A stretch of DNA of 64,000 nucleotides from Apostichopus japonicus (GCF_037975245.1 NC_092580.1:6732501-6796500); one strand, 5' to 3'; counted from the first letter of the stretch, positions 1 to 64,000 are shown. A program made the numbers and translations. Notes: generated from the sequence alone by a model not told the origin.

Positions 1-55
1 GGAATCCTAACTCAACAAGCTCATCCTCCTTATCAGTGAAGAGAACTTGAAGTCT
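1..55 (-). CDS. Plexin exon 27 (cut by window edge): Rho-GTPase-binding region start
   Basis: Acceptor TATTTTCAG at 56-57. The open phase-0 reading RLQVLFTDKEDELVELGF follows exon 26 as expected at the entry to the plexin GTPase-binding insert. The donor and the rest of the gene lie left of the window. Confidence 0.75.
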
Positions 56-3000
56 CTGAAAATAAATATTGATATTAACAGGTTTTTGTACAGACAAATG
101 GTTTTCCGATATAAGTTTAAATATTCTCACTTTACCCCTCCAGGAGGAATGTGCCTTATCAGTAATTTTGATACAATAGGTTGACAATATAGGCTCACAA
201 TTAATAGAGTATGTGTTGCCACCATAAGAGCTCTATGTGTCTGGGATTTTTGCATATTATCATTTGAAGCGATCAATTGTGTTTTTAAAAGAAAAAACAA
301 CACTTTTGCAACTTTGGACTCAACAAAAGTAGAGTTCAGTAAATGATTGTTGTGAAAATATTTGACAGATAATTTTCCTAATGGAAACAAGGTACGACAA
401 ATCATTCAAGTCAACCACAGACAACAGTAATATTTGATTCCAATTGTAGATTGGTTTCTAAGGCTGTCCAATCGGCTCTATCAAGAAATGAAGTTCAATG
501 ACATAATGATTAATTACCAGCTGTGAATTAAACATAACTTGAGTTTTTATCACATCAACTGGATCAAAAACAAATAATGTTTACATTAATGTAGTCACAT
601 CCCTCTCATACCTTTTGAATTAGTCTGGCTTAACAGAGGCAGAACATAATTCTGCAATAATAATGATATTTAAATAAACCTCTTTACAAATAAACTTCCA
701 AATAAAAATTATCATTACATATATAACATACCAATTCAGTGAAGGTAATTTGTTTGTCTAAAAGATACTGCTGATTAATGGTGAACTGAGATTTTCCAGT
801 AACAGCATCAATCGGTCCCAACTCTACGGTACTCTTGACAGCTCCATATAACTGCTGTAGGGATTTACTAACACTGTTCTATATTGATATTTGTGAAAGG
901 AAAGAAAGTAATAAAACAATATGAGAACCAGATATTCATTAAATCATTTCTCCAAAATATATTCAGCTATAATACTGTAAAGCAGTAAATGCAAGCTTAA
1001 AAGTGTCCAGTAACAACAGGTGCTCTACTGAAAGGTGTTGTTATTTGGATTTACTTAGACTGTCCTATACTGATATTTGTGAAGGGTAAATAGTAAATAA
1101 TTTGAGAAGTTATTCACAAATCCAGCTTTAAATGTTGATAATAACAAGTGTAGTATTGTATGCAGCAATACAAATTTAATGGTGAATGCCAACAAGTGTG
1201 TCCACTAACAACAAAAAACAATTTGCTGACAAGTTTACATATGACAATTACAAAAAAAAAAAAATCTTTACCTGTTTTCCTTTTATGTAAGTACATACAT
1301 CTATTATCGAAGTAATTTTATTCTGATTTAACATTAATCACATATTCTAATGAACTGTTTTCACACATTCTGCTTAATGGTATAGTGTGACATTTTTTTC
1401 TAATGTACATAAGGTAACATTAACTTAAATAAAAATTAAATATAATTCATTGGGCAAAAGTCATAGTTGAAAAGGGATGACATCAGAATGGAAAGCTTTC
1501 TTACAATGTGATGAAAATTTGTAAATATCATGCAAGGTATATGAATAATTATGATATAATCAGGAACATTTAAACACAACATGGCCTTGTGAATGTCTTA
1601 TTGATTAATTTATATTTTATACTTCTTGGAACATTCTGGATAAACTTGACAATGAACATACCACATATTCATAGGAACTAAAGGCAATCCAAATTGATAA
1701 GAGTGGTTCAAGACAAGTGTTTCCACTGTGAAGTAACAGAAAATATATATATGGATAAAACATTCTTAAAATATTGAAGTTCTTAAATGTCAGTATTCTC
1801 ATTCAAAAGTATAATTGTTTAAAGTGATCAGTTTTAGACCTATTTTAACAACTGCAGAAAGCCCTTGTCAGTTGTCTGCAAATAATCTAAATATCAAGTT
1901 TTAAAAAGTATTAACAGAGAACATCATTATTCCCAACCAAACCAACCTTCAATTTTTCATAAAGTAATTATCTATACTTCAAATGAAGTCACATGACTCT
2001 GAAGTAGTGAATAGAAAATGTCTCCATAGCAATGTAAAAACAATGTAAACAATTACAATTTAAGCTTAAAATACAGATTTGCTCAATGGGATGCTACATG
2101 CCTTTTTTTCTTGAAACAAATAAATAATAAATGAACAAAGTGAATTTGTTTTGTATTCTGAAATAGATATTGATGTCATTATTATAATTAGCAATGCTCA
2201 GAATTTACATGTTAATGCTGTCTTAATGAAATCCTAATGAGATCATTTGAAGGGAAGATACTCTGTTGTAACAGGTAGTAGACTTATAGTACACAAAACT
2301 ATATGCATACAAGCAATACTGATTTTATCTTTAGTTTTAATACCACCTCTACTTGCTATTGTGCTTGTCAAAGCATAGATACAAAAACAAAAACATTCTA
2401 GTATTCTACTACCTTCTGAATATATTTTCAGGGCTGTTCAGTTCATCAGTTTTTGATCCTTGGATCTGTTTTTCAATCAGAGTGAGAAGTAACCTGCAAA
2501 AAACGACATAAACAATTTTGCTTTTGCTTTTGTGAAAGGACATGTACTTTCTACTTCTTTTATTATTTGATAATTCTGTCCTACTTACTGTGTGAGGAGA
2601 GCATGTTTCCCATCCATCATGAGTATTAAGCTGATGTGTGATACTATGTTAGCCCTGAAATAGACAAAACAGAGGATTGTCAGTAGAATGTTCAACAGCT
2701 TAAGGATGTTATGGGAGAAAGAAGGGAGGGATTAGGGGGATTATTAACTAGCTAAATATTGATAAAACAGTAAGCATTTGTGTTAAACAAGAATATCAAC
2801 TTTAGATTAAAGATTACCGTTCTTTTTTATCAATTTGGCTTTCATCTAAAGCATGGAATAGGACTTCTAGATACTCCTTCTTCTTCAAGTGATCTGAAAA
2901 TGTTGACATGGCTCTACTCATAGAAGGATCAGCCATTGCAGCCTGTGTAAGATAACATAAATATGTTGAAGAATAGAAAGTGTTTGCTTATCTTCAGAAT

Positions 3001-6000
3001 TTAACATGCTAGATGACTAGATATAAACATTCAATTAAGATATGATGACTGGAATTTAATCTTTCTATATATGGTTTCATATCATCAGATCAAGTCAGAT
3101 ACAACATGATTTGAAATCAAAGGCTGTTGACAACTAGCATACATCCTACTTGATGGTAAACCTGGGTGTATGAATATTACCAGATATACCTTCACATTAA
3201 GATCTGGTAATATCAAGTCAGATGTAAAATGATCTGAACTCAAAGGAGGCACTTGAATAGAGGTATTATCAAGCAATAGATATATACATACAAAAGATAT
3301 ACATATACCTTATCAACCAGATATAAAATATATGTCAAAATATGCATGGAATTTTTATGTGAAAATATTACATTCATACACAGAAAAGGGATATATAATG
3401 GACATTGATACATACTTTATCATTAAAGTGATGTTAACTTTACATGTTTTACCTTAGATAGCATCTTGCCAGATATAGTCTGATGGCCATCGTAAATAAA
3501 TACTTCTATATATTTACTTGGAGAACAGATTGGCATCATCGGAAGTGATGCTACAGTGCCTTCAAAACCAAGAGCAGATGTCTTTAGATTTGTAAACACT
3601 GAGGAAACAAAAGGTTGGAAAAACATATTGAACTTTTATCTCCACAAAGAAGACAACTCCATCTCAATATTGTTATTTCTTCAAACACTTTAAAATCCAA
3701 GTTTATTGTAAACAAATGGGAGCAGGGGGAGGGGGTGGCCATCCCCCACCTCCAATAGCCAAACAGGGAAAATGCTTCAACCGGAGGTCTTTTGCATTCA
3801 GCCAGGAAGACATGGACCACTACTATGGATGTACCCTCTCCATCCAACCCCACATTTTTGCAACCTCACACAAATTATTTATTAACAAAACCTTGCATTT
3901 AGGGCTACTTATATGGACGTAACCTGTACCCTAAATATGCCTCAGAATCCACACCCTTTGATATCAAACCTCCATCCCTACATAAGATGACCCCAAGGCA
4001 GCAACCCCTTCATTATAAAGTCCTTCATTTGCATATGGCCCTCCTATAATGGTTAAACCCCCTAATATCAGTCAGGGGATATTTTGAATTTATTATTTAT
4101 TAGTTCAACCTTCCACTTACATCTATTCCTAATTTATGACCTCATTATCAAAATATTCAGTCTGCAACTCAAAATAGTAATAAATGAAACAATAAAAACA
4201 ACACTATCAACATACATTGTGACATCAAAACCACAAAATAGATTTGTATCCTATTGTACCAAGGTATTGATTTGTGAGAGACTGACTTCGGTCAGCTTGC
4301 GGCTTTGATAAGCCAATTAGGCTTCTTCGCGAGTTCCTGCTTGCAGGAGGATCTAATATACATACATACATACATACATTGATTTAATGTTACATTAACA
4401 GAAGAGATAATGATTAGAAATTATGGAGGAATGAACTTCATCCACAGACTAGTTCGGATAAAGATGTTATAAAGCAACATTCTAGTTAATTACAGAAACT
4501 CAAATGCACTCCTTATTTTAATGGAAAATATAACATAAAGCAATTGAAGCTTCACTTGATGGCAATGAAATTCAATGAATTGGTCAAATTTGTGTTTTTT
4601 AATGCAATTCTTGTAACATTTTTATGAAGCCCAGGTTGGGTCTACTAGACAAGCAAACAGCTATAGAGCTGCATCTCTTGACTTTCAAAGGAATGTTTAG
4701 ATAAATTCTCATAACATATTACTAATTCTCTTAATACATGACTAAAAGACCACCCTTGGATGACATTCAATACTATTTGTCCTTGACTAACTTGTAACAC
4801 ATCATAAACATGCTATACTTAAATTGTGTGTTGCATCTGAGGAACTGACCAATGTAAAGAAGTGCAGCCATTATTATTGATGAGGCTCAAATGATGAAGA
4901 CACATTTAAAGAACCACAAAAGTGGTATAGAAATTCAACCTGGGCTGATAGCAGTGTTTATTCTACAACATATGAAAGATCAGTTTGTTCCTAAAGTCAC
5001 CTTTTGATCTTGAGGATATCAAAAGTTACGTACATGTTCTCATCTCATCGTTGTAATTGTTCTGGATTTGAGCTATCTGCATCTCGAGTTGAGTAACAAT
5101 CCTGTCCTTCTCTAATTTCTGTTTGCAGCCGAAGATGAATAGGATGCAAGCTATGATAACAATGATCACGGCAATTGGAATAACAACGTAGATAATATTA
5201 AAAGAAGGTCCTGGGTACTGTAAATATCCAATTCCAATGTTCAAGTTAGCATGTTGAACCTAGAAGAGAAAATAACTCCATTCAAGAATTATGTTGATAG
5301 AATAAATCAGATAAGTGGTAACATTTGAGGAAATGTTCATAGGCATTCTCAAATAACAATACAAGATGAGATCTGTATATGGTGTAATGCAATATGAAGA
5401 GACTGAATTTATTTTAAATCTCTTTGACCTGTTAACACTGATTTCTGCCATTTTCAAATAAAATATACTTAATTATATTCACTAGTGCTGATGCTTCTTT
5501 CTTGAAAGACATAAAGCATCTAGAGTTTTAACGGTCTCGTAAATGTCTTCATCTTTAACAGCTGTGTTATATTTGTCATGTAAGGATATGGAATTTCTCT
5601 CCAAGTAATACTGTCTCTCATATTTCATCAGAGAGCAACACATGTCCCATATGTTCTGCAAACATGTTAATACATCTTTATTTTCTAGATATTGTGTTGA
5701 TCTTTAACATTCAATGGTGAACATTTTCAGGATTGTTTGCTGAACATTTATTATAATCATTCAGTTTCTGATCATTAGATCTTTAAAATGTTTTGTTTTT
5801 GTACCGTTTGCTTTTATTTGATGTCAATAGGTACTCATTAGTAGGTATTGATAGAGATTAATCACTCAAAAGCAATAACCATTGAGTACCAGGTACATGG
5901 GAATATCTCCCTAAGTCAACACCTTCCTAATGGTATAGACACTTATGGTTTAGTAAATGAGAGAGGACTCATTGAAATTCAGATGGCTAGCCTAATCTAC

Positions 6001-9000
6001 TTGACCAGAGCTATAAAGCTTTGAAAAGAATTTGTCCATTAGCTCCTTGGTCCAAACATGGTAGGCACCATGTTAGATCCACCTGGTCTAATTAGTCTTA
6101 CTTGATCAAATTTGAACTGGTTTAAAACAAGTGATATTATTTACATCATTCAAAAATATTGACTCAAATCATTCCAGAATAAGATTCTCTCATACACAAT
6201 GTCTTAACTTCGGTTTAACACTATATTATAGTAGGCCTACACAATATAAGCATCGATGAAACCTGAACACTGCACCTTTCACATTGATATGTTGTGGACA
6301 AAGAATCAATTTATATAAACTAATATATCACTTACAATAACAAATGGTAAGTTTCTTTCAGTGTGTTCCCCATTTATATCCCCAGCTGGTGGGGAGTTCT
6401 CTGGGGGGGTGCAAACCAAGGATCCAGGAGTGAGAGTAATATTTACACACAGCTCTGTACCAATGTAAACTTTCACATCTATTTCTTGGCTTCCTTCATT
6501 TAAATTTCTACCCTGTGTAAAAGACAAAGGCAGAACAAAAGCCAAAGTAAACATTACAGACGTTTTTGTGACAGATTTCCTTATAGTTTTTACAAAATTT
6601 GAACCAGATGTTAAATGATTTGTAACACACATTAATGACACACATGACATGTAGTATAAGAGCACTTTGGTATATGGAGAAAGGGCAAATCATCTTCCTG
6701 GAAAAAGTCTTTTCTAATTATGAAAACATTCTGAATAAAAAACTAAGAGAGTAATCTTTTGACAAATTATCAAGTCTAACATGGTAGACAAACAGCTTTT
6801 GTCATTTGACATCATCATACAAGATGGTGACTAAGAATTGCACATCTAGGATATGTATTTTTGTTTGGTTTCAATACTATTTGGTTTATTTTTGGTTTCC
6901 TTGATATAAATTGTAGCAGATATCAGGGAAAGAACAAGGATTGAAATACAAAACTATATACTGTTAAAGGTCACTATGCATTGCTGTTCTTTAATGGTTT
7001 GACTTCCTCCAGCTAGTACACATGATGTAGCATTACTTATTACACACCACCAGAACAAAATAAATGATTATGTATAAATGCTCCCTAGTTCTCTATCTTA
7101 GGCGATATGTGCTATGTATTGATGATTTGTCACAGGGTCTTTGTTAACTCTTATTTTCTGAATGGAATGAGTAATACTCTAATGAAATTGTTGGATAAGA
7201 TTTAATTATAATTACCTTAAGGATAAGTAGACTGGGACTGCCATCATATCCGCTAACACCGCCTTCAAACTGGTCATATTCTGGATCTTGCACATACTGA
7301 AATGTTTCCTCATTGTCAATTGACCAGGTTAAGAGTTCTGTTACTCCATCCATGATAAACCCAACATCAACAAGACCTCCTGCCTCATCAGCTCTCTTTC
7401 TCCTAGTTTGAGTGAAGTTAAGGCTCGGAGAAGGACAAATCATCTTGCCAGCATCAATAATTTCACAAATCTGTTTTGAAAATAAGTACAGTCTATCAAA
7501 GATAAGGAACACTCATTTGTGTTTATACATTGCATTCATCTTGTGTACCATTAAAACTGTATAATGCATTCATCCCAAAATGCAGAACAAATGAAAACTG
7601 GTTAGTTTTGCAAGAAGTGAAAACTGAGGCCACCTATGGAGAAGGAAAGTTTTAGCTCACAGGAATATTAAAATCTGTGGTAATAAAATACTAACAAACC
7701 ATTTAGAAACAGCCCATAAATAATCTATAATGTATGAAAAGTGAAACAAAAACCACAACAATCAAACAAGGTAAGTAAATTTGATTTCATTAAATAAGGG
7801 TTAAAAGCTTCCCAGATAAAAATCATATAAGAAAAGTATTCTGAGTAGAAAAAGATCACCAGGCTCACCTCAGCACTTTCTTGATTATCAACAGTAAAAA
7901 CAATCTGTGGTCTCATTATAATGTTCAATCTTGCACCAGTAATTGTTAGAGTGTTTCCACCTCTATTGGTAAAGAGCAAGAACAGATTTAATGGACTATT
8001 TAATTAAAAGTTTTGAGATTTCACACAGACAGTCTGAACCACTAACAACTTAAAACCCAAAAGCTGTTACTTCCTTTCAAAAGCATCATGGTTGTTCTTT
8101 TGAAAAGACAATAAAACTTGAAAAGATATTTATTGCACAATTGCTACAAGGTTTTGCCACCTAAAGTGATGCATAAAATTTATGGCAAAACCAGAGCTTC
8201 TGCCATTGTGGTTGTATTGTATGAATAATGCCAAAATCCTCCACTCACACTAACTTATATCATACTTTCACAATTCATCATTTAAGTTCAAACACTCATG
8301 TTTCACTATAAATATTTATTATGTTCATAACTCAGATACATTAAAGGCATTTACTGGTGGAAGATTTGGATACATTGTCCTCATAATTTCTAACCCTATG
8401 AAAATTGTCCCTGTTCGATGTTTCTTCTTGTAGAAATCTGGTTTTCAAATTCACCAGTTTCTCATCAAAAGCAGAGTTTGTTCGAACGCATCAATTTGGT
8501 GAATGACGTAGTACAGGCAAATAGGCAAAACGAGCGACTTGGAGTGAGCACTCACATTTCCACAGCAAATACACTCTCGTGTGACACGCACAGGTGATTG
8601 CCTATTACATATTACTTACACATCGCGAACGTAGGAAAACACAGCCTACTTGGTACATACATATAACGTTTTTTGTTTTTTTTTGTGATTACTGTAGGAA
8701 CTATATGGAACGTGGGTTATGTCACAATCTGCATTTGCAAAGATGACATCACATTTTCTATTGTTTAAAGTACATTTGAAATATCCATCTTAAACGATTA
8801 AAAAATCATTTCTCTGTCAAACGCAACATTAGCGTTCTCATATTTTGGAAACATGCTACCAGACAATCCTTCAATTTAATTATATGATCAAACATTTAAA
8901 TAGTCCTTTACCACACAAAGATTGTGATACCACACCATACTTAATTGGCCATTATACCACACCATACCTCATTGACTATTACACCTCATCATATCTCATT

Positions 9001-12000
9001 GACCATTACACCTCATTGGCCATTACACCTCATCATACCCCATTGACCATTATACCTCACCATACCTCATTGGCCACCGTACCTCACCATACCTCATTGG
9101 CCGTTATACCTCACCATACCTCATTGACCATTATACCTCACCATACTTCATTGACCATTATACCTCACCATATCTCATTGACCATTATACCTCATCATAC
9201 CTCATTGACCATTATACCTCACCATCCCTCATTGCACCTCACCGAACAATATACCTCACCATACCTCACTGTACATTATACCTCATCATACCTTATGACC
9301 ATCACACCTCATCATACCTCATTGATCAATATCTGAACCATCTCCATCAGGGCATAATCCATACGCTTCCCAACCTCAAGTAAAGTATATTTGGGCTCTC
9401 AAGAAAGTAGCTCCAATGTTTAATATCAGATTGTCAACCTCCCAATTATTGTGTACCATTATGTCATCTTACAACCACATGGAGTAGAAAACATTTGAAC
9501 TTCTTAAACTTGTCAAAAGTGAGAGCCCAAGTGTGAAAGACATTACACATAAGCTAACTGAGTTTAAGCAGACCCAACTTACGAAAAGATAGACTTTTTA
9601 GGATCCACGTCAGAGACTTCCGGGTCAAGAATGTAAATAAATTCTGTACCATCGAGTGTTCTACTGCGATTGTCAAAACGCAACATAAGATTGTGGCTGC
9701 TGTTTACTGTAGAGTTCACATTAATGCATTTAATGTAATATTGTTGTATTCTGTAAAAGGAAAACATTAAAAATATTGACAAGCAAACCAGTGGAAGAAG
9801 TAGTAAGAATAAATAACTTAAACAAAGAATGATGGCTGCAAGCAGCATAGTGACCTAAATTGTGCATTGATGCAGGAGCTACAGTAAAAATCTGTGTTTG
9901 CAATATAACACACATACCTGCCATGTAAAGAGTTACATAGAGTAACAAATTGTAAGTTTGCCTGTGTTGGCATATGTTACATTGTTACGTTGTTGTCAAA
10001 TGGGATATATGTTACTTTATTTGAAAGATAAAACACAAAATGTCAATATTCTGCCGCAGAGTTCAGGACTTTCAAAGCCAAAGCAGTTGTGCCCAATCTG
10101 TCAATAACTACTAGTTGATTGTATTTCCCTGAGAGAACACATGACCAGTTCAAAATAGTGAACCACCAGTGTTTCCACTAAGCCGCTATGACGCGATTTT
10201 GACACAATGGCTTGCCGATTTGACGCACTGGCGTTCAGAGTAAGAGAGAAAAAAAAGAGGGTTTCACTTTCTCCTGAATTTTATACAGTGTGAATGAAAA
10301 CAAAACGTTTCACAAGGCATGGTGTTCAGAACTTAAACTTGAAGTGAAGAAAAATAGTATCAGAGAGTCACCCTTGTAATATCAGGTATCTGTGTAAATT
10401 AAATTGTGACATGCTTTTGCTTTAGCTAGGGTTTGCAGTAGCAGCGCGAATCGCGCAAACAGTTCTCACAATCCTGCATCAAATTTGAAGCAGTGTGGGA
10501 GGGTCGTGCACAATCACCGGATAAATTATGAGAATGTCATGGTCCTTTCATAAATTAAGAGTCTTTGTGGTTCAGAACCATAAAGACTCTTAATTTATGA
10601 AAGGACCATGACATTCTAATAATTTATCTTGCCATCCTATTTAACTACATTGAATGATATTACAGAATTATATTGAATGTAAAAAATAAATAATTACAAA
10701 AATGAATGGAAGAATTCAAATCATAGTAATCAATTATTTTTGTTTATTATATTAGAGATCTATGCAAAACATTGACATGTTCAGACTGTAACTCAGCAAG
10801 GATTTAATTACTCTTACGTTGTAATACTGCATGGCTCACTTCCAACAAAAGCTTCTATATCTCTACCGGTGTCTAGGTCTGTACCATTAATAGTTATCAA
10901 TGAACCTCCAGATGCTGGACCAATCTCAGGAAAATATGAGGTTAATTTTGGATCCTGCAAGAAAGATTCAATCAATGAGAAATGTTATTTATGAAAATAG
11001 ATGAGACAATCAAAAGGCTATACAAATAGAAACATTTGAAATCACACACAGCCTACCATCCACCTCTCACACTGATTCTTGAATACTATATATAAAATAA
11101 TGATATATGGAAAGAGTTTGAAAGGTTAAAGTAATATCAGAAAAAATCCTTAATTAACCATATGTCACAACTAAATGATTAACTTTGCATTCAACAAATG
11201 CCTGATTCAGTATGATAAAGTGGCATCTAAAGCAATGTAAAAAGAACTTACATAGTTAATTTCACTGTTAAGTACTACAGTAAATGATTCGTTTTACAGT
11301 TTTAAGTGAAAGGCACAGCCATAGGTACTAACTAGGGGTTAGGTATTAGGAGTTATAGGTACAGCCATAGGTACTAGTTAGGAGTGTTAGCTCAGTGGTA
11401 AATGCCGGTGCCTTCCAATCATAAGGTCCCCAGTTCGAGTCACTCCAAGCTTAATGTATGTCGTCCAGTTACATAGTTGTCGATAATTGACAATTCGTAA
11501 TAATGGACGTTAAATATGAACTTTGCTCAGCTTGTGGCTTTGCCAATGAGGCTTCTTTTTGAGTTCCTGCTTGCAGGAAGATCTAAAATACATACAATAA
11601 AATACAACTTAGGTTTACTAAACCATAGTGTTGTGTTTTTGATTTTATTCCTATTTATATTACTTTTTAGTATAGCGCCAACTTTTTCTTGTGGACGCTC
11701 AGAAATCGTTTTGTTTACAATTGTCACGTTTTAAGCCAGAAGCATTGCTTGTTTTAGATGCAATCATATAACCTTAATCTAAACTCATAGTTTCTATCGA
11801 TCCTTGGAGTGTGATAGTCTGTAAGTGTTTGTTGTATTTTTTACTGCTTATAGGATCACAAAATTGTACATCTAAGTTGTTATTGGCCAGTTTCTGCTGT
11901 GTTTTGTGAGGTGCCCTAATGTTTTCTATTCTCCATTATGTATTACCGTAGACCAATTCCGCTACGTTCCTGTTTTACATTGTTACTTACGGTTCATGAG

Positions 12001-15000
12001 ATTTGCATACTTGGGCTCACACGTTACCTGGTTGTTAGAGTTTTTTGTTGCAGTTATACTAGGTTGTTTATTTATAGTAATTTTTGGTATCTATTTTATT
12101 ATTGCGTGTACTTCACATCTATTCTTGAGTATTCTATTACCTCCACAACTCATTCAGTATGTTTCGTTACCCTTGGGCTTCTATTTACGTGTTATGTTAT
12201 CTTTGTTATTTGCATGGTGTGCGTACAGGGTACGTGTAGCTAAGATTTTGGTTGTATGGAGTTTCGGTTAGACCATTGTTTACTCATTGTTTACAGTTAC
12301 TTATTATGTGTTCCCTACGTTGTCATTGCAGTATATATAGTGTACAGTTTTCGGATAACCACAAGTCAGACATACAGTATTTGTTCACCTTGCCTATGTT
12401 AATTTCACTTTATCTTTAGTCAGGAATGTCACCTTCTTGTGGCATATGTTATCTAGCCTTGTTCATATAACATGTTCATTATTCTCACCTTGTTATTTAG
12501 ACATAGTTTTTTCCTTTGTTTCTTTCGGTTTTACCGTCTTCTCACTCATTCATCAACGTATAATCAAATTAAACTGTTGTCAAACGTCCATGATCTTGTC
12601 ACGGTTTATCTTTATTTTGGGGCTTGAGGGGAAATGGTTGTCTGGCTGTATAGCGCCCTCAGTTCCTTAGCGCGAGGACAGCACACATAGACTATTACCT
12701 ACTTCACTGGTACACACTGTAATAATGAAGACTCTACAGACCCTGTTAACTCTAATTTATGATTAATTTGACCCTTTTAGGGCAGGTTTTTACCAAAGTT
12801 AGGAAAGGACGTAAAAATGGTAATCTTTCAGTACATGCCTGTTTTTCATGTTTATTTATATGTATGACTATTAAGTATGATATCATTATTATATTCCCAT
12901 CAATGGAACAATCAATGAACATGCCTATGTATGCTTAACTTTACAAAGATTGGACCTTCCTATGTATGCTACACTGTACAAAGATTGGACCTGCCTATGT
13001 ATGCTACACTGTACAAAGATTGGACCTGCCTATGTATGCTACACTGTACAAAGATTGGACCTACCTATGTATGCAACACTGTACAAAGATTGGACCTGCC
13101 TATGTATGCTACACTGTACAAAGATTGGACCTACCTATGTATGCAACACTGTACAAAGATTGGACCTACCTATGTATGCTACACTGTACAAAGATTGGAC
13201 CTGCCTATGTATGTTAACTGTACAAACATTGGACCTACCTATGTATGCTACACTGTACAAAGATTGGACCTGCCTATGTATGCTACACTGTACAAAGATT
13301 GGACCTACCTATGTATGCAACACTGTACAAACATTGGACCTACCTATGTATGCTACACTGTACAAAGATTGGACCTGCCTATGTATGCAACACTGTACAA
13401 AGATTGGACCTTCCTATGAAGAATACACTGTGCAAAGATTGGACATGTCTATCTACCCTACACTGCACAAACATTGGACCTACCTATGTACCCTACACTG
13501 TACAAATTATTCCAATACATTATCTTTTACTTTCTTCCTTGTTTTACTCATGTAAAACCTATAAAGGCTAATCTCTGTACTTTGAAAAGTAGTGTTACTA
13601 ATGATGAATCGATTATGTCAAATCAGTATTTGAGAAACTAAACAAAAACATAAATCCGAACAAATTAGGAATCACTTTCAAAATGAAGGCTAGCTAGCAC
13701 GCTCAATATGGATGTAGGGAAAAACACTACCTACCAACACTATATTAAAGGATTATTTCTCACAGAATATACCTGCAAACAACCTGTTGATAAACATCAA
13801 ATGATCCCCATGAAGAATGTTACAATGTTTCATTGACTGAAACTTCTACTGAAAACCTGCATATTCTCAGCAAACCAAAACTCCTGAACTGATAAAAGGC
13901 AGACACTCCCTCACATAAGGTCTGGTATCTTAACACAAACAGAAAAATACTAATGGGAGTATATACAATGTACTCACATTGTAAGAGAACAGAACATCCC
14001 CCTGTGAAGTCCTGTCATCTGTTAATTCTACAGAGACCAGACCCATCTTCACCACTGATGATCCTGACAAACATGTCACACTGAAATATGGCAAAAAGAA
14101 AAGTATGGTATAAAGTACTGTATATTAAAAGGAAAAAGTAGTTAATTAAGAAATAAAGTTACACTTATCAATACTGAAGGCTTTACAGAGGATGATATCC
14201 TTATTATTGCTGGTTGCCAAAGTGATAATATATTATAAGTCACTGTCCTAAATGATACCATAAAGAAATCCTTTTGATGTCAACTAAAGACCAGTAACTT
14301 CTTAACTTGGAGAGTCCTACATGGGAGGCACTTGATCCCCCCTCCCTCTGCTTCTGTAGAAGATTTTACAGATGGTTTATATTTGTTGATATCACAGCTG
14401 AAAAGTGGAAAATTGCAAAAATGTACTTTAAACAATGACAGTGATAGCACCATTTTGCATCTAAGCTGGCATAAAATGCCATACATAGGAGAGGGGCATC
14501 TCTTCCCCTTAGACCCCTTCTCAGAATGGGCATCACCCTACATTATTACCCCACCCCAAATCAGTAACTCTGGAGACAGACATGATGTTATCACTGCATG
14601 TACCTACAAACAATTGCCCTATTACATGAACCATCTGCAATATACTGTTAAACACAATGAAATTAACTTTCTCACCTTTCCCCAACTATGTACTGATCTT
14701 CATAACGTCCATGATCACACGAAACCTCAGCTAGTTTGACTTCCTCAATATCTGAAAATCTCTGGCCCAGGTCAGTGCCGATAATTTGAACCATGGTCCC
14801 TCCTTCGATTGGACCACTAGTTGGTTCAATCTAGAAAATGTTGAGATGGAAATGTGTTAAAGTAAATTGAATAAAACCAACATGATGTGGTCACCCTGCC
14901 GACAAAGCTTTGTCTTCTGCCTCAACTATAAGGATTAGATAACTATCGAAACATGTCAAGATTCTCTACAGCCACAATCAGTATAAGGAAGGGAAAGATT

Positions 15001-18000
15001 CTTATAATCTGTATGCATAGAATAACCTCAAAACATCCTCATGTTCTGAATCAGACAAGACAGGCACATATCCAGGCTAGTGTGGGTGTGTTTCCACCCC
15101 CCTCCCCAGCACCCCACACCATCTATTCAACTTCACACAAAAATTCGAAGTATTTATAGATTACAACAATCTAAGGTTAGATTAATTAATTAATTAAGTA
15201 ACTAATTATAGACTCAAATTATAGTCTACATATGTTTCAAAATGTACTATTTGCTGTTGCAGGTCCCTCCTACATGGGAGTTGGCTTCAAGGACTGGTTC
15301 ACATTCCCTGCTTTATTATAAAATCTTGGATCTCTCCTGTAAAGTGTAGGACTTTGGGAAAGTAGTTGTAGGCTTAAAGCTGTTTTGTGTACATAATACA
15401 ATAATTGTGTTTATATCTTGTTATTTTATGTACAATGTAAACAAGCTGTTATTTAACTATTAGGGCCTACCCATGTGATCTGTGGCCGAGCTGTACACAC
15501 TTTCTGTATTCCTTGGTTGCAGTTTTCTCTGACAGCACATAATGACTGCGATGAACACCAAATACACATTAAGACTGGAGGAGTTGTTATATTGGACAAA
15601 CAGCGACTGCAATCTGGTCTGTCCGCAGAACATTTGTACAGAATCACTGAAATGAAAAGAAACATAATAGAAAGATGAAATGTAATCCATCTACTATACA
15701 GACAAATCAGATGAAAACTTTTGACAGTTTGCTTCTGGAATGAAGGATATTATAATCAACATTCCAACATAGAAATCAGGAGGAACCAGTCTTCCTTAGA
15801 TTAAAATATGCAAATAAAAAAAAGGGTTTTTAAATCACACCTGAAAGTGTCCATTTACTGTGTACTGTCAACAATATTGTATAAATAGGTGATATGCTCA
15901 CTTGAAAGAAACAAATCCAGGTGACTGTCTTTGTGAATTTACAAATTTATTGCAGAAGTACTCTGTTGTAGAATTACTAGAATTATTCACTGAAATGATG
16001 CACATAATAATAGCATGGCTTAGAGCACTGAATCAGACAAGGCAGGCACAGATTCCAAGGGAGTGTCACCTATCTTCCTTAGATTAAAATATGCAAATTA
16101 AAAAAGGCATCATTACATAACACCTGAAAGTGTCCATTTGCTCAAGAGTGTACTCGCACCATTTATTGGGTAATTTGTTTTGTCATTCAAATCTACTCAG
16201 TAACAAAAGTACTTTAAGATAACACATTCGTTAGTCTGTTAGTTAATCAGTAAAGATATCAAGTAACAATAAAGCATAATGACAGCTTCATAGGTAAACA
16301 TACCATTATTGGTCCCATCAATGTATACCTCCCTCACTTTCCATCTAAGGTTCAGAGATGCATAAACTGTCTGTTCTTCTGCTGTGTATGTGTACTGCAA
16401 AATAGGACATAAACATCTTACTTGTAATATAAATTCAGTACTTATAAGTAATTATAAGATTTGCATAGATCTAACCATGCAATAAAAACTAAAGCATTTG
16501 CTGTTTTCAGACATTGATAAAGTCCCACCCCCCCCCCCAGCCAGGAAAAGAAAAAACATACAACATAATTGATTGTACATTAAAACTGTCTTGCACATGT
16601 CACAGTGATATTTTTTATAGCAGAATGGTATAACCTTCTTTCATTCTACTCTTGTGCCACAAAATCTTAGACAAATAAATATTTTTTAATGAAAAAACAT
16701 TCACAGATTGGTGTGAATGATTAATAAAGCAACAATCAAAGTTTCTTCTTGCTATGGCAACATATTGATCTGTTAGATCTCTTCAAGCTTTATGCAATTC
16801 AGATGAATTCCAATCTCATAAATTTGGTTATGTAGCTTTTATTCCTCATGTGGTAAAACTTAATCCTATCAAAGATTACAAATCTAAAATTGGTTACCAA
16901 GTTTTACCTGTGTCTCTTCACAAGTGACTGTAAAATTATCCTCATTCATGTCAGAAACAGTGGCCTTTGAACTGGTCTCTCTTCCTTCATAACCAACAAC
17001 ACATTCATATTCCTGCATTTGATGACAAAATTACATTAATAGTTAACCTTTCCTTGAGCTAGCCAACATGTAAAATGAAGAATACTAAACCAACTTTCAA
17101 TAGCATAAGTGTATGTTAATGAGCGAGTGATAAATAAATTTGATTTAATCATCAACAATTATTTATCAGACACTGTTAGTCATTTGCATATACTCAGAAT
17201 ATTTCTCTCAACTATTTGACATCAACGCTTGATTGGAGTGCAGTATTATAAATTATGTTAAACTACATCAATTTTTAATTAATTCGCCTTTAGTGCATAT
17301 TTTCCACATTTCTGTTCAGTTAATTAGTTATTTTGTTACATAATATATAACAAACCCATTAGAGTAAGAAGAGAAAGGAAGTGAACTGAAACCCCTGTAG
17401 GTTTAGCGAGAAGATCGATCCCAGGACAAGAAAAAATAAACAAAACTGAGACAGTAAATTGTTATCCCCACCTAATCCCTTCTGAAATCCACTCCCCCCT
17501 CAAAGAAACCACCTCCCCTTAAAAAAAACCACCTCGCCTCAAAAAAGAAGGGAAGAAAGTAAGTGGGTTACACTCAATAGACACTTTTGAAGTACACTCT
17601 AAGCTGATGTCTGAAAACTAACTGAAGTTTGGTAGTCTACTTACTTTGTTTGATATACTAGTCGATGCTGTGGGAGTTTGGACAATAAAGATAATCTCTC
17701 TGTTGAGACCATTAGGGATAAACGTGTCTCCAGTCTTAAGCATAGGGCAATGTTCAGATTCAATCTGTACAGGGAAAGGAAAATCAGAAAAAGAAAAACT
17801 CATTGATTTAGAGTCTTCAAGATTTTCCATCAGTTCCTGTTAGTTTCAAAGGTCAAAAGGTTTTGATGCCTTGATTTTGTTAGATTGTTGTCATATCATC
17901 ACATCATTTTACTTCCTTAAACAAGAAGCATATTATACAATGGAAACACTGTGGAACTTGCTTCCTAGGGAAAGCTACCAGGAAGACAGCCAGCTTACTA

Positions 18001-21000
18001 ACTGGTAAACATTATAATACTAATGTATAAAAGTTGTTATGAACATTACAAAATGTAAACAATCTTGTTACATTATTTTAACATTTTTACTATTTCTCAG
18101 CACATAACCAATAGACTGAATACACTTCATGACCATTAATGTTAGCTATATCTTATATAAAAGGCAGTTTGTTGGCAATGGTACTATTCTTAATTTCTTA
18201 CTCTTCATTTCAACCAGCAAAATGGTGCAATAAGTTATATGTTACTTGTAATCAAAGAAATTTACTTCATTTGGCAAAAATAATGTCTAAAATTACATCT
18301 TTTGATGAATCCAAGATCATAAATAACAGATGTAGATAAGGGTTGTACACTTAATGCTTAAACTGCTAATACTCACAATGAAATCACCACAGAGAGGGTC
18401 TCTCTGGAAACTGCAGGTAAAGTCATCTACACACCAGTTACAATCCCAATTGGTAGAACAGTCTACACATCTAAAGTACAAGAGCATCAATGATGCAGTA
18501 TCTCAATACTGGAAGTTTTAATTTTGATTCCTAATTTCAAATCTTTGCTCTGTCTCTACAATTATCGATATCAATCATGGTACAACAAATATATAACTTG
18601 CATTTTTGCTACTTTGCCACGAATAGTCTCTGCAGGTTACACTTTATCCTGCTAATCTTGCCTTTAGCGCTCATTGCCGGTTAGTCGAAAGAACGACGTT
18701 GCAAGGTTTAGTAATGTCATAGAATATTTAAGAACTTGTTTTTTATGTGGTATCCTTCATCTTAGGTCAGTCTCTGTTGGACTTTTTGGTCATATAGTTT
18801 GATGTCAATGACAACAGCCAAATTAGAAGAGGCGAACAACTCGACCATATTCTTGATGCCTGCCTTGAGAGCTAGGCCTATTGACCTACTGTATGTTACT
18901 GAAGACTGTAGTGGTGACTACCATCAAAACTGTGTTCACTTCTAGATATCAAAACAACCCACGTTTTTCCATCTCAATTTTTCGGACATGAAGATTTCAT
19001 GGATTTATGACTTGGAAAAAATAATGTAAAAGAAGATTACAAGTTTTTATATGCAAGTGATAGGTGGCCTCCTCTTCCCCTAATAGCCACCTCAGTTCCT
19101 CTCCATTTTGTTATTTTATTTTAATTCTTTGTACATTTGATGTCAAACATTACAGGTTCAAAAGAAAGCTAAACATACTTCTTATAACCTTATACATCTT
19201 ATATCCTTATAAATAAAACATAACCTTATACAATTTTTATAGTCTTATAAAAGTTGTGATGCTATGGCCAGCTCCTCTTTTATACGTACCCATCAAACAA
19301 ACTTACCCTGGTGCTTCCTAGGAAAAGTTGTCTGAACACCAGTACAATGCTAATGTGGCTATCACTGAAAGCCTAATAGGCCTAGCGGCCTATATATTTT
19401 TAAATGCACTAGGCCTACAGTAAGTAGCCTTCAGAAATACAAGAATGTGTATACGTAATTATACAAAATACATGAAGGGCAATCAAACAAACTTATCATG
19501 GCCCTTGCTCTGAAAAGCTACCTGAACACCAGTACTATCCTTAAATGGATGTTACAAAAACGAAGGCCTAATATAAATTAAATGCACTAGCCTTCGTAGA
19601 ATTCAGCAGTACAGAATGTAATTAGCATGCAATACACTAACACCTCGCGTACCTAACTACAGAACAGAAAATTGTTCGCAAGGGTAGCCATTTTCGAATA
19701 TCTAACATGTAGCTGTTATGAGTCATAGCCAATCTGCTACAAAACAGACTTGGGGGCGGGGTTTAATCATCAAAAACGGACCTTTTTACTAAAAGTAGGG
19801 GCGGCAGCTCAGTGTTGTTTTAAGAAAGAAAAATCATTTAAACATCAAATAAAGCAAATAAAAGCCATTAAATGTCATATACACGTAGTAAAATTCTTAT
19901 TAATACCTACCTGTAAACAACAAATGAAAGTTTAAAATTTTAATAAAATATATAATACATAGGACCCTATCTTAGACGATACCACTGTTGAAAGACAGTT
20001 CTATTCTATTCTCTTTCATAAAACATAAGTTTTGGAGCGTGTGCAAAACAGGTCTGCCAAAGTGTGTTTTCAGTCCAAATTGGCCCGATTTGGACATAAA
20101 TCGGTGAAAAAGTCACAGAATGAGATACAATTCTGGAATAAAAAATAGTAACTTTTGTTGGTCTATATGATATATTCTTGCTCTGGAATTCCAGAGAAAA
20201 AGAACTTTGTTTGAAGACGCTGAAAAATTTTTAAGAGAAGAGAAAGTCCCACTTACTGTTACAATATCTCTATACATGTAATGTATTGAGATAAAAAAAG
20301 TAAACATATTCAAATGTAAATTTAAGTTTAAATATTCAGTGCTAGCTTCATAATAACATCATTCAATATATTGTAGAATACTTTTCTGAAAGGAATGCTT
20401 GATCAATGTGAGGTGACCTGAAATATCAGGAAAGATCACAATTAATGCAGCCAAAACAAATTAAGAGAGCCAAGATACAGAGCAATAGAGAAGCTTGTGA
20501 CGAACAATCTATAACAAAGAGCCATGGAAAATTGATACCCTTTAGAAAATATCACTATTTTGATGTTCTTCCATACAGAATTCACAATACATCAGCTGCC
20601 TATACATATGATGTTAACTTACCCTGTAATTCTGTTACAATCAAAGTAGTAGTAAGGAATGCTGACAAACTTAATGTTATATTCTGATGATGACAGAGAC
20701 AGTTCAACCTCTACAGCATCCTCTGGTGTCGGAAGAGAAAATATATTTATGGGAGAGACAAAAATATATGTTCATGTTTTAAAAATATGTATAAGCATAA
20801 CCTTTATCCAGTCCTGTCAAGACATGCCTTTACTATACAGGGCAGAGTTTGAATGGTTCTGCTGTCTTCTACGGAGTCTAAATGTTGTTGCAGGTGACTA
20901 AAATTACATTTGAGCTAGCTCATTCAACCAATATGTAGCTTCCCAAAGTTAACAAAGAATGCCAAAATGTTTCATATTTACACATTCATATCAGAGCAGA

Positions 21001-24000
21001 AAGTTTTCAATCGTAGACTTATCCACAATAAGTATAAAAGCTATTGCAACTATCACAGTATCAGTTTTGAGCAATAAACCGATGTCTTGTACATTTTACA
21101 AAACAGGAACATAAAACAGCAGTAATAAATAATACAGCAGTACTCACTGAAGTTGCACACGGTTAACTGTAAACTCAGCTCTTTGTGAATCTTCCATCAC
21201 TGTAAACATTACATAATACTGTGTAGAGACTGTGATCAGCCTATATCGTATGGTTAATATGTATATCATAACACTTTCGTCAAAAGTACAATTTTATTAA
21301 CTAGTTACCTCCTACAGGGATGTTTGGTAAAGTGTCCACATCAGGACTTTGACAGAGCAGCTGGTTTCTCCCAATGACAAAGGCTTCAGAGATAAAGTTC
21401 CCAAAATGACAGAAGTAGTTTTCATTAGTTGGGAGATGAGAAACAATTAAGATGACCTGAGTAAGAAAAATAATAGAATCCCATTAGTCATCTATGTATA
21501 TTTGTGAAGACATATATCATACCAAGGTATCATGGTAATGTCAAATATATATACACAGGGATGTGCCCAGGACTTCCTGAGTGCCGGGTATACTGATTGC
21601 CGTCCTGGGGGAGGGTCTAAGGGGGAGGGGGTGTCCTTAGACTTGATTTTAAAGGTGCTCAAATGCTGGTACTTTTGTAGCTTTTTAAGCACATACACAA
21701 GTACAAATTTGCTAACAATTTACATTTTAAATTTTTTTTTAGTGAAATTTTACGTACCTTGTAAAAGTTATTAGTCTGTTTCAAAGAGATTGGACCGATT
21801 GAGAGCCGTAAGTATGTTTCTTGCATGTGTAACTGATGCATTATTAGTCTGTATGATTTTGGCATAGGCTAGGCCCAATTTATGTTGAATATCAGATTTA
21901 TTTGCTGATTTAACAGATAAACTGTGAGGTCAGAGAGGGCCATAAGCAATACAATATGTTGTTCAAGTGTTTTCATTGAAACAACCAAAAACCAGAATAA
22001 TTGTAAACTTTCCCTTAAATTATTAATTCCAATCCTTTCATGACTTCAAAAATTCCAATCATTTCAAAACGTTTTTTTCCTCCTGTAGGGACTTATTTAC
22101 ATTTCCACGATGTTCAAGACTACAGAAAATTGTGTTTATTGCTCTTAATTAGAACACTGCTAATATTCAGAAATAACAAGAATGTTATATTTAAATTATT
22201 AACAGAAAGTGATTTACATTTCTATCTACGGTGACATCCACTGGTAAATGTTCTGGTGAAGCTGAGACAGTAACACATTCATCTTCATTAAAAGGCAGCC
22301 ACCTCTCACTATCCTCACTGCCATCACAATCATTAAACCTTGTACACCTACAGCAAAAGCATAAGAAGTACAAGAGAGAAAATTATACTAGCAAGGATAT
22401 TGTAATAGAACGTAATAATAAATTTACAACACTTACAAATATAACTGTTAAGTACAGAAGGACAACAAGGAACATGTCATAGGTTGCTGCCATATAAAGC
22501 ACATGCATGAATATTTATAAGTTACATTTAATTAGCAAGTTTACAAGTGACCTCTCTGGTCCCCATTGTTACAGCTGGGTGAAGAAAGGTAATTGAGATG
22601 AAGAACCTTCTCCATTGCCTGAACCACTTAGGTACTCAGGCTGCTTACCTCTTTTCCAGAGTACACCATCCACAATAAGGATCTCCAAGGTTAGTTCCTG
22701 GTTTAATACACTCATCACAGGTTTGATACTGACTGCAGTTTGTGACAGACAATTCAATCAACTGAAAGAGAAGATTTATTCAACTATCTAGCAAAGTTTG
22801 CATGTGATTAATAATAATGTATAAAGTTTTAAATGATTGTAATCATTACTATATATTGACTTTAACAATTGTTTAGTCAAGAAGTTTTAGATGATTCTTT
22901 GGACATATATGCAATCCATATATATATATATATTGTGAGTCAGGGTAGCCTCACATTACCACACCTTGATCATTGTGTGCAGCTGGATTAGCACAAGTGT
23001 CAAGGATGCATCATGCATATGCTTCACATGTGAATGTACACACTCCAAAATATCTGAAAGTTAAATACTGTAGCCAAGTGTAAAATGTATTTGTTGTTTA
23101 TTGTTTGCAAAGGATTGTACCAAGTAGTGGCCAGCAAAGCATTGCGCTTGCGGTTCATGTGTGACAAAAGCAAGTGTAAAGATAATTTGGCATTCCATAG
23201 GAAATGAGTAAATCATTTCCAACCTGCTTCAAGATCTTTCTGTGGGCCCATGTTAAGACCAGCATTTATTCAAACAATCCTGACTTCACTTGTAATAGTT
23301 CAGCATACATGGTTTTTTGCAAAAGTTCAGCCTTATTATTCCTCCTATTTGTTTTCAATATACCATAAACTTTTTCTCTATTAAAAAGTTTGACAAATAA
23401 ATCAATAATCATTTCTACAATCTTATAAGATCACTAGCACATGTTTGTACATAATAGTACAGGTTTTGTATTGCTACAAGACCTACTAAATGCCAATACT
23501 GACATTTTCTTGCCTAATTGGAGTGTCATATTGCTGATGATGTGGTTGTCCAATACTTACTAATTAAAGCATTCTGAAAACATTATTACAACTTCCATAC
23601 ACGTTGCACACAAATTGATTGTTGAACTTTGATTCCTTGTAACATCACTTGTTACTGTAATGGAAGCAAAGTTTGTACTATAGGCTAGGATAGGGATATG
23701 TATAACAACTAATAACTTAGGCCCATTTTGTTCAAACTATGGAACATTCAAGATGTACTAAAAACAACCACTCGAATTTGCTTCGTTCAGACACACTTTT
23801 TTTTAAATCTGAACCAAATGCTCTTCTTGTAAACATTATTATCATTTTGAACAGAATGTGGTTTTGCATCATATCTTATTAATTAGTATCTATTGTACTT
23901 TATTATTTTATAATTATATCGGCTCTGTGTTTTACTTGACAGATGCTGATATTAGGTATATGCTTGAACACATGAAGTTACTGCACTGGATACTGCCAAA

Positions 24001-27000
24001 GTTTTGGGCAATCTGCCATCAGACCAACATTTCCAAATTTGGTGTTCATTTCTCTTAATGGACAACATTTGTACTACTGTTACTCAATCACACACAACAA
24101 GAAATTATTCTTGATATCTTTTCTTTTAATTTTTGTTATTGTTGTCAATAAAATAAGAATTTTTCATTTTTTACTGCATAGCTTAATAGATTTATACGAC
24201 TACATAATGAGAAGGATTTCTGAGTGTAAATCATGTCCGAGAATCAATGGCGGCAATTTAAAACTGATATTTGGCAGGAAACTGAGTGGTTGAAATATGC
24301 AGGGCACCATACAATGTTTGATCTGTAATATTTATTCACTCAAACTTAAGTCAGGAATATTTTGTGTGTTGCAAGGAGATAGTCGTCATCCGTTACATAA
24401 ACTTCAGGGTGGCAAATATACACGTAGATATTGTTTGGAAATGAGTCGAGCACACAAACATTCCAAATTTCGACAAATGGAAGAGAGACACAGTGACTTC
24501 TACAGACAAATCTAGACCAGGTAACAAAAGGCAGAGTTACACATAAATACAAACTGTTTGTGACAATTTTGCTATCCATGGTGTATTGTTGGCTTGTTAC
24601 ATGGAAATAGTTGGAAGCTTGAATTGTAAAATGGAACACAGATCAGGATTTTGTGGAACTTGAACGAATAGGCTTTCATGTTCAATTTGGTCAGCTCGGA
24701 AATATCACAGATTGCCAGATCGCATTTGAAAAACCTTTTGGAAATCCCTACTCTGCCAAAAATAGTTGATATCTATTCCCGTTTCCAAGATATAACCCAT
24801 TAGTGATTTAGGGAACTTGTATTCATAATTCATTCTGACATTTTTTTGGCTCACAACACTGTATTTGACATAATAATGAGCTGTTGCTATAATACTCATT
24901 ATGAAGGGTAGCAAATATCATGTGGCTATGAGCGAGGTGCGTCGATGTGAGGCCTTCTTTAAACTTTATAGGTTTTGAAAGAGTTTGTAAAGAAGCTGCA
25001 TTACAGAGTATTTGAAGAACCACATCAGCAGCACTCACAACTTGTTTCTTGTTCTTCTTTTTTGCAAGTGGAGTTTTACCTTAAAAGAAATTGTAAAATG
25101 ACTTACCTTTCTCTCTGTTAGTACCATGATGCTTTCAGTATCATTACTGATCCAGGTATCACTAAGGACAGAGGAATGTAACTCCAGCTGTTCATATACA
25201 ACCCCTGACAATGCATTACCCACATCAAATCGAACCTGCAGAAGTGAAGTACTAAGTGATCAACCAAATAATAGAGTGACATACTGTAAACTGTAATGGT
25301 TATAAAGTACATACTAGTTACATACTTTCTATGTAGGTATTTGTATACTTATGAATGCTTTGTATATATTTTGTCTATTCAATATATATTCTTATTGTCT
25401 GTTTATGTACTTAAAATTAAGTAAAAACAAATTAAGTTAAAAAATCATCTGTATGAAGAATGTCATCAAGCCATCTCACCTTCAGTAAATGCCCTTCCTG
25501 AGAACGGATGAAAGCCACGTTCTGTGAAGCAGTCTGGACCATGGTCTTGGTAACCAGGATAGAGGTAAATGTTTCTCCTGAATGTTCAAAGACAACCTCT
25601 CCTGGGATAGGACCTAGGTGTGCATGTCTCTCAGGATATCTTGCTAATGAAGTGGTAGAACATGGTAGTATTGAACCTAATAGGTTACACTGAACTTCTC
25701 CTCCCTAGGAAAGAAGTTACATAACATCAGCTGAAACGACATATTGGATGTCACTACCTGCAGTTGATTCTATATTTGAAAGCAGTTGGGTTCTTTTCAG
25801 TGTTAATATGCTGGCTATCAGTCAAGTGTACTTGAACAGAGACAGCTGTTAGTTTTTTGTATTATGGCATAGCAGATACATTTTTGAGTCTTTAAAAAGA
25901 AATCTTTAAAAAAGTATGTAATGTCTAAGGTAATGATTAGAAGTATGCCATACGTTTGGCATTCCTTACTACCACGGCTCAAATTAACCGATGGCACAGA
26001 CTGCAAATTGCTGCTGGTGCCCCTACTGCTTACTGTACTGCCCTTCAAAATAATCTGTTACCAAAGGCAACAACTGCTATACCAAATCAGCTTGCCATGA
26101 GTGCCTGCTTTCATAATGATCTCAAGATTTAAATTCAATATATCAGGTTACCTAAATTATCTGAATCAAAGGCAAACAGCTGTTTAGCAACAGTGGGAAA
26201 CATAAATTTATCAAAAGATTTCTTGTGTTTCTGCAAAACAAGAAATTTGTTACATTTTAACATCATTGAACTAAAAACATTTTTGCCAGATCTTTGGTCA
26301 CTGTTATTGTTGTAACTTTAACTGCATGTATATAGGTTGCAAACATTTTTGTTTGTTTAATGCATCAATCATAATGGTAAGATAAATTTTGTCACATTAA
26401 AATGTTTGAAAACTGTCATAAACTGAATTTGATTGTAATGAATTTCTATAGTTATTGTATACATAATATTCAATGATGGCATACCTGGGAATGTTAGCAG
26501 TTTTCACAGTACTTTAACAAGATCATTTGGACAACAGTATGAATATCAATCTAGTATATTCTGGATAGACATTTTTGTTGTCTATTTGCCTGCTGTTGAG
26601 AACGTTTTTACGATTTCCATATCTTTTAAACATGTAAGTTTGGTATGAAAATTTACTGTAGTGTGTCTTGATGTCATATAAACAGTTGGTTCATACTGCT
26701 GGTTCATACCAGGCCTCCAAGTGTGTAAGGCCACCTCAAAATAAAATTGTCAGAAAAATGTTTTTCTTTAAAAAATATAGGTCATTCCTGCCCGGTAGAA
26801 GAACCCCCCATTAAAACACAAGTCTAGCTATGCACCTGCTCTTAAGCCCAGCCTGCTATGACACTGAAGTATATCAATGTAATGATCGGTTTTTATTGTT
26901 AATTATAGATCTTTTAAATCATGATACATTATCGCAATTAAACTACAGTTTGAAAAAGAAACTTAAAATCAGTTTCTTATTACTTCAATGTGCCCAAACA

Positions 27001-30000
27001 ATGGGTGTTAATCTCTCATTTTTTATATGTAGAATGTGTACAAGGAATTGTGAATAACTAACTGTGTATGATTGGTGCATAAGAAGGAATTTGACTCACT
27101 AGGACCTCATCTGACCTACATTGTAACAGCTTCACTGCCAAAATATAGTATATTACTATAATGACCACAATATAGTATATTACTATACTTTTCACAATAT
27201 AGTATACAACTATACTTACCACAATATAGTATAATACTATACTTACCATAATTAAGTATATTACTATACTTTCCATAATATTGTATATTACTATACAGGC
27301 GCGTAACCCGGGGGGCGCGAATTACTATCTAAGCGGAGCGCCACCATCGTTTGGCGCGCAGCGTACAAGAAAATTTCATAATGTTGCACAAAATTTCATC
27401 TGAGGACAGCCAATACAGAAAAACCTCCATGTTTATGAATGTTTGTCGGGGAAATTTCGAAAATTCAGACACAGTTAACATATTGGTGCAAGGGCGCAGA
27501 TCAGTCTTGGGTAATGGTGGGGACGCGTGTCTGTTCTCTGATACTATCTAAGCGGAGCGCGACCATGGGTTTGCCCATAGCGTACAAGAAATTTTTGGCA
27601 AATACTCCTCCCAGATCGCCGGAAACAACATTTCCCAGACCCAATGATGCTCCCATACCTCCTTAAGTTTTAGATCTCGTGGCTTAAAAATTAAGTTTGG
27701 GGAAATGCCTGGGCGTCTGCAGAAAAAAATCAGGGAAAATATAATCCAAGTAGACTTTTGTATACGATGGGTTTGGTTTTGTAACTCATTGGGAAGCGAT
27801 TAGAGGGGTGGGCGTAGGGTTGTGGGGCGCGCGTTTTCATGCAGATGGGAACAATCTCAAGAAGTGATGGGTGCGTTCGCCCCGCCCCCCCACCCCTCGC
27901 CGGCAATGATACGCCTTTGGATCCACTACATGATATTCACAGGGAATGTGCTCAATTCTCAAATCGCATGCGGAATTTATTTTTAGATTCATTGTATGAG
28001 TTACGGTACTAGGGGTGGGGTAAGAATTAGCATTCAGTTCGCGTTGTATAACATTTTAACTCTGCATGACAGTGTTGAATAGAAAGACATATGTCTAGTT
28101 CAGTTCGCATATAGATCCTGGGCTAATACCGAAGTCATGTTACCCGACGACTCGGTCGAGTTCAAGACCAGCCACCGTTGGTCACATCACAATTTTTACA
28201 ATTTGTTTAAGGCGTCCATACACACATGCGCCATGATATACTATATATAGTATATATATATATACATTAGTGAGATAGTTAAAATGGAAACGTCAAAAAT
28301 GGAGTTGTCGGTGTAAGGGGTAAGCTGAGCGCACGACCCCTCCGAAATCCTTGATCCGTCACTGGCTACCCTGTGTATATAATAGGGATCAGAGCTGTAA
28401 TTATGACTGTTCCTCTTTCTCTTCCCGGTGTCTAGGCGTTTTTCTTTCCCTCCTTTTCTCCTTTTCTCTCCTTCTTCTTTTCCTTTTTCCTTCTTTCCTC
28501 TCCTTCCTCCTCTTTTCCCCCTCTTTTTCTCTTTTTCTTCTCTCTTTTTTCTCTCCTCTTTTTCCTACCCGGGGGGCGCGTGCCCCCAACGCCCCCCCCT
28601 GGATACGCGCCTGCTATACTTACCACGATATAGTATATTATTGTACTTACCACAGAATAGTATATTACTATACTTACCACAAATAGTAAAATGCAAAGTA
28701 ATAAAGTAAAGCAAGTGTATCACAAAGAGGAAGCTGGAGTAACACTGTGTAGAAAGCTTCCCTTCATCAATTTATATTCTCCAGCAAACAAAGCTTAAGA
28801 CAAATCCCTGACCACACAAAACAGCCAACAAAAGAAGCACCAGTGGGAAAAAGCTACAGTAGTGATTTTTGCCAGATGAACCTGAACGCTACCCCAAGGA
28901 AGGAACTACCATATTGTATTGTTAGTTTATGTCAGCTTAATGAAGATGAACAGGAGAAACTAATAGAGTAATCTGAATCTATGTGATACTATACTTACCA
29001 GGATATACTATACTTTTCACAATAAAGTATGTTACTATACTTACCACAATACAGTATATTACTGTACTTCCCACAATAAAGTATATTACTATACTAACCA
29101 GGATAAAGTATATTACTATACTTACTACAATATAGTATATTACTATACTTTTGACAACATAGTATATTGTAACTTACACAATATAGTATTACTGTACTAA
29201 CCACAATATAGTATATTATTATACTTTCCACAATATAGTATATTACTATACTTACCACAATATAGTATATTACTATACTTACCACCAGTCTACATTGAGC
29301 AGTATTCAGGTAATTGCTGGGATTGTAAATTGATCCTCCATCTCGAACACAGGAACAGTCAATTGTTGCATCTTCAAACTTTTCAATCAAATTCTTCATC
29401 TCATATATACAGAGAGCAGACTGACTAGCTAGGTCAAAAGATTCATCTTCATTATTCTTGACAAATACAGCAAAGAGTTGACCATCCACTACCTGGGATG
29501 ATTGTACAATGCTATACAGAGTGTTATTAACCCCTCTGCATTCTAAAGTGATTTCAGTAAAACCATCCATTGTTGATGAACTGTCTGTTTGACACACACG
29601 GCTCAGTTTAGGGACAATGTAGTTTGGCTGGCTGTTACCTGTTGCATCCTGTAGCTGTGATGCAAAAAAGTAAGTGTAGTTATCATATGAAAATGAGGCA
29701 ACATATCTATTGTATATACATATATATTTTGTCTATTCAATATATATTCTTATTGTCTGTTTATGTACTTAAAATTAAGTAAAAACAAATTAAGTTAAAA
29801 AATCATCTGTATGAAGAATGTCATCAAGCCATCTCACCTTCAGTAAATGCCCTTCCTGAGAACGGATGAAAGCCACGTTCTGTGAAGCAGTCTGGACCAT
29901 GGTCTTGGTAACCAGGATAGAGGTAAATGTTTCTCCTGAATGTTCAAAGACAACCTCTCCTGGGATAGGACCTAGGTGTGCATGTCTCTCAGGATATCTT

Positions 30001-33000
30001 GCTAATGAAGTGGTAGAACATGGTAGTATTGAACCTAATAGGTTACACTGAACTTCTCCTCCCTAGGAAAGAAGTTACATAACATCAGCTGAAACGACAT
30101 ATTGGATGTCACTACCTGCAGTTGATTCTATATTTGAAAGCAGTTGGGTTCTTTTCAGTGTTAATATGCTGGCTATCAGTCAAGTGTACTTGAACAGAGA
30201 CAGCTGTTAGTTTTTTGTATTATGGCATAGCAGATACATTTTTGAGTCTTTAAAAAGAAATCTTTAAAAAAGTATGTAATGTCTAAGGTAATGATTAGAA
30301 GTATGCCATACGTTTGGCATTCCTTACTACCACGGCTCAAATTAACCGATGGCACAGACTGCAAATTGCTGCTGGTGCCCCTACTGCTTACTGTACTGCC
30401 CTTCAAAATAATCTGTTACCAAAGGCAACAACTGCTATACCAAATCAGCTTGCCATGAGTGCCTGCTTTCATAATGATCTCAAGATTTAAATTCAATATA
30501 TCAGGTTACCTAAATTATCTGAATCAAAGGCAAACAGCTGTTTAGCAACAGTGGGAAACATAAATTTATCAAAAGATTTCTTGTGTTTCTGCAAAACAAG
30601 AAATTTGTTACATTTTAACATCATTGAACTAAAAACATTTTTGCCAGATCTTTGGTCACTGTTATTGTTGTAACTTTAACTGCATGTATATAGGTTGCAA
30701 ACATTTTTGTTTGTTTAATGCATCAATCATAATGGTAAGATAAATTTTGTCACATTAAAATGTTTGAAAACTGTCATAAACTGAATTTGATTGTAATGAA
30801 TTTCTATAGTTATTGTATACATAATATTCAATGATGGCATACCTGGGAATGTTAGCAGTTTTCACAGTACTTTAACAAGATCATTTGGACAACAGTATGA
30901 ATATCAATCTAGTATATTCTGGATAGACATTTTTGTTGTCTATTTGCCTGCTGTTGAGAACGTTTTTACGATTTCCATATCTTTTAAACATGTAAGTTTG
31001 GTATGAAAATTTACTGTAGTGTGTCTTGATGTCATATAAACAGTTGGTTCATACTGCTGGTTCATACCAGGCCTCCAAGTGTGTAAGGCCACCTCAAAAT
31101 AAAATTGTCAGAAAAATGTTTTTCTTTAAAAAATATAGGTCATTCCTGCCCGGTAGAAGAACCCCCCATTAAAACACAAGTCTAGCTATGCACCTGCTCT
31201 TAAGCCCAGCCTGCTATGACACTGAAGTATATCAATGTAATGATCGGTTTTTATTGTTAATTATAGATCTTTTAAATCATGATACATTATCGCAATTAAA
31301 CTACAGTTTGAAAAAGAAACTTAAAATCAGTTTCTTATTACTTCAATGTGCCCAAACAATGGGTGTTAATCTCTCATTTTTTATATGTAGAATGTGTACA
31401 AGGAATTGTGAATAACTAACTGTGTATGATTGGTGCATAAGAAGGAATTTGACTCACTAGGACCTCATCTGACCTACATTGTAACAGCTTCACTGCCAAA
31501 ATATAGTATATTACTATAATGACCACAATATAGTATATTACTATACTTTTCACAATATAGTATACAACTATACTTACCACAATATAGTATAATACTATAC
31601 TTACCATAATTAAGTATATTACTATACTTTCCATAATATTGTATATTACTATACAGGCGCGTAACCCGGGGGGCGCGAATTACTATCTAAGCGGAGCGCC
31701 ACCATCGTTTGGCGCGCAGCGTACAAGAAAATTTCATAATGTTGCACAAAATTTCATCTGAGGACAGCCAATACAGAAAAACCTCCATGTTTATGAATGT
31801 TTGTCGGGGAAATTTCGAAAATTCAGACACAGTTAACATATTGGTGCAAGGGCGCAGATCAGTCTTGGGTAATGGTGGGGACGCGTGTCTGTTCTCTGAT
31901 ACTATCTAAGCGGAGCGCGACCATGGGTTTGCCCATAGCGTACAAGAAATTTTTGGCAAATACTCCTCCCAGATCGCCGGAAACAACATTTCCCAGACCC
32001 AATGATGCTCCCATACCTCCTTAAGTTTTAGATCTCGTGGCTTAAAAATTAAGTTTGGGGAAATGCCTGGGCGTCTGCAGAAAAAAATCAGGGAAAATAT
32101 AATCCAAGTAGACTTTTGTATACGATGGGTTTGGTTTTGTAACTCATTGGGAAGCGATTAGAGGGGTGGGCGTAGGGTTGTGGGGCGCGCGTTTTCATGC
32201 AGATGGGAACAATCTCAAGAAGTGATGGGTGCGTTCGCCCCGCCCCCCCACCCCTCGCCGGCAATGATACGCCTTTGGATCCACTACATGATATTCACAG
32301 GGAATGTGCTCAATTCTCAAATCGCATGCGGAATTTATTTTTAGATTCATTGTATGAGTTACGGTACTAGGGGTGGGGTAAGAATTAGCATTCAGTTCGC
32401 GTTGTATAACATTTTAACTCTGCATGACAGTGTTGAATAGAAAGACATATGTCTAGTTCAGTTCGCATATAGATCCTGGGCTAATACCGAAGTCATGTTA
32501 CCCGACGACTCGGTCGAGTTCAAGACCAGCCACCGTTGGTCACATCACAATTTTTACAATTTGTTTAAGGCGTCCATACACACATGCGCCATGATATACT
32601 ATATATAGTATATATATATATACATTAGTGAGATAGTTAAAATGGAAACGTCAAAAATGGAGTTGTCGGTGTAAGGGGTAAGCTGAGCGCACGACCCCTC
32701 CGAAATCCTTGATCCGTCACTGGCTACCCTGTGTATATAATAGGGATCAGAGCTGTAATTATGACTGTTCCTCTTTCTCTTCCCGGTGTCTAGGCGTTTT
32801 TCTTTCCCTCCTTTTCTCCTTTTCTCTCCTTCTTCTTTTCCTTTTTCCTTCTTTCCTCTCCTTCCTCCTCTTTTCCCCCTCTTTTTCTCTTTTTCTTCTC
32901 TCTTTTTTCTCTCCTCTTTTTCCTACCCGGGGGGCGCGTGCCCCCAACGCCCCCCCCTGGATACGCGCCTGCTATACTTACCACGATATAGTATATTATT

Positions 33001-34749
33001 GTACTTACCACAGAATAGTATATTACTATACTTACCACAAATAGTAAAATGCAAAGTAATAAAGTAAAGCAAGTGTATCACAAAGAGGAAGCTGGAGTAA
33101 CACTGTGTAGAAAGCTTCCCTTCATCAATTTATATTCTCCAGCAAACAAAGCTTAAGACAAATCCCTGACCACACAAAACAGCCAACAAAAGAAGCACCA
33201 GTGGGAAAAAGCTACAGTAGTGATTTTTGCCAGATGAACCTGAACGCTACCCCAAGGAAGGAACTACCATATTGTATTGTTAGTTTATGTCAGCTTAATG
33301 AAGATGAACAGGAGAAACTAATAGAGTAATCTGAATCTATGTGATACTATACTTACCAGGATATACTATACTTTTCACAATAAAGTATGTTACTATACTT
33401 ACCACAATACAGTATATTACTGTACTTCCCACAATAAAGTATATTACTATACTAACCAGGATAAAGTATATTACTATACTTACTACAATATAGTATATTA
33501 CTATACTTTTGACAACATAGTATATTGTAACTTACACAATATAGTATTACTGTACTAACCACAATATAGTATATTATTATACTTTCCACAATATAGTATA
33601 TTACTATACTTACCACAATATAGTATATTACTATACTTACCACCAGTCTACATTGAGCAGTATTCAGGTAATTGCTGGGATTGTAAATTGATCCTCCATC
33701 TCGAACACAGGAACAGTCAATTGTTGCATCTTCAAACTTTTCAATCAAATTCTTCATCTCATATATACAGAGAGCAGACTGACTAGCTAGGTCAAAAGAT
33801 TCATCTTCATTATTCTTGACAAATACAGCAAAGAGTTGACCATCCACTACCTGGGATGATTGTACAATGCTATACAGAGTGTTATTAACCCCTCTGCATT
33901 CTAAAGTGATTTCAGTAAAACCATCCATTGTTGATGAACTGTCTGTTTGACACACACGGCTCAGTTTAGGGACAATGTAGTTTGGCTGGCTGTTACCTGT
34001 TGCATCCTGTAGCTGTGATGCAAAAAAGTAAGTGTAGTTATCATATGAAAATGAGGCAACATATCTGATCAAAAAGTTGTCCAATACATTGCTTCCAATC
34101 TGATTTGTCCTCCTATTATCACCCATCTGGCACATTCTATCTGATCTTGACAAACAATTGGCAGATATTGGTGATGCTCCTCTGATATTCTGAGCAACAT
34201 AGAGGGCGAGGTTAACATCAACTCCAGCTGGATGAGTAACCACCAAACCGATTGCTGGATTCTGATCTTCAGTCACCTTGAGGAAAGATAGAGTTTCATC
34301 TTTTGTATATGTCAAGTCATCCAGATTCCGAAGCTGACATGTTCCATTCAGACCTGATCCACATGAAATTAATTTGTCCACTGGTTGAGGTACAATAGGT
34401 AAAATCTTGTTGGTATTATTTCCACTATTATCTTGAGTACTCACACTGGTCAGTTCACTGAAGTCTCTTGATAGGCAATACCGTCTCCCCACTCCTCCGA
34501 TATAAATGCTACTTCCATCCTCTGACACAGTGAAATGATTCAAACTGGAGTCAGAATTAACTGGAAAGGAATTTAAGTTGTAGGCATCCAATGACCCAAA
34601 ACAAAAATGTTTGGTTCCTTTGAAAAAGTATAAAATGTATAAAAAGATGAAGACAGTCCTGCACTTGAGTTCCATTTGGAAATATGATCTGGTACATTAG
34701 CTATGTAATCTCAAATGTCCACTAGTATGCAGAAAAGATTCATGTCTCA
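1..34749 (-). CDS. PLXN: Plexin (semaphorin receptor), minus-strand copy, 3' end outside window
   Basis: Single-pass receptor for semaphorins; the cytoplasmic GAP domain inactivates Rap/Ras-family GTPases in known plexins. Start codon at 34675; exon 1 begins at an acceptor at 34749, so the 5' UTR is spliced. I join 27 exons (33641-34749, 29838-30062, 25480-25704, then exons down to 1-55) with matching GT-AG sites and phases. Counting exon 2 once, approximate residues are: signal peptide 1-27, Sema to about 463, PSI1 464-540, Sema/IPT linker, PSI2 about 623-660, PSI3 about 760-818, IPT domains 819-1195, transmembrane helix about 1201-1225, coiled juxtamembrane part, divergent GAP domain 1230-1484 (incomplete). 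An RRKR site lies near residue 1060. Whether it is class A or B is not resolved. The tandem duplication in the Sema region makes the true mRNA uncertain. Confidence 0.93.
732..878 (-). CDS. Plexin exon 26: GAP-like domain, GPIDAVTG motif
   Basis: 49 codons, phase 0/0. Contains QQLYGAVKSTVELGPIDAVTG, then 'QFTINQQYLLDKQITFTEL', an unmistakable match to plexin '...AIKQQxEKGPIDAITGxARYSLxExxLxxxxIDYxxL'. Acceptor ATATAG, donor TTG|GTATGT. Confidence 0.92.
1662..1725 (-). CDS. Plexin exon 25: GAP-like domain
   Basis: 64 nt, 1 nt plus 21 codons: GNTCLEPLLSIWIAFSSYEYV, aligned to plexin 'TESVAEKMLTNWFxFLLYKFL'. It closes the phase gap between exons 24 and 26. Acceptor TTCACAG, donor TGTG|GTATGT. 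Confidence 0.82.
2413..2493 (-). CDS. Plexin exon 24: GAP-like domain
   Basis: 81 nt. Codes LLLTLIEKQIQGSKTDELN then PENIFR, corresponding to plexin 'KQLLxDLIDKNLESKNHPKLLLRR'. The second Arg of the plexin RR pair is replaced by Ser at the splice (AG|T). Acceptor TTTTGCAG, donor GAAG|GTAGTA. Confidence 0.86.
2589..2654 (-). CDS. Plexin exon 23: GAP-like domain
   Basis: 66 nt. Codes ANIVSHISLILMMDGKHALL, matching plexin '(DR)GNVASLIMTxLQGKLEYA'. The R of 'RxNVAS' is completed across the preceding splice. Acceptor TATTTCAG, donor CACA|GTAAGT. Confidence 0.86.
2818..2942 (-). CDS. Plexin exon 22: GAP-like domain
   Basis: 125 nt, phase 0 to 2. 'STFSDHLKKKEYLEVLFHAL' aligns with the helical plexin segment '...LFAQLLNNKxFLLTFIRTLE'. 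Acceptor TACACAG, donor AACG|GTAATC. Confidence 0.82.
3453..3598 (-). CDS. Plexin exon 21: start of cytoplasmic GAP-like domain
   Basis: 146 nt, phase 1 to 0, good acceptor (TTTCCTCAG) and donor (TAAG|GTAAAA). The residues around PICSPSKYIEVFIYDG sit where plexins have 'IPFLDYRTYAMRVLFP', but similarity is weak. Phase and splice signals are the main support. Confidence 0.72.
3599..5033 (-). other. Plexin intron 20, with TE scraps
   Basis: No exon seen. It holds a GC-rich 'GGGGGAGGGGGTGGCC...CCCCC' scrap near 3718-3760 and the 3' end of a SINE (4291-4380). Elsewhere it is AT-rich without recognisable structure. Confidence 0.6.
4291..4380 (+). mobile_element. SINE 3' fragment with (ACAT)n tail
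   Basis: The stretch from GTCAGCTTGCGGCTTTG through GAGTTCCTGCTTGCAGGA to the ATACATACAT tail matches the 3' body and tail of the full SINE at 11381-11604. It lacks the tRNA-like head: a 5'-truncated copy in an intron, opposite to the gene. Confidence 0.75.
5034..5259 (-). CDS. Plexin exon 20: transmembrane helix and juxtamembrane coil
   Basis: 226 nt, phase 0 to 1. After VQHANLNIGIGYLQYPG comes the only strongly hydrophobic internal segment of the protein, from IIYVVIPIAV to CILFIFGC, about 25 residues. A charged, coil-prone juxtamembrane stretch (KQKLEKDRIVTQLEMQIAQI) follows, as in other plexins. Acceptor TTCTAG, donor ACAT|GTACGT. Confidence 0.92.
6336..6512 (-). CDS. Plexin exon 19: membrane-proximal IPT domain
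   Basis: 59 codons, phase 0/0. Codes GRNLNEGSQEIDVKVYIG, ELCVNITL, and LVCTPPENSPP, matching the plexin 'GxNLN...VFIGxxxCxVxxLxxxxLxCxPPExQP' of the last IPT. Acceptor TTTACACAG, donor TATT|GTAAGT. Confidence 0.93.
7216..7470 (-). CDS. Plexin exon 18: IPT 3 end, RRKR site, IPT 4 start
   Basis: 85 codons, phase 0/0. Starts ICEIIDAGKMICPSPSLNF, then TQTRRKRADEAGG, then VGFIMDGV and 'FQYVQDPEYDQFEGGV', corresponding to plexin 'MxCxSPxL...GFxxDGV...FxYxPDPxFxxFxGGV'. The RRKR is a possible proprotein-convertase site. Acceptor AAAACAG, donor TTAAG|GTAATT. Confidence 0.92.
7869..7962 (-). CDS. Plexin exon 17: IPT domain 3
   Basis: 94 nt. Codes GGNTLTITGARLNIIMRPQI, matching the plexin 'SGGTxLTVxGxNLxxIxxPxI' motif of the third IPT. 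Acceptor ACCAATAG, donor TGAG|GTGAGC. Confidence 0.9.
8927..9330 (+). repeat. 27-bp minisatellite in plexin intron 16
   Basis: About 14 imperfect tandem copies of a 27-bp unit based on CCTCATTGACCATTATACC + TCACCATA. Because 27 is a multiple of three the array stays open in one frame (HHTSLTIIP repeats), giving a long spurious ORF from 8845. I see no coding evidence. Confidence 0.88.
9583..9750 (-). CDS. Plexin exon 16: IPT domain 2 end, IPT domain 3 start
   Basis: 168 nt, phase 2 to 2. Contains several N-glycosylation sequons (NST, NSS, NRS) and ends FIYILDPEVSDVDPKKSIFS, the next IPT start. Acceptor TTTTACAG, donor TTTTC|GTAAGT. Confidence 0.88.
10520..10628. repeat. 109-bp near-perfect palindrome in plexin intron 15
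   Basis: Two 54-nt arms (10520-10573 and 10575-10628) are reverse complements with two mismatches and a 1-nt centre (GGTTC-A-GAACC). No GC-rich element ends or clear target duplications are visible. It could be a hairpin element, an hpRNA locus or an assembly artefact. Confidence 0.9.
10818..10954 (-). CDS. Plexin exon 15: IPT domain 2, first part
   Basis: 137 nt, phase 0 to 2. Codes DPKLTSYFPEIGPASGGSLI and NGTDLDTG, a second IPT start, and FVGSEPC. Acceptor TTGCAG, donor CAAC|GTAAGA. Confidence 0.92.
11381..11604 (+). mobile_element. tRNA-derived SINE, full length
   Basis: The head (11381-11446) folds like a tRNA: 5' GGAGTG pairs with 3' CACTCC. The A box reads TTAGCTCAGTGGTA and the B box AGTTCGAGTC. 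A unique body follows, then a 3' part (CAGCTTGTGGCTTTG...GAGTTCCTGCTTGCAGGA) shared with 4291-4380, ending in an ATACATACAATAAAATA tail. It is inside a plexin intron, opposite in sense. I do not regard it as a functional tRNA gene because the central arm is not a convincing anticodon loop. Confidence 0.85.
11605..12920. other. T-rich intronic stretch, unidentified
   Basis: Plexin intron 14. The plus strand is T-rich, with open frames rich in F, L, V, I and C (for example 11906-12271) that look like composition effects. Two 'TATAGCGCC' words near 11673 and 12649 hint at transposon ends, but no repeat pair was confirmed. Confidence 0.4.
12921..13510 (+). repeat. 35-bp minisatellite in plexin intron 14
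   Basis: About 16 tandem copies of a 35-bp unit (core CTATGTATGCTACACTGTAC, then AAAGATTGGACC). Since 35 is not a multiple of three, the same peptide cycles through all frames and yields several overlapping open frames; none is taken as coding. Confidence 0.92.
13978..14080 (-). CDS. Plexin exon 14: IPT domain 1, second part
   Basis: 103 nt. Codes 'VTCLSGSSVVKMGLVSVEL' and ends DVLFSYN, the terminal IPT strand ('xFxYxxDP') which continues with DPKL of exon 15. Acceptor ATTTCAG, donor AAT|GTGAG. Confidence 0.9.
14676..14830 (-). CDS. Plexin exon 13: IPT/TIG domain 1, first part
   Basis: 155 nt, phase 0 to 2. Codes 'IEPTSGPIEGGTMVQIIGT' and DLGQRF, the classic IPT signature (P-x-S-G-P-x-x-G-G-T-x-V-x-I-x-G-x-N/D-L) as found after PSI3 in plexins. 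Acceptor TTTTCTAG, donor AAAG|GTGAG. Confidence 0.92.
15471..15646 (-). CDS. Plexin exon 12: PSI domain 3
   Basis: 176 nt, phase 1 to 0. Codes ILYKCSADRPDCSRCLSN, then MCIWCSSQSLC, CNQG and the exit VCTARPQITW, i.e. PSI3 followed by the 'PxI' entry to the first canonical IPT domain. A broken genomic copy of this exon lies at 42601-43510. Donor TGG|GTAGGC. Confidence 0.92.
16304..16394 (-). CDS. Plexin exon 11: strand leading to PSI3
   Basis: 91 nt, 30 codons plus 1 nt. Codes YTYTAEEQTVYASLNLRW then VREVYIDGTNN, matching the plexin strand '...ASLxLxW...' that runs into 'VxLYKC' of PSI3 across the splice. Confidence 0.87.
16908..17012 (-). CDS. Plexin exon 10
   Basis: 35 codons, phase 0/0, starting EYECVVGYEG and ending TVTCEETQ, corresponding to the 'YxCxVxxxG...VxC' strands of the plexin fold between PSI2 and PSI3. 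Acceptor AATGCAG, donor ACAG|GTAAAA. Confidence 0.87.
17645..17764 (-). CDS. Plexin exon 9: PSI2 end and start of next fold
   Basis: 40 codons, phase 0/0. Begins IESEHCPMLK, matching the plexin 'CP' that closes PSI2, followed by beta strands (REIIFIVQTP). Acceptor TGTACAG, donor CAAA|GTAAGT. Confidence 0.88.
18377..18470 (-). CDS. Plexin exon 8: PSI domain 2
   Basis: 94 nt. It codes CVDCSTNWDCNWCVDDFTC, a PSI core with the C-x2-C...C-x2-W-C spacing of plexin PSI2 ('CxxCxxxxxxCxWCxxxxxC'). Acceptor TACTTTAG, donor TTCATT|GTGAG. Confidence 0.9.
18471..20622 (-). other. Plexin intron 7, with local duplication
   Basis: No exon seen. Around 19289 and 19479 a segment beginning CATCAAACAAACTTA(C/T) and including CTGAACACCAGTAC is repeated with divergence at about 190-bp spacing, and a weaker relative may lie near 17940. 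The rest is AT-rich and unassigned. Confidence 0.45.
20623..20722 (-). CDS. Plexin exon 7: strand before PSI2
   Basis: 100 nt, phase 1 to 2. It codes EDAVEVELSLSSSEYNIKF then 'PYYYFDC', the plexin '...FxFYDC' motif that precedes PSI2. The acceptor is the first AG of CACCAGAG, chosen because it keeps frame with exon 6. Donor ACAGG|GTAAGT. Confidence 0.86.
21148..21199 (-). other. Candidate cryptic or poison exon in plexin intron 6
   Basis: A 52-nt stretch with a usable acceptor (TGTTTACAG) and donor (CTTCA|GTGAGT), open in the frame entering from exon 6 (VMEDSQRAEFTVNRVQL). It does not fit the phase of exon 7: inclusion would shift frame and soon meet a stop. Direct exon 6 to 7 joining reproduces the plexin consensus, so I leave it out of the main model. 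Confidence 0.3.
21309..21456 (-). CDS. Plexin exon 6: IPT-like segment after PSI1
   Basis: 148 nt, phase 0 to 1. The residues include 'NENYFCHFGN' and 'LLCQSPDVDTLPNIPVG', which match the plexin pattern '...YxCxFG...VxCxSP...LPxIPxG' between PSI1 and PSI2. Joined to exon 7 it gives IPVGEDAVEVEL, the expected plexin continuation. Confidence 0.88.
22230..22347 (-). CDS. Plexin exon 5: PSI domain 1, second half and linker
   Basis: 118 nt, 1 nt plus 39 codons. It begins CTRFNDC, completing PSI1 (RC-T of the previous exon), and leads into a linker ending LPVDVT. Acceptor GCTGTAG, donor CACC|GTAGAT, a weaker but acceptable donor. Confidence 0.83.
22649..22761 (-). CDS. Plexin exon 4: PSI domain 1, first half
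   Basis: 113 nt, phase 0 to 2. It codes the classic PSI start: C-S-Q-Y-Q-T-C-D-E-C followed by 'DPYCGWCTLEKRC', the canonical plexin/semaphorin/integrin cysteine pattern. Acceptor CTTTCAG, donor AGAG|GTAAG. Confidence 0.9.
22762..25106 (-). other. Plexin intron 3, nothing recognised
   Basis: A 2.3-kb AT-rich intron with a short (TA)n run at 22920-22935. Several short open frames occur on both strands, none with a domain, codon pattern or splice context I can support. Confidence 0.5.
25107..25235 (-). CDS. Plexin exon 3: end of Sema domain
   Basis: 129 nt, phase 0/0, acceptor TTCTGCAG and donor AAAG|GTAAG. The 43 residues begin VRFDVGNALSG and end in a strand (SIMVLTERK) resembling the last Sema blade strand of plexins ('YLLSEKQV'-like), directly ahead of PSI1. 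Confidence 0.87.
25480..25704 (-). CDS. Plexin exon 2, copy A (Sema domain)
   Basis: Phase 0/0 exon of 75 codons, acceptor TTTCCTAG at 25705-25706 and donor CTGAAG|GTGAG at 25479. It codes the middle to late Sema blades; the plus-strand exon 62...63229 is its paralogue. It joins in frame to exon 3. This copy lies in the first (left) unit of the tandem duplication. Confidence 0.88.
27139..27295. repeat. Donor-like 27-bp minisatellite block in plexin intron 1
   Basis: Degenerate tandem copies of the unit that, read on the gene strand, is GTAAGTATAGTAATATAC followed by TATATTGTG. It abuts the 1.3-kb transposon. Further blocks are at 28614-28697 and 28982-29282, and all recur 4,358 bp to the right. 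Confidence 0.85.
27296..28613. mobile_element. 1.3-kb transposon with CAGGCGCGTA ends, copy 1
   Basis: The ends are inverted: 5' CAGGCGCGTAACCCGGGGGG and 3' ...CCCCCCCTGGATACGCGCCTG. It is flanked by CTATA on both sides (27291-27295 and 28614-28618). Inside are two copies of the GCGGAGCGCCACCAT-type motif and a strong polypyrimidine tract. No transposase frame seen, so it is non-autonomous. It sits in the intron 1 minisatellite. Confidence 0.85.
28438..28566 (+). repeat. Polypyrimidine tract
   Basis: About 130 bp almost purely C and T on the plus strand, inside the 1.3-kb transposon; duplicated at 32796-32924. Open frames across it are low-complexity artefacts (S/F/L- or K/R/E-rich). Confidence 0.9.
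29283..29708 (-). pseudogene. 5'-truncated duplicate of plexin exon 1
   Basis: This copies 33641-34066 (3' part of exon 1) at a spacing of 4,358 bp, with its donor and following minisatellite. The duplication breakpoint at 29708 removes the start codon, signal peptide and first blades, and nothing like an acceptor was carried with it. The translation matches the intact copy from just after the 'NFLIRY' region to CRLV. It should be skipped in splicing, so I class it as a non-functional exon fragment. Confidence 0.85.
29838..30062 (-). CDS. Plexin exon 2, duplicate copy B (Sema domain)
   Basis: This 225-nt, phase 0/0 exon looks identical to 25480-25704 and lies in the second unit of the 4.36-kb tandem duplication. 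The acceptor is at 30063-30064 and the donor reads CTGAAG|GTGAG. It codes 75 Sema residues including 'TSILVTKTMVQTASQNVAFI'. If the assembly is right, exon 1 would splice here first and then to copy A, because the truncated exon 1 in between has no acceptor of its own. Confidence 0.7.
31654..32971. mobile_element. 1.3-kb transposon with CAGGCGCGTA ends, copy 2
   Basis: Same element as 27296-28613, present here only because the host segment was duplicated in tandem: flanks and target duplication are identical. Confidence 0.85.
33340..33640. repeat. Donor-like 27-bp minisatellite directly after plexin exon 1
   Basis: About eleven imperfect units begin exactly at the exon 1 donor; on the gene strand at least six contain the hexamer GTAAGT. 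The frame stays open into the array (VSIVIYYIV repeats). Homologous to the array after exon 1 of the plus-strand paralogue (60166-60293). Confidence 0.9.
33641..34749 (-). CDS. Plexin exon 1: signal peptide and first part of Sema domain
   Basis: The exon starts at an acceptor (AG at 34750-34751) with 74 nt of 5' UTR, then ATG at 34675 (-3 is A). It codes about 345 residues: a hydrophobic N-terminus (signal peptide), then the Sema blades with the plexin-like run 'LNHFTVSEDGSSIYIGGVG' and paired cysteines. It ends after CRL at either CTG|GTGGTA (33644) or CTGGTG|GTAAGT (33641). The second fits the donor consensus better; the first matches the plus-strand paralogue. The open frame runs on past the donor into the intronic minisatellite to 33452 and should not be read as coding there. 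It is the only full exon 1 of this gene. Confidence 0.9.
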
Positions 34750-34849
34750 CTGTAAAACAAAAGAAAGAAAATAATCCAAGAAAGTTACATTTCTGTTTTA
34801 TGAGATGTTATTATAGTAATGATATAAGATATAGATGTAAGCAAATTAC

Positions 34850-34981
34850 CTTTGAGCTTTGACACCACTGCAGCAGCATGTAGCAACAAGTGCAGCCATA
34901 TGATTCATCCCACAATGGAGAATCAAAACTTGTGAAAGCTGTAACAGGATAACCTGATTGTAACTCTTGTATCCATATGAC
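34850..34981 (-). other. Possible exon of unknown function upstream of plexin exon 1
   Basis: A 132-nt stretch open in one frame (44 codons, with SGYPVTAFTSFDSPLWDESY and a Cys-rich end), bounded by CACCAG and AAAG|GTAATT. If spliced to exon 1 at 34749 it would run into TGA at once, so it could only be a 5' UTR exon or part of another transcript. No family recognised. Confidence 0.25.
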
Positions 34982-36486
34982 CTGGTGATGTAACATTACA
35001 ACATTATCGTACAACCCTCAATTTTACTAAGTACTGTGTTAGATCTATTTATGTGGTTATAATCACAATAAGCCCCCCCCCCCACCCTTTATCATTGTTT
35101 CCCACCAATTGCCAGTTCATGTACATTATGTAGTATCGACATTTCATTTGCAAATATTTGCAAAGTATTCTCAGTACCATCTTTCTTTGTGTTGGGAATT
35201 TTGCTAGATTATAGTAACAGCTTCTATTTTCAGGTATTCTATCTTTATTTCCATTGGTTAAGTGTGTTATATTTATACAACCAGATTGGTGTAAAATTAC
35301 ACTCATAATGTGCAACTTGAATAATTTTGATTCAGCTGCATATCACCCTGCACAATATCGCTAAAGCAGAACAAATAGTTTACACTACCCAGCTGGCTAA
35401 ACATGAACAATAACTACCAAGTATCTGTACAGCCCTTCTGATATGGAAACACACAAATGGGTCTAAGCTATGACACACTCTGCAAGTTCATGCGTGCTAA
35501 CATATATACCATCTGAATAGCAGCTCCCTGATATGTGGTAACAGGTAGCTAGTGATAGGTACTGGTAGTTTTGTTAAGACCCTAGTATGAACAGCCTAGT
35601 GTACCTTTCTGTTTCACAAAGCAAGCTATTTTTCCGTATCTATTTCCTGTACTGCCCAGAGAAAGGCCCCTGCAGTGCTTTCGATTGATACTAGGGTCTT
35701 GCACATTTCTCTCAAGCTATCTTATGTTTTTATTTGATTTTGGCAGATTTGCCTCTGAAAACAAAAGAAGCTAATCAGGTTTGCCAATTGGGCCCTCGAA
35801 CAATGATGACAGGACATATAGCATTGCAATTGCGGTTGATCAATTTATACATTCTTCTGAGACTAGCTACACACTACCAAATGATCACAAGTGACTTCAG
35901 GACAGTATGTGTCAAAAGTGATTCCAAAATTACCTCTTGCTGCATTTTAATAGGCTCTCGCCGGTAGATGGCCAGAAATTTGATCTGAGGAAGTGACTTT
36001 CCACGTTTTTTCCTTTGCAAGGCTTGGCATATTGATTATGTAACACACAGGCTAATATTCCTTGAAAGGTGAAGAAGTGGCCAGTGGCGAATAATGAACG
36101 CTAGTCTTACTAAAGGGCAATTTTCAAATCAGAAATCAGGCAATGATCAGTAAGTTAAGCTCTATCAGACCTTTAATGATTCTTAAGAGTAACACTAACA
36201 GGTGCATATCACATATCTTTACCGTCTCATTTAGTAATCTTAGTTCCTAGTCAGCTTTACATTAATATCATCTTAGTAATATTTAAAGACATACACACAA
36301 ACATACAAACAAACAAATTGATGAGGGGAGTTTACAAAGCAGCAAAGTGGTGCAAACAACAAAGAGCTTACAGTTAAGCAGAGGACCGTCTCAGTTATCT
36401 GTAATAGGAATAGACATAGGAAATTAGAGCAACACAAAATCTTACCACCCGTTTTGTGGTGGAGGAGAAAATACAAAGTCTCTCTT
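34982..36486. other. Intergenic, nothing recognised
   Basis: AT-rich DNA with a C-run near 35072-35083 and short open frames without support. It must contain the plexin promoter or leader exon if those are close, but no signal decides it. Confidence 0.4.
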
Positions 36487-37020
36487 GAGCTTGTTTTAGT
36501 TGTACTCACCAATTCAACAATTGTTTGTGCTGACTGATTGCAATAACCAAGCTGGCTAAGAAATAATAAGTGTCCAGTTATTGCAATTGCCCTTGAAAAG
36601 AACCACCAATGAGAAATGGTGCATGCAGCAATATAGGAAACCAGTTACTTTTGTCTGTGGTTGCATATACAAGTACAGTAGCCGGTATCCGAAATAAGTT
36701 TTATAAGGAAGTAAATGGTACATACATATAGAGCGAAGGTTCAAGTGTGAAAATTGCAAACAAAATATTTGCAAACTTAAGTGTTAATAACAGAGGTCTC
36801 ACAGAAACATCTCTGAATAAGCATTGTGATCGAGCATTCATGCATTAGCTGTAGTGATAGTATGCACACACAGACACACACACCCCAAACACACTAGTAT
36901 AGGCCTATTCGCTACATTCTTGACGGGACATTTAAATAGAAGTTGAATTTATCACTATAATGTTCTGTATCGATATTAGATAACTCTCTGTTTCAACTCC
37001 ATGGTACAAGCAGCATCCTG
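36487..37020. repeat. Direct repeat A (uninterrupted copy)
   Basis: From TTTTAGTTGTACTCACCAAT to CATGGTACAAGCAGCATCCTG this segment is matched, in the same orientation and with moderate divergence, by 46640-46783 plus 49621-50045. It includes a (CA)n run. No coding potential seen; family unknown. Confidence 0.82.
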
Positions 37021-37369
37021 CAAACAGACATCTTATCACAGAAATTTGCATTATTACCAGGACTGTGTGAGTGACGACTAAATCAAACTTCACCACTGAG
37101 CCTGAGGTAAGTTTGTCTTTTCCTTTCTCATTTATTTAACAAGGAATTAAAGAATTATTCTTTCAAGTAACATATTTTGATAGGTGCTTGCAGGGAGGAG
37201 GGTACCTTAACTGGGCTTCTGCAAAACCTCACAAGTGCATATTTTCCTAAACTAAATTATGAATCATATTTGGCAATATATGGCAGTAATTCAATAGTAA
37301 TTATATGTACATTCAGTAAAAAATCGAAGGTCACAAGGGCAGATCTCCGGCTGGATAATGATTAAATGA

Positions 37370-37660
37370 CTTTTAAAGCATGTGAAGATTCTCTACTTAA
37401 GCCACAATCAGTATAAGAAAGTGCAATATCTTATGATATGTACACATAGAATGAACTTGAAACATCCTCATGTTTTATATCAGACAAGGCAGGCATGGAT
37501 CCAAGGGAATGTTGAGGGTGTATACCTGCCCCACCCCTCCCCCTCCAATGTTAAAGATTAACACAACCTTCAATTAGACCAACTCTAATTAATGACCCAA
37601 ATTATAGTCTACATACCTTTCAGAATGTACCACTTGATAAGTAATTGTGTTGTTACACCA
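37370..37660. repeat. Segment similar to plexin intron 12
   Basis: From GAAGATTCTCTAC to TATAGTCTACATA...CAGAATGTAC it matches 14960-15250, same orientation, including CCACAATCAGTATAAG and CATCCTCATGTT. Part of it (ATCAGACAAGGCAGGCA) also occurs near 16030. It may be a fragment of a third plexin copy or a dispersed repeat. Confidence 0.65.
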
Positions 37661-40600
37661 GCGTCCCATGGGTTGGGGCTTCTGCCGGGATGGATGCCCT
37701 TAGGGCTGCAGAAAGGAGACGGAGAACATATGAGGCAAACAGCTCGACTGGCAGATAAAGCAAGCTGCATTTGTTCATTTCACCAGTAATTTCCAGTCTT
37801 AAAACATTTAGAAACAAACTTTAATCCTGGAGGAAAAAAAACTGATATAGGGAAATCCCCTACGTGACAAAATTTGTGGCACCTTACTCTCAGGCTGTGA
37901 TTGTTTGCACGCTAGGTGCGCGCCCAGCAAGTTAAACAGTAAAGAAACAGTGGGCCTAGCTAAATAGTGTAATTCACTGCCCGTAGCTCCAAGTCCTCGT
38001 GATCAACATTTTTGTAAACACACTTATTGCTGTACTTGACTAACGCAGCCTGCTTGAATGTTAATATTACCACAGATCACAAGCCCTGCAACATACGACC
38101 CTTCGTTGACATATTTAACGACGAATAACTGCTTTTCGATGACCTAACGTAGGCTAGTACTAGTAGTAGTAGTAGTAGTACTGTAGTAGTACAATATTAC
38201 ACTTACTAATACTATTTTGTGACATTGTTACACGAGTTGTAACACATCTTTAAGTTAATACAAACTGGTTGAAGTTATGGTATGAAACATTAAATATCTC
38301 ATGAAAACTCACTTGCAGAGAGGAGACATAGCACATATTAAGAGAACAGCTCGACTGACAGATATTGCAAGCGCTTGTGCATGACGTACATTCACTACCA
38401 GATACTAGACTGTAACCATAGAACAGAATATAACTCATAATACCGCTAACGCAAAGCCGCTGTGCGGCCATGGGGAAGCGTCCCCCATTACCAAACCAGG
38501 CAAAACACAACAGTGTGCGTGTATATGTACAAGCTGTATGACCTAAGCTACAAAACTTTGGGGGATACTTATCTGTGTTTTGCATTCAAAAGCCAAAATA
38601 AGTAGGAGAAATGATCCACAGCCCTTGTAAATTAAAAAAATGAAATTTATCTTACCTCAGCGTTAGTAAATCTGTAGGAATTTTCCCAAAGAATTTAATC
38701 TGTTATGGTATGGTGACATGTACGTTAAATTTCTTTGATCCACAGAAGAAATTATATTATACTAGGCCTATGGCGGAACATATTTCCGAATAATCCACAT
38801 TTTCAAGAAAATGTTCCACATACAAATTTTCATGGAGTAATTAGGTACACTTTACGGTAAAGATCTTCCCTTTTCTTAAATAATTTAATCCATATGAAAA
38901 TAGCGGCTATTCCTTGCTTCATGAAACAAACTATAGTACATCACCGCAGCTGATTATTCACATTTTGCGAAATATTCCAGGCGTTTACTTTTTACGGTCA
39001 AGATCTTTCAATCACAAAAAGTTTACTCTGTATGCAAATGGTGACTGCTTTCCTTTTTCCATAGCAATAATTATAACAATGTTATAGATATATATATATA
39101 TAATCAGGGGTGTAGCCAGCTTTTTGGATTGGGAGGGGGTGCCAAAGCCAAAATTGTGTCCACGATTTCAATAGTCACCGCCGAGCGCAAAAAAATATGC
39201 TCTATTAGACATTAAAACCAGAAATGTCTAGGGGAAAAAATCCATCTTTTGGGGAAAGCAGGGAGAGGTCAGCCTATTGACCCATGAACAGAAAAGTCTT
39301 TGTCAGCTGATGTCTCTTTAATGCTTGGTTTTCCATGAGAAACCTTTCCGTGTACAAACGTCCATGGTGAAACAGTACAGTTCCAGTTCGCAAGAAAAGT
39401 TTGCTGACATGTCTACTACTTGTAGTTGGACATGTTCATCCTCATATGCTAGGCCCTGTTCTTGAAAATGTTCTCTTAGGTCAGAGAACAACGAGTCGCA
39501 GACGGAGTGAACACTTCCAACTGAATTGACTTTATCAGTTCATTGGATGTATAGTGGTGTCAAATTGCAGGACGTCACTGTCCTCCTTGTTGGAGAGAGA
39601 ACAAAAGTTATTTGACGTTAATATTGAAAGAATTTCAGTTCCTGAATCGACGTTGTTTTGATAATCAATCTACAATGCTGGGGGAATGCATGCACAAATG
39701 GGTTATAGTATACAAATCAATTAGAAGTGATAAACCCATTTTACCACAGGCATGCCGAGATTTATTGAAATGGCATTTTCAAAAGATTTTCTATCCGTGC
39801 CCTCCCCCTCACTCTCCCACTTCCTCACTCTGCAAAGTGCATAACTAGTGAAAAACAACTGATATGAGTCGCAAAATCAGTGGCGTTTGTTTATCATTTT
39901 ATTTCATACCATGAGAGGAAAAATAGAGGGTTGAATTTGGCTTGATATGACACTTAGAAACTGAAAAGACAAAGACACCATTTTGGGCTTATAATAGTTT
40001 CTGAGGGTCAGAACATCATACCCCCACATCCAAAATGTACATGCATTCCCTATTTCAAAGAGTAAATGTGGCCATGTCAATGTTTGGTAAGGTCATTAGT
40101 ATTTGAAGGAGCACAGAAAGCAACAGGAAAAGTCACACAACAGGAACTTATGAAGTACTTAAATACCGCATGCATATAAATGATGGCTACAGGTTTGTAA
40201 ACACATTACAGAACAAGAAGTAAAATCAACTATAACTTCTGAAACTAATCATATACATGGGTGCATATGATAAGGTCCTCATAAGGATTATTTAGACACA
40301 GCATATAGTTTCATCAGTCACCAGCCTGTTGTCATGCCCCCAATATTCTCAGTGTCCCCTCCCCATTAACCCCATAGCTAGATCAGGTATTGAGGGAACA
40401 TTCCTCGGGGGTAAAAATATCTGCAGGGTGAGCATGAAAATAAAACACCTTTATAGGTTGTCTAAAATTCCACAGGGCAAAATTTCATGGGTGGCGCCGG
40501 ATGCCCTTTGACTGCCCGTCTGATCTGCGCCCATGATCATATATGAATAAATGGATAAATGGTTCAATGAAAACATGCAGTGAATAAAGTTACTACAGTT

Positions 40601-40864
40601 AGAGCACAAAAGGTAACAAGCCAGAACAAAACAATTTAAAATGATAAGTTTTTAACTAAGAACAGGTTTTCTGGAATTATTTATAGAATAACCAACAGGA
40701 ACACAGGGCAATTAAGAATCAATAGCACACAAACTCACAGAAAAAGCTGGTAAGAGCAACTGAAGGGAAAAATGCAAGAGATAACCAGGAAGAAAAGAAT
40801 GAAGGAAAAAGAAGCTAACACAAAATCAAAGAGGCTTAGAAGCTATAATTATTAAACATAGTAC
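37661..40864. other. Intergenic, mixed repeats
   Basis: Holds two similar segments, on the minus strand with TCTGYCAGTCGAGCTGTT (37737-37790 and 38340-38400), an (AGT)n run at 38157-38190, and a possible element starting CAGGGGTGTAGCCAGC at 39107. The minus frame 38250-38585 is Cys-rich in part (CTSCTSACNICQSSC) but has no recognised family or second exon. Confidence 0.4.
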
Positions 40865-41713
40865 CTCTCACATAGACCTCCGTCAGAAAATGCTCACTGC
40901 AGATCACATGATGAGCAATTGGTTCGAAGGAATCCCGGCTAATAGTTGCTAGCCACTTATGCAGAAGTGCTGCATTGCGAAGAGGTAGCCTGGTGAAAAT
41001 AAATTGGCATTTCCTTTGATTTCAATACTTCCCTCTAACTATTTATAAGAAGCAAGTTAGAGTAAGCAACCATTTATGAAAAATAATGCTATGTTTGGTT
41101 TGCTATTTTTTTCACTAGTGATGATTATAAATTTATAATGCCTAGGCCAATCCTAGGGCATAATAAATTTTCTTTGATCCATTATGGAAGCTACACTCTA
41201 TTCTATGAAGATTCAGTTTAATGTTTTAACTTGGATTGACTATGATACAGGTATCATAAATTCATAGACCTAGCCTAGATAACTGAAAAGTCAAAATGTG
41301 ACACTTAGGCTAGGCCAAATTGCAGATTTTGTTTATAATTATAGCCTAATTCTCATTTGAAGTGAGTTTGAGAATAGACGTCCCATGGAGGAAGGAACTC
41401 TGGAAAGGCACGTCTAGTCTACAACTTTGAACTGGACCTATGACTCTAGTATGACTATGAGTATGACAGCGTGATGCACAGTTGTATTGAGGCTTGGCGA
41501 TGTATAGGCCTAATTGGTTACAACTTGGCCTGGGCGATCGCGAATACTAGCACTGAAGTTTGGGTAGTCCTAGCCAAACTCGACAATGTTGTTTAAACTT
41601 TAACGAGACTTCACACATATGACATTATGCAAAGATCCTTACTTATGAAAGGAAATACCACTTCCTTACTTTCTCCGGTTGGTCCAACCGAATGCAATAC
41701 AGGATTCGGGCAT
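40865..41713 (-). pseudogene. THAP-domain gene remnant, two exons
   Basis: Exon 1 (41643-41713) starts MPESCIAFGWTNRRK, meets an in-frame TAA (41666-41668), then GSGISFHK. Exon 2 (40865-40989) codes LPLRNAALLHKWLATISRDS, FEPIAHH and 'VICSEHFLTEVYV'. This is the THAP zinc-finger layout C-x4-C...FH-K/R-FPL...W...F...C-x2-H. The second zinc cysteine is Trp and a stop interrupts the domain, so this copy looks inactive unless the sequence has errors. Splice sites (AA|GTAAGG and TTCACCAG|G) restore the frame across the intron. No downstream exons found. THAP proteins are DNA-binding and related to P-element transposases. Confidence 0.75.
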
Positions 41714-41888
41714 TTTCTGCGAACAACTAGCGACAGTTTGGTCAGTTGTTAGTAACATTACTGTGTGTTGAACGTAAACAGTGAGCAGACGACACTCACA
41801 ACTTGCCCGATTTGATAATGGCGGCGGGGTCTCTATGCTGGTGTGGCACAGTTATTTTGGGCAGTCCGCCCTCTATTTCTTATATTCT

Positions 41889-41919
41889 CAACGAGGTAAA
41901 TGAATCATTTACCTCGTTG
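41889..41919. mobile_element. 31-bp perfect palindrome flanked by 8-bp direct repeats
   Basis: CAACGAGGTAAATGA, one central A, then TCATTTACCTCGTTG; TATATTCT sits immediately on each side (41881-41888 and 41920-41927). It looks like a miniature insertion reduced to its two inverted ends, with a hAT-type target duplication. Confidence 0.75.
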
Positions 41920-41927
41920 TATATTCT

Positions 41928-42600
41928 GCTCTAAGGTGGCATACTCCCATTAGAGTCTATATCAATCCGCTCGATTGTTCTCCTATCTCAGGAAAAGTGC
42001 CAAAAAGCAGCAGGAGAACATCTTTTGTTACCTGTTATCAATCATAGTCTGGTTTTTTGTGGCTTGCATGTTGAAGAGCATGAATGGAAGTACATGTGGT
42101 GGGAAAATTGGGTCAATTGAGGCAATTTGAGACCCCTTTAGGCCTCCCAGGAGCAGCGTAGGAAATTTGTTTACCACTGAGTGAAGAGGTTTGTTTACAA
42201 GTGACGAAAACTTCCGGCTCGGATAGCAAAAAATCTTCACGGTCATGGTACGGAAAATTGATGGTGCCATGAAAGGCCAACTTGTCAGCTATCAGGTGAT
42301 GGGTAGCGTTTAGCTAGTGAAAACTTCTATCTAGACTTAGAGACCACATTACTTTTGTGATTTAGTGTGTAAGTCAATGGGGCTTTTAATGGGCGTATGC
42401 TACCCTAAGACTGTAACCAAAGATATTTCATCCGAAGGTGAATATCTTTGCTGTAACCTACTTAGCAGCTGGAACGCACGTAGTACACATTTACTATTTT
42501 TTTTCTATTTCTTCTTCGACCTGTCATATATATATGGAACGCCAAATTGACAAGTTTTGTAGGGGTACCTATTTTTCCAAGCAACCGTGTGAATATCTAG
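41928..42600. repeat. Dispersed repeat, related copies at 44590-44820 and 55975-56100
   Basis: CAGGAAAAGTGCCAA...GGAGAACA and CACAAGTGACGAAAACTTC... are shared with 44600-44815. The part with CAGCTATC...GTGTGTAAGTCAATGG is shared with 44215-44310 and 55998-56075. Family not recognised; no reliable ORF. Confidence 0.6.
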
Positions 42601-43510
42601 TTAATTCATGTACAAAGTAAAACGGTTGTTATTAAACTAATACCGGTGGTGATCTGAGATAGAGTGGCACACTTTGCTATATTCCTTGATTGCAGTCTTC
42701 TCGACAGTGCATAATGACTGTGATAAACACCAGTAGTATATATCGTGCTACTTCACCCCTCCCTCTGGAATCCACAGTTGGGAGCTGCAATTGGGATCCA
42801 CATGCACCCGTTTTTCGGGGTCCGTCTGCCCTTTTCGGGAGCCGTTTCCTGGAGCCTTCGTTTGATCTGATTGGTAGTGTTATCGAATCTCAAAACTTTT
42901 GTTTATTTTTTATATATACTGTTCAAAAATTACTTGTTGTTATCGTTTATTTTTAGTATTGCGTAAACAAGTCCTTTTGTGCTACTCTCTTTTGCTCTTT
43001 GAGTTACTTGTTTTGTGCTTGCGTGCTCATCGCATCCACCTCATCGTGCGTTTTCTCGGCATTTACTGTTTCTGCTTTACTGCCACCGATGCGACCGTCC
43101 GTTCTAGCAACATGTTCAACTTGGGCCTGTCCTGCAGCACCACCGATTCCCAATATATTTGTTTCACCAAATTTCAAGTGGTTATATCTAAGGTTCAGTC
43201 AATGTGAATAGCCTATTGCGTAACGACTTGTTTACGCATTACGTCAAATAAACGATGACAACAAGTTCTTTTGGACACTTCGCGTATAAATATATATATA
43301 AAAAAAAATTAAAAAAAAAATAATTAATGAAAAAAGTTGTGTGATTCGATAACACTCCCAAACAGATAAAAAACGAAGGCTCCCAAAAAACGGCTACAGA
43401 AAAGCGGGAGACGGCCCAGAAACTAACGGGTGTCTGCGACTCCCAGGGGGGATGAAGTAGCACGATATATACTACTACGAAATACACATTAAGACAGGAG
43501 TTGAAACTTG
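42601..43510 (-). pseudogene. Broken copy of plexin PSI-3 exon and adjacent intron
   Basis: 42601-42731 matches 15424-15559 (intron 12 and exon 12), for example TATTCCTTG(A/G)TTGCAGT, CATAATGACTG and AAACACC. Directly after the foldback element, 43480 onward continues with AAATACACATTAAGAC, the next bases of the same exon. The copy keeps intron sequence, so it came by DNA duplication, not retroposition. Base changes and the insertion make it non-coding. Confidence 0.8.
42732..43479. mobile_element. 748-bp foldback element
   Basis: The left half (AGTAGTATATATCGTGCTAC...) is the imperfect reverse complement of the right half (...GTAGCACGATATATACTACT) over roughly 240 bp on each side, sharing TTATCGAATC and CGTTTATTT...GCGTAAACAAGTC. 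The insertion point is exact relative to the intact plexin exon 12. The open frames inside have no recognised domain. Confidence 0.85.
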
Positions 43511-45084
43511 ATCAACCTCTTTGTCATACCCAGTCATACTTAGACACTTGCCTAACATTAGGTCCAACGTTTAGCACTAAATTTGTCAGGTCTGAAATTA
43601 AATTTAACAGGACTCTTTGTATGCAAAATGGGACCGGACATTCAAAACCAACTTGAAATAAAGTCACTTGTTAATTATACTGCAGGCAAAATATTGAAAT
43701 TTATTTGAGCAACGAGCATGTATGTTGTTTGACTGGTGGATTTTGACTGACTGACAAGAAGCTTTTCTGAGACTACGGTCGTTGACTTTACTGCTGACTC
43801 CACATATTCACCTGATGGATAGTCTTTGATTGTATAGGTACCACACTACAATTAGAGTATTGCGCATCCGCTCCAAAGGTTAATCATTGTCGGGGGGGGG
43901 GGGGGGGGGGGGGAGAGAGCCAAAAGGACCTAATGTAATACTTGTTTAAGCATATTATCAGTTACCGTCATTGTTTTTCTGCCTTTATGTGAAGACTGAA
44001 GAGCATAATTCAGAGTACAGTTGGTGTGAAAATAGGGAGGATTGAAGGTGATATAAAAAAAAAAAAATTGAAAAAACTTTTGGTTAAATGCTAATTTTAT
44101 ACTCCGAGCAAGCGAATGGAAGGGTTGGTGTTCACTATGCTTAACTTGCTCTTCTAGCTCAAAATCCCAAAGGTCATTATACATGGACATTTGCAAGTGC
44201 CATGATATGACAAGAACTCAGCTATGCAATGTGGCGGGTATTGGATATGCCAGTGGAAAACTTCTATGGCCCTATGCTTTGACAGCTCTTGAAAGTGACG
44301 AGTTTAGTGTGTAACAATTATTGATGTGCGAGACCTGTAATACAATTCAAGATGGGTAATTAATATATAGGCTAGGCTAGGCCTGCAAGCATTACGCAGC
44401 CTATAGTAAAAGGGATAGGCGCTCATGTTGATTAACCCATAAATTAACTTAATTTGCAATTAATCTATGAATTTGCAAAAAAAGTGATAGATGACTGCAC
44501 TTCTTCTAAACAAAATCGTATTTGTAGCCAATAAACGTGTCAGCATACCGACGTTTTTTACTTTTTGGGGTTTGTTTTGGTTAACAATTAATTATAGAGT
44601 CTATATCCTTCAGGAAAAGTGCCAAGGGAAACAGGAGAACACCTATTCTGATGTTATCACCTTTCGTTTGGTGGAAAAAATGGAAATAATAGTTGTGCAA
44701 ATATTAAGTTAATTAAGGTGCTTTATAGACCACTCAAGGCCTTTTAAGGCTGCTTAAACAATTTTTTACTACTGAGTAAAGAGGGTTTTGTTTTCACAAG
44801 TGACGAAAACTTCAGGCTGTCATGCTATAGCGAAAGTCTAAAAGATCATGCTTGCAGTTTTTAAACTGCACATATTCAAAACTATATAACCATTTCGATT
44901 TTGCTCCAAATCCTACCTGCACCAACCTTCAGTTTCAAAAATACAGTGGTTCGCTCAATGGAAAGATAATTGTGTATAGTGTGAAGCCGATGTCTCCACT
45001 AGGACAGTGACGTAAGTATTACATGTCACGTGACGTCAGATACTTGTAAATCAGTCTTTGCTATCGTTCTGAATCGTTCGATAC
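43511..45084. other. Intergenic, repeats and a G-homopolymer
   Basis: A run of about 25-30 G at 43892-43913 and beyond, a short poly-A tract at 44058, and the second copy of the dispersed repeat (44215-44310, 44590-44820). No gene supported. Confidence 0.5.
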
Positions 45085-45092
45085 GGTAGTAG

Positions 45093-45672
45093 CAAGGGCG
45101 GCGGAACCGGGGGGGCACAGGGGGCACGTGCCCCCCCACTTTTCCTCAGGTTAAAAATGTGCCCTTTTTCTACATAAAAATTGAGGTGTCTCAAGTTAGC
45201 AAGAGGCCAGGGAACCAGAATGAACACTCGGGAAGGGCCGTTTCCGGCCATCTGAGGGGTTTGCAAAACCAAAAATTTTTTTGTACGCTCCGCGCCAACC
45301 GATGGTGGCGCTCCGCTCTGATAGTCATGCATACAACTTTGCAAATCCTGGCTACGCCCCTGACTTTCAATGAATTTCTGTGGGTCAAACTCAAAGCCAT
45401 TTCGAGTAGGAAAAATTTGTTAAGATATTAACATAACCCTTGTTTCCCAATTTGCACATTGGATATTGCAGTGCTAGTATATATGCATATTTTCCATGGG
45501 GGGGGGGGAGGGGGGGGGGCATTGATGGAGTGATGTGTATACGCAAATAAGATAACACAATAAGAGTTATAAAGGGTACTAAATATAAGGCTGCATCAGT
45601 CCAATCGAATTTCTGCAAAGTGCCCTTTGATATCGGTGCCCCCCCAGATTAAAAGTGCTTCCGCCGCCCTTG
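45093..45672. mobile_element. hAT-like MITE, 580 bp, with 8-bp target duplication
   Basis: The ends are CAAGGGCGGCGGAA and TTCCGCCGCCCTTG, perfectly inverted. GGTAGTAG is directly repeated at 45085-45092 and 45673-45680. The interior is GC-rich at the ends and contains a reverse copy of the GGCGCTCCGC motif and a 'GGCTACGCCCCTG' scrap. No transposase; non-autonomous. Confidence 0.93.
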
Positions 45673-45680
45673 GGTAGTAG

Positions 45681-46639
45681 CCCTGGCTCCGACCATTATG
45701 GTCGTATTTTTATCTGTTCTCGGTATTGAGACCTTGTTTGTTACCATTTTTGCAAGTGTTTTGCTATTTATTATTGAAGGTTTCATGCCTATTTTTTGTC
45801 TGTATCGTGGCTGATTGTAGTAATAGATTACGAAATCTACCCAGCGCTCGTTCTTTACTCGTTTATCTTTGTGTTATATTCTTTGCATGTAATATCGAGA
45901 TTCAAGACTCATCAAACACACAACCATCCAAACGACATTTATTTCCATACCACCACCAATCCTCATAAGGGAATATCTTGGAGCCCCGAAATCTAAGAAT
46001 AAGTAAACGTTACATTGGTGGCTGCAGTGGGATCTCGTTTTCAAGTTAAGCTTGAATGAGCTTTTATTCGGACACTTACGTGTCAAGGCAGGAACCGCTT
46101 TCATGTAGGTAACAGAAGGTTGCACCCTGTTCAGGCTCACAGTTTGAAACAGAGTCCACGAAGATCCCATACTTAGTGAGATTCAAACTTCGGGATGTTT
46201 TGTGAATTCAGGATTGGATGGTGGTAGATGAGTGCGTTCCTTGTGACGGCGGCTTGGGTGGCAATACGCTACCGCGTGAGTATTTTTCAAATTCTCGAAA
46301 TCATTACGGACCTATGCGTTTTGGGTTACTAGATCTCTGTTTGTTACGGGTCACACACATTTGAGGGTTTCTGGTGGTTTCGGGAAGAGAGAAAGAAACC
46401 AGCAGCCTGAACTAGCAGTCATATTGTTGGTTAGAATGTCGACAATAGCGTAAGTGAGTAGAGGGAAAATGTGCCCCCTGATGAATGACCTCGTGATTTT
46501 AATTCAAAGAGTGTAGTATATAGTTAAGCTTGATATGGATATGGTTAATGTGGAACAGATAAGTCATGCCACAAGGGAAGATCTTCGGAGTTACGTAGTG
46601 GACTGTCTAAGTCATATCTAAAGTACGAACCTCTCTTAT
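45681..46639. other. Intergenic, nothing recognised
   Basis: Short open frames in both directions but no domain, repeat pair or splice context that I can support. Confidence 0.4.
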
Positions 46640-47461
46640 GCCTGTTTTAATTGTGCTCACCAATCCAACAATTAAATCGCTGTAGTAAACTTATGACTGA
46701 TTACAATTACGCCCAAGCTGGCTAAAAAAGTGTCCTGTCAACAATTGCCCTTGAAAATATCCACCAATTAAAAATGTTGTATACAGTGGCCTAACCAGCG
46801 GGGGAGGTGTGTGATGGCAGAAGAGGGATCCCCAGTCCAATGTCTTGCCAGCCCCACCCCGACGATTACAAAATTACAATTTCAAAATGCATTTAATAGC
46901 TCAGTTAAACCAGTTCGCGGTTGACTTTCTCAAATTAATACCAGCCAATTGTGTCCTAAATTAAATATTATCATGTCATTTGCTTTCTATAAGCGCTACG
47001 AGACCCCCCCCCCCCCCACCCCAACCTTTATCGGAACCGTAGCCTGGGTAGAATTCTAGGGGGCAAATGTTCCATAGTGGTGATTTGATGTGCGTGTATA
47101 CCAGTGCCTTTTATAACTTTTTTTTACGTGGGTGTGCTATATCCTCCAAGGGACCATCATGACACTATCAGGGCCGTATATCTGAGCGGAACGCCACCAC
47201 CAGTTGACGCGTAGCGTAGCAAGAAATGTTTTGCCCAAAATGCCTCCCAGATTGCCGAAAAGTGGCACTTCTCAGGCCTTGCGAGCTGCACCTTAACTTT
47301 CTTTATTTTGAGATCTCATGTTATAGAAATTTACTCTTCCCAAAAATAAATCAGAAAATTTGTATTCGCTAAATCATTTTATAGGGCAGAAATAGGACTT
47401 CACGTTACTCCCTAAGCTCTAATTGATCATTGTTTTACACAGGTAATTTGAGATATATAAG

Positions 47462-48383
47462 CATGAGCGGCGATCCGTACTTCCGAGTGGGGGGGATATG
47501 AACTTGTTGACTATCTAAGCGTAGCGCCACCATGAGTTGGCGCGAAGCGTGCCCAAAAAATTTGGGATTTACAAACCCTCTAGATGGCCGGAAACGGCAC
47601 TTCCCGAGGTTTCCAAGCGGCATATACCCAACTTTAAAATAGGGATATCATGTCCGAAATATCTCATAATCAGGATCCAAAATACTTTTTTTTAATTTCG
47701 GGTGTTATTTTGGGAAAATTGCCCCTGTCAATCTTGTTTCAGGCGCTACGTTAGAATGTTCGAGAGCTCTTTTATATTATTCGATGAAGAAAATGGCCTC
47801 ATGCAGGCTATTATAGGCCTATACACATGCAATACACAATTACACATAGTTACATTCCTAGGTACCGATTGCTAGGGCATCCAGGTGAAACGTGTATTAA
47901 GCATTACCCTGGTAACATGAGATTCTCAGCTGTTCGAGGGAACATGTACGTGTGTAGGCCTACTATAGGGCCTATATGAATCATCGAGGTAAATGAATCA
48001 TTTACCTCGATTCCTCATTCCTCGATACCTCAGGATTCATTTACCTCTATGATATGAATACTATGAGGGTGCATATATGTACTATATGAATACCGTGGGC
48101 GCAAATACATTTTGTTGTTATAGCGCCAATGAAGCCTACAGTCAACTCTCTCTCTCTTTCTTTATGAAGACGGTTTATTTGAAAAGATGGCACTGCGTTT
48201 ATGGTAGGCGAGAAATGAAGCTAAAAAAGAGCCGTACATTCACGATGATGCATAAATGTAGGCATGAAAATATTCTTATCCCTGGCATTTAGTGGGGGGA
48301 TATGGTGTATTACATCCCCTTCACCCATTTTCATGGGGGGATATATCCCCCCTTCCCCCCCCCCCCCAGGATCGCCGCCCATG
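47462..48383. mobile_element. Nested hAT-like element, 922 bp, with 8-bp target duplication
   Basis: Ends CATGAGCGGCGATCC and GGATCGCCGCCCATG; TATATAAG is directly repeated at 47454-47461 and 48384-48391. It carries the 29-bp palindrome at 47983-48011, a CT run and long G/C runs near the right end. No transposase frame. Confidence 0.92.
47983..48011. repeat. 29-bp perfect palindrome, same core as 41889-41919
   Basis: ATCGAGGTAAATGA-A-TCATTTACCTCGAT; the 25 central bases are identical to the palindrome at 41889-41919. Further broken arms (GATTCATTTACCTC) follow within 45 bp. Confidence 0.85.
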
Positions 48384-50045
48384 TATATAAGCATGCTAGG
48401 GCATTCTGATGGAAGCCGTATAGCCTATATATGCTGATGGAAGCCATATGGGAAATTTAGGTGTAACTTAATTGTTAGGCTTGTGTTATCATTATTTGTT
48501 TTAACATGCAAAAAAAGGGACCTACTGGGAGGGGAAATGAGATGAGTGGGTGGGTCGTGTAGGGGACTGTGTCTCAATATCCTTGGTTAAAACATTGAGG
48601 GCCATGATATAGGGGCTAACAGTGAAATTGATAAGGCTAAATACTGTAAAACATACAATCGTAGTTTCACATTAGACGTTCACCCTTCGGAATAGTCAAC
48701 GTTTATTGTCAGTCTTACAAAACCCCATAAAAGCAAACCAAACGCCGCACGGTCATCTCATCCGCAATCGTACATTTACGTGATGATCGGTTTAAAAAAA
48801 CCTTGTTTTATTTTTGAACTCCATTCCTACAATACGTGCTTAGAATGTTGAGGTTCATGAAATCAGAAATGATATGAACATTTCGCTAAATCCAACTGAA
48901 ATAACGCATACTGTCCACATTATCGTAGGCCTACTTTCATTTAGGAAGTTGAAATCTATGGATGCAGCTGCCCCCACCCCCCCCCCCAAACTTCAAACTG
49001 GTATCATACCTTGACACCATCATATTGTGTGTTTTGTATTACTAGCTACTGTCACAGTGCCACGGATTTGACTAGGCCACCCTAGCATTTGCTTCTATTA
49101 TGAATGAATTATAATTCCCAGGCATGAATAACTTCTACCCAATGAATCAATAGTATTCTAATCATATGCAGTATTTTGAAGGTTTTAAGGTAATTTTACA
49201 TGGCTAAAATCTCGTATAACTTCCAGGGGCTTCGCCCCTGGACCAAACGCAGATGGCGCAAATCATTCTCGTTGACAGGTCAATAAATTTAATCCGCCCA
49301 TGCACATCCCCTAAGATGAAATCATATACGCGCTTGATTTTCTCTACAATATATCAAGTCCGTATGTTAGTAACACTATATCCCTTCAACAATATATCGG
49401 GGATAAACTGTTCAATTTGGGTAAAGAAACATACACGGCAGTACCATTACCATGGTTTCAATTGTTTGGAAATGGGGCATATTGCAAAAATACCTAAAAT
49501 AGACGAACTGATCGCGCGCCAAATTTACCCCTCCCCGGCCCTCGCGAATTCTTTGCCCCCTGAGCCCCCCCCCCTCCCCTAGCTCCCGCTGCCCGATGAA
49601 AAAGTTTGGTTACGCCAATGCCTACATGTAACAATTGAGGAAACCAGTTAACTTTGTCTGTGATTGCATACAAGTACAGTAGCCTGGTATCCGACATTAG
49701 TTTCATAAGGAAGTATATATGTTACAAACATAGCAAAGGTTAGTTTGCAAATTGCAAACAATGTATTTGCAAACTTAAGTGTGAATAAGAGAGTTCTCAC
49801 AAATACGTCCTCTAGATAAGCATTGTGATTGAGCAAACATGCACGCATTACTCTAGCTGCACTAAAAAGTACGTGTTCATACATACAGACATACACACAC
49901 ACACTATAGAACAGGCATATTCTCTACTTCCTTGACAGGACATTAATAGGCTAGAGCAACAATTGAATTTATCACTATGAATGTTCTGTATTGATATAAG
50001 ATATTACTCTCTGTTTGAACTCCATGCATGGTACAAGCAGCACCC

Positions 50046-51738
50046 TGATGATATCACAAACATTTTTTTTGTACTGAAATTAAGAAACAAGTTAGACTTG
50101 AGAGTGTCTCTATAGGAATTTTAGAAGTGTACTTTTATTGAAAACAAGTATCCTGAATGTTGCAGTATAGAAGACCATTGGGTTTTGTGGTTTGTACGAA
50201 AGTTACTTGTCGCACTGCCGTTTGAAGATTCCCCTCCCTTCCGCAACCCAGACTGAACCCACTTCCATGCACCGTCTTATAGCTAACGAATGCATTGCAG
50301 CTCATTGACGAGAAATAATTTTCCCTGTTGAAATCACAAACTCAATCCATATCCTAGAGTAATGAACAGTTTATGATCTACTGTCACCTACACTATATAA
50401 CCTATGATAGCCTCTGGGCTGAAATAAAACATTGTTTACATATTTTTACCTCTATTCATAAATTTGGCGATTTTGGTTTCAGCAGCATTCATAAGGCTAT
50501 ACCGACCATTGTTTAAATACGATTGTAAGTTGAACAATAACAATATCCTCCAAGAAGTTTTTTCACCAGATGCTCCAGAATATTTGGGTTTTTTTCTACG
50601 GCTTTTGTCGCCCATGTACTTTTCATATATAGAAATGAACAAAATAGAAAAAGGAAACCTTCTAGGAATATATCAACATTTATGACTTTTATGCTTCATA
50701 ATTTCAAATGCTACTTACTGATTTACCTATATAGTCAAGTATAAAACCTTTATTGTCATATGGTATATTGTCGTATATTAACACATTGTCTCAAAATGAA
50801 CTTCAAAACCAAAACTTCAATTAACCAGTGGATGTTGAATTCATTGTATACTGTACTGTGTAGTAAGAACAATCACATGTAACAATAAAGGAAAGGAATG
50901 TCTACACATTTGTGGAATATATTATAATTATGTGGCACAAAAACCTACACTAGAAGATATGCAGGAACCGAATAGAGGAAAACATAACTTCGAATAAACG
51001 CCCGGCTACATATGCCATATAAGTGTTAATAGTTCATGGCCACACCAAACAAGCCTATGCTCAGGCCTTTTCGTCCTACTGTCAGTAATACTTTTTGTAT
51101 TCCTGTAATCGGACTTTCCCCATTAATAATGATACTGTTCCCTGAACCCGTCGGTACAACAGCTAGCACCGAGGGAGTAAAACAAGCGATGGAACAGCCG
51201 TGGGTGTTTTTCAGGAGGGAGGTTAAGAAATAACCGTGGAAATAATTCTTCACCAAATCAACTTCATATCTTTTCCAAATATATGTAGTTCCTGCGTACC
51301 TCATTTGAATATTTCTCTCAGCATTTACGGTATCATCATCTAGCTAAGACCAACTTCAACCGTATATGAATCTAACAGAAGGTTCCTCTCTTCTTAGTGG
51401 AGTACAAACACACCCGATTATATTCCGTATTGACTGTATTGAACGATATGAAGAGCGGCAATGCAAATAATATTACTGACACATGGTACTTCATTGTATG
51501 CAATACACAACATGTTAACCTAATGAAGACATTGCAATCATGCAAACTTGCAAGCTTCTTCTTTGTTCCTTGATTACATTTGCTTGCAAAGAACTCAGTA
51601 TAAATCGACGTTTAAGCCTGTTAATTTGTAACTCCAAAACGTCTGGTTTTATAGTAAACTGCACATCGTTAGTGTGTATTACACATACCTATATAATCAA
51701 ACAATTAAAACAAAAGAATGTGACAAAATATTTGATAT
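50046..51738. other. Intergenic, nothing recognised
   Basis: AT-rich. Open frames at 50464-50685 (plus) and 51026-51304 (minus) lack any recognised motif. No repeat pairs noticed. Confidence 0.4.
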
Positions 51739-51746
51739 CTTACTTT

Positions 51747-53432
51747 CAGTGGCGTAGCCAGCGGGGGGGGGGGCAAGGGGGCGGGAGCCCCCCAGTTGAA
51801 ATGCTCGCCCCCCCCCACTTGCCCCTCCCCAAATGGAATTACTGACTGAGAAAAAAAAACTTGAATGCACATTAATTATGTTACTGGGCCTATGTGCATA
51901 TTACCATGGTTTTTATGCAATTTTTATTCTTTACCTTTTACCTAATTCTCTATCTGCGAAATTGGGTGGCCAAAATAAAAATCACTTCCATGGGAACATT
52001 GCCTTGAAAAAGAATTTGACCCAAGCAGCAGCGCATAAAACGCCACTGTCTCTGTATTGTCAAATGTGGAAACGGGTTGGCAATTTAATTAAACGGTCTC
52101 CGCGGCACTCACAAGCGGAGGCTACGTTCAGTTTATGTTCACATGGTTATCCCTGATCCCTGGATTGTGTTTCGAAATGATTCAAACGTGAGTGACGTGT
52201 ATGGCAGAATGAATATCACAGTATTTAGAAACAATTTGCATTTTGACTGAAACTTACAACAAGTTTTGCTACGCCTACGCGACCAATCGCGCTGTGTTTC
52301 TTGGGTTAGGTACATTCAACACAGAACAGCCTAGTATATACGTTTGTGTTTCCGTATTGAGCTCATAGGCCCGGTAAGGTGACCAGACGTCCCCGATTTT
52401 CGGGGACAGCCCCCGATTACAGTGTGCTGTCCCCGATGACCAAGTGTCCCCGAAAATGTCCCCGATTCGTCAAAATGTTGAGTAATTTCGAAAATATCCC
52501 ACATTATTAGTAAAATAATTGTAAAAACAAAATTTAGTCAAGTGTGCAGTCGCAGAACGGAACTTATAACCAGTATTTCAGGTGGGCCAGTGTAAAGTGG
52601 AAACACTGTTAAAAATATGCTAGATCGATCTAGCCTAGCACTCTTTCGACCGTATAAATGGCAACCACGGCGACACAACGACACTTATACTGTGAGCATG
52701 AGCAAATCACAAGCTCTCAAAGAACCACGTAAAGTAAGTGGATTTCACTTAAGAAAAAGCTACATTTTTGAAAATAAAATTGATTTAAAAAGTGCTTCAA
52801 AGTATCACCATTTTACATCTAAGCACCTTAGGCACTTTAAAATTTTCCAAAGGGGGAGGGGGACAGCCCCTTCCCTTAAACCCCTCCCCCATATCAGTCA
52901 CGCAATAAATGTCCCCGATTTCAGTCACGAAAATATGGTCACCTTATCATAGGGCGCGAAATTCGTCGATAAGTTCGCAGACAGTCATCAGAATAGGCGA
53001 ATTAACCTTCGCTAGACTGTTTGAGTGAGCCCTAGACAGTGCAAAAGAAGGGCCCGAAGGGGGAATGATAACATCTTTTGTTGATTGGGGGGGGGGTGGT
53101 TACACTCCCAGGCAAGTCAGATATCATGCTGATCATCTTTGAATACTGACAGAAAGAGCATAGTCTATTCAGATTTTTAAAGAGAATTATCGATGACTTT
53201 TTCAGTGATCTGTTTTATCGTTTATAATACCTTTGTGGAAATAACATAAAACGTCAGCTAACTAGAGTGACCATCTGTACCCTACATTGCTGACACAATA
53301 CCCGATTTGCCACAGTTTGTCATGCAAACTGTTTGGCATGTCTTTTGTATACTAGCTTAGTCTGCCCCACCAATCAGACCCTTCGCCCCCCCCCCTTTGC
53401 CCCCCAGATGGAAAAGTCTGGCTACGCCACTG
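51747..53432. mobile_element. hAT-like element, 1.69 kb, ends CAGTGGCGTAGCCAG
   Basis: Left CAGTGGCGTAGCCAGC and right TCTGGCTACGCCACTG are inverted. The flanks CTTACTTT (51739-51746) and CTTACATT (53433-53440) are an 8-bp target duplication with one mismatch. It contains a nested element (52377-52944). No convincing transposase. Confidence 0.85.
52377..52944. mobile_element. Nested element with AGGTGACCA ends and TA duplication
   Basis: Ends AGGTGACCAGACGTCCCCG and ...ATATGGTCACCT are inverted and flanked by TA on both sides. The interior repeats GTCCCCGATTTC/CGGGGACA words. Its position inside 51747-53432 makes it the younger insertion. Confidence 0.82.
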
Positions 53433-53899
53433 CTTACATTGCAAGTATGCCTCTCGATATTTAGAAAAACGCTTGAGGTAATATCTACAGTATATACGAA
53501 CATTGAACTGTGGAATGGACTGGTTTGAGAAATTTCGGCAATTCCCCTTGCTTGTGCGCGAGTGGCTCTTTTGCAATGACCATCCAGTGATTAGAACTGT
53601 ATATTTTTCAGAGACCGTTGAACCAATTAATCTTTATGGCAGATTATTTAAGCCATGTATCTAACCAGTTATGTATTCTCATGCCAAAGACTACTGATTT
53701 TACTTTAAAACTATACTCATATGTTGACAGATGCAGCGTTTCTATAAGCAAGCGCAGGGTCTCTCAGTATATTAATGATGCAATGAGGCATAATATCCCT
53801 TGTAGGGATTTGATGCATGTATATATTGGGAACGATGTGTCCGTACGTAGTACATAAGATAATCAAGAATCAAAATAATGTATTTCTGCAAAGCGGTGA

Positions 53900-54600
53900 T
53901 ACTTCTTCAATTTTATGGCAAGGCAGATCACATAGAATTAACAGTATATGGTTTATGCGGAGGATACACAAATTTACACACTCATACCAATACTCGAAGA
54001 TCGTGGTTCCATGCTAAAAATTGGAGGCGTGTATCGGGCCATTGTCTATCACTGATGACATGAAGTTAAATGAAATATATAAAACTGAAGTCATTTGTTC
54101 CTCCCGTTTCTGATCTGCCACACCTGTCTCATATATTCAGATTGAGAACGCGCATATTGAACCCGACACAAATCTTCAGGATGTAGGAGTAGTATTTGAT
54201 AATAATCTTACAGGGACCAAAGCAACTGAAATGCTTGTTCAAGCATTTGTGTCTTACGCTTGGACAATTGTAATACCTTGTTATATGGCCTCCTAACTCG
54301 TCACCTACATAAACTACAACGCATTCAGAACTGATCATCACAGGTCTTATTTGCAACAAATGTTACTCCAATCCATCGCAGTTTTGCACCGACTGAATGT
54401 TGAATCTCGCATCTAGGCCTATTTCAAAATTGTATTACTAACATTTCAAACGCATCCATGGCCTTCCCCCGCTTAAATTATTGTCCACAGGCACAACCCA
54501 GATCCATACGCCTGCGCTCTATAGTTGCTAGTCACATGCAATCACAGATTCTTTATGTGGAATATTCTGCCTCAGGTGAATATGTATCTTATTTTAAAAT
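53900..54600 (+). pseudogene. Decayed LINE reverse-transcriptase fragment
   Basis: In shifting plus frames I read YAEDTQIYT (the YADD box region, 53950-53985), then DVGVVFDNNL, LVQAFVSYAWT, LHKLQRIQN and FQNCITNISNASMAFPRL, in the order of the 3' end of CR1/L2/Jockey-type reverse transcriptases. Stops and frameshifts are frequent, so it is dead. The upstream frame 53618-53857 may belong to it but I cannot place it. Confidence 0.7.
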
Positions 54601-57600
54601 ATTACTAAGACTTATCTACACTCTCAATGTCATAGTTTCTCTCTATTATTCTGTCGTATTTTCCTATAGCGCTTCGAGACGTGAATGTGTATTGCGATAG
54701 CCTACATAAGAATCGTGTATTATTATTTGTCATTCTTTTTTCATAATTTTTGTTATTAATTAATATCCGACATGTCTACAAGCAAATTATATGAGTTTAC
54801 TCATTTCATATTACTAAGTTAGTCAAAATACCCGGGTCAGTAAAATAACAAATAACAGCAAGAATGTAGTTACCATACAGAACCCAATTACTTTCATAAT
54901 GTGCAAAGGAGGAACCAGGAATTTCTGGTGGAAAGGATGAATACCATAGCCGAAAACGTAAAAATCCGTGAACGTTGTTTTTTTTAAACCTCCGTACAGA
55001 GTCCAGTGCGCAATTCTGCAACTTATACGAATTACAATACAAATTTATCAATTCAACACAAATCTTATTTAATTATGTGTGAAGCTCGTTCGCGCATGGG
55101 TGTGGATGTCCCTTCAAACTTTGTCCGTGGTGTGCACTTTATAAATGTGCATTTTTGCACTTTCAACCCCTCACGTTAAACTTGCTTGCAATTCACCTGC
55201 ACCCCTTTCACATGTCCCATTCTCAGAAGAAAAACACTCAAATCTCTGCCTTATTGTGATAATAATGTTTGCAAATGTATACACGCACAGTAACGGTGAA
55301 ATAATGCAATAACTGTACGTATTATAGGCCTATGTACCGACGTGGAGTAATTGATGTTTTGTCTATCAATGAGGTTGGTTTGCGCGGAGAGTCGAAACTG
55401 GGAAAGGGAAAGTTGGCTAAAATAAAACAAACATAACGCCCTCTACAGGTAAAAGTTATTCGCGACCTCGGCAAAATGAAGCACATGTAACACAGTTAAG
55501 AGTTGGCTGGGATCGAGTGCACAACCCCCAGAAGCAGCACTCTAAGATAGTTCTTGCTAGGCTTTGCATATATCTTGGTGAGCCTAAAAAAATGTCAGAA
55601 AGGGAAATTACATACAAAAGCACTAAATAAATGTGATAGTGATAAATTCAATTTCTAAGGAACTTTGAAACAATTTTATTGTAATTATTTTAACTTTAAC
55701 AGCACAGGAATACATTCCAGATAATTCAGTTTCATTGAAATGCATTTCAAAGGACCTAAGCGGGGAGGGGGGGGGGTAGGTCTTCGGGTAAAACCTGCGG
55801 AAGGTGTAACATTTTGTTAGCCGAATATTACCAAAGTAAAGTAATTTTGGACGAAGAGAGATCTGCTAGTTTGTTAAGACGACTGGGGAAACCACATACC
55901 TGCCCCTCCCCATTTGCGCCGCCATTATTCTTGCTCAAAAAGTTAAACAGTTATGGCGGCAAAAAAATGAGTGTGCTGTGACTAGCTCAAGCCATCAGCT
56001 ATCACATGATGAGCAGGACATTTAAAGCTTGTAGTGGCTTTGGAAAGTGACGAATTTACTGTGTAAATCAATGGAGCAATTGTGAGTACGACACCTACAC
56101 AAGTTCTCAAAGCTGTAAAACGACTCACCCCACACGTTAACTGTATATTACAAGATAGTGTAATGTGCATTCATGCGCTGTAATATATAGTAGGTTAAGG
56201 ACATCACTGCTACCATTCGTACCACAAACAGGAACTATCACAACGAATTACAGTGGTCCGGCTGACGGAGCACAGACTGACTGAGTGGCAGAAGTGGATA
56301 AGGTTGACTACTTTCCTTAATTCATGTTTTCCGACGTAGGTTAACGTATCTTTTCTTCGACAATTCAATTAATTGGTACAAACAGATGTAAGGTGAGCTA
56401 GAGCTATAGCCTATAGGCTAACTTATTGTTAAAAGTAAGACTTGGTTAGGCCTATAAAGTTAGTGATGCTGCTGATGCATTGTAAGGCCTAGCACCATTC
56501 AGAGTTTTTGCTGAAGTGTAAATTAATATATTTTCACATTTTTGTGGTGAAATGTATTTTCATCGTTAAAACATAGATATGTAGACCGTAGGCTACTTAG
56601 TAATAGTACATATTTTTCATTCACTAGGTCATAGCACAAATATTTAGTGGCAAGATTATTGCCACAATTAGCCAACTATTATGTGCTTAATTAAGTCAGA
56701 TTATGTATTTCGTACCACACGTTTTAAGTTGGGTTATATTTATCTTTAAAAGAGACATATGAAATGCACTTATTATGGTATGTAAAATGGTTTTAAGTCT
56801 AATGATTGTCTTCAGCTCATTATTAATGTTAGTAACACTAACAGTAACAGTGTAACTTAATTAGTGGTTCATTTCATTTCAGGCCACAAAGACACCTTTA
56901 ATGTAAAATTAATGTTGGTTAGCTTATTTCTATTCAAGTTTTGGAGAACTCAGTCACCTAAGGCTGGATCTGTTGTGTCATAATTTTGATTCCAAGTAAG
57001 AGTTGAACAGTTTCTTGGTTTACACTTAATTGACATTAAAATTGTGGGTGAATTGTTTTAGGCATTTGACCACCATACAGTCAGCAGCCTTTGCAGTTGA
57101 TATCTCAAAAATCTGACTTTAATCACTGTGCTTATATTCTCCTTTGGACTGAGTTTGATTGTCAGTTAGTTCCAATACTATAGTTTGTTAATCCCTCCAG
57201 TTCCTACAAAAACAAACCCCAATGTTAGTGATTCAGTAAGAGGACCTTAAGAAGACATATTAGAAGACATGATATACAAATGAAAGAGCATGCACTTCTT
57301 GCATGGATGTATAAAACTGTTACTGGCCAAATACAACAGCTCTTTCCCTTTGATATTTTAGACTTACACACCTTCCAAGATCTTTGTTATATATACAAAT
57401 TTTCAAAGTGCTAAATTATTAAGACACACGCATGCAATTGCGTATATTAATTAACAGATGATGAATGTTGCTTTTGTGTATTAAACACCACAATAAAATA
57501 CAGGCAAGTAAATAGTACACTATACAGGACAAGACAAGAGCCAATGGCAAACTTGTGCTATCATCATTACTTCTTTAAAATGAAGAAATAAATATGCAGA

Positions 57601-59059
57601 CCAGTCCAGCATCCACAATATAATGTTACAAGAGCTTACTAAGGTACAATTCCAAACCTTCTTGATAGACTTATCAGAGTAAATCCTGTAATTTACTAAA
57701 GCAAATTAATTACTTCAATTAATTAATCACTCTGTTCTGTAATTGGTATTAAGAAAAACTAATGCCCAGCTTAGAATGAAATGCACATCAATCAACATTA
57801 CCAACCTAATCGTTCAATTAAATAAATATAAAGTTGCAAAAAGTGGTATGAATAAGGTGTTTAGGGATTGACACTCCAGTGTGATGCCAATATTAATTAG
57901 GTAGCTTTAATGGTACTAGCAGTATACAGCATAATTACAGATCAGAATTGTTAAATATTCTTCTACACTGAACTGCTTTCTTATTTGGTGTTGGGACACA
58001 GCTGTCAATTTGCAAACAACTTTGTTTACGTTTATCTTCTCTGATTAATTACAATTTATAGAGGATAAAGTGACAGGAATTTTAGACCTGTTTTTTTTTG
58101 TACAGGATATACCAGTCTGTTTTGACAGTAGATCATTTAGAATCACTTTGATATATATACTGGCCTGAGCAGGATATATGCAACAGAAGTGTCAGGACTA
58201 TATTCATATGTATGAATATGTTAGTATATACGCCAGGTCTGGTGTACCATAAATCATTTACGATCTTGTTAATCTAGATTTTGATAATATTACCAGCACG
58301 ATCCACTTCTTTGTGGTGTGTGTAAACATTGAATATATTTACGATTAATAGTTCTTGGATCGACTGGACTTCCTTCTTACTGGACTTCCTTCTTAATGTA
58401 GATTGGGATCTTTAAGCTGTGTGGTTATAAACATATATGCATCAAGAAACTGTGTACTGTATTTAATATCTTTATTGTAGAACAGAGTGTGCTGCAACCA
58501 CAGAAACCAAATCTAGGTAACCGCACAATGAAGTATGTGTCATATGGAGAACTCATCAGCACCCGATTTATCTGTAGTATCTTTGCTGTGGTTTGCTTGC
58601 AGTTTAAAGTACTTCAAAACGCCTTCAATATAATAAGAGTAAGAATAAGAGTAAGTTCAAACTAGTTCAGAACTAGATTTGCAACCAGAATAGATCTCAC
58701 AGTATTCATCTTAAATAGCAGTTTTACACATCCTCATTTTCAAGTTATTGCTTCAGGAAATATTCAAAGGAATGAAATGTGCTTAGTAAGAAATTGAGAT
58801 AAAGTAAATCAAATTTTACACAATCATATATTATAACTTGATTTGTCCTTTTATTATCCTTTTTCTAACAAGCAAGCATTCTGAAGTGTTTTTTTTATCT
58901 TTTGGCAGCTTCCCTTTACTCATAATTCCACTCACTGCATTGAATATTTTGAGGTTTACCTGTTCAAATCCATATTTTGTTAAAGTAACCTACAACACAG
59001 TATAACATTGGTTATGTGCTCTTAGATCTTATCTGTTTTCCTCCTATTTTTCTTTGCAG
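54601..59059. other. Intergenic and upstream region of plus-strand plexin
   Basis: AT-rich. Holds a dispersed repeat near 55975-56100, a G-run near 55763-55776 and a 14-bp local duplication GGACTTCCTTCTTA at 58366-58394. A leader exon and promoter of the plus-strand plexin probably lie here, but I cannot place them from sequence. Confidence 0.45.
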
Positions 59060-60165
59060 TGAGTCACCAATCTTTTGATCGATTCTGGTTACAAGTGGAC
59101 ATTTGAGATTTCCTACTGTTCAGATCACCTTTGAAAATGGAATTTAAGTGCAGGAGGGTGGCTATCATGATATACATTTTATGTTTTATCCAAGAAAACA
59201 GTTTATCTTTTGCTTCCTTGGATGCATACAACTTAAATTCCTTTATGGTTAAGTCAGACACAAGTTTGAATCATTTCACTGTGTCAGAGGATGGAAGTAG
59301 CATTTATATCGGAGGAGTGGGGAGACTGTATCGCTTATCAAGAGACTTCAGTGAACTGACCAGTGTGAGTACTCAAGATAATAGTGGAAATAATACAAAC
59401 AAGATTTTATCTATTGTACCTCAGCCAGTGGACAAATTAATTTCATGTGGATCAGGTCTGAATGGAACATGTCAGCTTTGGAATCTGACAGACTTGAGGG
59501 ATACAAAAGATGAAACTCTATCTTCCCTCAAGGTGACTGAAGATCAGAATCCAGCAATCAGTTTAGTGGTTACTCATCCAGCTGGAGTTGATGTTAACCT
59601 CGCCCTCTATGTTGCTCAGAATATCAGAGGAGCATCACCAATATCTGCCAATTGTTTGTCAAGATCAGATAGAATGTGCCAGATGGGTGATAATAGGAGG
59701 ACAAGTCAGTTTGCCATCCCTGTATTGGAGAACTTTTTGATCAGATATGTTGCCTCATTTTCATATAATGACTACACTTATTTTATTGCATCACAGCTAC
59801 AGGATGCAACAGGTAACAGACAGCCAAACTACATTGTCCCTAAATTGAGCCGTGTTTGTCAAACAGACAGTTCATCAGCAATGGATGGTTTTACTGAAAT
59901 CACTTTAGAATGCAGAGGGGTTAATGACACTCTGTATAGCATTGTACAATCATCCCAGGTAGTGGATGGTCAACTCTTTGCTGTATTTGTCAAGAATAAT
60001 GAAGATGAATATTTCGACCTAGCTAGTCAGTCTGCTGTCTGTATATATGAGATGAAGAATTTGATTGAAAAGTTTGAAGAAGCAACAATTGACTGTTCCT
60101 GTGAACCAGAGGGAGTATCAATTTACAGTAGCAACAACTATCTGAATGATGCTAAATGTAGACTG
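59060..60165 (+). CDS. PLXN: Plexin paralogue exon 1: signal peptide and first part of Sema domain
   Basis: Acceptor TCTTTGCAG at 59051-59059; 5' UTR 59060-59136; start ATG at 59137 (an upstream TTG-AAA is not used), giving MEFKCRRVAIMIYILCFIQ as signal peptide. Exon 1 then codes Sema blades closely matching the minus-strand copy, with canonical GGVGRLYRLS where the other has GGVGRRYCLS. It ends KCRL at CTG|GTAAGT (60165). Most differences lie in the signal peptide and in scattered surface-type changes, some altering N-glycosylation sequons. The gene continues to the right of the window; same receptor role as the minus copy. Confidence 0.92.
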
Positions 60166-60293
60166 GTAAGTAAAGTAATATATATACTATATTGTGGTAA
60201 GTATAGTAATATACTATATTGTGGTAAGTATAGTAATATACTATATTGTGGTAAGTATAGTAATATATTATATTGTGGTAAATTAGTAACATG
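60166..60293 (+). repeat. Donor-like minisatellite after plexin paralogue exon 1
   Basis: One 31-bp unit and then three 27-bp units of GTAAGTATAGTAATATAC + TATATTGTG, starting at the exon 1 donor itself; four GTAAGT donors in tandem and a fifth weaker GTAAAT. Shared with the minus copy, so it predates the gene duplication or was homogenised. Confidence 0.92.
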
Positions 60294-61818
60294 AGGAGCA
60301 ACTGTAGCAATGTAGGTCAGATTATATCCTAGTGAGTCACATTCCTTCCCATGCACCAGTCATACAAAAAAAAAGCACTTTAATTGCCATAATGTAGAAT
60401 GAAGGGAAAGATCTATAATTTATAATAAACATCAATATTTAATTGATGCTTCAATGTGATAATATGCTGGGCTCAAGAGCAGGGGTATAGCTAGACTTCT
60501 GTTTTTAAGGGGCCAATATTTTTCTAGGGTACAGGCATGACCTATTTTTCTAAAAGTAAAACATTCTGACAATTTTGAATTGGAGTGGCCTGACGCACTT
60601 GGAGGCCTTGGTCCAATTGTTGCTAACTCGCAGGTATGAACCAATTTATCCGCTAATGACATCAACAAACAGTACAACAAACTTGTAGTTACAACTGCCA
60701 GACAGACAGTTCAGCTGTTTTGTTTGTGTTACCAATTTCCATGTGACCTTTATTCTATATAATTGACATGTCTTAATTTGATAGATTACCATGTAAAAAG
60801 GCATTTGTACACTTGTCTAAACATTGTGCCAGAATGTGTTGAACCAATCGCCCAAGAAATGTGCGAGATTAACACTTTGTAGGCAGATGATCATGGCCGG
60901 ACCAGAGCCAATTGTGGGAATTTATTTTGTGAATGAAATAAACCCTTCGCTGTGTGACACTGACTTTCTCCCTTTAATCTCTGTTCCTCTCTAGGCCTAT
61001 ATTATTTTATTCAGTCCCTTTCTGCCACCCATTACCTAAATAAAAATCGTCGCTGTTCAGTTTCATTAAATCCAGCCTCCAGAGTGTCCTTTGTCATATT
61101 GATCAAGCCATGCAGCTTCAATGTACACTAGTTCACTGTACCTTTATAGCTGTTGCACAAGCCAGCTGTGTATGTAGATTCAAACTTTTTGTACCAAATT
61201 TACAGGTTAGAAAGGTATGGAAGCAAACCATATGGGTTAAACAAGCATTAATTCTGGGTGGGGGGAGGGGGGGGGTTATTATCAAAACATTACCAACAGC
61301 AGGCAAATGGAGAATAAACATATCTAATAGACTAGATTGATATTTATACTGTTGCCCAAATGATTTTGTAAAAGTACTGTGCAAACTGCTAACATTCACA
61401 GGAATACCATCATTCAGTATTATGTTTACAAATACTTAAGAAATACATTACAATCACATTCAGTTTATGAGTTTCAAACATGTTTAATGTGACAAACTTG
61501 ATCTCACCATTATGGTTTGTGCATATATCATAAAAGAGAATGAATGCAGCCTTTAAACTGTTACAGTTACAACGATAACAGTGACCCAAGCTCTGGCAAA
61601 GATGTTTTTAGTTCAATGATGTAAAAATGTAAAAAATCTCTTGTTCTTGCAGAAAAACAAGAAATTGTTTGATAAATTTGTTTCCAACTGTTGCTAAACA
61701 GCTGTTTGCCTTTGGAAAGATAATCCTGATATATTGAATTTAATTTTCAAGATCATTATGAAGGCATGCACCCATGGCAAGTTGATTAAAGGGGTATGGT
61801 CTTTGGTAATGGATTATT
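60294..61818 (+). other. Plexin paralogue intron 1, left part
   Basis: Alignable by eye, in inverse orientation, with intron 1 of the minus copy: for example AACAGCTGTTTGCCTTTG and GATATATTGAATTTAA near 61690-61745 match the reverse complement of 26120-26200. A CAGGGGTATAGCTAGACTT word at 60480 has its counterpart at 26820. A G-run lies at 61259-61275. No exon seen. Confidence 0.65.
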
Positions 61819-62845
61819 GGTTCCTTGCTGAAAAGCAAAGGAACCTTTGTAGTCACGCCGGCGTGTGTGTATGTGTGTGACACTTAAGTTGTATGCACGA
61901 CAAATCAACAAGGGAATGATTGATCAATGCCATACTTGTTGGGGGCGGGGGGGGGGTGGTCCATAATGAGTTGATAAAGCCTATTGATTTTGGTGCTCAT
62001 ATCATAAATATTAATGAGGTCACAGGGTCAAATGTCAAAATCTTCAAATTGAAATGGAGTTTCTTCAAACTTAGTATGGTGATATTGGTAGATGACGTGT
62101 CTTGTAATTGATGTCATGAATATTTATGAGGAGGCATATATATTATATTTGTAACAGAAGTTTGTATGCAAGATAACTAAACAAGGGAATGATTGATCAA
62201 TGCCATACTTGGTGGGTGGGTGGTCCATAATGAATTGATGAACCCCTGTTGATTTTGGTACTCATATCATAAATATATTAATGAGGTCACAGGGTCAAAT
62301 GCCAAAATCTTTAAATTGCAATATTTTTGCATTCACAAGTTGGGTATTCTTCAAACTTGGTATGGTGATATTGGTAGATGACCTTTACATGCTGATGTGT
62401 CTTGCAGTTGATATCATGCATATTTATGAGGAGGTGTGCTGAGCATTATTTTAGTAACAGAAGTTTGTATGCACAATAACTAGAAGGGAACGATTAATCA
62501 ATAACATACTTGGTGGGTGGGTGTTCCATAATGATTAGATCAATTTTGTGCTCATATAATGAATACTAATGAGGTCACAGAGTCAAATGTTCAAATTGCA
62601 ATAACTTGACCATCATAAGTCACAGTTTCATAAACGTGAGTGTGTTATTGGTAGGTAGCCTACACATGTGTGCAAATGGTTCATGCATATTTATGAAGGG
62701 CCCTCAGGCTATCATTATTTTGGTAACAACAGTTTCTACACATAACTTAAGGGAATGCTTCTTCATTACATACTAGGAATGTTCCCTCTTAATCAAATCA
62801 ATGAACAGCAGCAAGGAACCATGAAATGTTTTCATTCTGGTTTTG
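61819..62845 (+). mobile_element. 1-kb element with internal ~300-bp tandem repeats, plus copy only
   Basis: Starts GGTTCCTTGCTG and has CAGCAAGGAACC at 62809-62820; 61819-61845 is itself a short hairpin. Inside, three or more diverged units share GGGAATGATTGATCAATGCC, ATACTTGGTGGGTGGG and AATGAGGTCACAGGGTCAAA. The minus-copy intron reads straight through this point (ATTATTTTGAAGGG), so it is an insertion after the copies parted, or was lost there. The exact right border is uncertain. Confidence 0.75.
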
Positions 62846-63000
62846 AAGGGTAGTACTGTAAGCAGTAGGGGCACCAGCAGCAATTTGCAGTCTGTGTTAA
62901 TATGAGCCCTGGTATTAAGGAATGCCAAAGGTGTGGCATGCTTCTAATCATTACCTTAAACATTACATACTTTTATGAACTTGTGTGACCACTTTTCACA

Positions 63001-63228
63001 GACTGAAGAAGATATTCCATGTAGCACAGAACTACCACTACCATGTATCACCACTCAATTAGCAAGATATCCTGAGAGACATCCAGGCCTAGGGCCTATC
63101 CGAGGAGATGTTGTCTTTGAACATTCAGGAGAAACATTTACCTCTATCCTGGTTACCAAGACCATGGTCCAGACTGCTTCACAGAACGTGGCTTTCATCG
63201 GTTCTCAGGAAGGGCATTTACTGAAGGT
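63001..63228 (+). CDS. Plexin paralogue exon 2 (Sema domain)
   Basis: Acceptor TTTTCACAG, donor CTGAAG|GTGAGATG, phase 0/0. Begins TEEDIPCSTELPLPCITTQL and continues ARYPERHPGLGPIRGDVVFE. The second half matches the minus copy almost base for base, including the first part of the following intron, while the first third is strongly diverged. Confidence 0.88.
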
Positions 63229-63340
63229 GAGATGTCTTGATGACATTCTTCATACAGATGATTGGTCATATAATTTTAACTTAATTTGTTTTAACTTAAT
63301 TTTAAGCACATAAAAAGACAATAATATATATTGTACAGAA

Positions 63341-63979
63341 ATTATAAAACTTACTGGTTTATATATTTACGAGTGATCCACTTACCTGTCTCCCCACAAC
63401 CTATGCACCACATTCTACCGTGTCTAGAATGCCCTGGTAATCTTTTAACGCTGTACACCCTCACTGGCCCTAATGGCCTTCCTTCATTTTGAGACTGCTT
63501 TCCCACAAAGTGGCCCCTGACGCGACCTCGGGGAGGGTGGCGGGTAAACCCTGCCACCCGCCGAGCTCGCCGAGAAGGAAAAATCTAACGCTAACAAAGA
63601 CTGCTGACGCCTCCAGGCGGGGGGTGGAGCCCACCCTGAACAGTCAGGGTGGGGGTCCGCCCTCCGTCACCCCGTAGGCGTGCCTCCCCCTACACTTACA
63701 GAGGCCTAATTGAACAAGGGGATGAGGCCCATACTACCTTAGATGGTAAAGAGTAACCTGGTAAACCAAACTAAGGAAACAACACCCACCGATAGACAAG
63801 TAGCCGCAGGCGACCCAGGGGGTGGCGATGTCTATCGACGAAACGCGAGGAGTCATGAGTCAGGTCGAACGACCGCTCCCCCGTCCGGCTGTGTCCCACC
63901 TCCCTCGGGGGAGGGTGGCGGGAAATGGAGACAGGTAAGTGGGTCACTCGTAAATATATAAACCAGTAAGTTTTATAAT
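63341..63979. mobile_element. 639-bp foldback/MITE with ~52-bp inverted ends
   Basis: ATTATAAAACTTACTGGTTT... (63341-63392) and its reverse complement at 63928-63979 differ at one position. The core is GC-rich with GGGAGGGTGGCGGG twice. No transposase. It lies in intron 2 of the plus-strand plexin, about 110 bp after exon 2; the minus copy lacks it. Target duplication not clear. Confidence 0.88.
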
Positions 63980-64000
63980 ATTTACTTCGTTCCCCACTTA

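Follow-up and report, generated by a model that had tools for sequence, protein, structure and literature searches.

An intronic minisatellite of near-ideal splice donors at exon 1 of clustered plexin genes in Apostichopus japonicus

We identified an intronic minisatellite in plexin genes of Apostichopus japonicus which probably derives from the native 5' splice site of exon 1, with the first donor used for splicing and the remaining ones serving mostly as neutral decoys. The 27-bp unit, GTAAGTATAGTAATATACTATATTGTG, starts at the plexin exon 1 donor on both strands of the analysed window (64,000 nucleotides; Table 1). The array would have sprung from this splice site and would still contain it, and looks more like a natural stack of decoy splice signals than an established switch of protein length.

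A 27-bp array at the exon 1 donor

The units are arranged head to tail and fall within the size range of 10-100 bp, as seen with both TRF and alignment to the unit. TRF detected 10.6 copies in the minus-strand gene (33364-33643) and 4 copies in the plus-strand gene (60182-60289); in the unit alignment the minus array starts at the exon edge and reaches 33341. An initial annotation had placed such an array exactly at the exon 1 boundary, with units beginning GTAAGTATAG, and both points are borne out, the former in five out of five paralogues. It had at least six GTAAGT hexamers follow in the minus gene and four in the paralogue; block 1 contains six including the first donor, and therefore five come after it, and the plus array contains four including the first. 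Repeats at 32972-33046 and 31496-31654 are located in the same intron 1 of the minus gene, and the three blocks together contain 11 GTAAGT hexamers. These repeats are read as one array, apparently split by insertions; two plexin arrays of the cluster are interrupted by insertions. The end of block 3 runs into intron sequence common to the paralogues.

Table 1. Location of plexin exons, array blocks and the duplicated segment in the window.
Feature	Position	Strand	Remarks
Plexin exon 1, coding from first Met, start of Sema domain	33645..34675	-	Open frame; ends ..QCRL before donor region
Array block 1, ~11 units of 27 bp from exon 1 edge	33341..33644	-	TRF, unit alignment
Array block 2, two full units and a partial one, cut by GC-rich insert	32964..33037	-	TRF, unit alignment
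Array block 3, ~six units	31490..31659	-	TRF, unit alignment
Exon 2, minus gene	29838..30062	-	Phase 0
Exact copy of 29721-34066	25363..29708		4346 bp; 12 bp between copies
Plexin exon 1, divergent plus paralogue, from first Met	59137..60165	+	Ends ..KCRL at exon edge
Array of plus paralogue, 4 units and a partial one	60166..60293	+	Donors 0, +31, +58, +85
Exon 2, plus gene	63002..63226	+	Acceptor TTTTCACAG|ACTGAA, phase 0

Minus exon 1 is 84.5% identical to the plus copy. The best PDB match of the plus copy is Plexin A (E 3.1e-20), and its Pfam Sema match of 19.3 bits lies below the cut-off of 23.7; the Pfam Sema match of minus exon 1 is also weak and below the cut-off. Together these matches point to an extracellular plexin-type Sema domain. 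Cytoplasmic plexin exons on matching strands were found at C20:6596984(-), 6841457-6846293(+) and 6923811-6938015(+) and are tentatively paired, by position and strand, with paralogue L001, the plus gene and paralogue L003, respectively; none were found in the C20 cluster for paralogue L002 and the minus gene.

A second exon 2 (25480-25704) lies in the exact copy at 25363-29708, along with the 3' portion of exon 1 and three array blocks (27138-29285), and the minus array blocks are therefore present twice in the window. The doubled array may be an assembly artefact, the minus gene having one array and not two, a reading that we take seriously but consider somewhat doubtful: the two copies are identical letter for letter, fast-changing arrays included, but the filler at their junction is consistent with a genuine duplication of recent date. 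Whether the duplication is real does not affect the main array.

Distribution among plexin paralogues

A genome-wide search with the unit, allowing three mismatches at most, gave 50 matches, all within 247 kb of the plexin cluster (C20:6.644-6.891 Mb), while the reversed unit gave none in the same search. Part of the 50 matches belong to the exact duplicate. All are located in intron 1, between exon 1 and exon 2, of five plexin paralogues, and the unit starts at the exon 1 donor in each of the five. Comparison of the five exon 1s and the phase-0 exon 2 indicates that the array contains or borders a true exon donor. It is very improbable that a dispersed repeat or mobile family inserted in plexin introns was the source of the unit. 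The genome is rich in minisatellites, but no match with up to three mismatches fell outside the 247-kb cluster among the matches listed (gap sequence not covered), and in all five genes the intron sequence around the array is homologous. An intron-generating repeat was also considered and rejected: introner-like elements place one and the same sequence at numerous new sites as introns, and the unit occupies a single position, common to paralogues without the array.

Two distant paralogues on C16 (L005 and L006; 42% protein identity) have their donor at the same position and no array, and the array therefore grew from a pre-existing 5' splice site. Because of shared descent, the five paralogues of the cluster count as close to one event, not five. 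We infer both the age of the array and the route by which its units multiplied: it most likely originated before the five cluster genes diverged, although it may alternatively have spread by gene conversion, and would since have expanded and contracted to between 1 and ~20 units per gene. Length variation, expected in the initial annotation, is indeed present when paralogues are compared, the five genes having 1, 3, 4, ~20 and ~20 units. L002 has one unit, against ~20 in the minus gene, to which it is most closely related (95.5% DNA identity in exon 1). As the exon 1 tree joins L002 to the genes with the two longest arrays (support 82/96), its single unit may be a contraction and not the original state.

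Choice among the donors

The array forms a cluster of near-ideal donors from the exon 1 boundary onwards, a point of the initial annotation that is supported here. Intact later donors score 9.7 and first donors 9.7-10.7, a difference within about one bit by the donor matrix used. The exon edge of the minus gene, CTG|GTGGTAAGT, is offset relative to the paralogues; block 1 begins GTG|GTAAGT and the strong minus donor is therefore at +3, with the next strong in-frame donor at +30. This is the only strong later donor in frame. Donors 2-4 of the plus copy are all in frame +1, as is every later donor of L003 scoring above 8, its in-frame donor at +27 being weak, and the later strong donor of L001 (+62) is in frame +2. 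Since exon 2 is in phase 0, splicing from a strong later donor would change the reading frame in all multi-unit paralogues but the minus gene (three of four). The nine-codon, in-frame property of the unit is limited to the initial units of the minus copy. Over 49 units, GTAAGT positions carry 4.0 substitutions per position versus 3.95 at the other 21 positions; the hexamer is as variable as the rest of the unit, and nothing therefore indicates that later donors are maintained.

Frame-shifting later donors and the lack of preferential GTAAGT conservation both support the reading of a first donor in use and later ones as decoys. Against a preference for the first donor, later intact donors are nearly equal in score, and predicted RNA pairing gives the first donor a lower openness than the second GTAAGT in the minus gene (0.22 versus 0.67), the plus gene (0.50 versus 0.56) and L001 (0.43 versus 0.62); of the four multi-unit genes, only L003 has its first donor as the most open (0.66).

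It was suggested that later donors may be used, so that the Sema domain varies in length by nine hydrophobic residues or a multiple of these, or a hydrophobic tail is retained. The minus gene has in-frame donors at +3, +30 and (weakly) +84 within a frame that stays open to +189, and in L003 an open frame of 450 bases runs through the first array block. Strong later donors are nevertheless out of frame in L001, L003 and the plus gene, and nine-residue insertions are not supported in general; the hexamer is no more conserved than the other positions of the unit, and a compact fold such as the Sema domain is unlikely to accommodate such inserts without harm. We consider this reading improbable. 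Less probable still is a landing strip for U1 snRNP that secures exon 1 splicing or shields intron 1 by telescripting, in which U1 protects an intron from premature cleavage and polyadenylation. Long U1 matches (G|GTAAGTAT) are frequent, most intact donors extending to GTAAGTAT (9/11 GTAAGT in the minus gene blocks, 3/4 in the plus gene, 2/2 in L001, 1/1 in L002, 9/9 in L003 and 7/7 in L004), and L003 combines ~20 units with a 21-kb intron 1. The minus gene, however, has about as many units in an intron of ~3.6 kb, L002 has one unit in 4.2 kb, and the absence of preferential hexamer conservation argues against this role too.

In the preferred reading, the exon-proximal donor is most likely the normal choice and later donors would mostly be neutral, fast-changing decoys. 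The exon end appears shifted by 0, +3 or +6 bases among the paralogues, corresponding to zero, one or two codons, which is the sole protein-level change that the sequence suggests.

Comparable arrays and known systems

Donor-spanning minisatellites are not unique to plexins, as they occur in other genes of this genome and in human CBS. Among arrays with donor motifs elsewhere in the genome, 6 of the 19 fetched span the donor of a homology-supported exon, compared with 1 of 30 picked by unrelated motifs. The hosts of these arrays (L009, L010, L011, L012, L021, L022 and L037) include genes similar to serine palmitoyltransferase, ceramide glucosyltransferase and beta-TrCP. Like the plexin array, they consist of tandem units (28-47 bp) with a donor after a homology-supported exon; unlike it, their units include ~4-33 bases of exon tail, and each comes from a single fetched locus, with up to 47 copies. 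In five of the six donor-motif genes (L010, L011, L012, L021 and L022) the match to a known protein reaches the first donor or comes within one residue of it, which counts for exon-proximal donor use. Speculatively, and with rather low confidence, 5' splice sites may be recurrent birthplaces of minisatellites here, with dozens of genes carrying 5 to 47 near-identical donors of which the first is reliably chosen, and with the plexin cluster as the longest-lived case, traceable across gene duplication. If true, this genome would be a natural experiment on the choice of one among many equal donors.

Tandem alternative 5' splice sites a few bases apart are a known class. The exon edges CTG|GTGGTAAGT and CTG|GTAACGGTAAGT of two paralogues, with the donor 3 or 6 bases downstream, resemble them, but the neighbouring plexin donors are the edge of a minisatellite. 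In human CBS a VNTR is located at the boundary of exon 13 and intron 13, and alternative splicing at this repeat was reportedly described by Lievers in 2001. The 31-bp repeat is named c.1444_1467+7(16_21) and has 16-21 copies (PMC2630376). The CBS repeat is like the plexin array in spanning a 5' splice site, with a run of donors after the exon. Its unit comprises, by its name, 24 exon and 7 intron bases, whereas the 27-bp plexin unit is intronic, and it is a human polymorphism, whereas the plexin array is common to five paralogues within one assembly.

The exon 1 array and its history

The 27-bp minisatellite with GTAAGT donors that the initial annotation had described at plexin exon 1 is seen in the window sequence, and its start at the exon boundary is shared: the unit begins at the exon 1 donor in all five paralogues of the C20 cluster, after ..TGTAGACTG. 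The unit GTAAGTATAGTAATATACTATATTGTG is letter-exact in two minus-strand units adjoining exon 1, in exact duplicates of both, and in two plus-strand units. A genome search (671.6-Mb assembly, 35 contigs, ≤3 mismatches) returned 50 unit matches, all within C20:6,644,231-6,890,735, and no match for the reversed unit used as control. Among the matches listed, every one lies between exon 1 and exon 2, and exon 2 was located in each of the five genes. The array is split in three in the minus gene; in the cluster paralogue L003 a second block (L004) lies 12.5 kb from the block at the exon, both inside the 21-kb intron 1. Because the paralogues share the intron sequence downstream of the array with small changes (..CAATGTAGGTCAG..), we regard the array as a local expansion within homologous introns. 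A dispersed repeat family was rejected, as 0 of the 50 unit matches (≤3 mismatches) fell outside the plexin cluster.

With exon 1 of the plus gene as a protein query, we recovered the query itself, four close cluster paralogues with protein identities of 81-87%, a partial but exact duplicate within the window, two C16 paralogues with 44% identity, and further paralogues at greater distance. Among proteins of solved structure, plexins come closest (Plexin A, E 3e-20). The five genes, three on the minus and two on the plus strand, are clustered at C20:6.597-6.938 Mb, a stretch that includes the window (C20:6732501-6796500). Plexin cytoplasmic exons were detected at only three sites of the cluster, with strands fitting three of the five genes (assigned by position), so that truncation or divergence is possible for the other two.

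Unit numbers were determined by wrap-around alignment (see the table). The single unit of the paralogue L002 is more readily explained by contraction than by retention of the original state, since its exon 1 is 95.5% identical to that of the minus gene and, in the tree, L002 falls together with the minus gene and L003 (support 82/96). In the C16 paralogues L005 and L006 a donor is found at the same place (..CHA followed by GTAAGTGTAATTAC) and the array is absent from it, indicating that the donor preceded the array. Introner-like intron gain was rejected, the array-bearing genes having their intron position in common with L005 and L006. The array is probably older than the divergence of the cluster paralogues.

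The interval between the second and third blocks of the minus gene has GC-rich ends (..GCGCCCCCCGGGT..) and is perhaps a mobile element inserted into the array. The window also contains an exact 4346-bp tandem duplication that includes exon 2, the arrays and the 3' portion of exon 1; it arose very recently or is an artefact of the assembly. Open frames cross two other minisatellites of the window.

Features of the plexin arrays and of arrays at other genes; donor offsets are counted from the paralogous exon end
Feature	Coordinates	Array or repeat	Donors, homology or note
Minus gene, exon 1	33645..34675 (-)
Minus gene, array	33644-33341, 33037-32964, 31659-31490	~20 units over three blocks	+3, +30, +84 (weak), beyond which out of frame
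Interval between blocks 2 and 3	31660-32963
Tandem duplication	25363-29708 / 29721-34066	period 4358, filler 12 bp
Plus gene, exon 1	59137..60165 (+)
Plus gene, letter-exact units	60197-60250	4 units and a partial one in the array	0, +31, +58, +85
L001 (cluster)		3 units	0 (weak, GTAACG), +6, +62
L002 (cluster)		1 unit	0
L003 and L004 (cluster)		~20 units	L003: 0, +27 (weak) and further ones from +55 to +367, these all in frame +1
L003, open exon 1 frame	4152-4600
Other minisatellite	12924-13506	35-bp unit, 16.7 copies
Other minisatellite	8929-9332	27-bp unit
L009			TIL domain, Pfam 1e-9
L010			ceramide glucosyltransferase, PDB 1e-17
L011		38-bp unit, 47 copies	serine palmitoyltransferase 1, PDB 1e-5
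L012			protein tyrosine phosphatase, Pfam 2e-10
L021			F-box/WD 1A or 11 (beta-TrCP), PDB 4e-13
L022			ENTPD4-like, PDB 2e-19
L037 (unrelated-motif sample)		donor-spanning array	P-loop ATPase exon
L031 (unrelated-motif sample)	~1346-1653	39-bp minisatellite	PDZ exon

Reading frame and choice among donors

Exon 2 starts in phase 0, with TEED (after ..CRL) or GGAVQC, and the exon 1 end varies between genes by 0, +3 (minus gene) or +6 (L001) bases, all in frame. The donor offsets restrict the nine-residue insertions proposed in the initial annotation: through a strong donor they are possible in the minus gene (+30) and not in the other paralogues. The exon 1 frame of L003 remains open over 450 bases across the first array block, and a retained intron would therefore append a long tail.

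Later intact donors match the strength of the first to within about one bit, on a scoring matrix for which score differences alone count. Most intact donors carry GTAAGTAT, a long match to U1. Selection for keeping the later donors left no sign in a comparison of the hexamer with the remaining positions over 49 units: changes per position were 4.0 and 3.95, respectively (24 raw changes over the six positions of the hexamer, against 83 over the remaining 21). In total, 34 GTAAGT are left in the array stretches of the minus gene, the plus gene and L001-L004. Masking of the later donors by RNA hairpins was considered, an inverted repeat of 7 bp (TATAGTA/TACTATA) being present in the unit. Predicted openness is highest at the first donor in L003 only; in L001 and in the minus and plus genes, the second GTAAGT is predicted to be more open than the first donor. 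Hairpin masking was rejected on these predictions, and predicted RNA pairing does not explain a first-donor preference. Most probably, the array is a series of decoy donors lying behind a single used donor, the other possibility raised at the outset.

Donor-spanning arrays at other genes

Two patterns of three donor motifs identified many further arrays among the matches listed, of which 19 were taken (13 distinct ones from one pattern and six further ones from the other); the stretch of L026 lacked its array, leaving 18 of the 19 to be judged. Ten peptides were scanned against Pfam and four against PDB, the remaining loci having short open frames to the donor only. In 6/19 (L009, L010, L011, L012, L021 and L022) the array starts at the 3' end of a homology-supported exon and the unit contains exon tail and donor. 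For L012, the TRF array start lies 16 bases past the first donor, and the exon end CATTGTAG recurs in later units. L013 is exon-like and gave no homology match. In L010, L011, L012, L021 and L022 the homology match reaches the first donor or ends at most one residue from it, which makes this donor necessary for the usual protein; 2 to 39 more good donors follow downstream in the stretch examined. The domain match of L009 stops 11 residues before the donor.

Triple-motif counts were compared with those of reversed controls, read as motif rather than array counts because matches overlap within arrays: 213 versus 34 for the first donor pattern, 249 versus 398 for the second, and 569 versus 280 and 59 versus 237 for two unrelated motifs. 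Most occurrences of the control motif counted 398 times sit in ATGG-type repeats and in a small number of long arrays. These counts do not support an enrichment of donor motifs in minisatellites. Thirty unrelated-motif arrays were taken from the matches listed in three motif searches (8 + 8 + 14), 13 ATGG-type simple-repeat arrays of the first search having been left out beforehand. One of the 30 spans a donor (L037); selected long open frames were scanned (16 peptides against Pfam, two against PDB), so missed exons are possible in this sample. The L031 array starts six intron bases past the donor of its exon, for which Multiple PDZ domain protein is the best match in PDB; the consensus unit of this array is without donor motifs. 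The L043 array starts ~50 bases past a likely donor (weak separase-family match, E 0.014), and that of L046 stops ~120 bases upstream of a likely acceptor (weak RPE65-family match, E 0.0026). With too few cases among these 30 arrays, we claim no enrichment.

Comparison with known systems

Choice between equal adjacent donors has been studied mostly in engineered transcripts. The value of the array lies in a natural test of splice-site choice: the plexin paralogues share one exon end, behind which stand 1, 3, 4 or ~20 near-identical donors, in or out of frame, and elsewhere in this genome comparable donor stacks stand at homology-supported exons of seven further loci. The donor-choice rule could be read directly by ordinary RNA-seq, with the one-unit paralogue L002 as a built-in control. 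In the parts of the literature on repeats, splice sites and donor choice that were covered, no description of a multi-gene class of donor-spanning minisatellites was met. Among known systems, the human CBS 31-bp VNTR comes closest; its name, c.1444_1467+7(16_21) (PMC2630376), places it across an exon end, and in anatomy the plexin array is like it. For another CBS duplication, the introduction of the same paper states that one of two adjacent splice sites is strongly preferred (PMC2630376).
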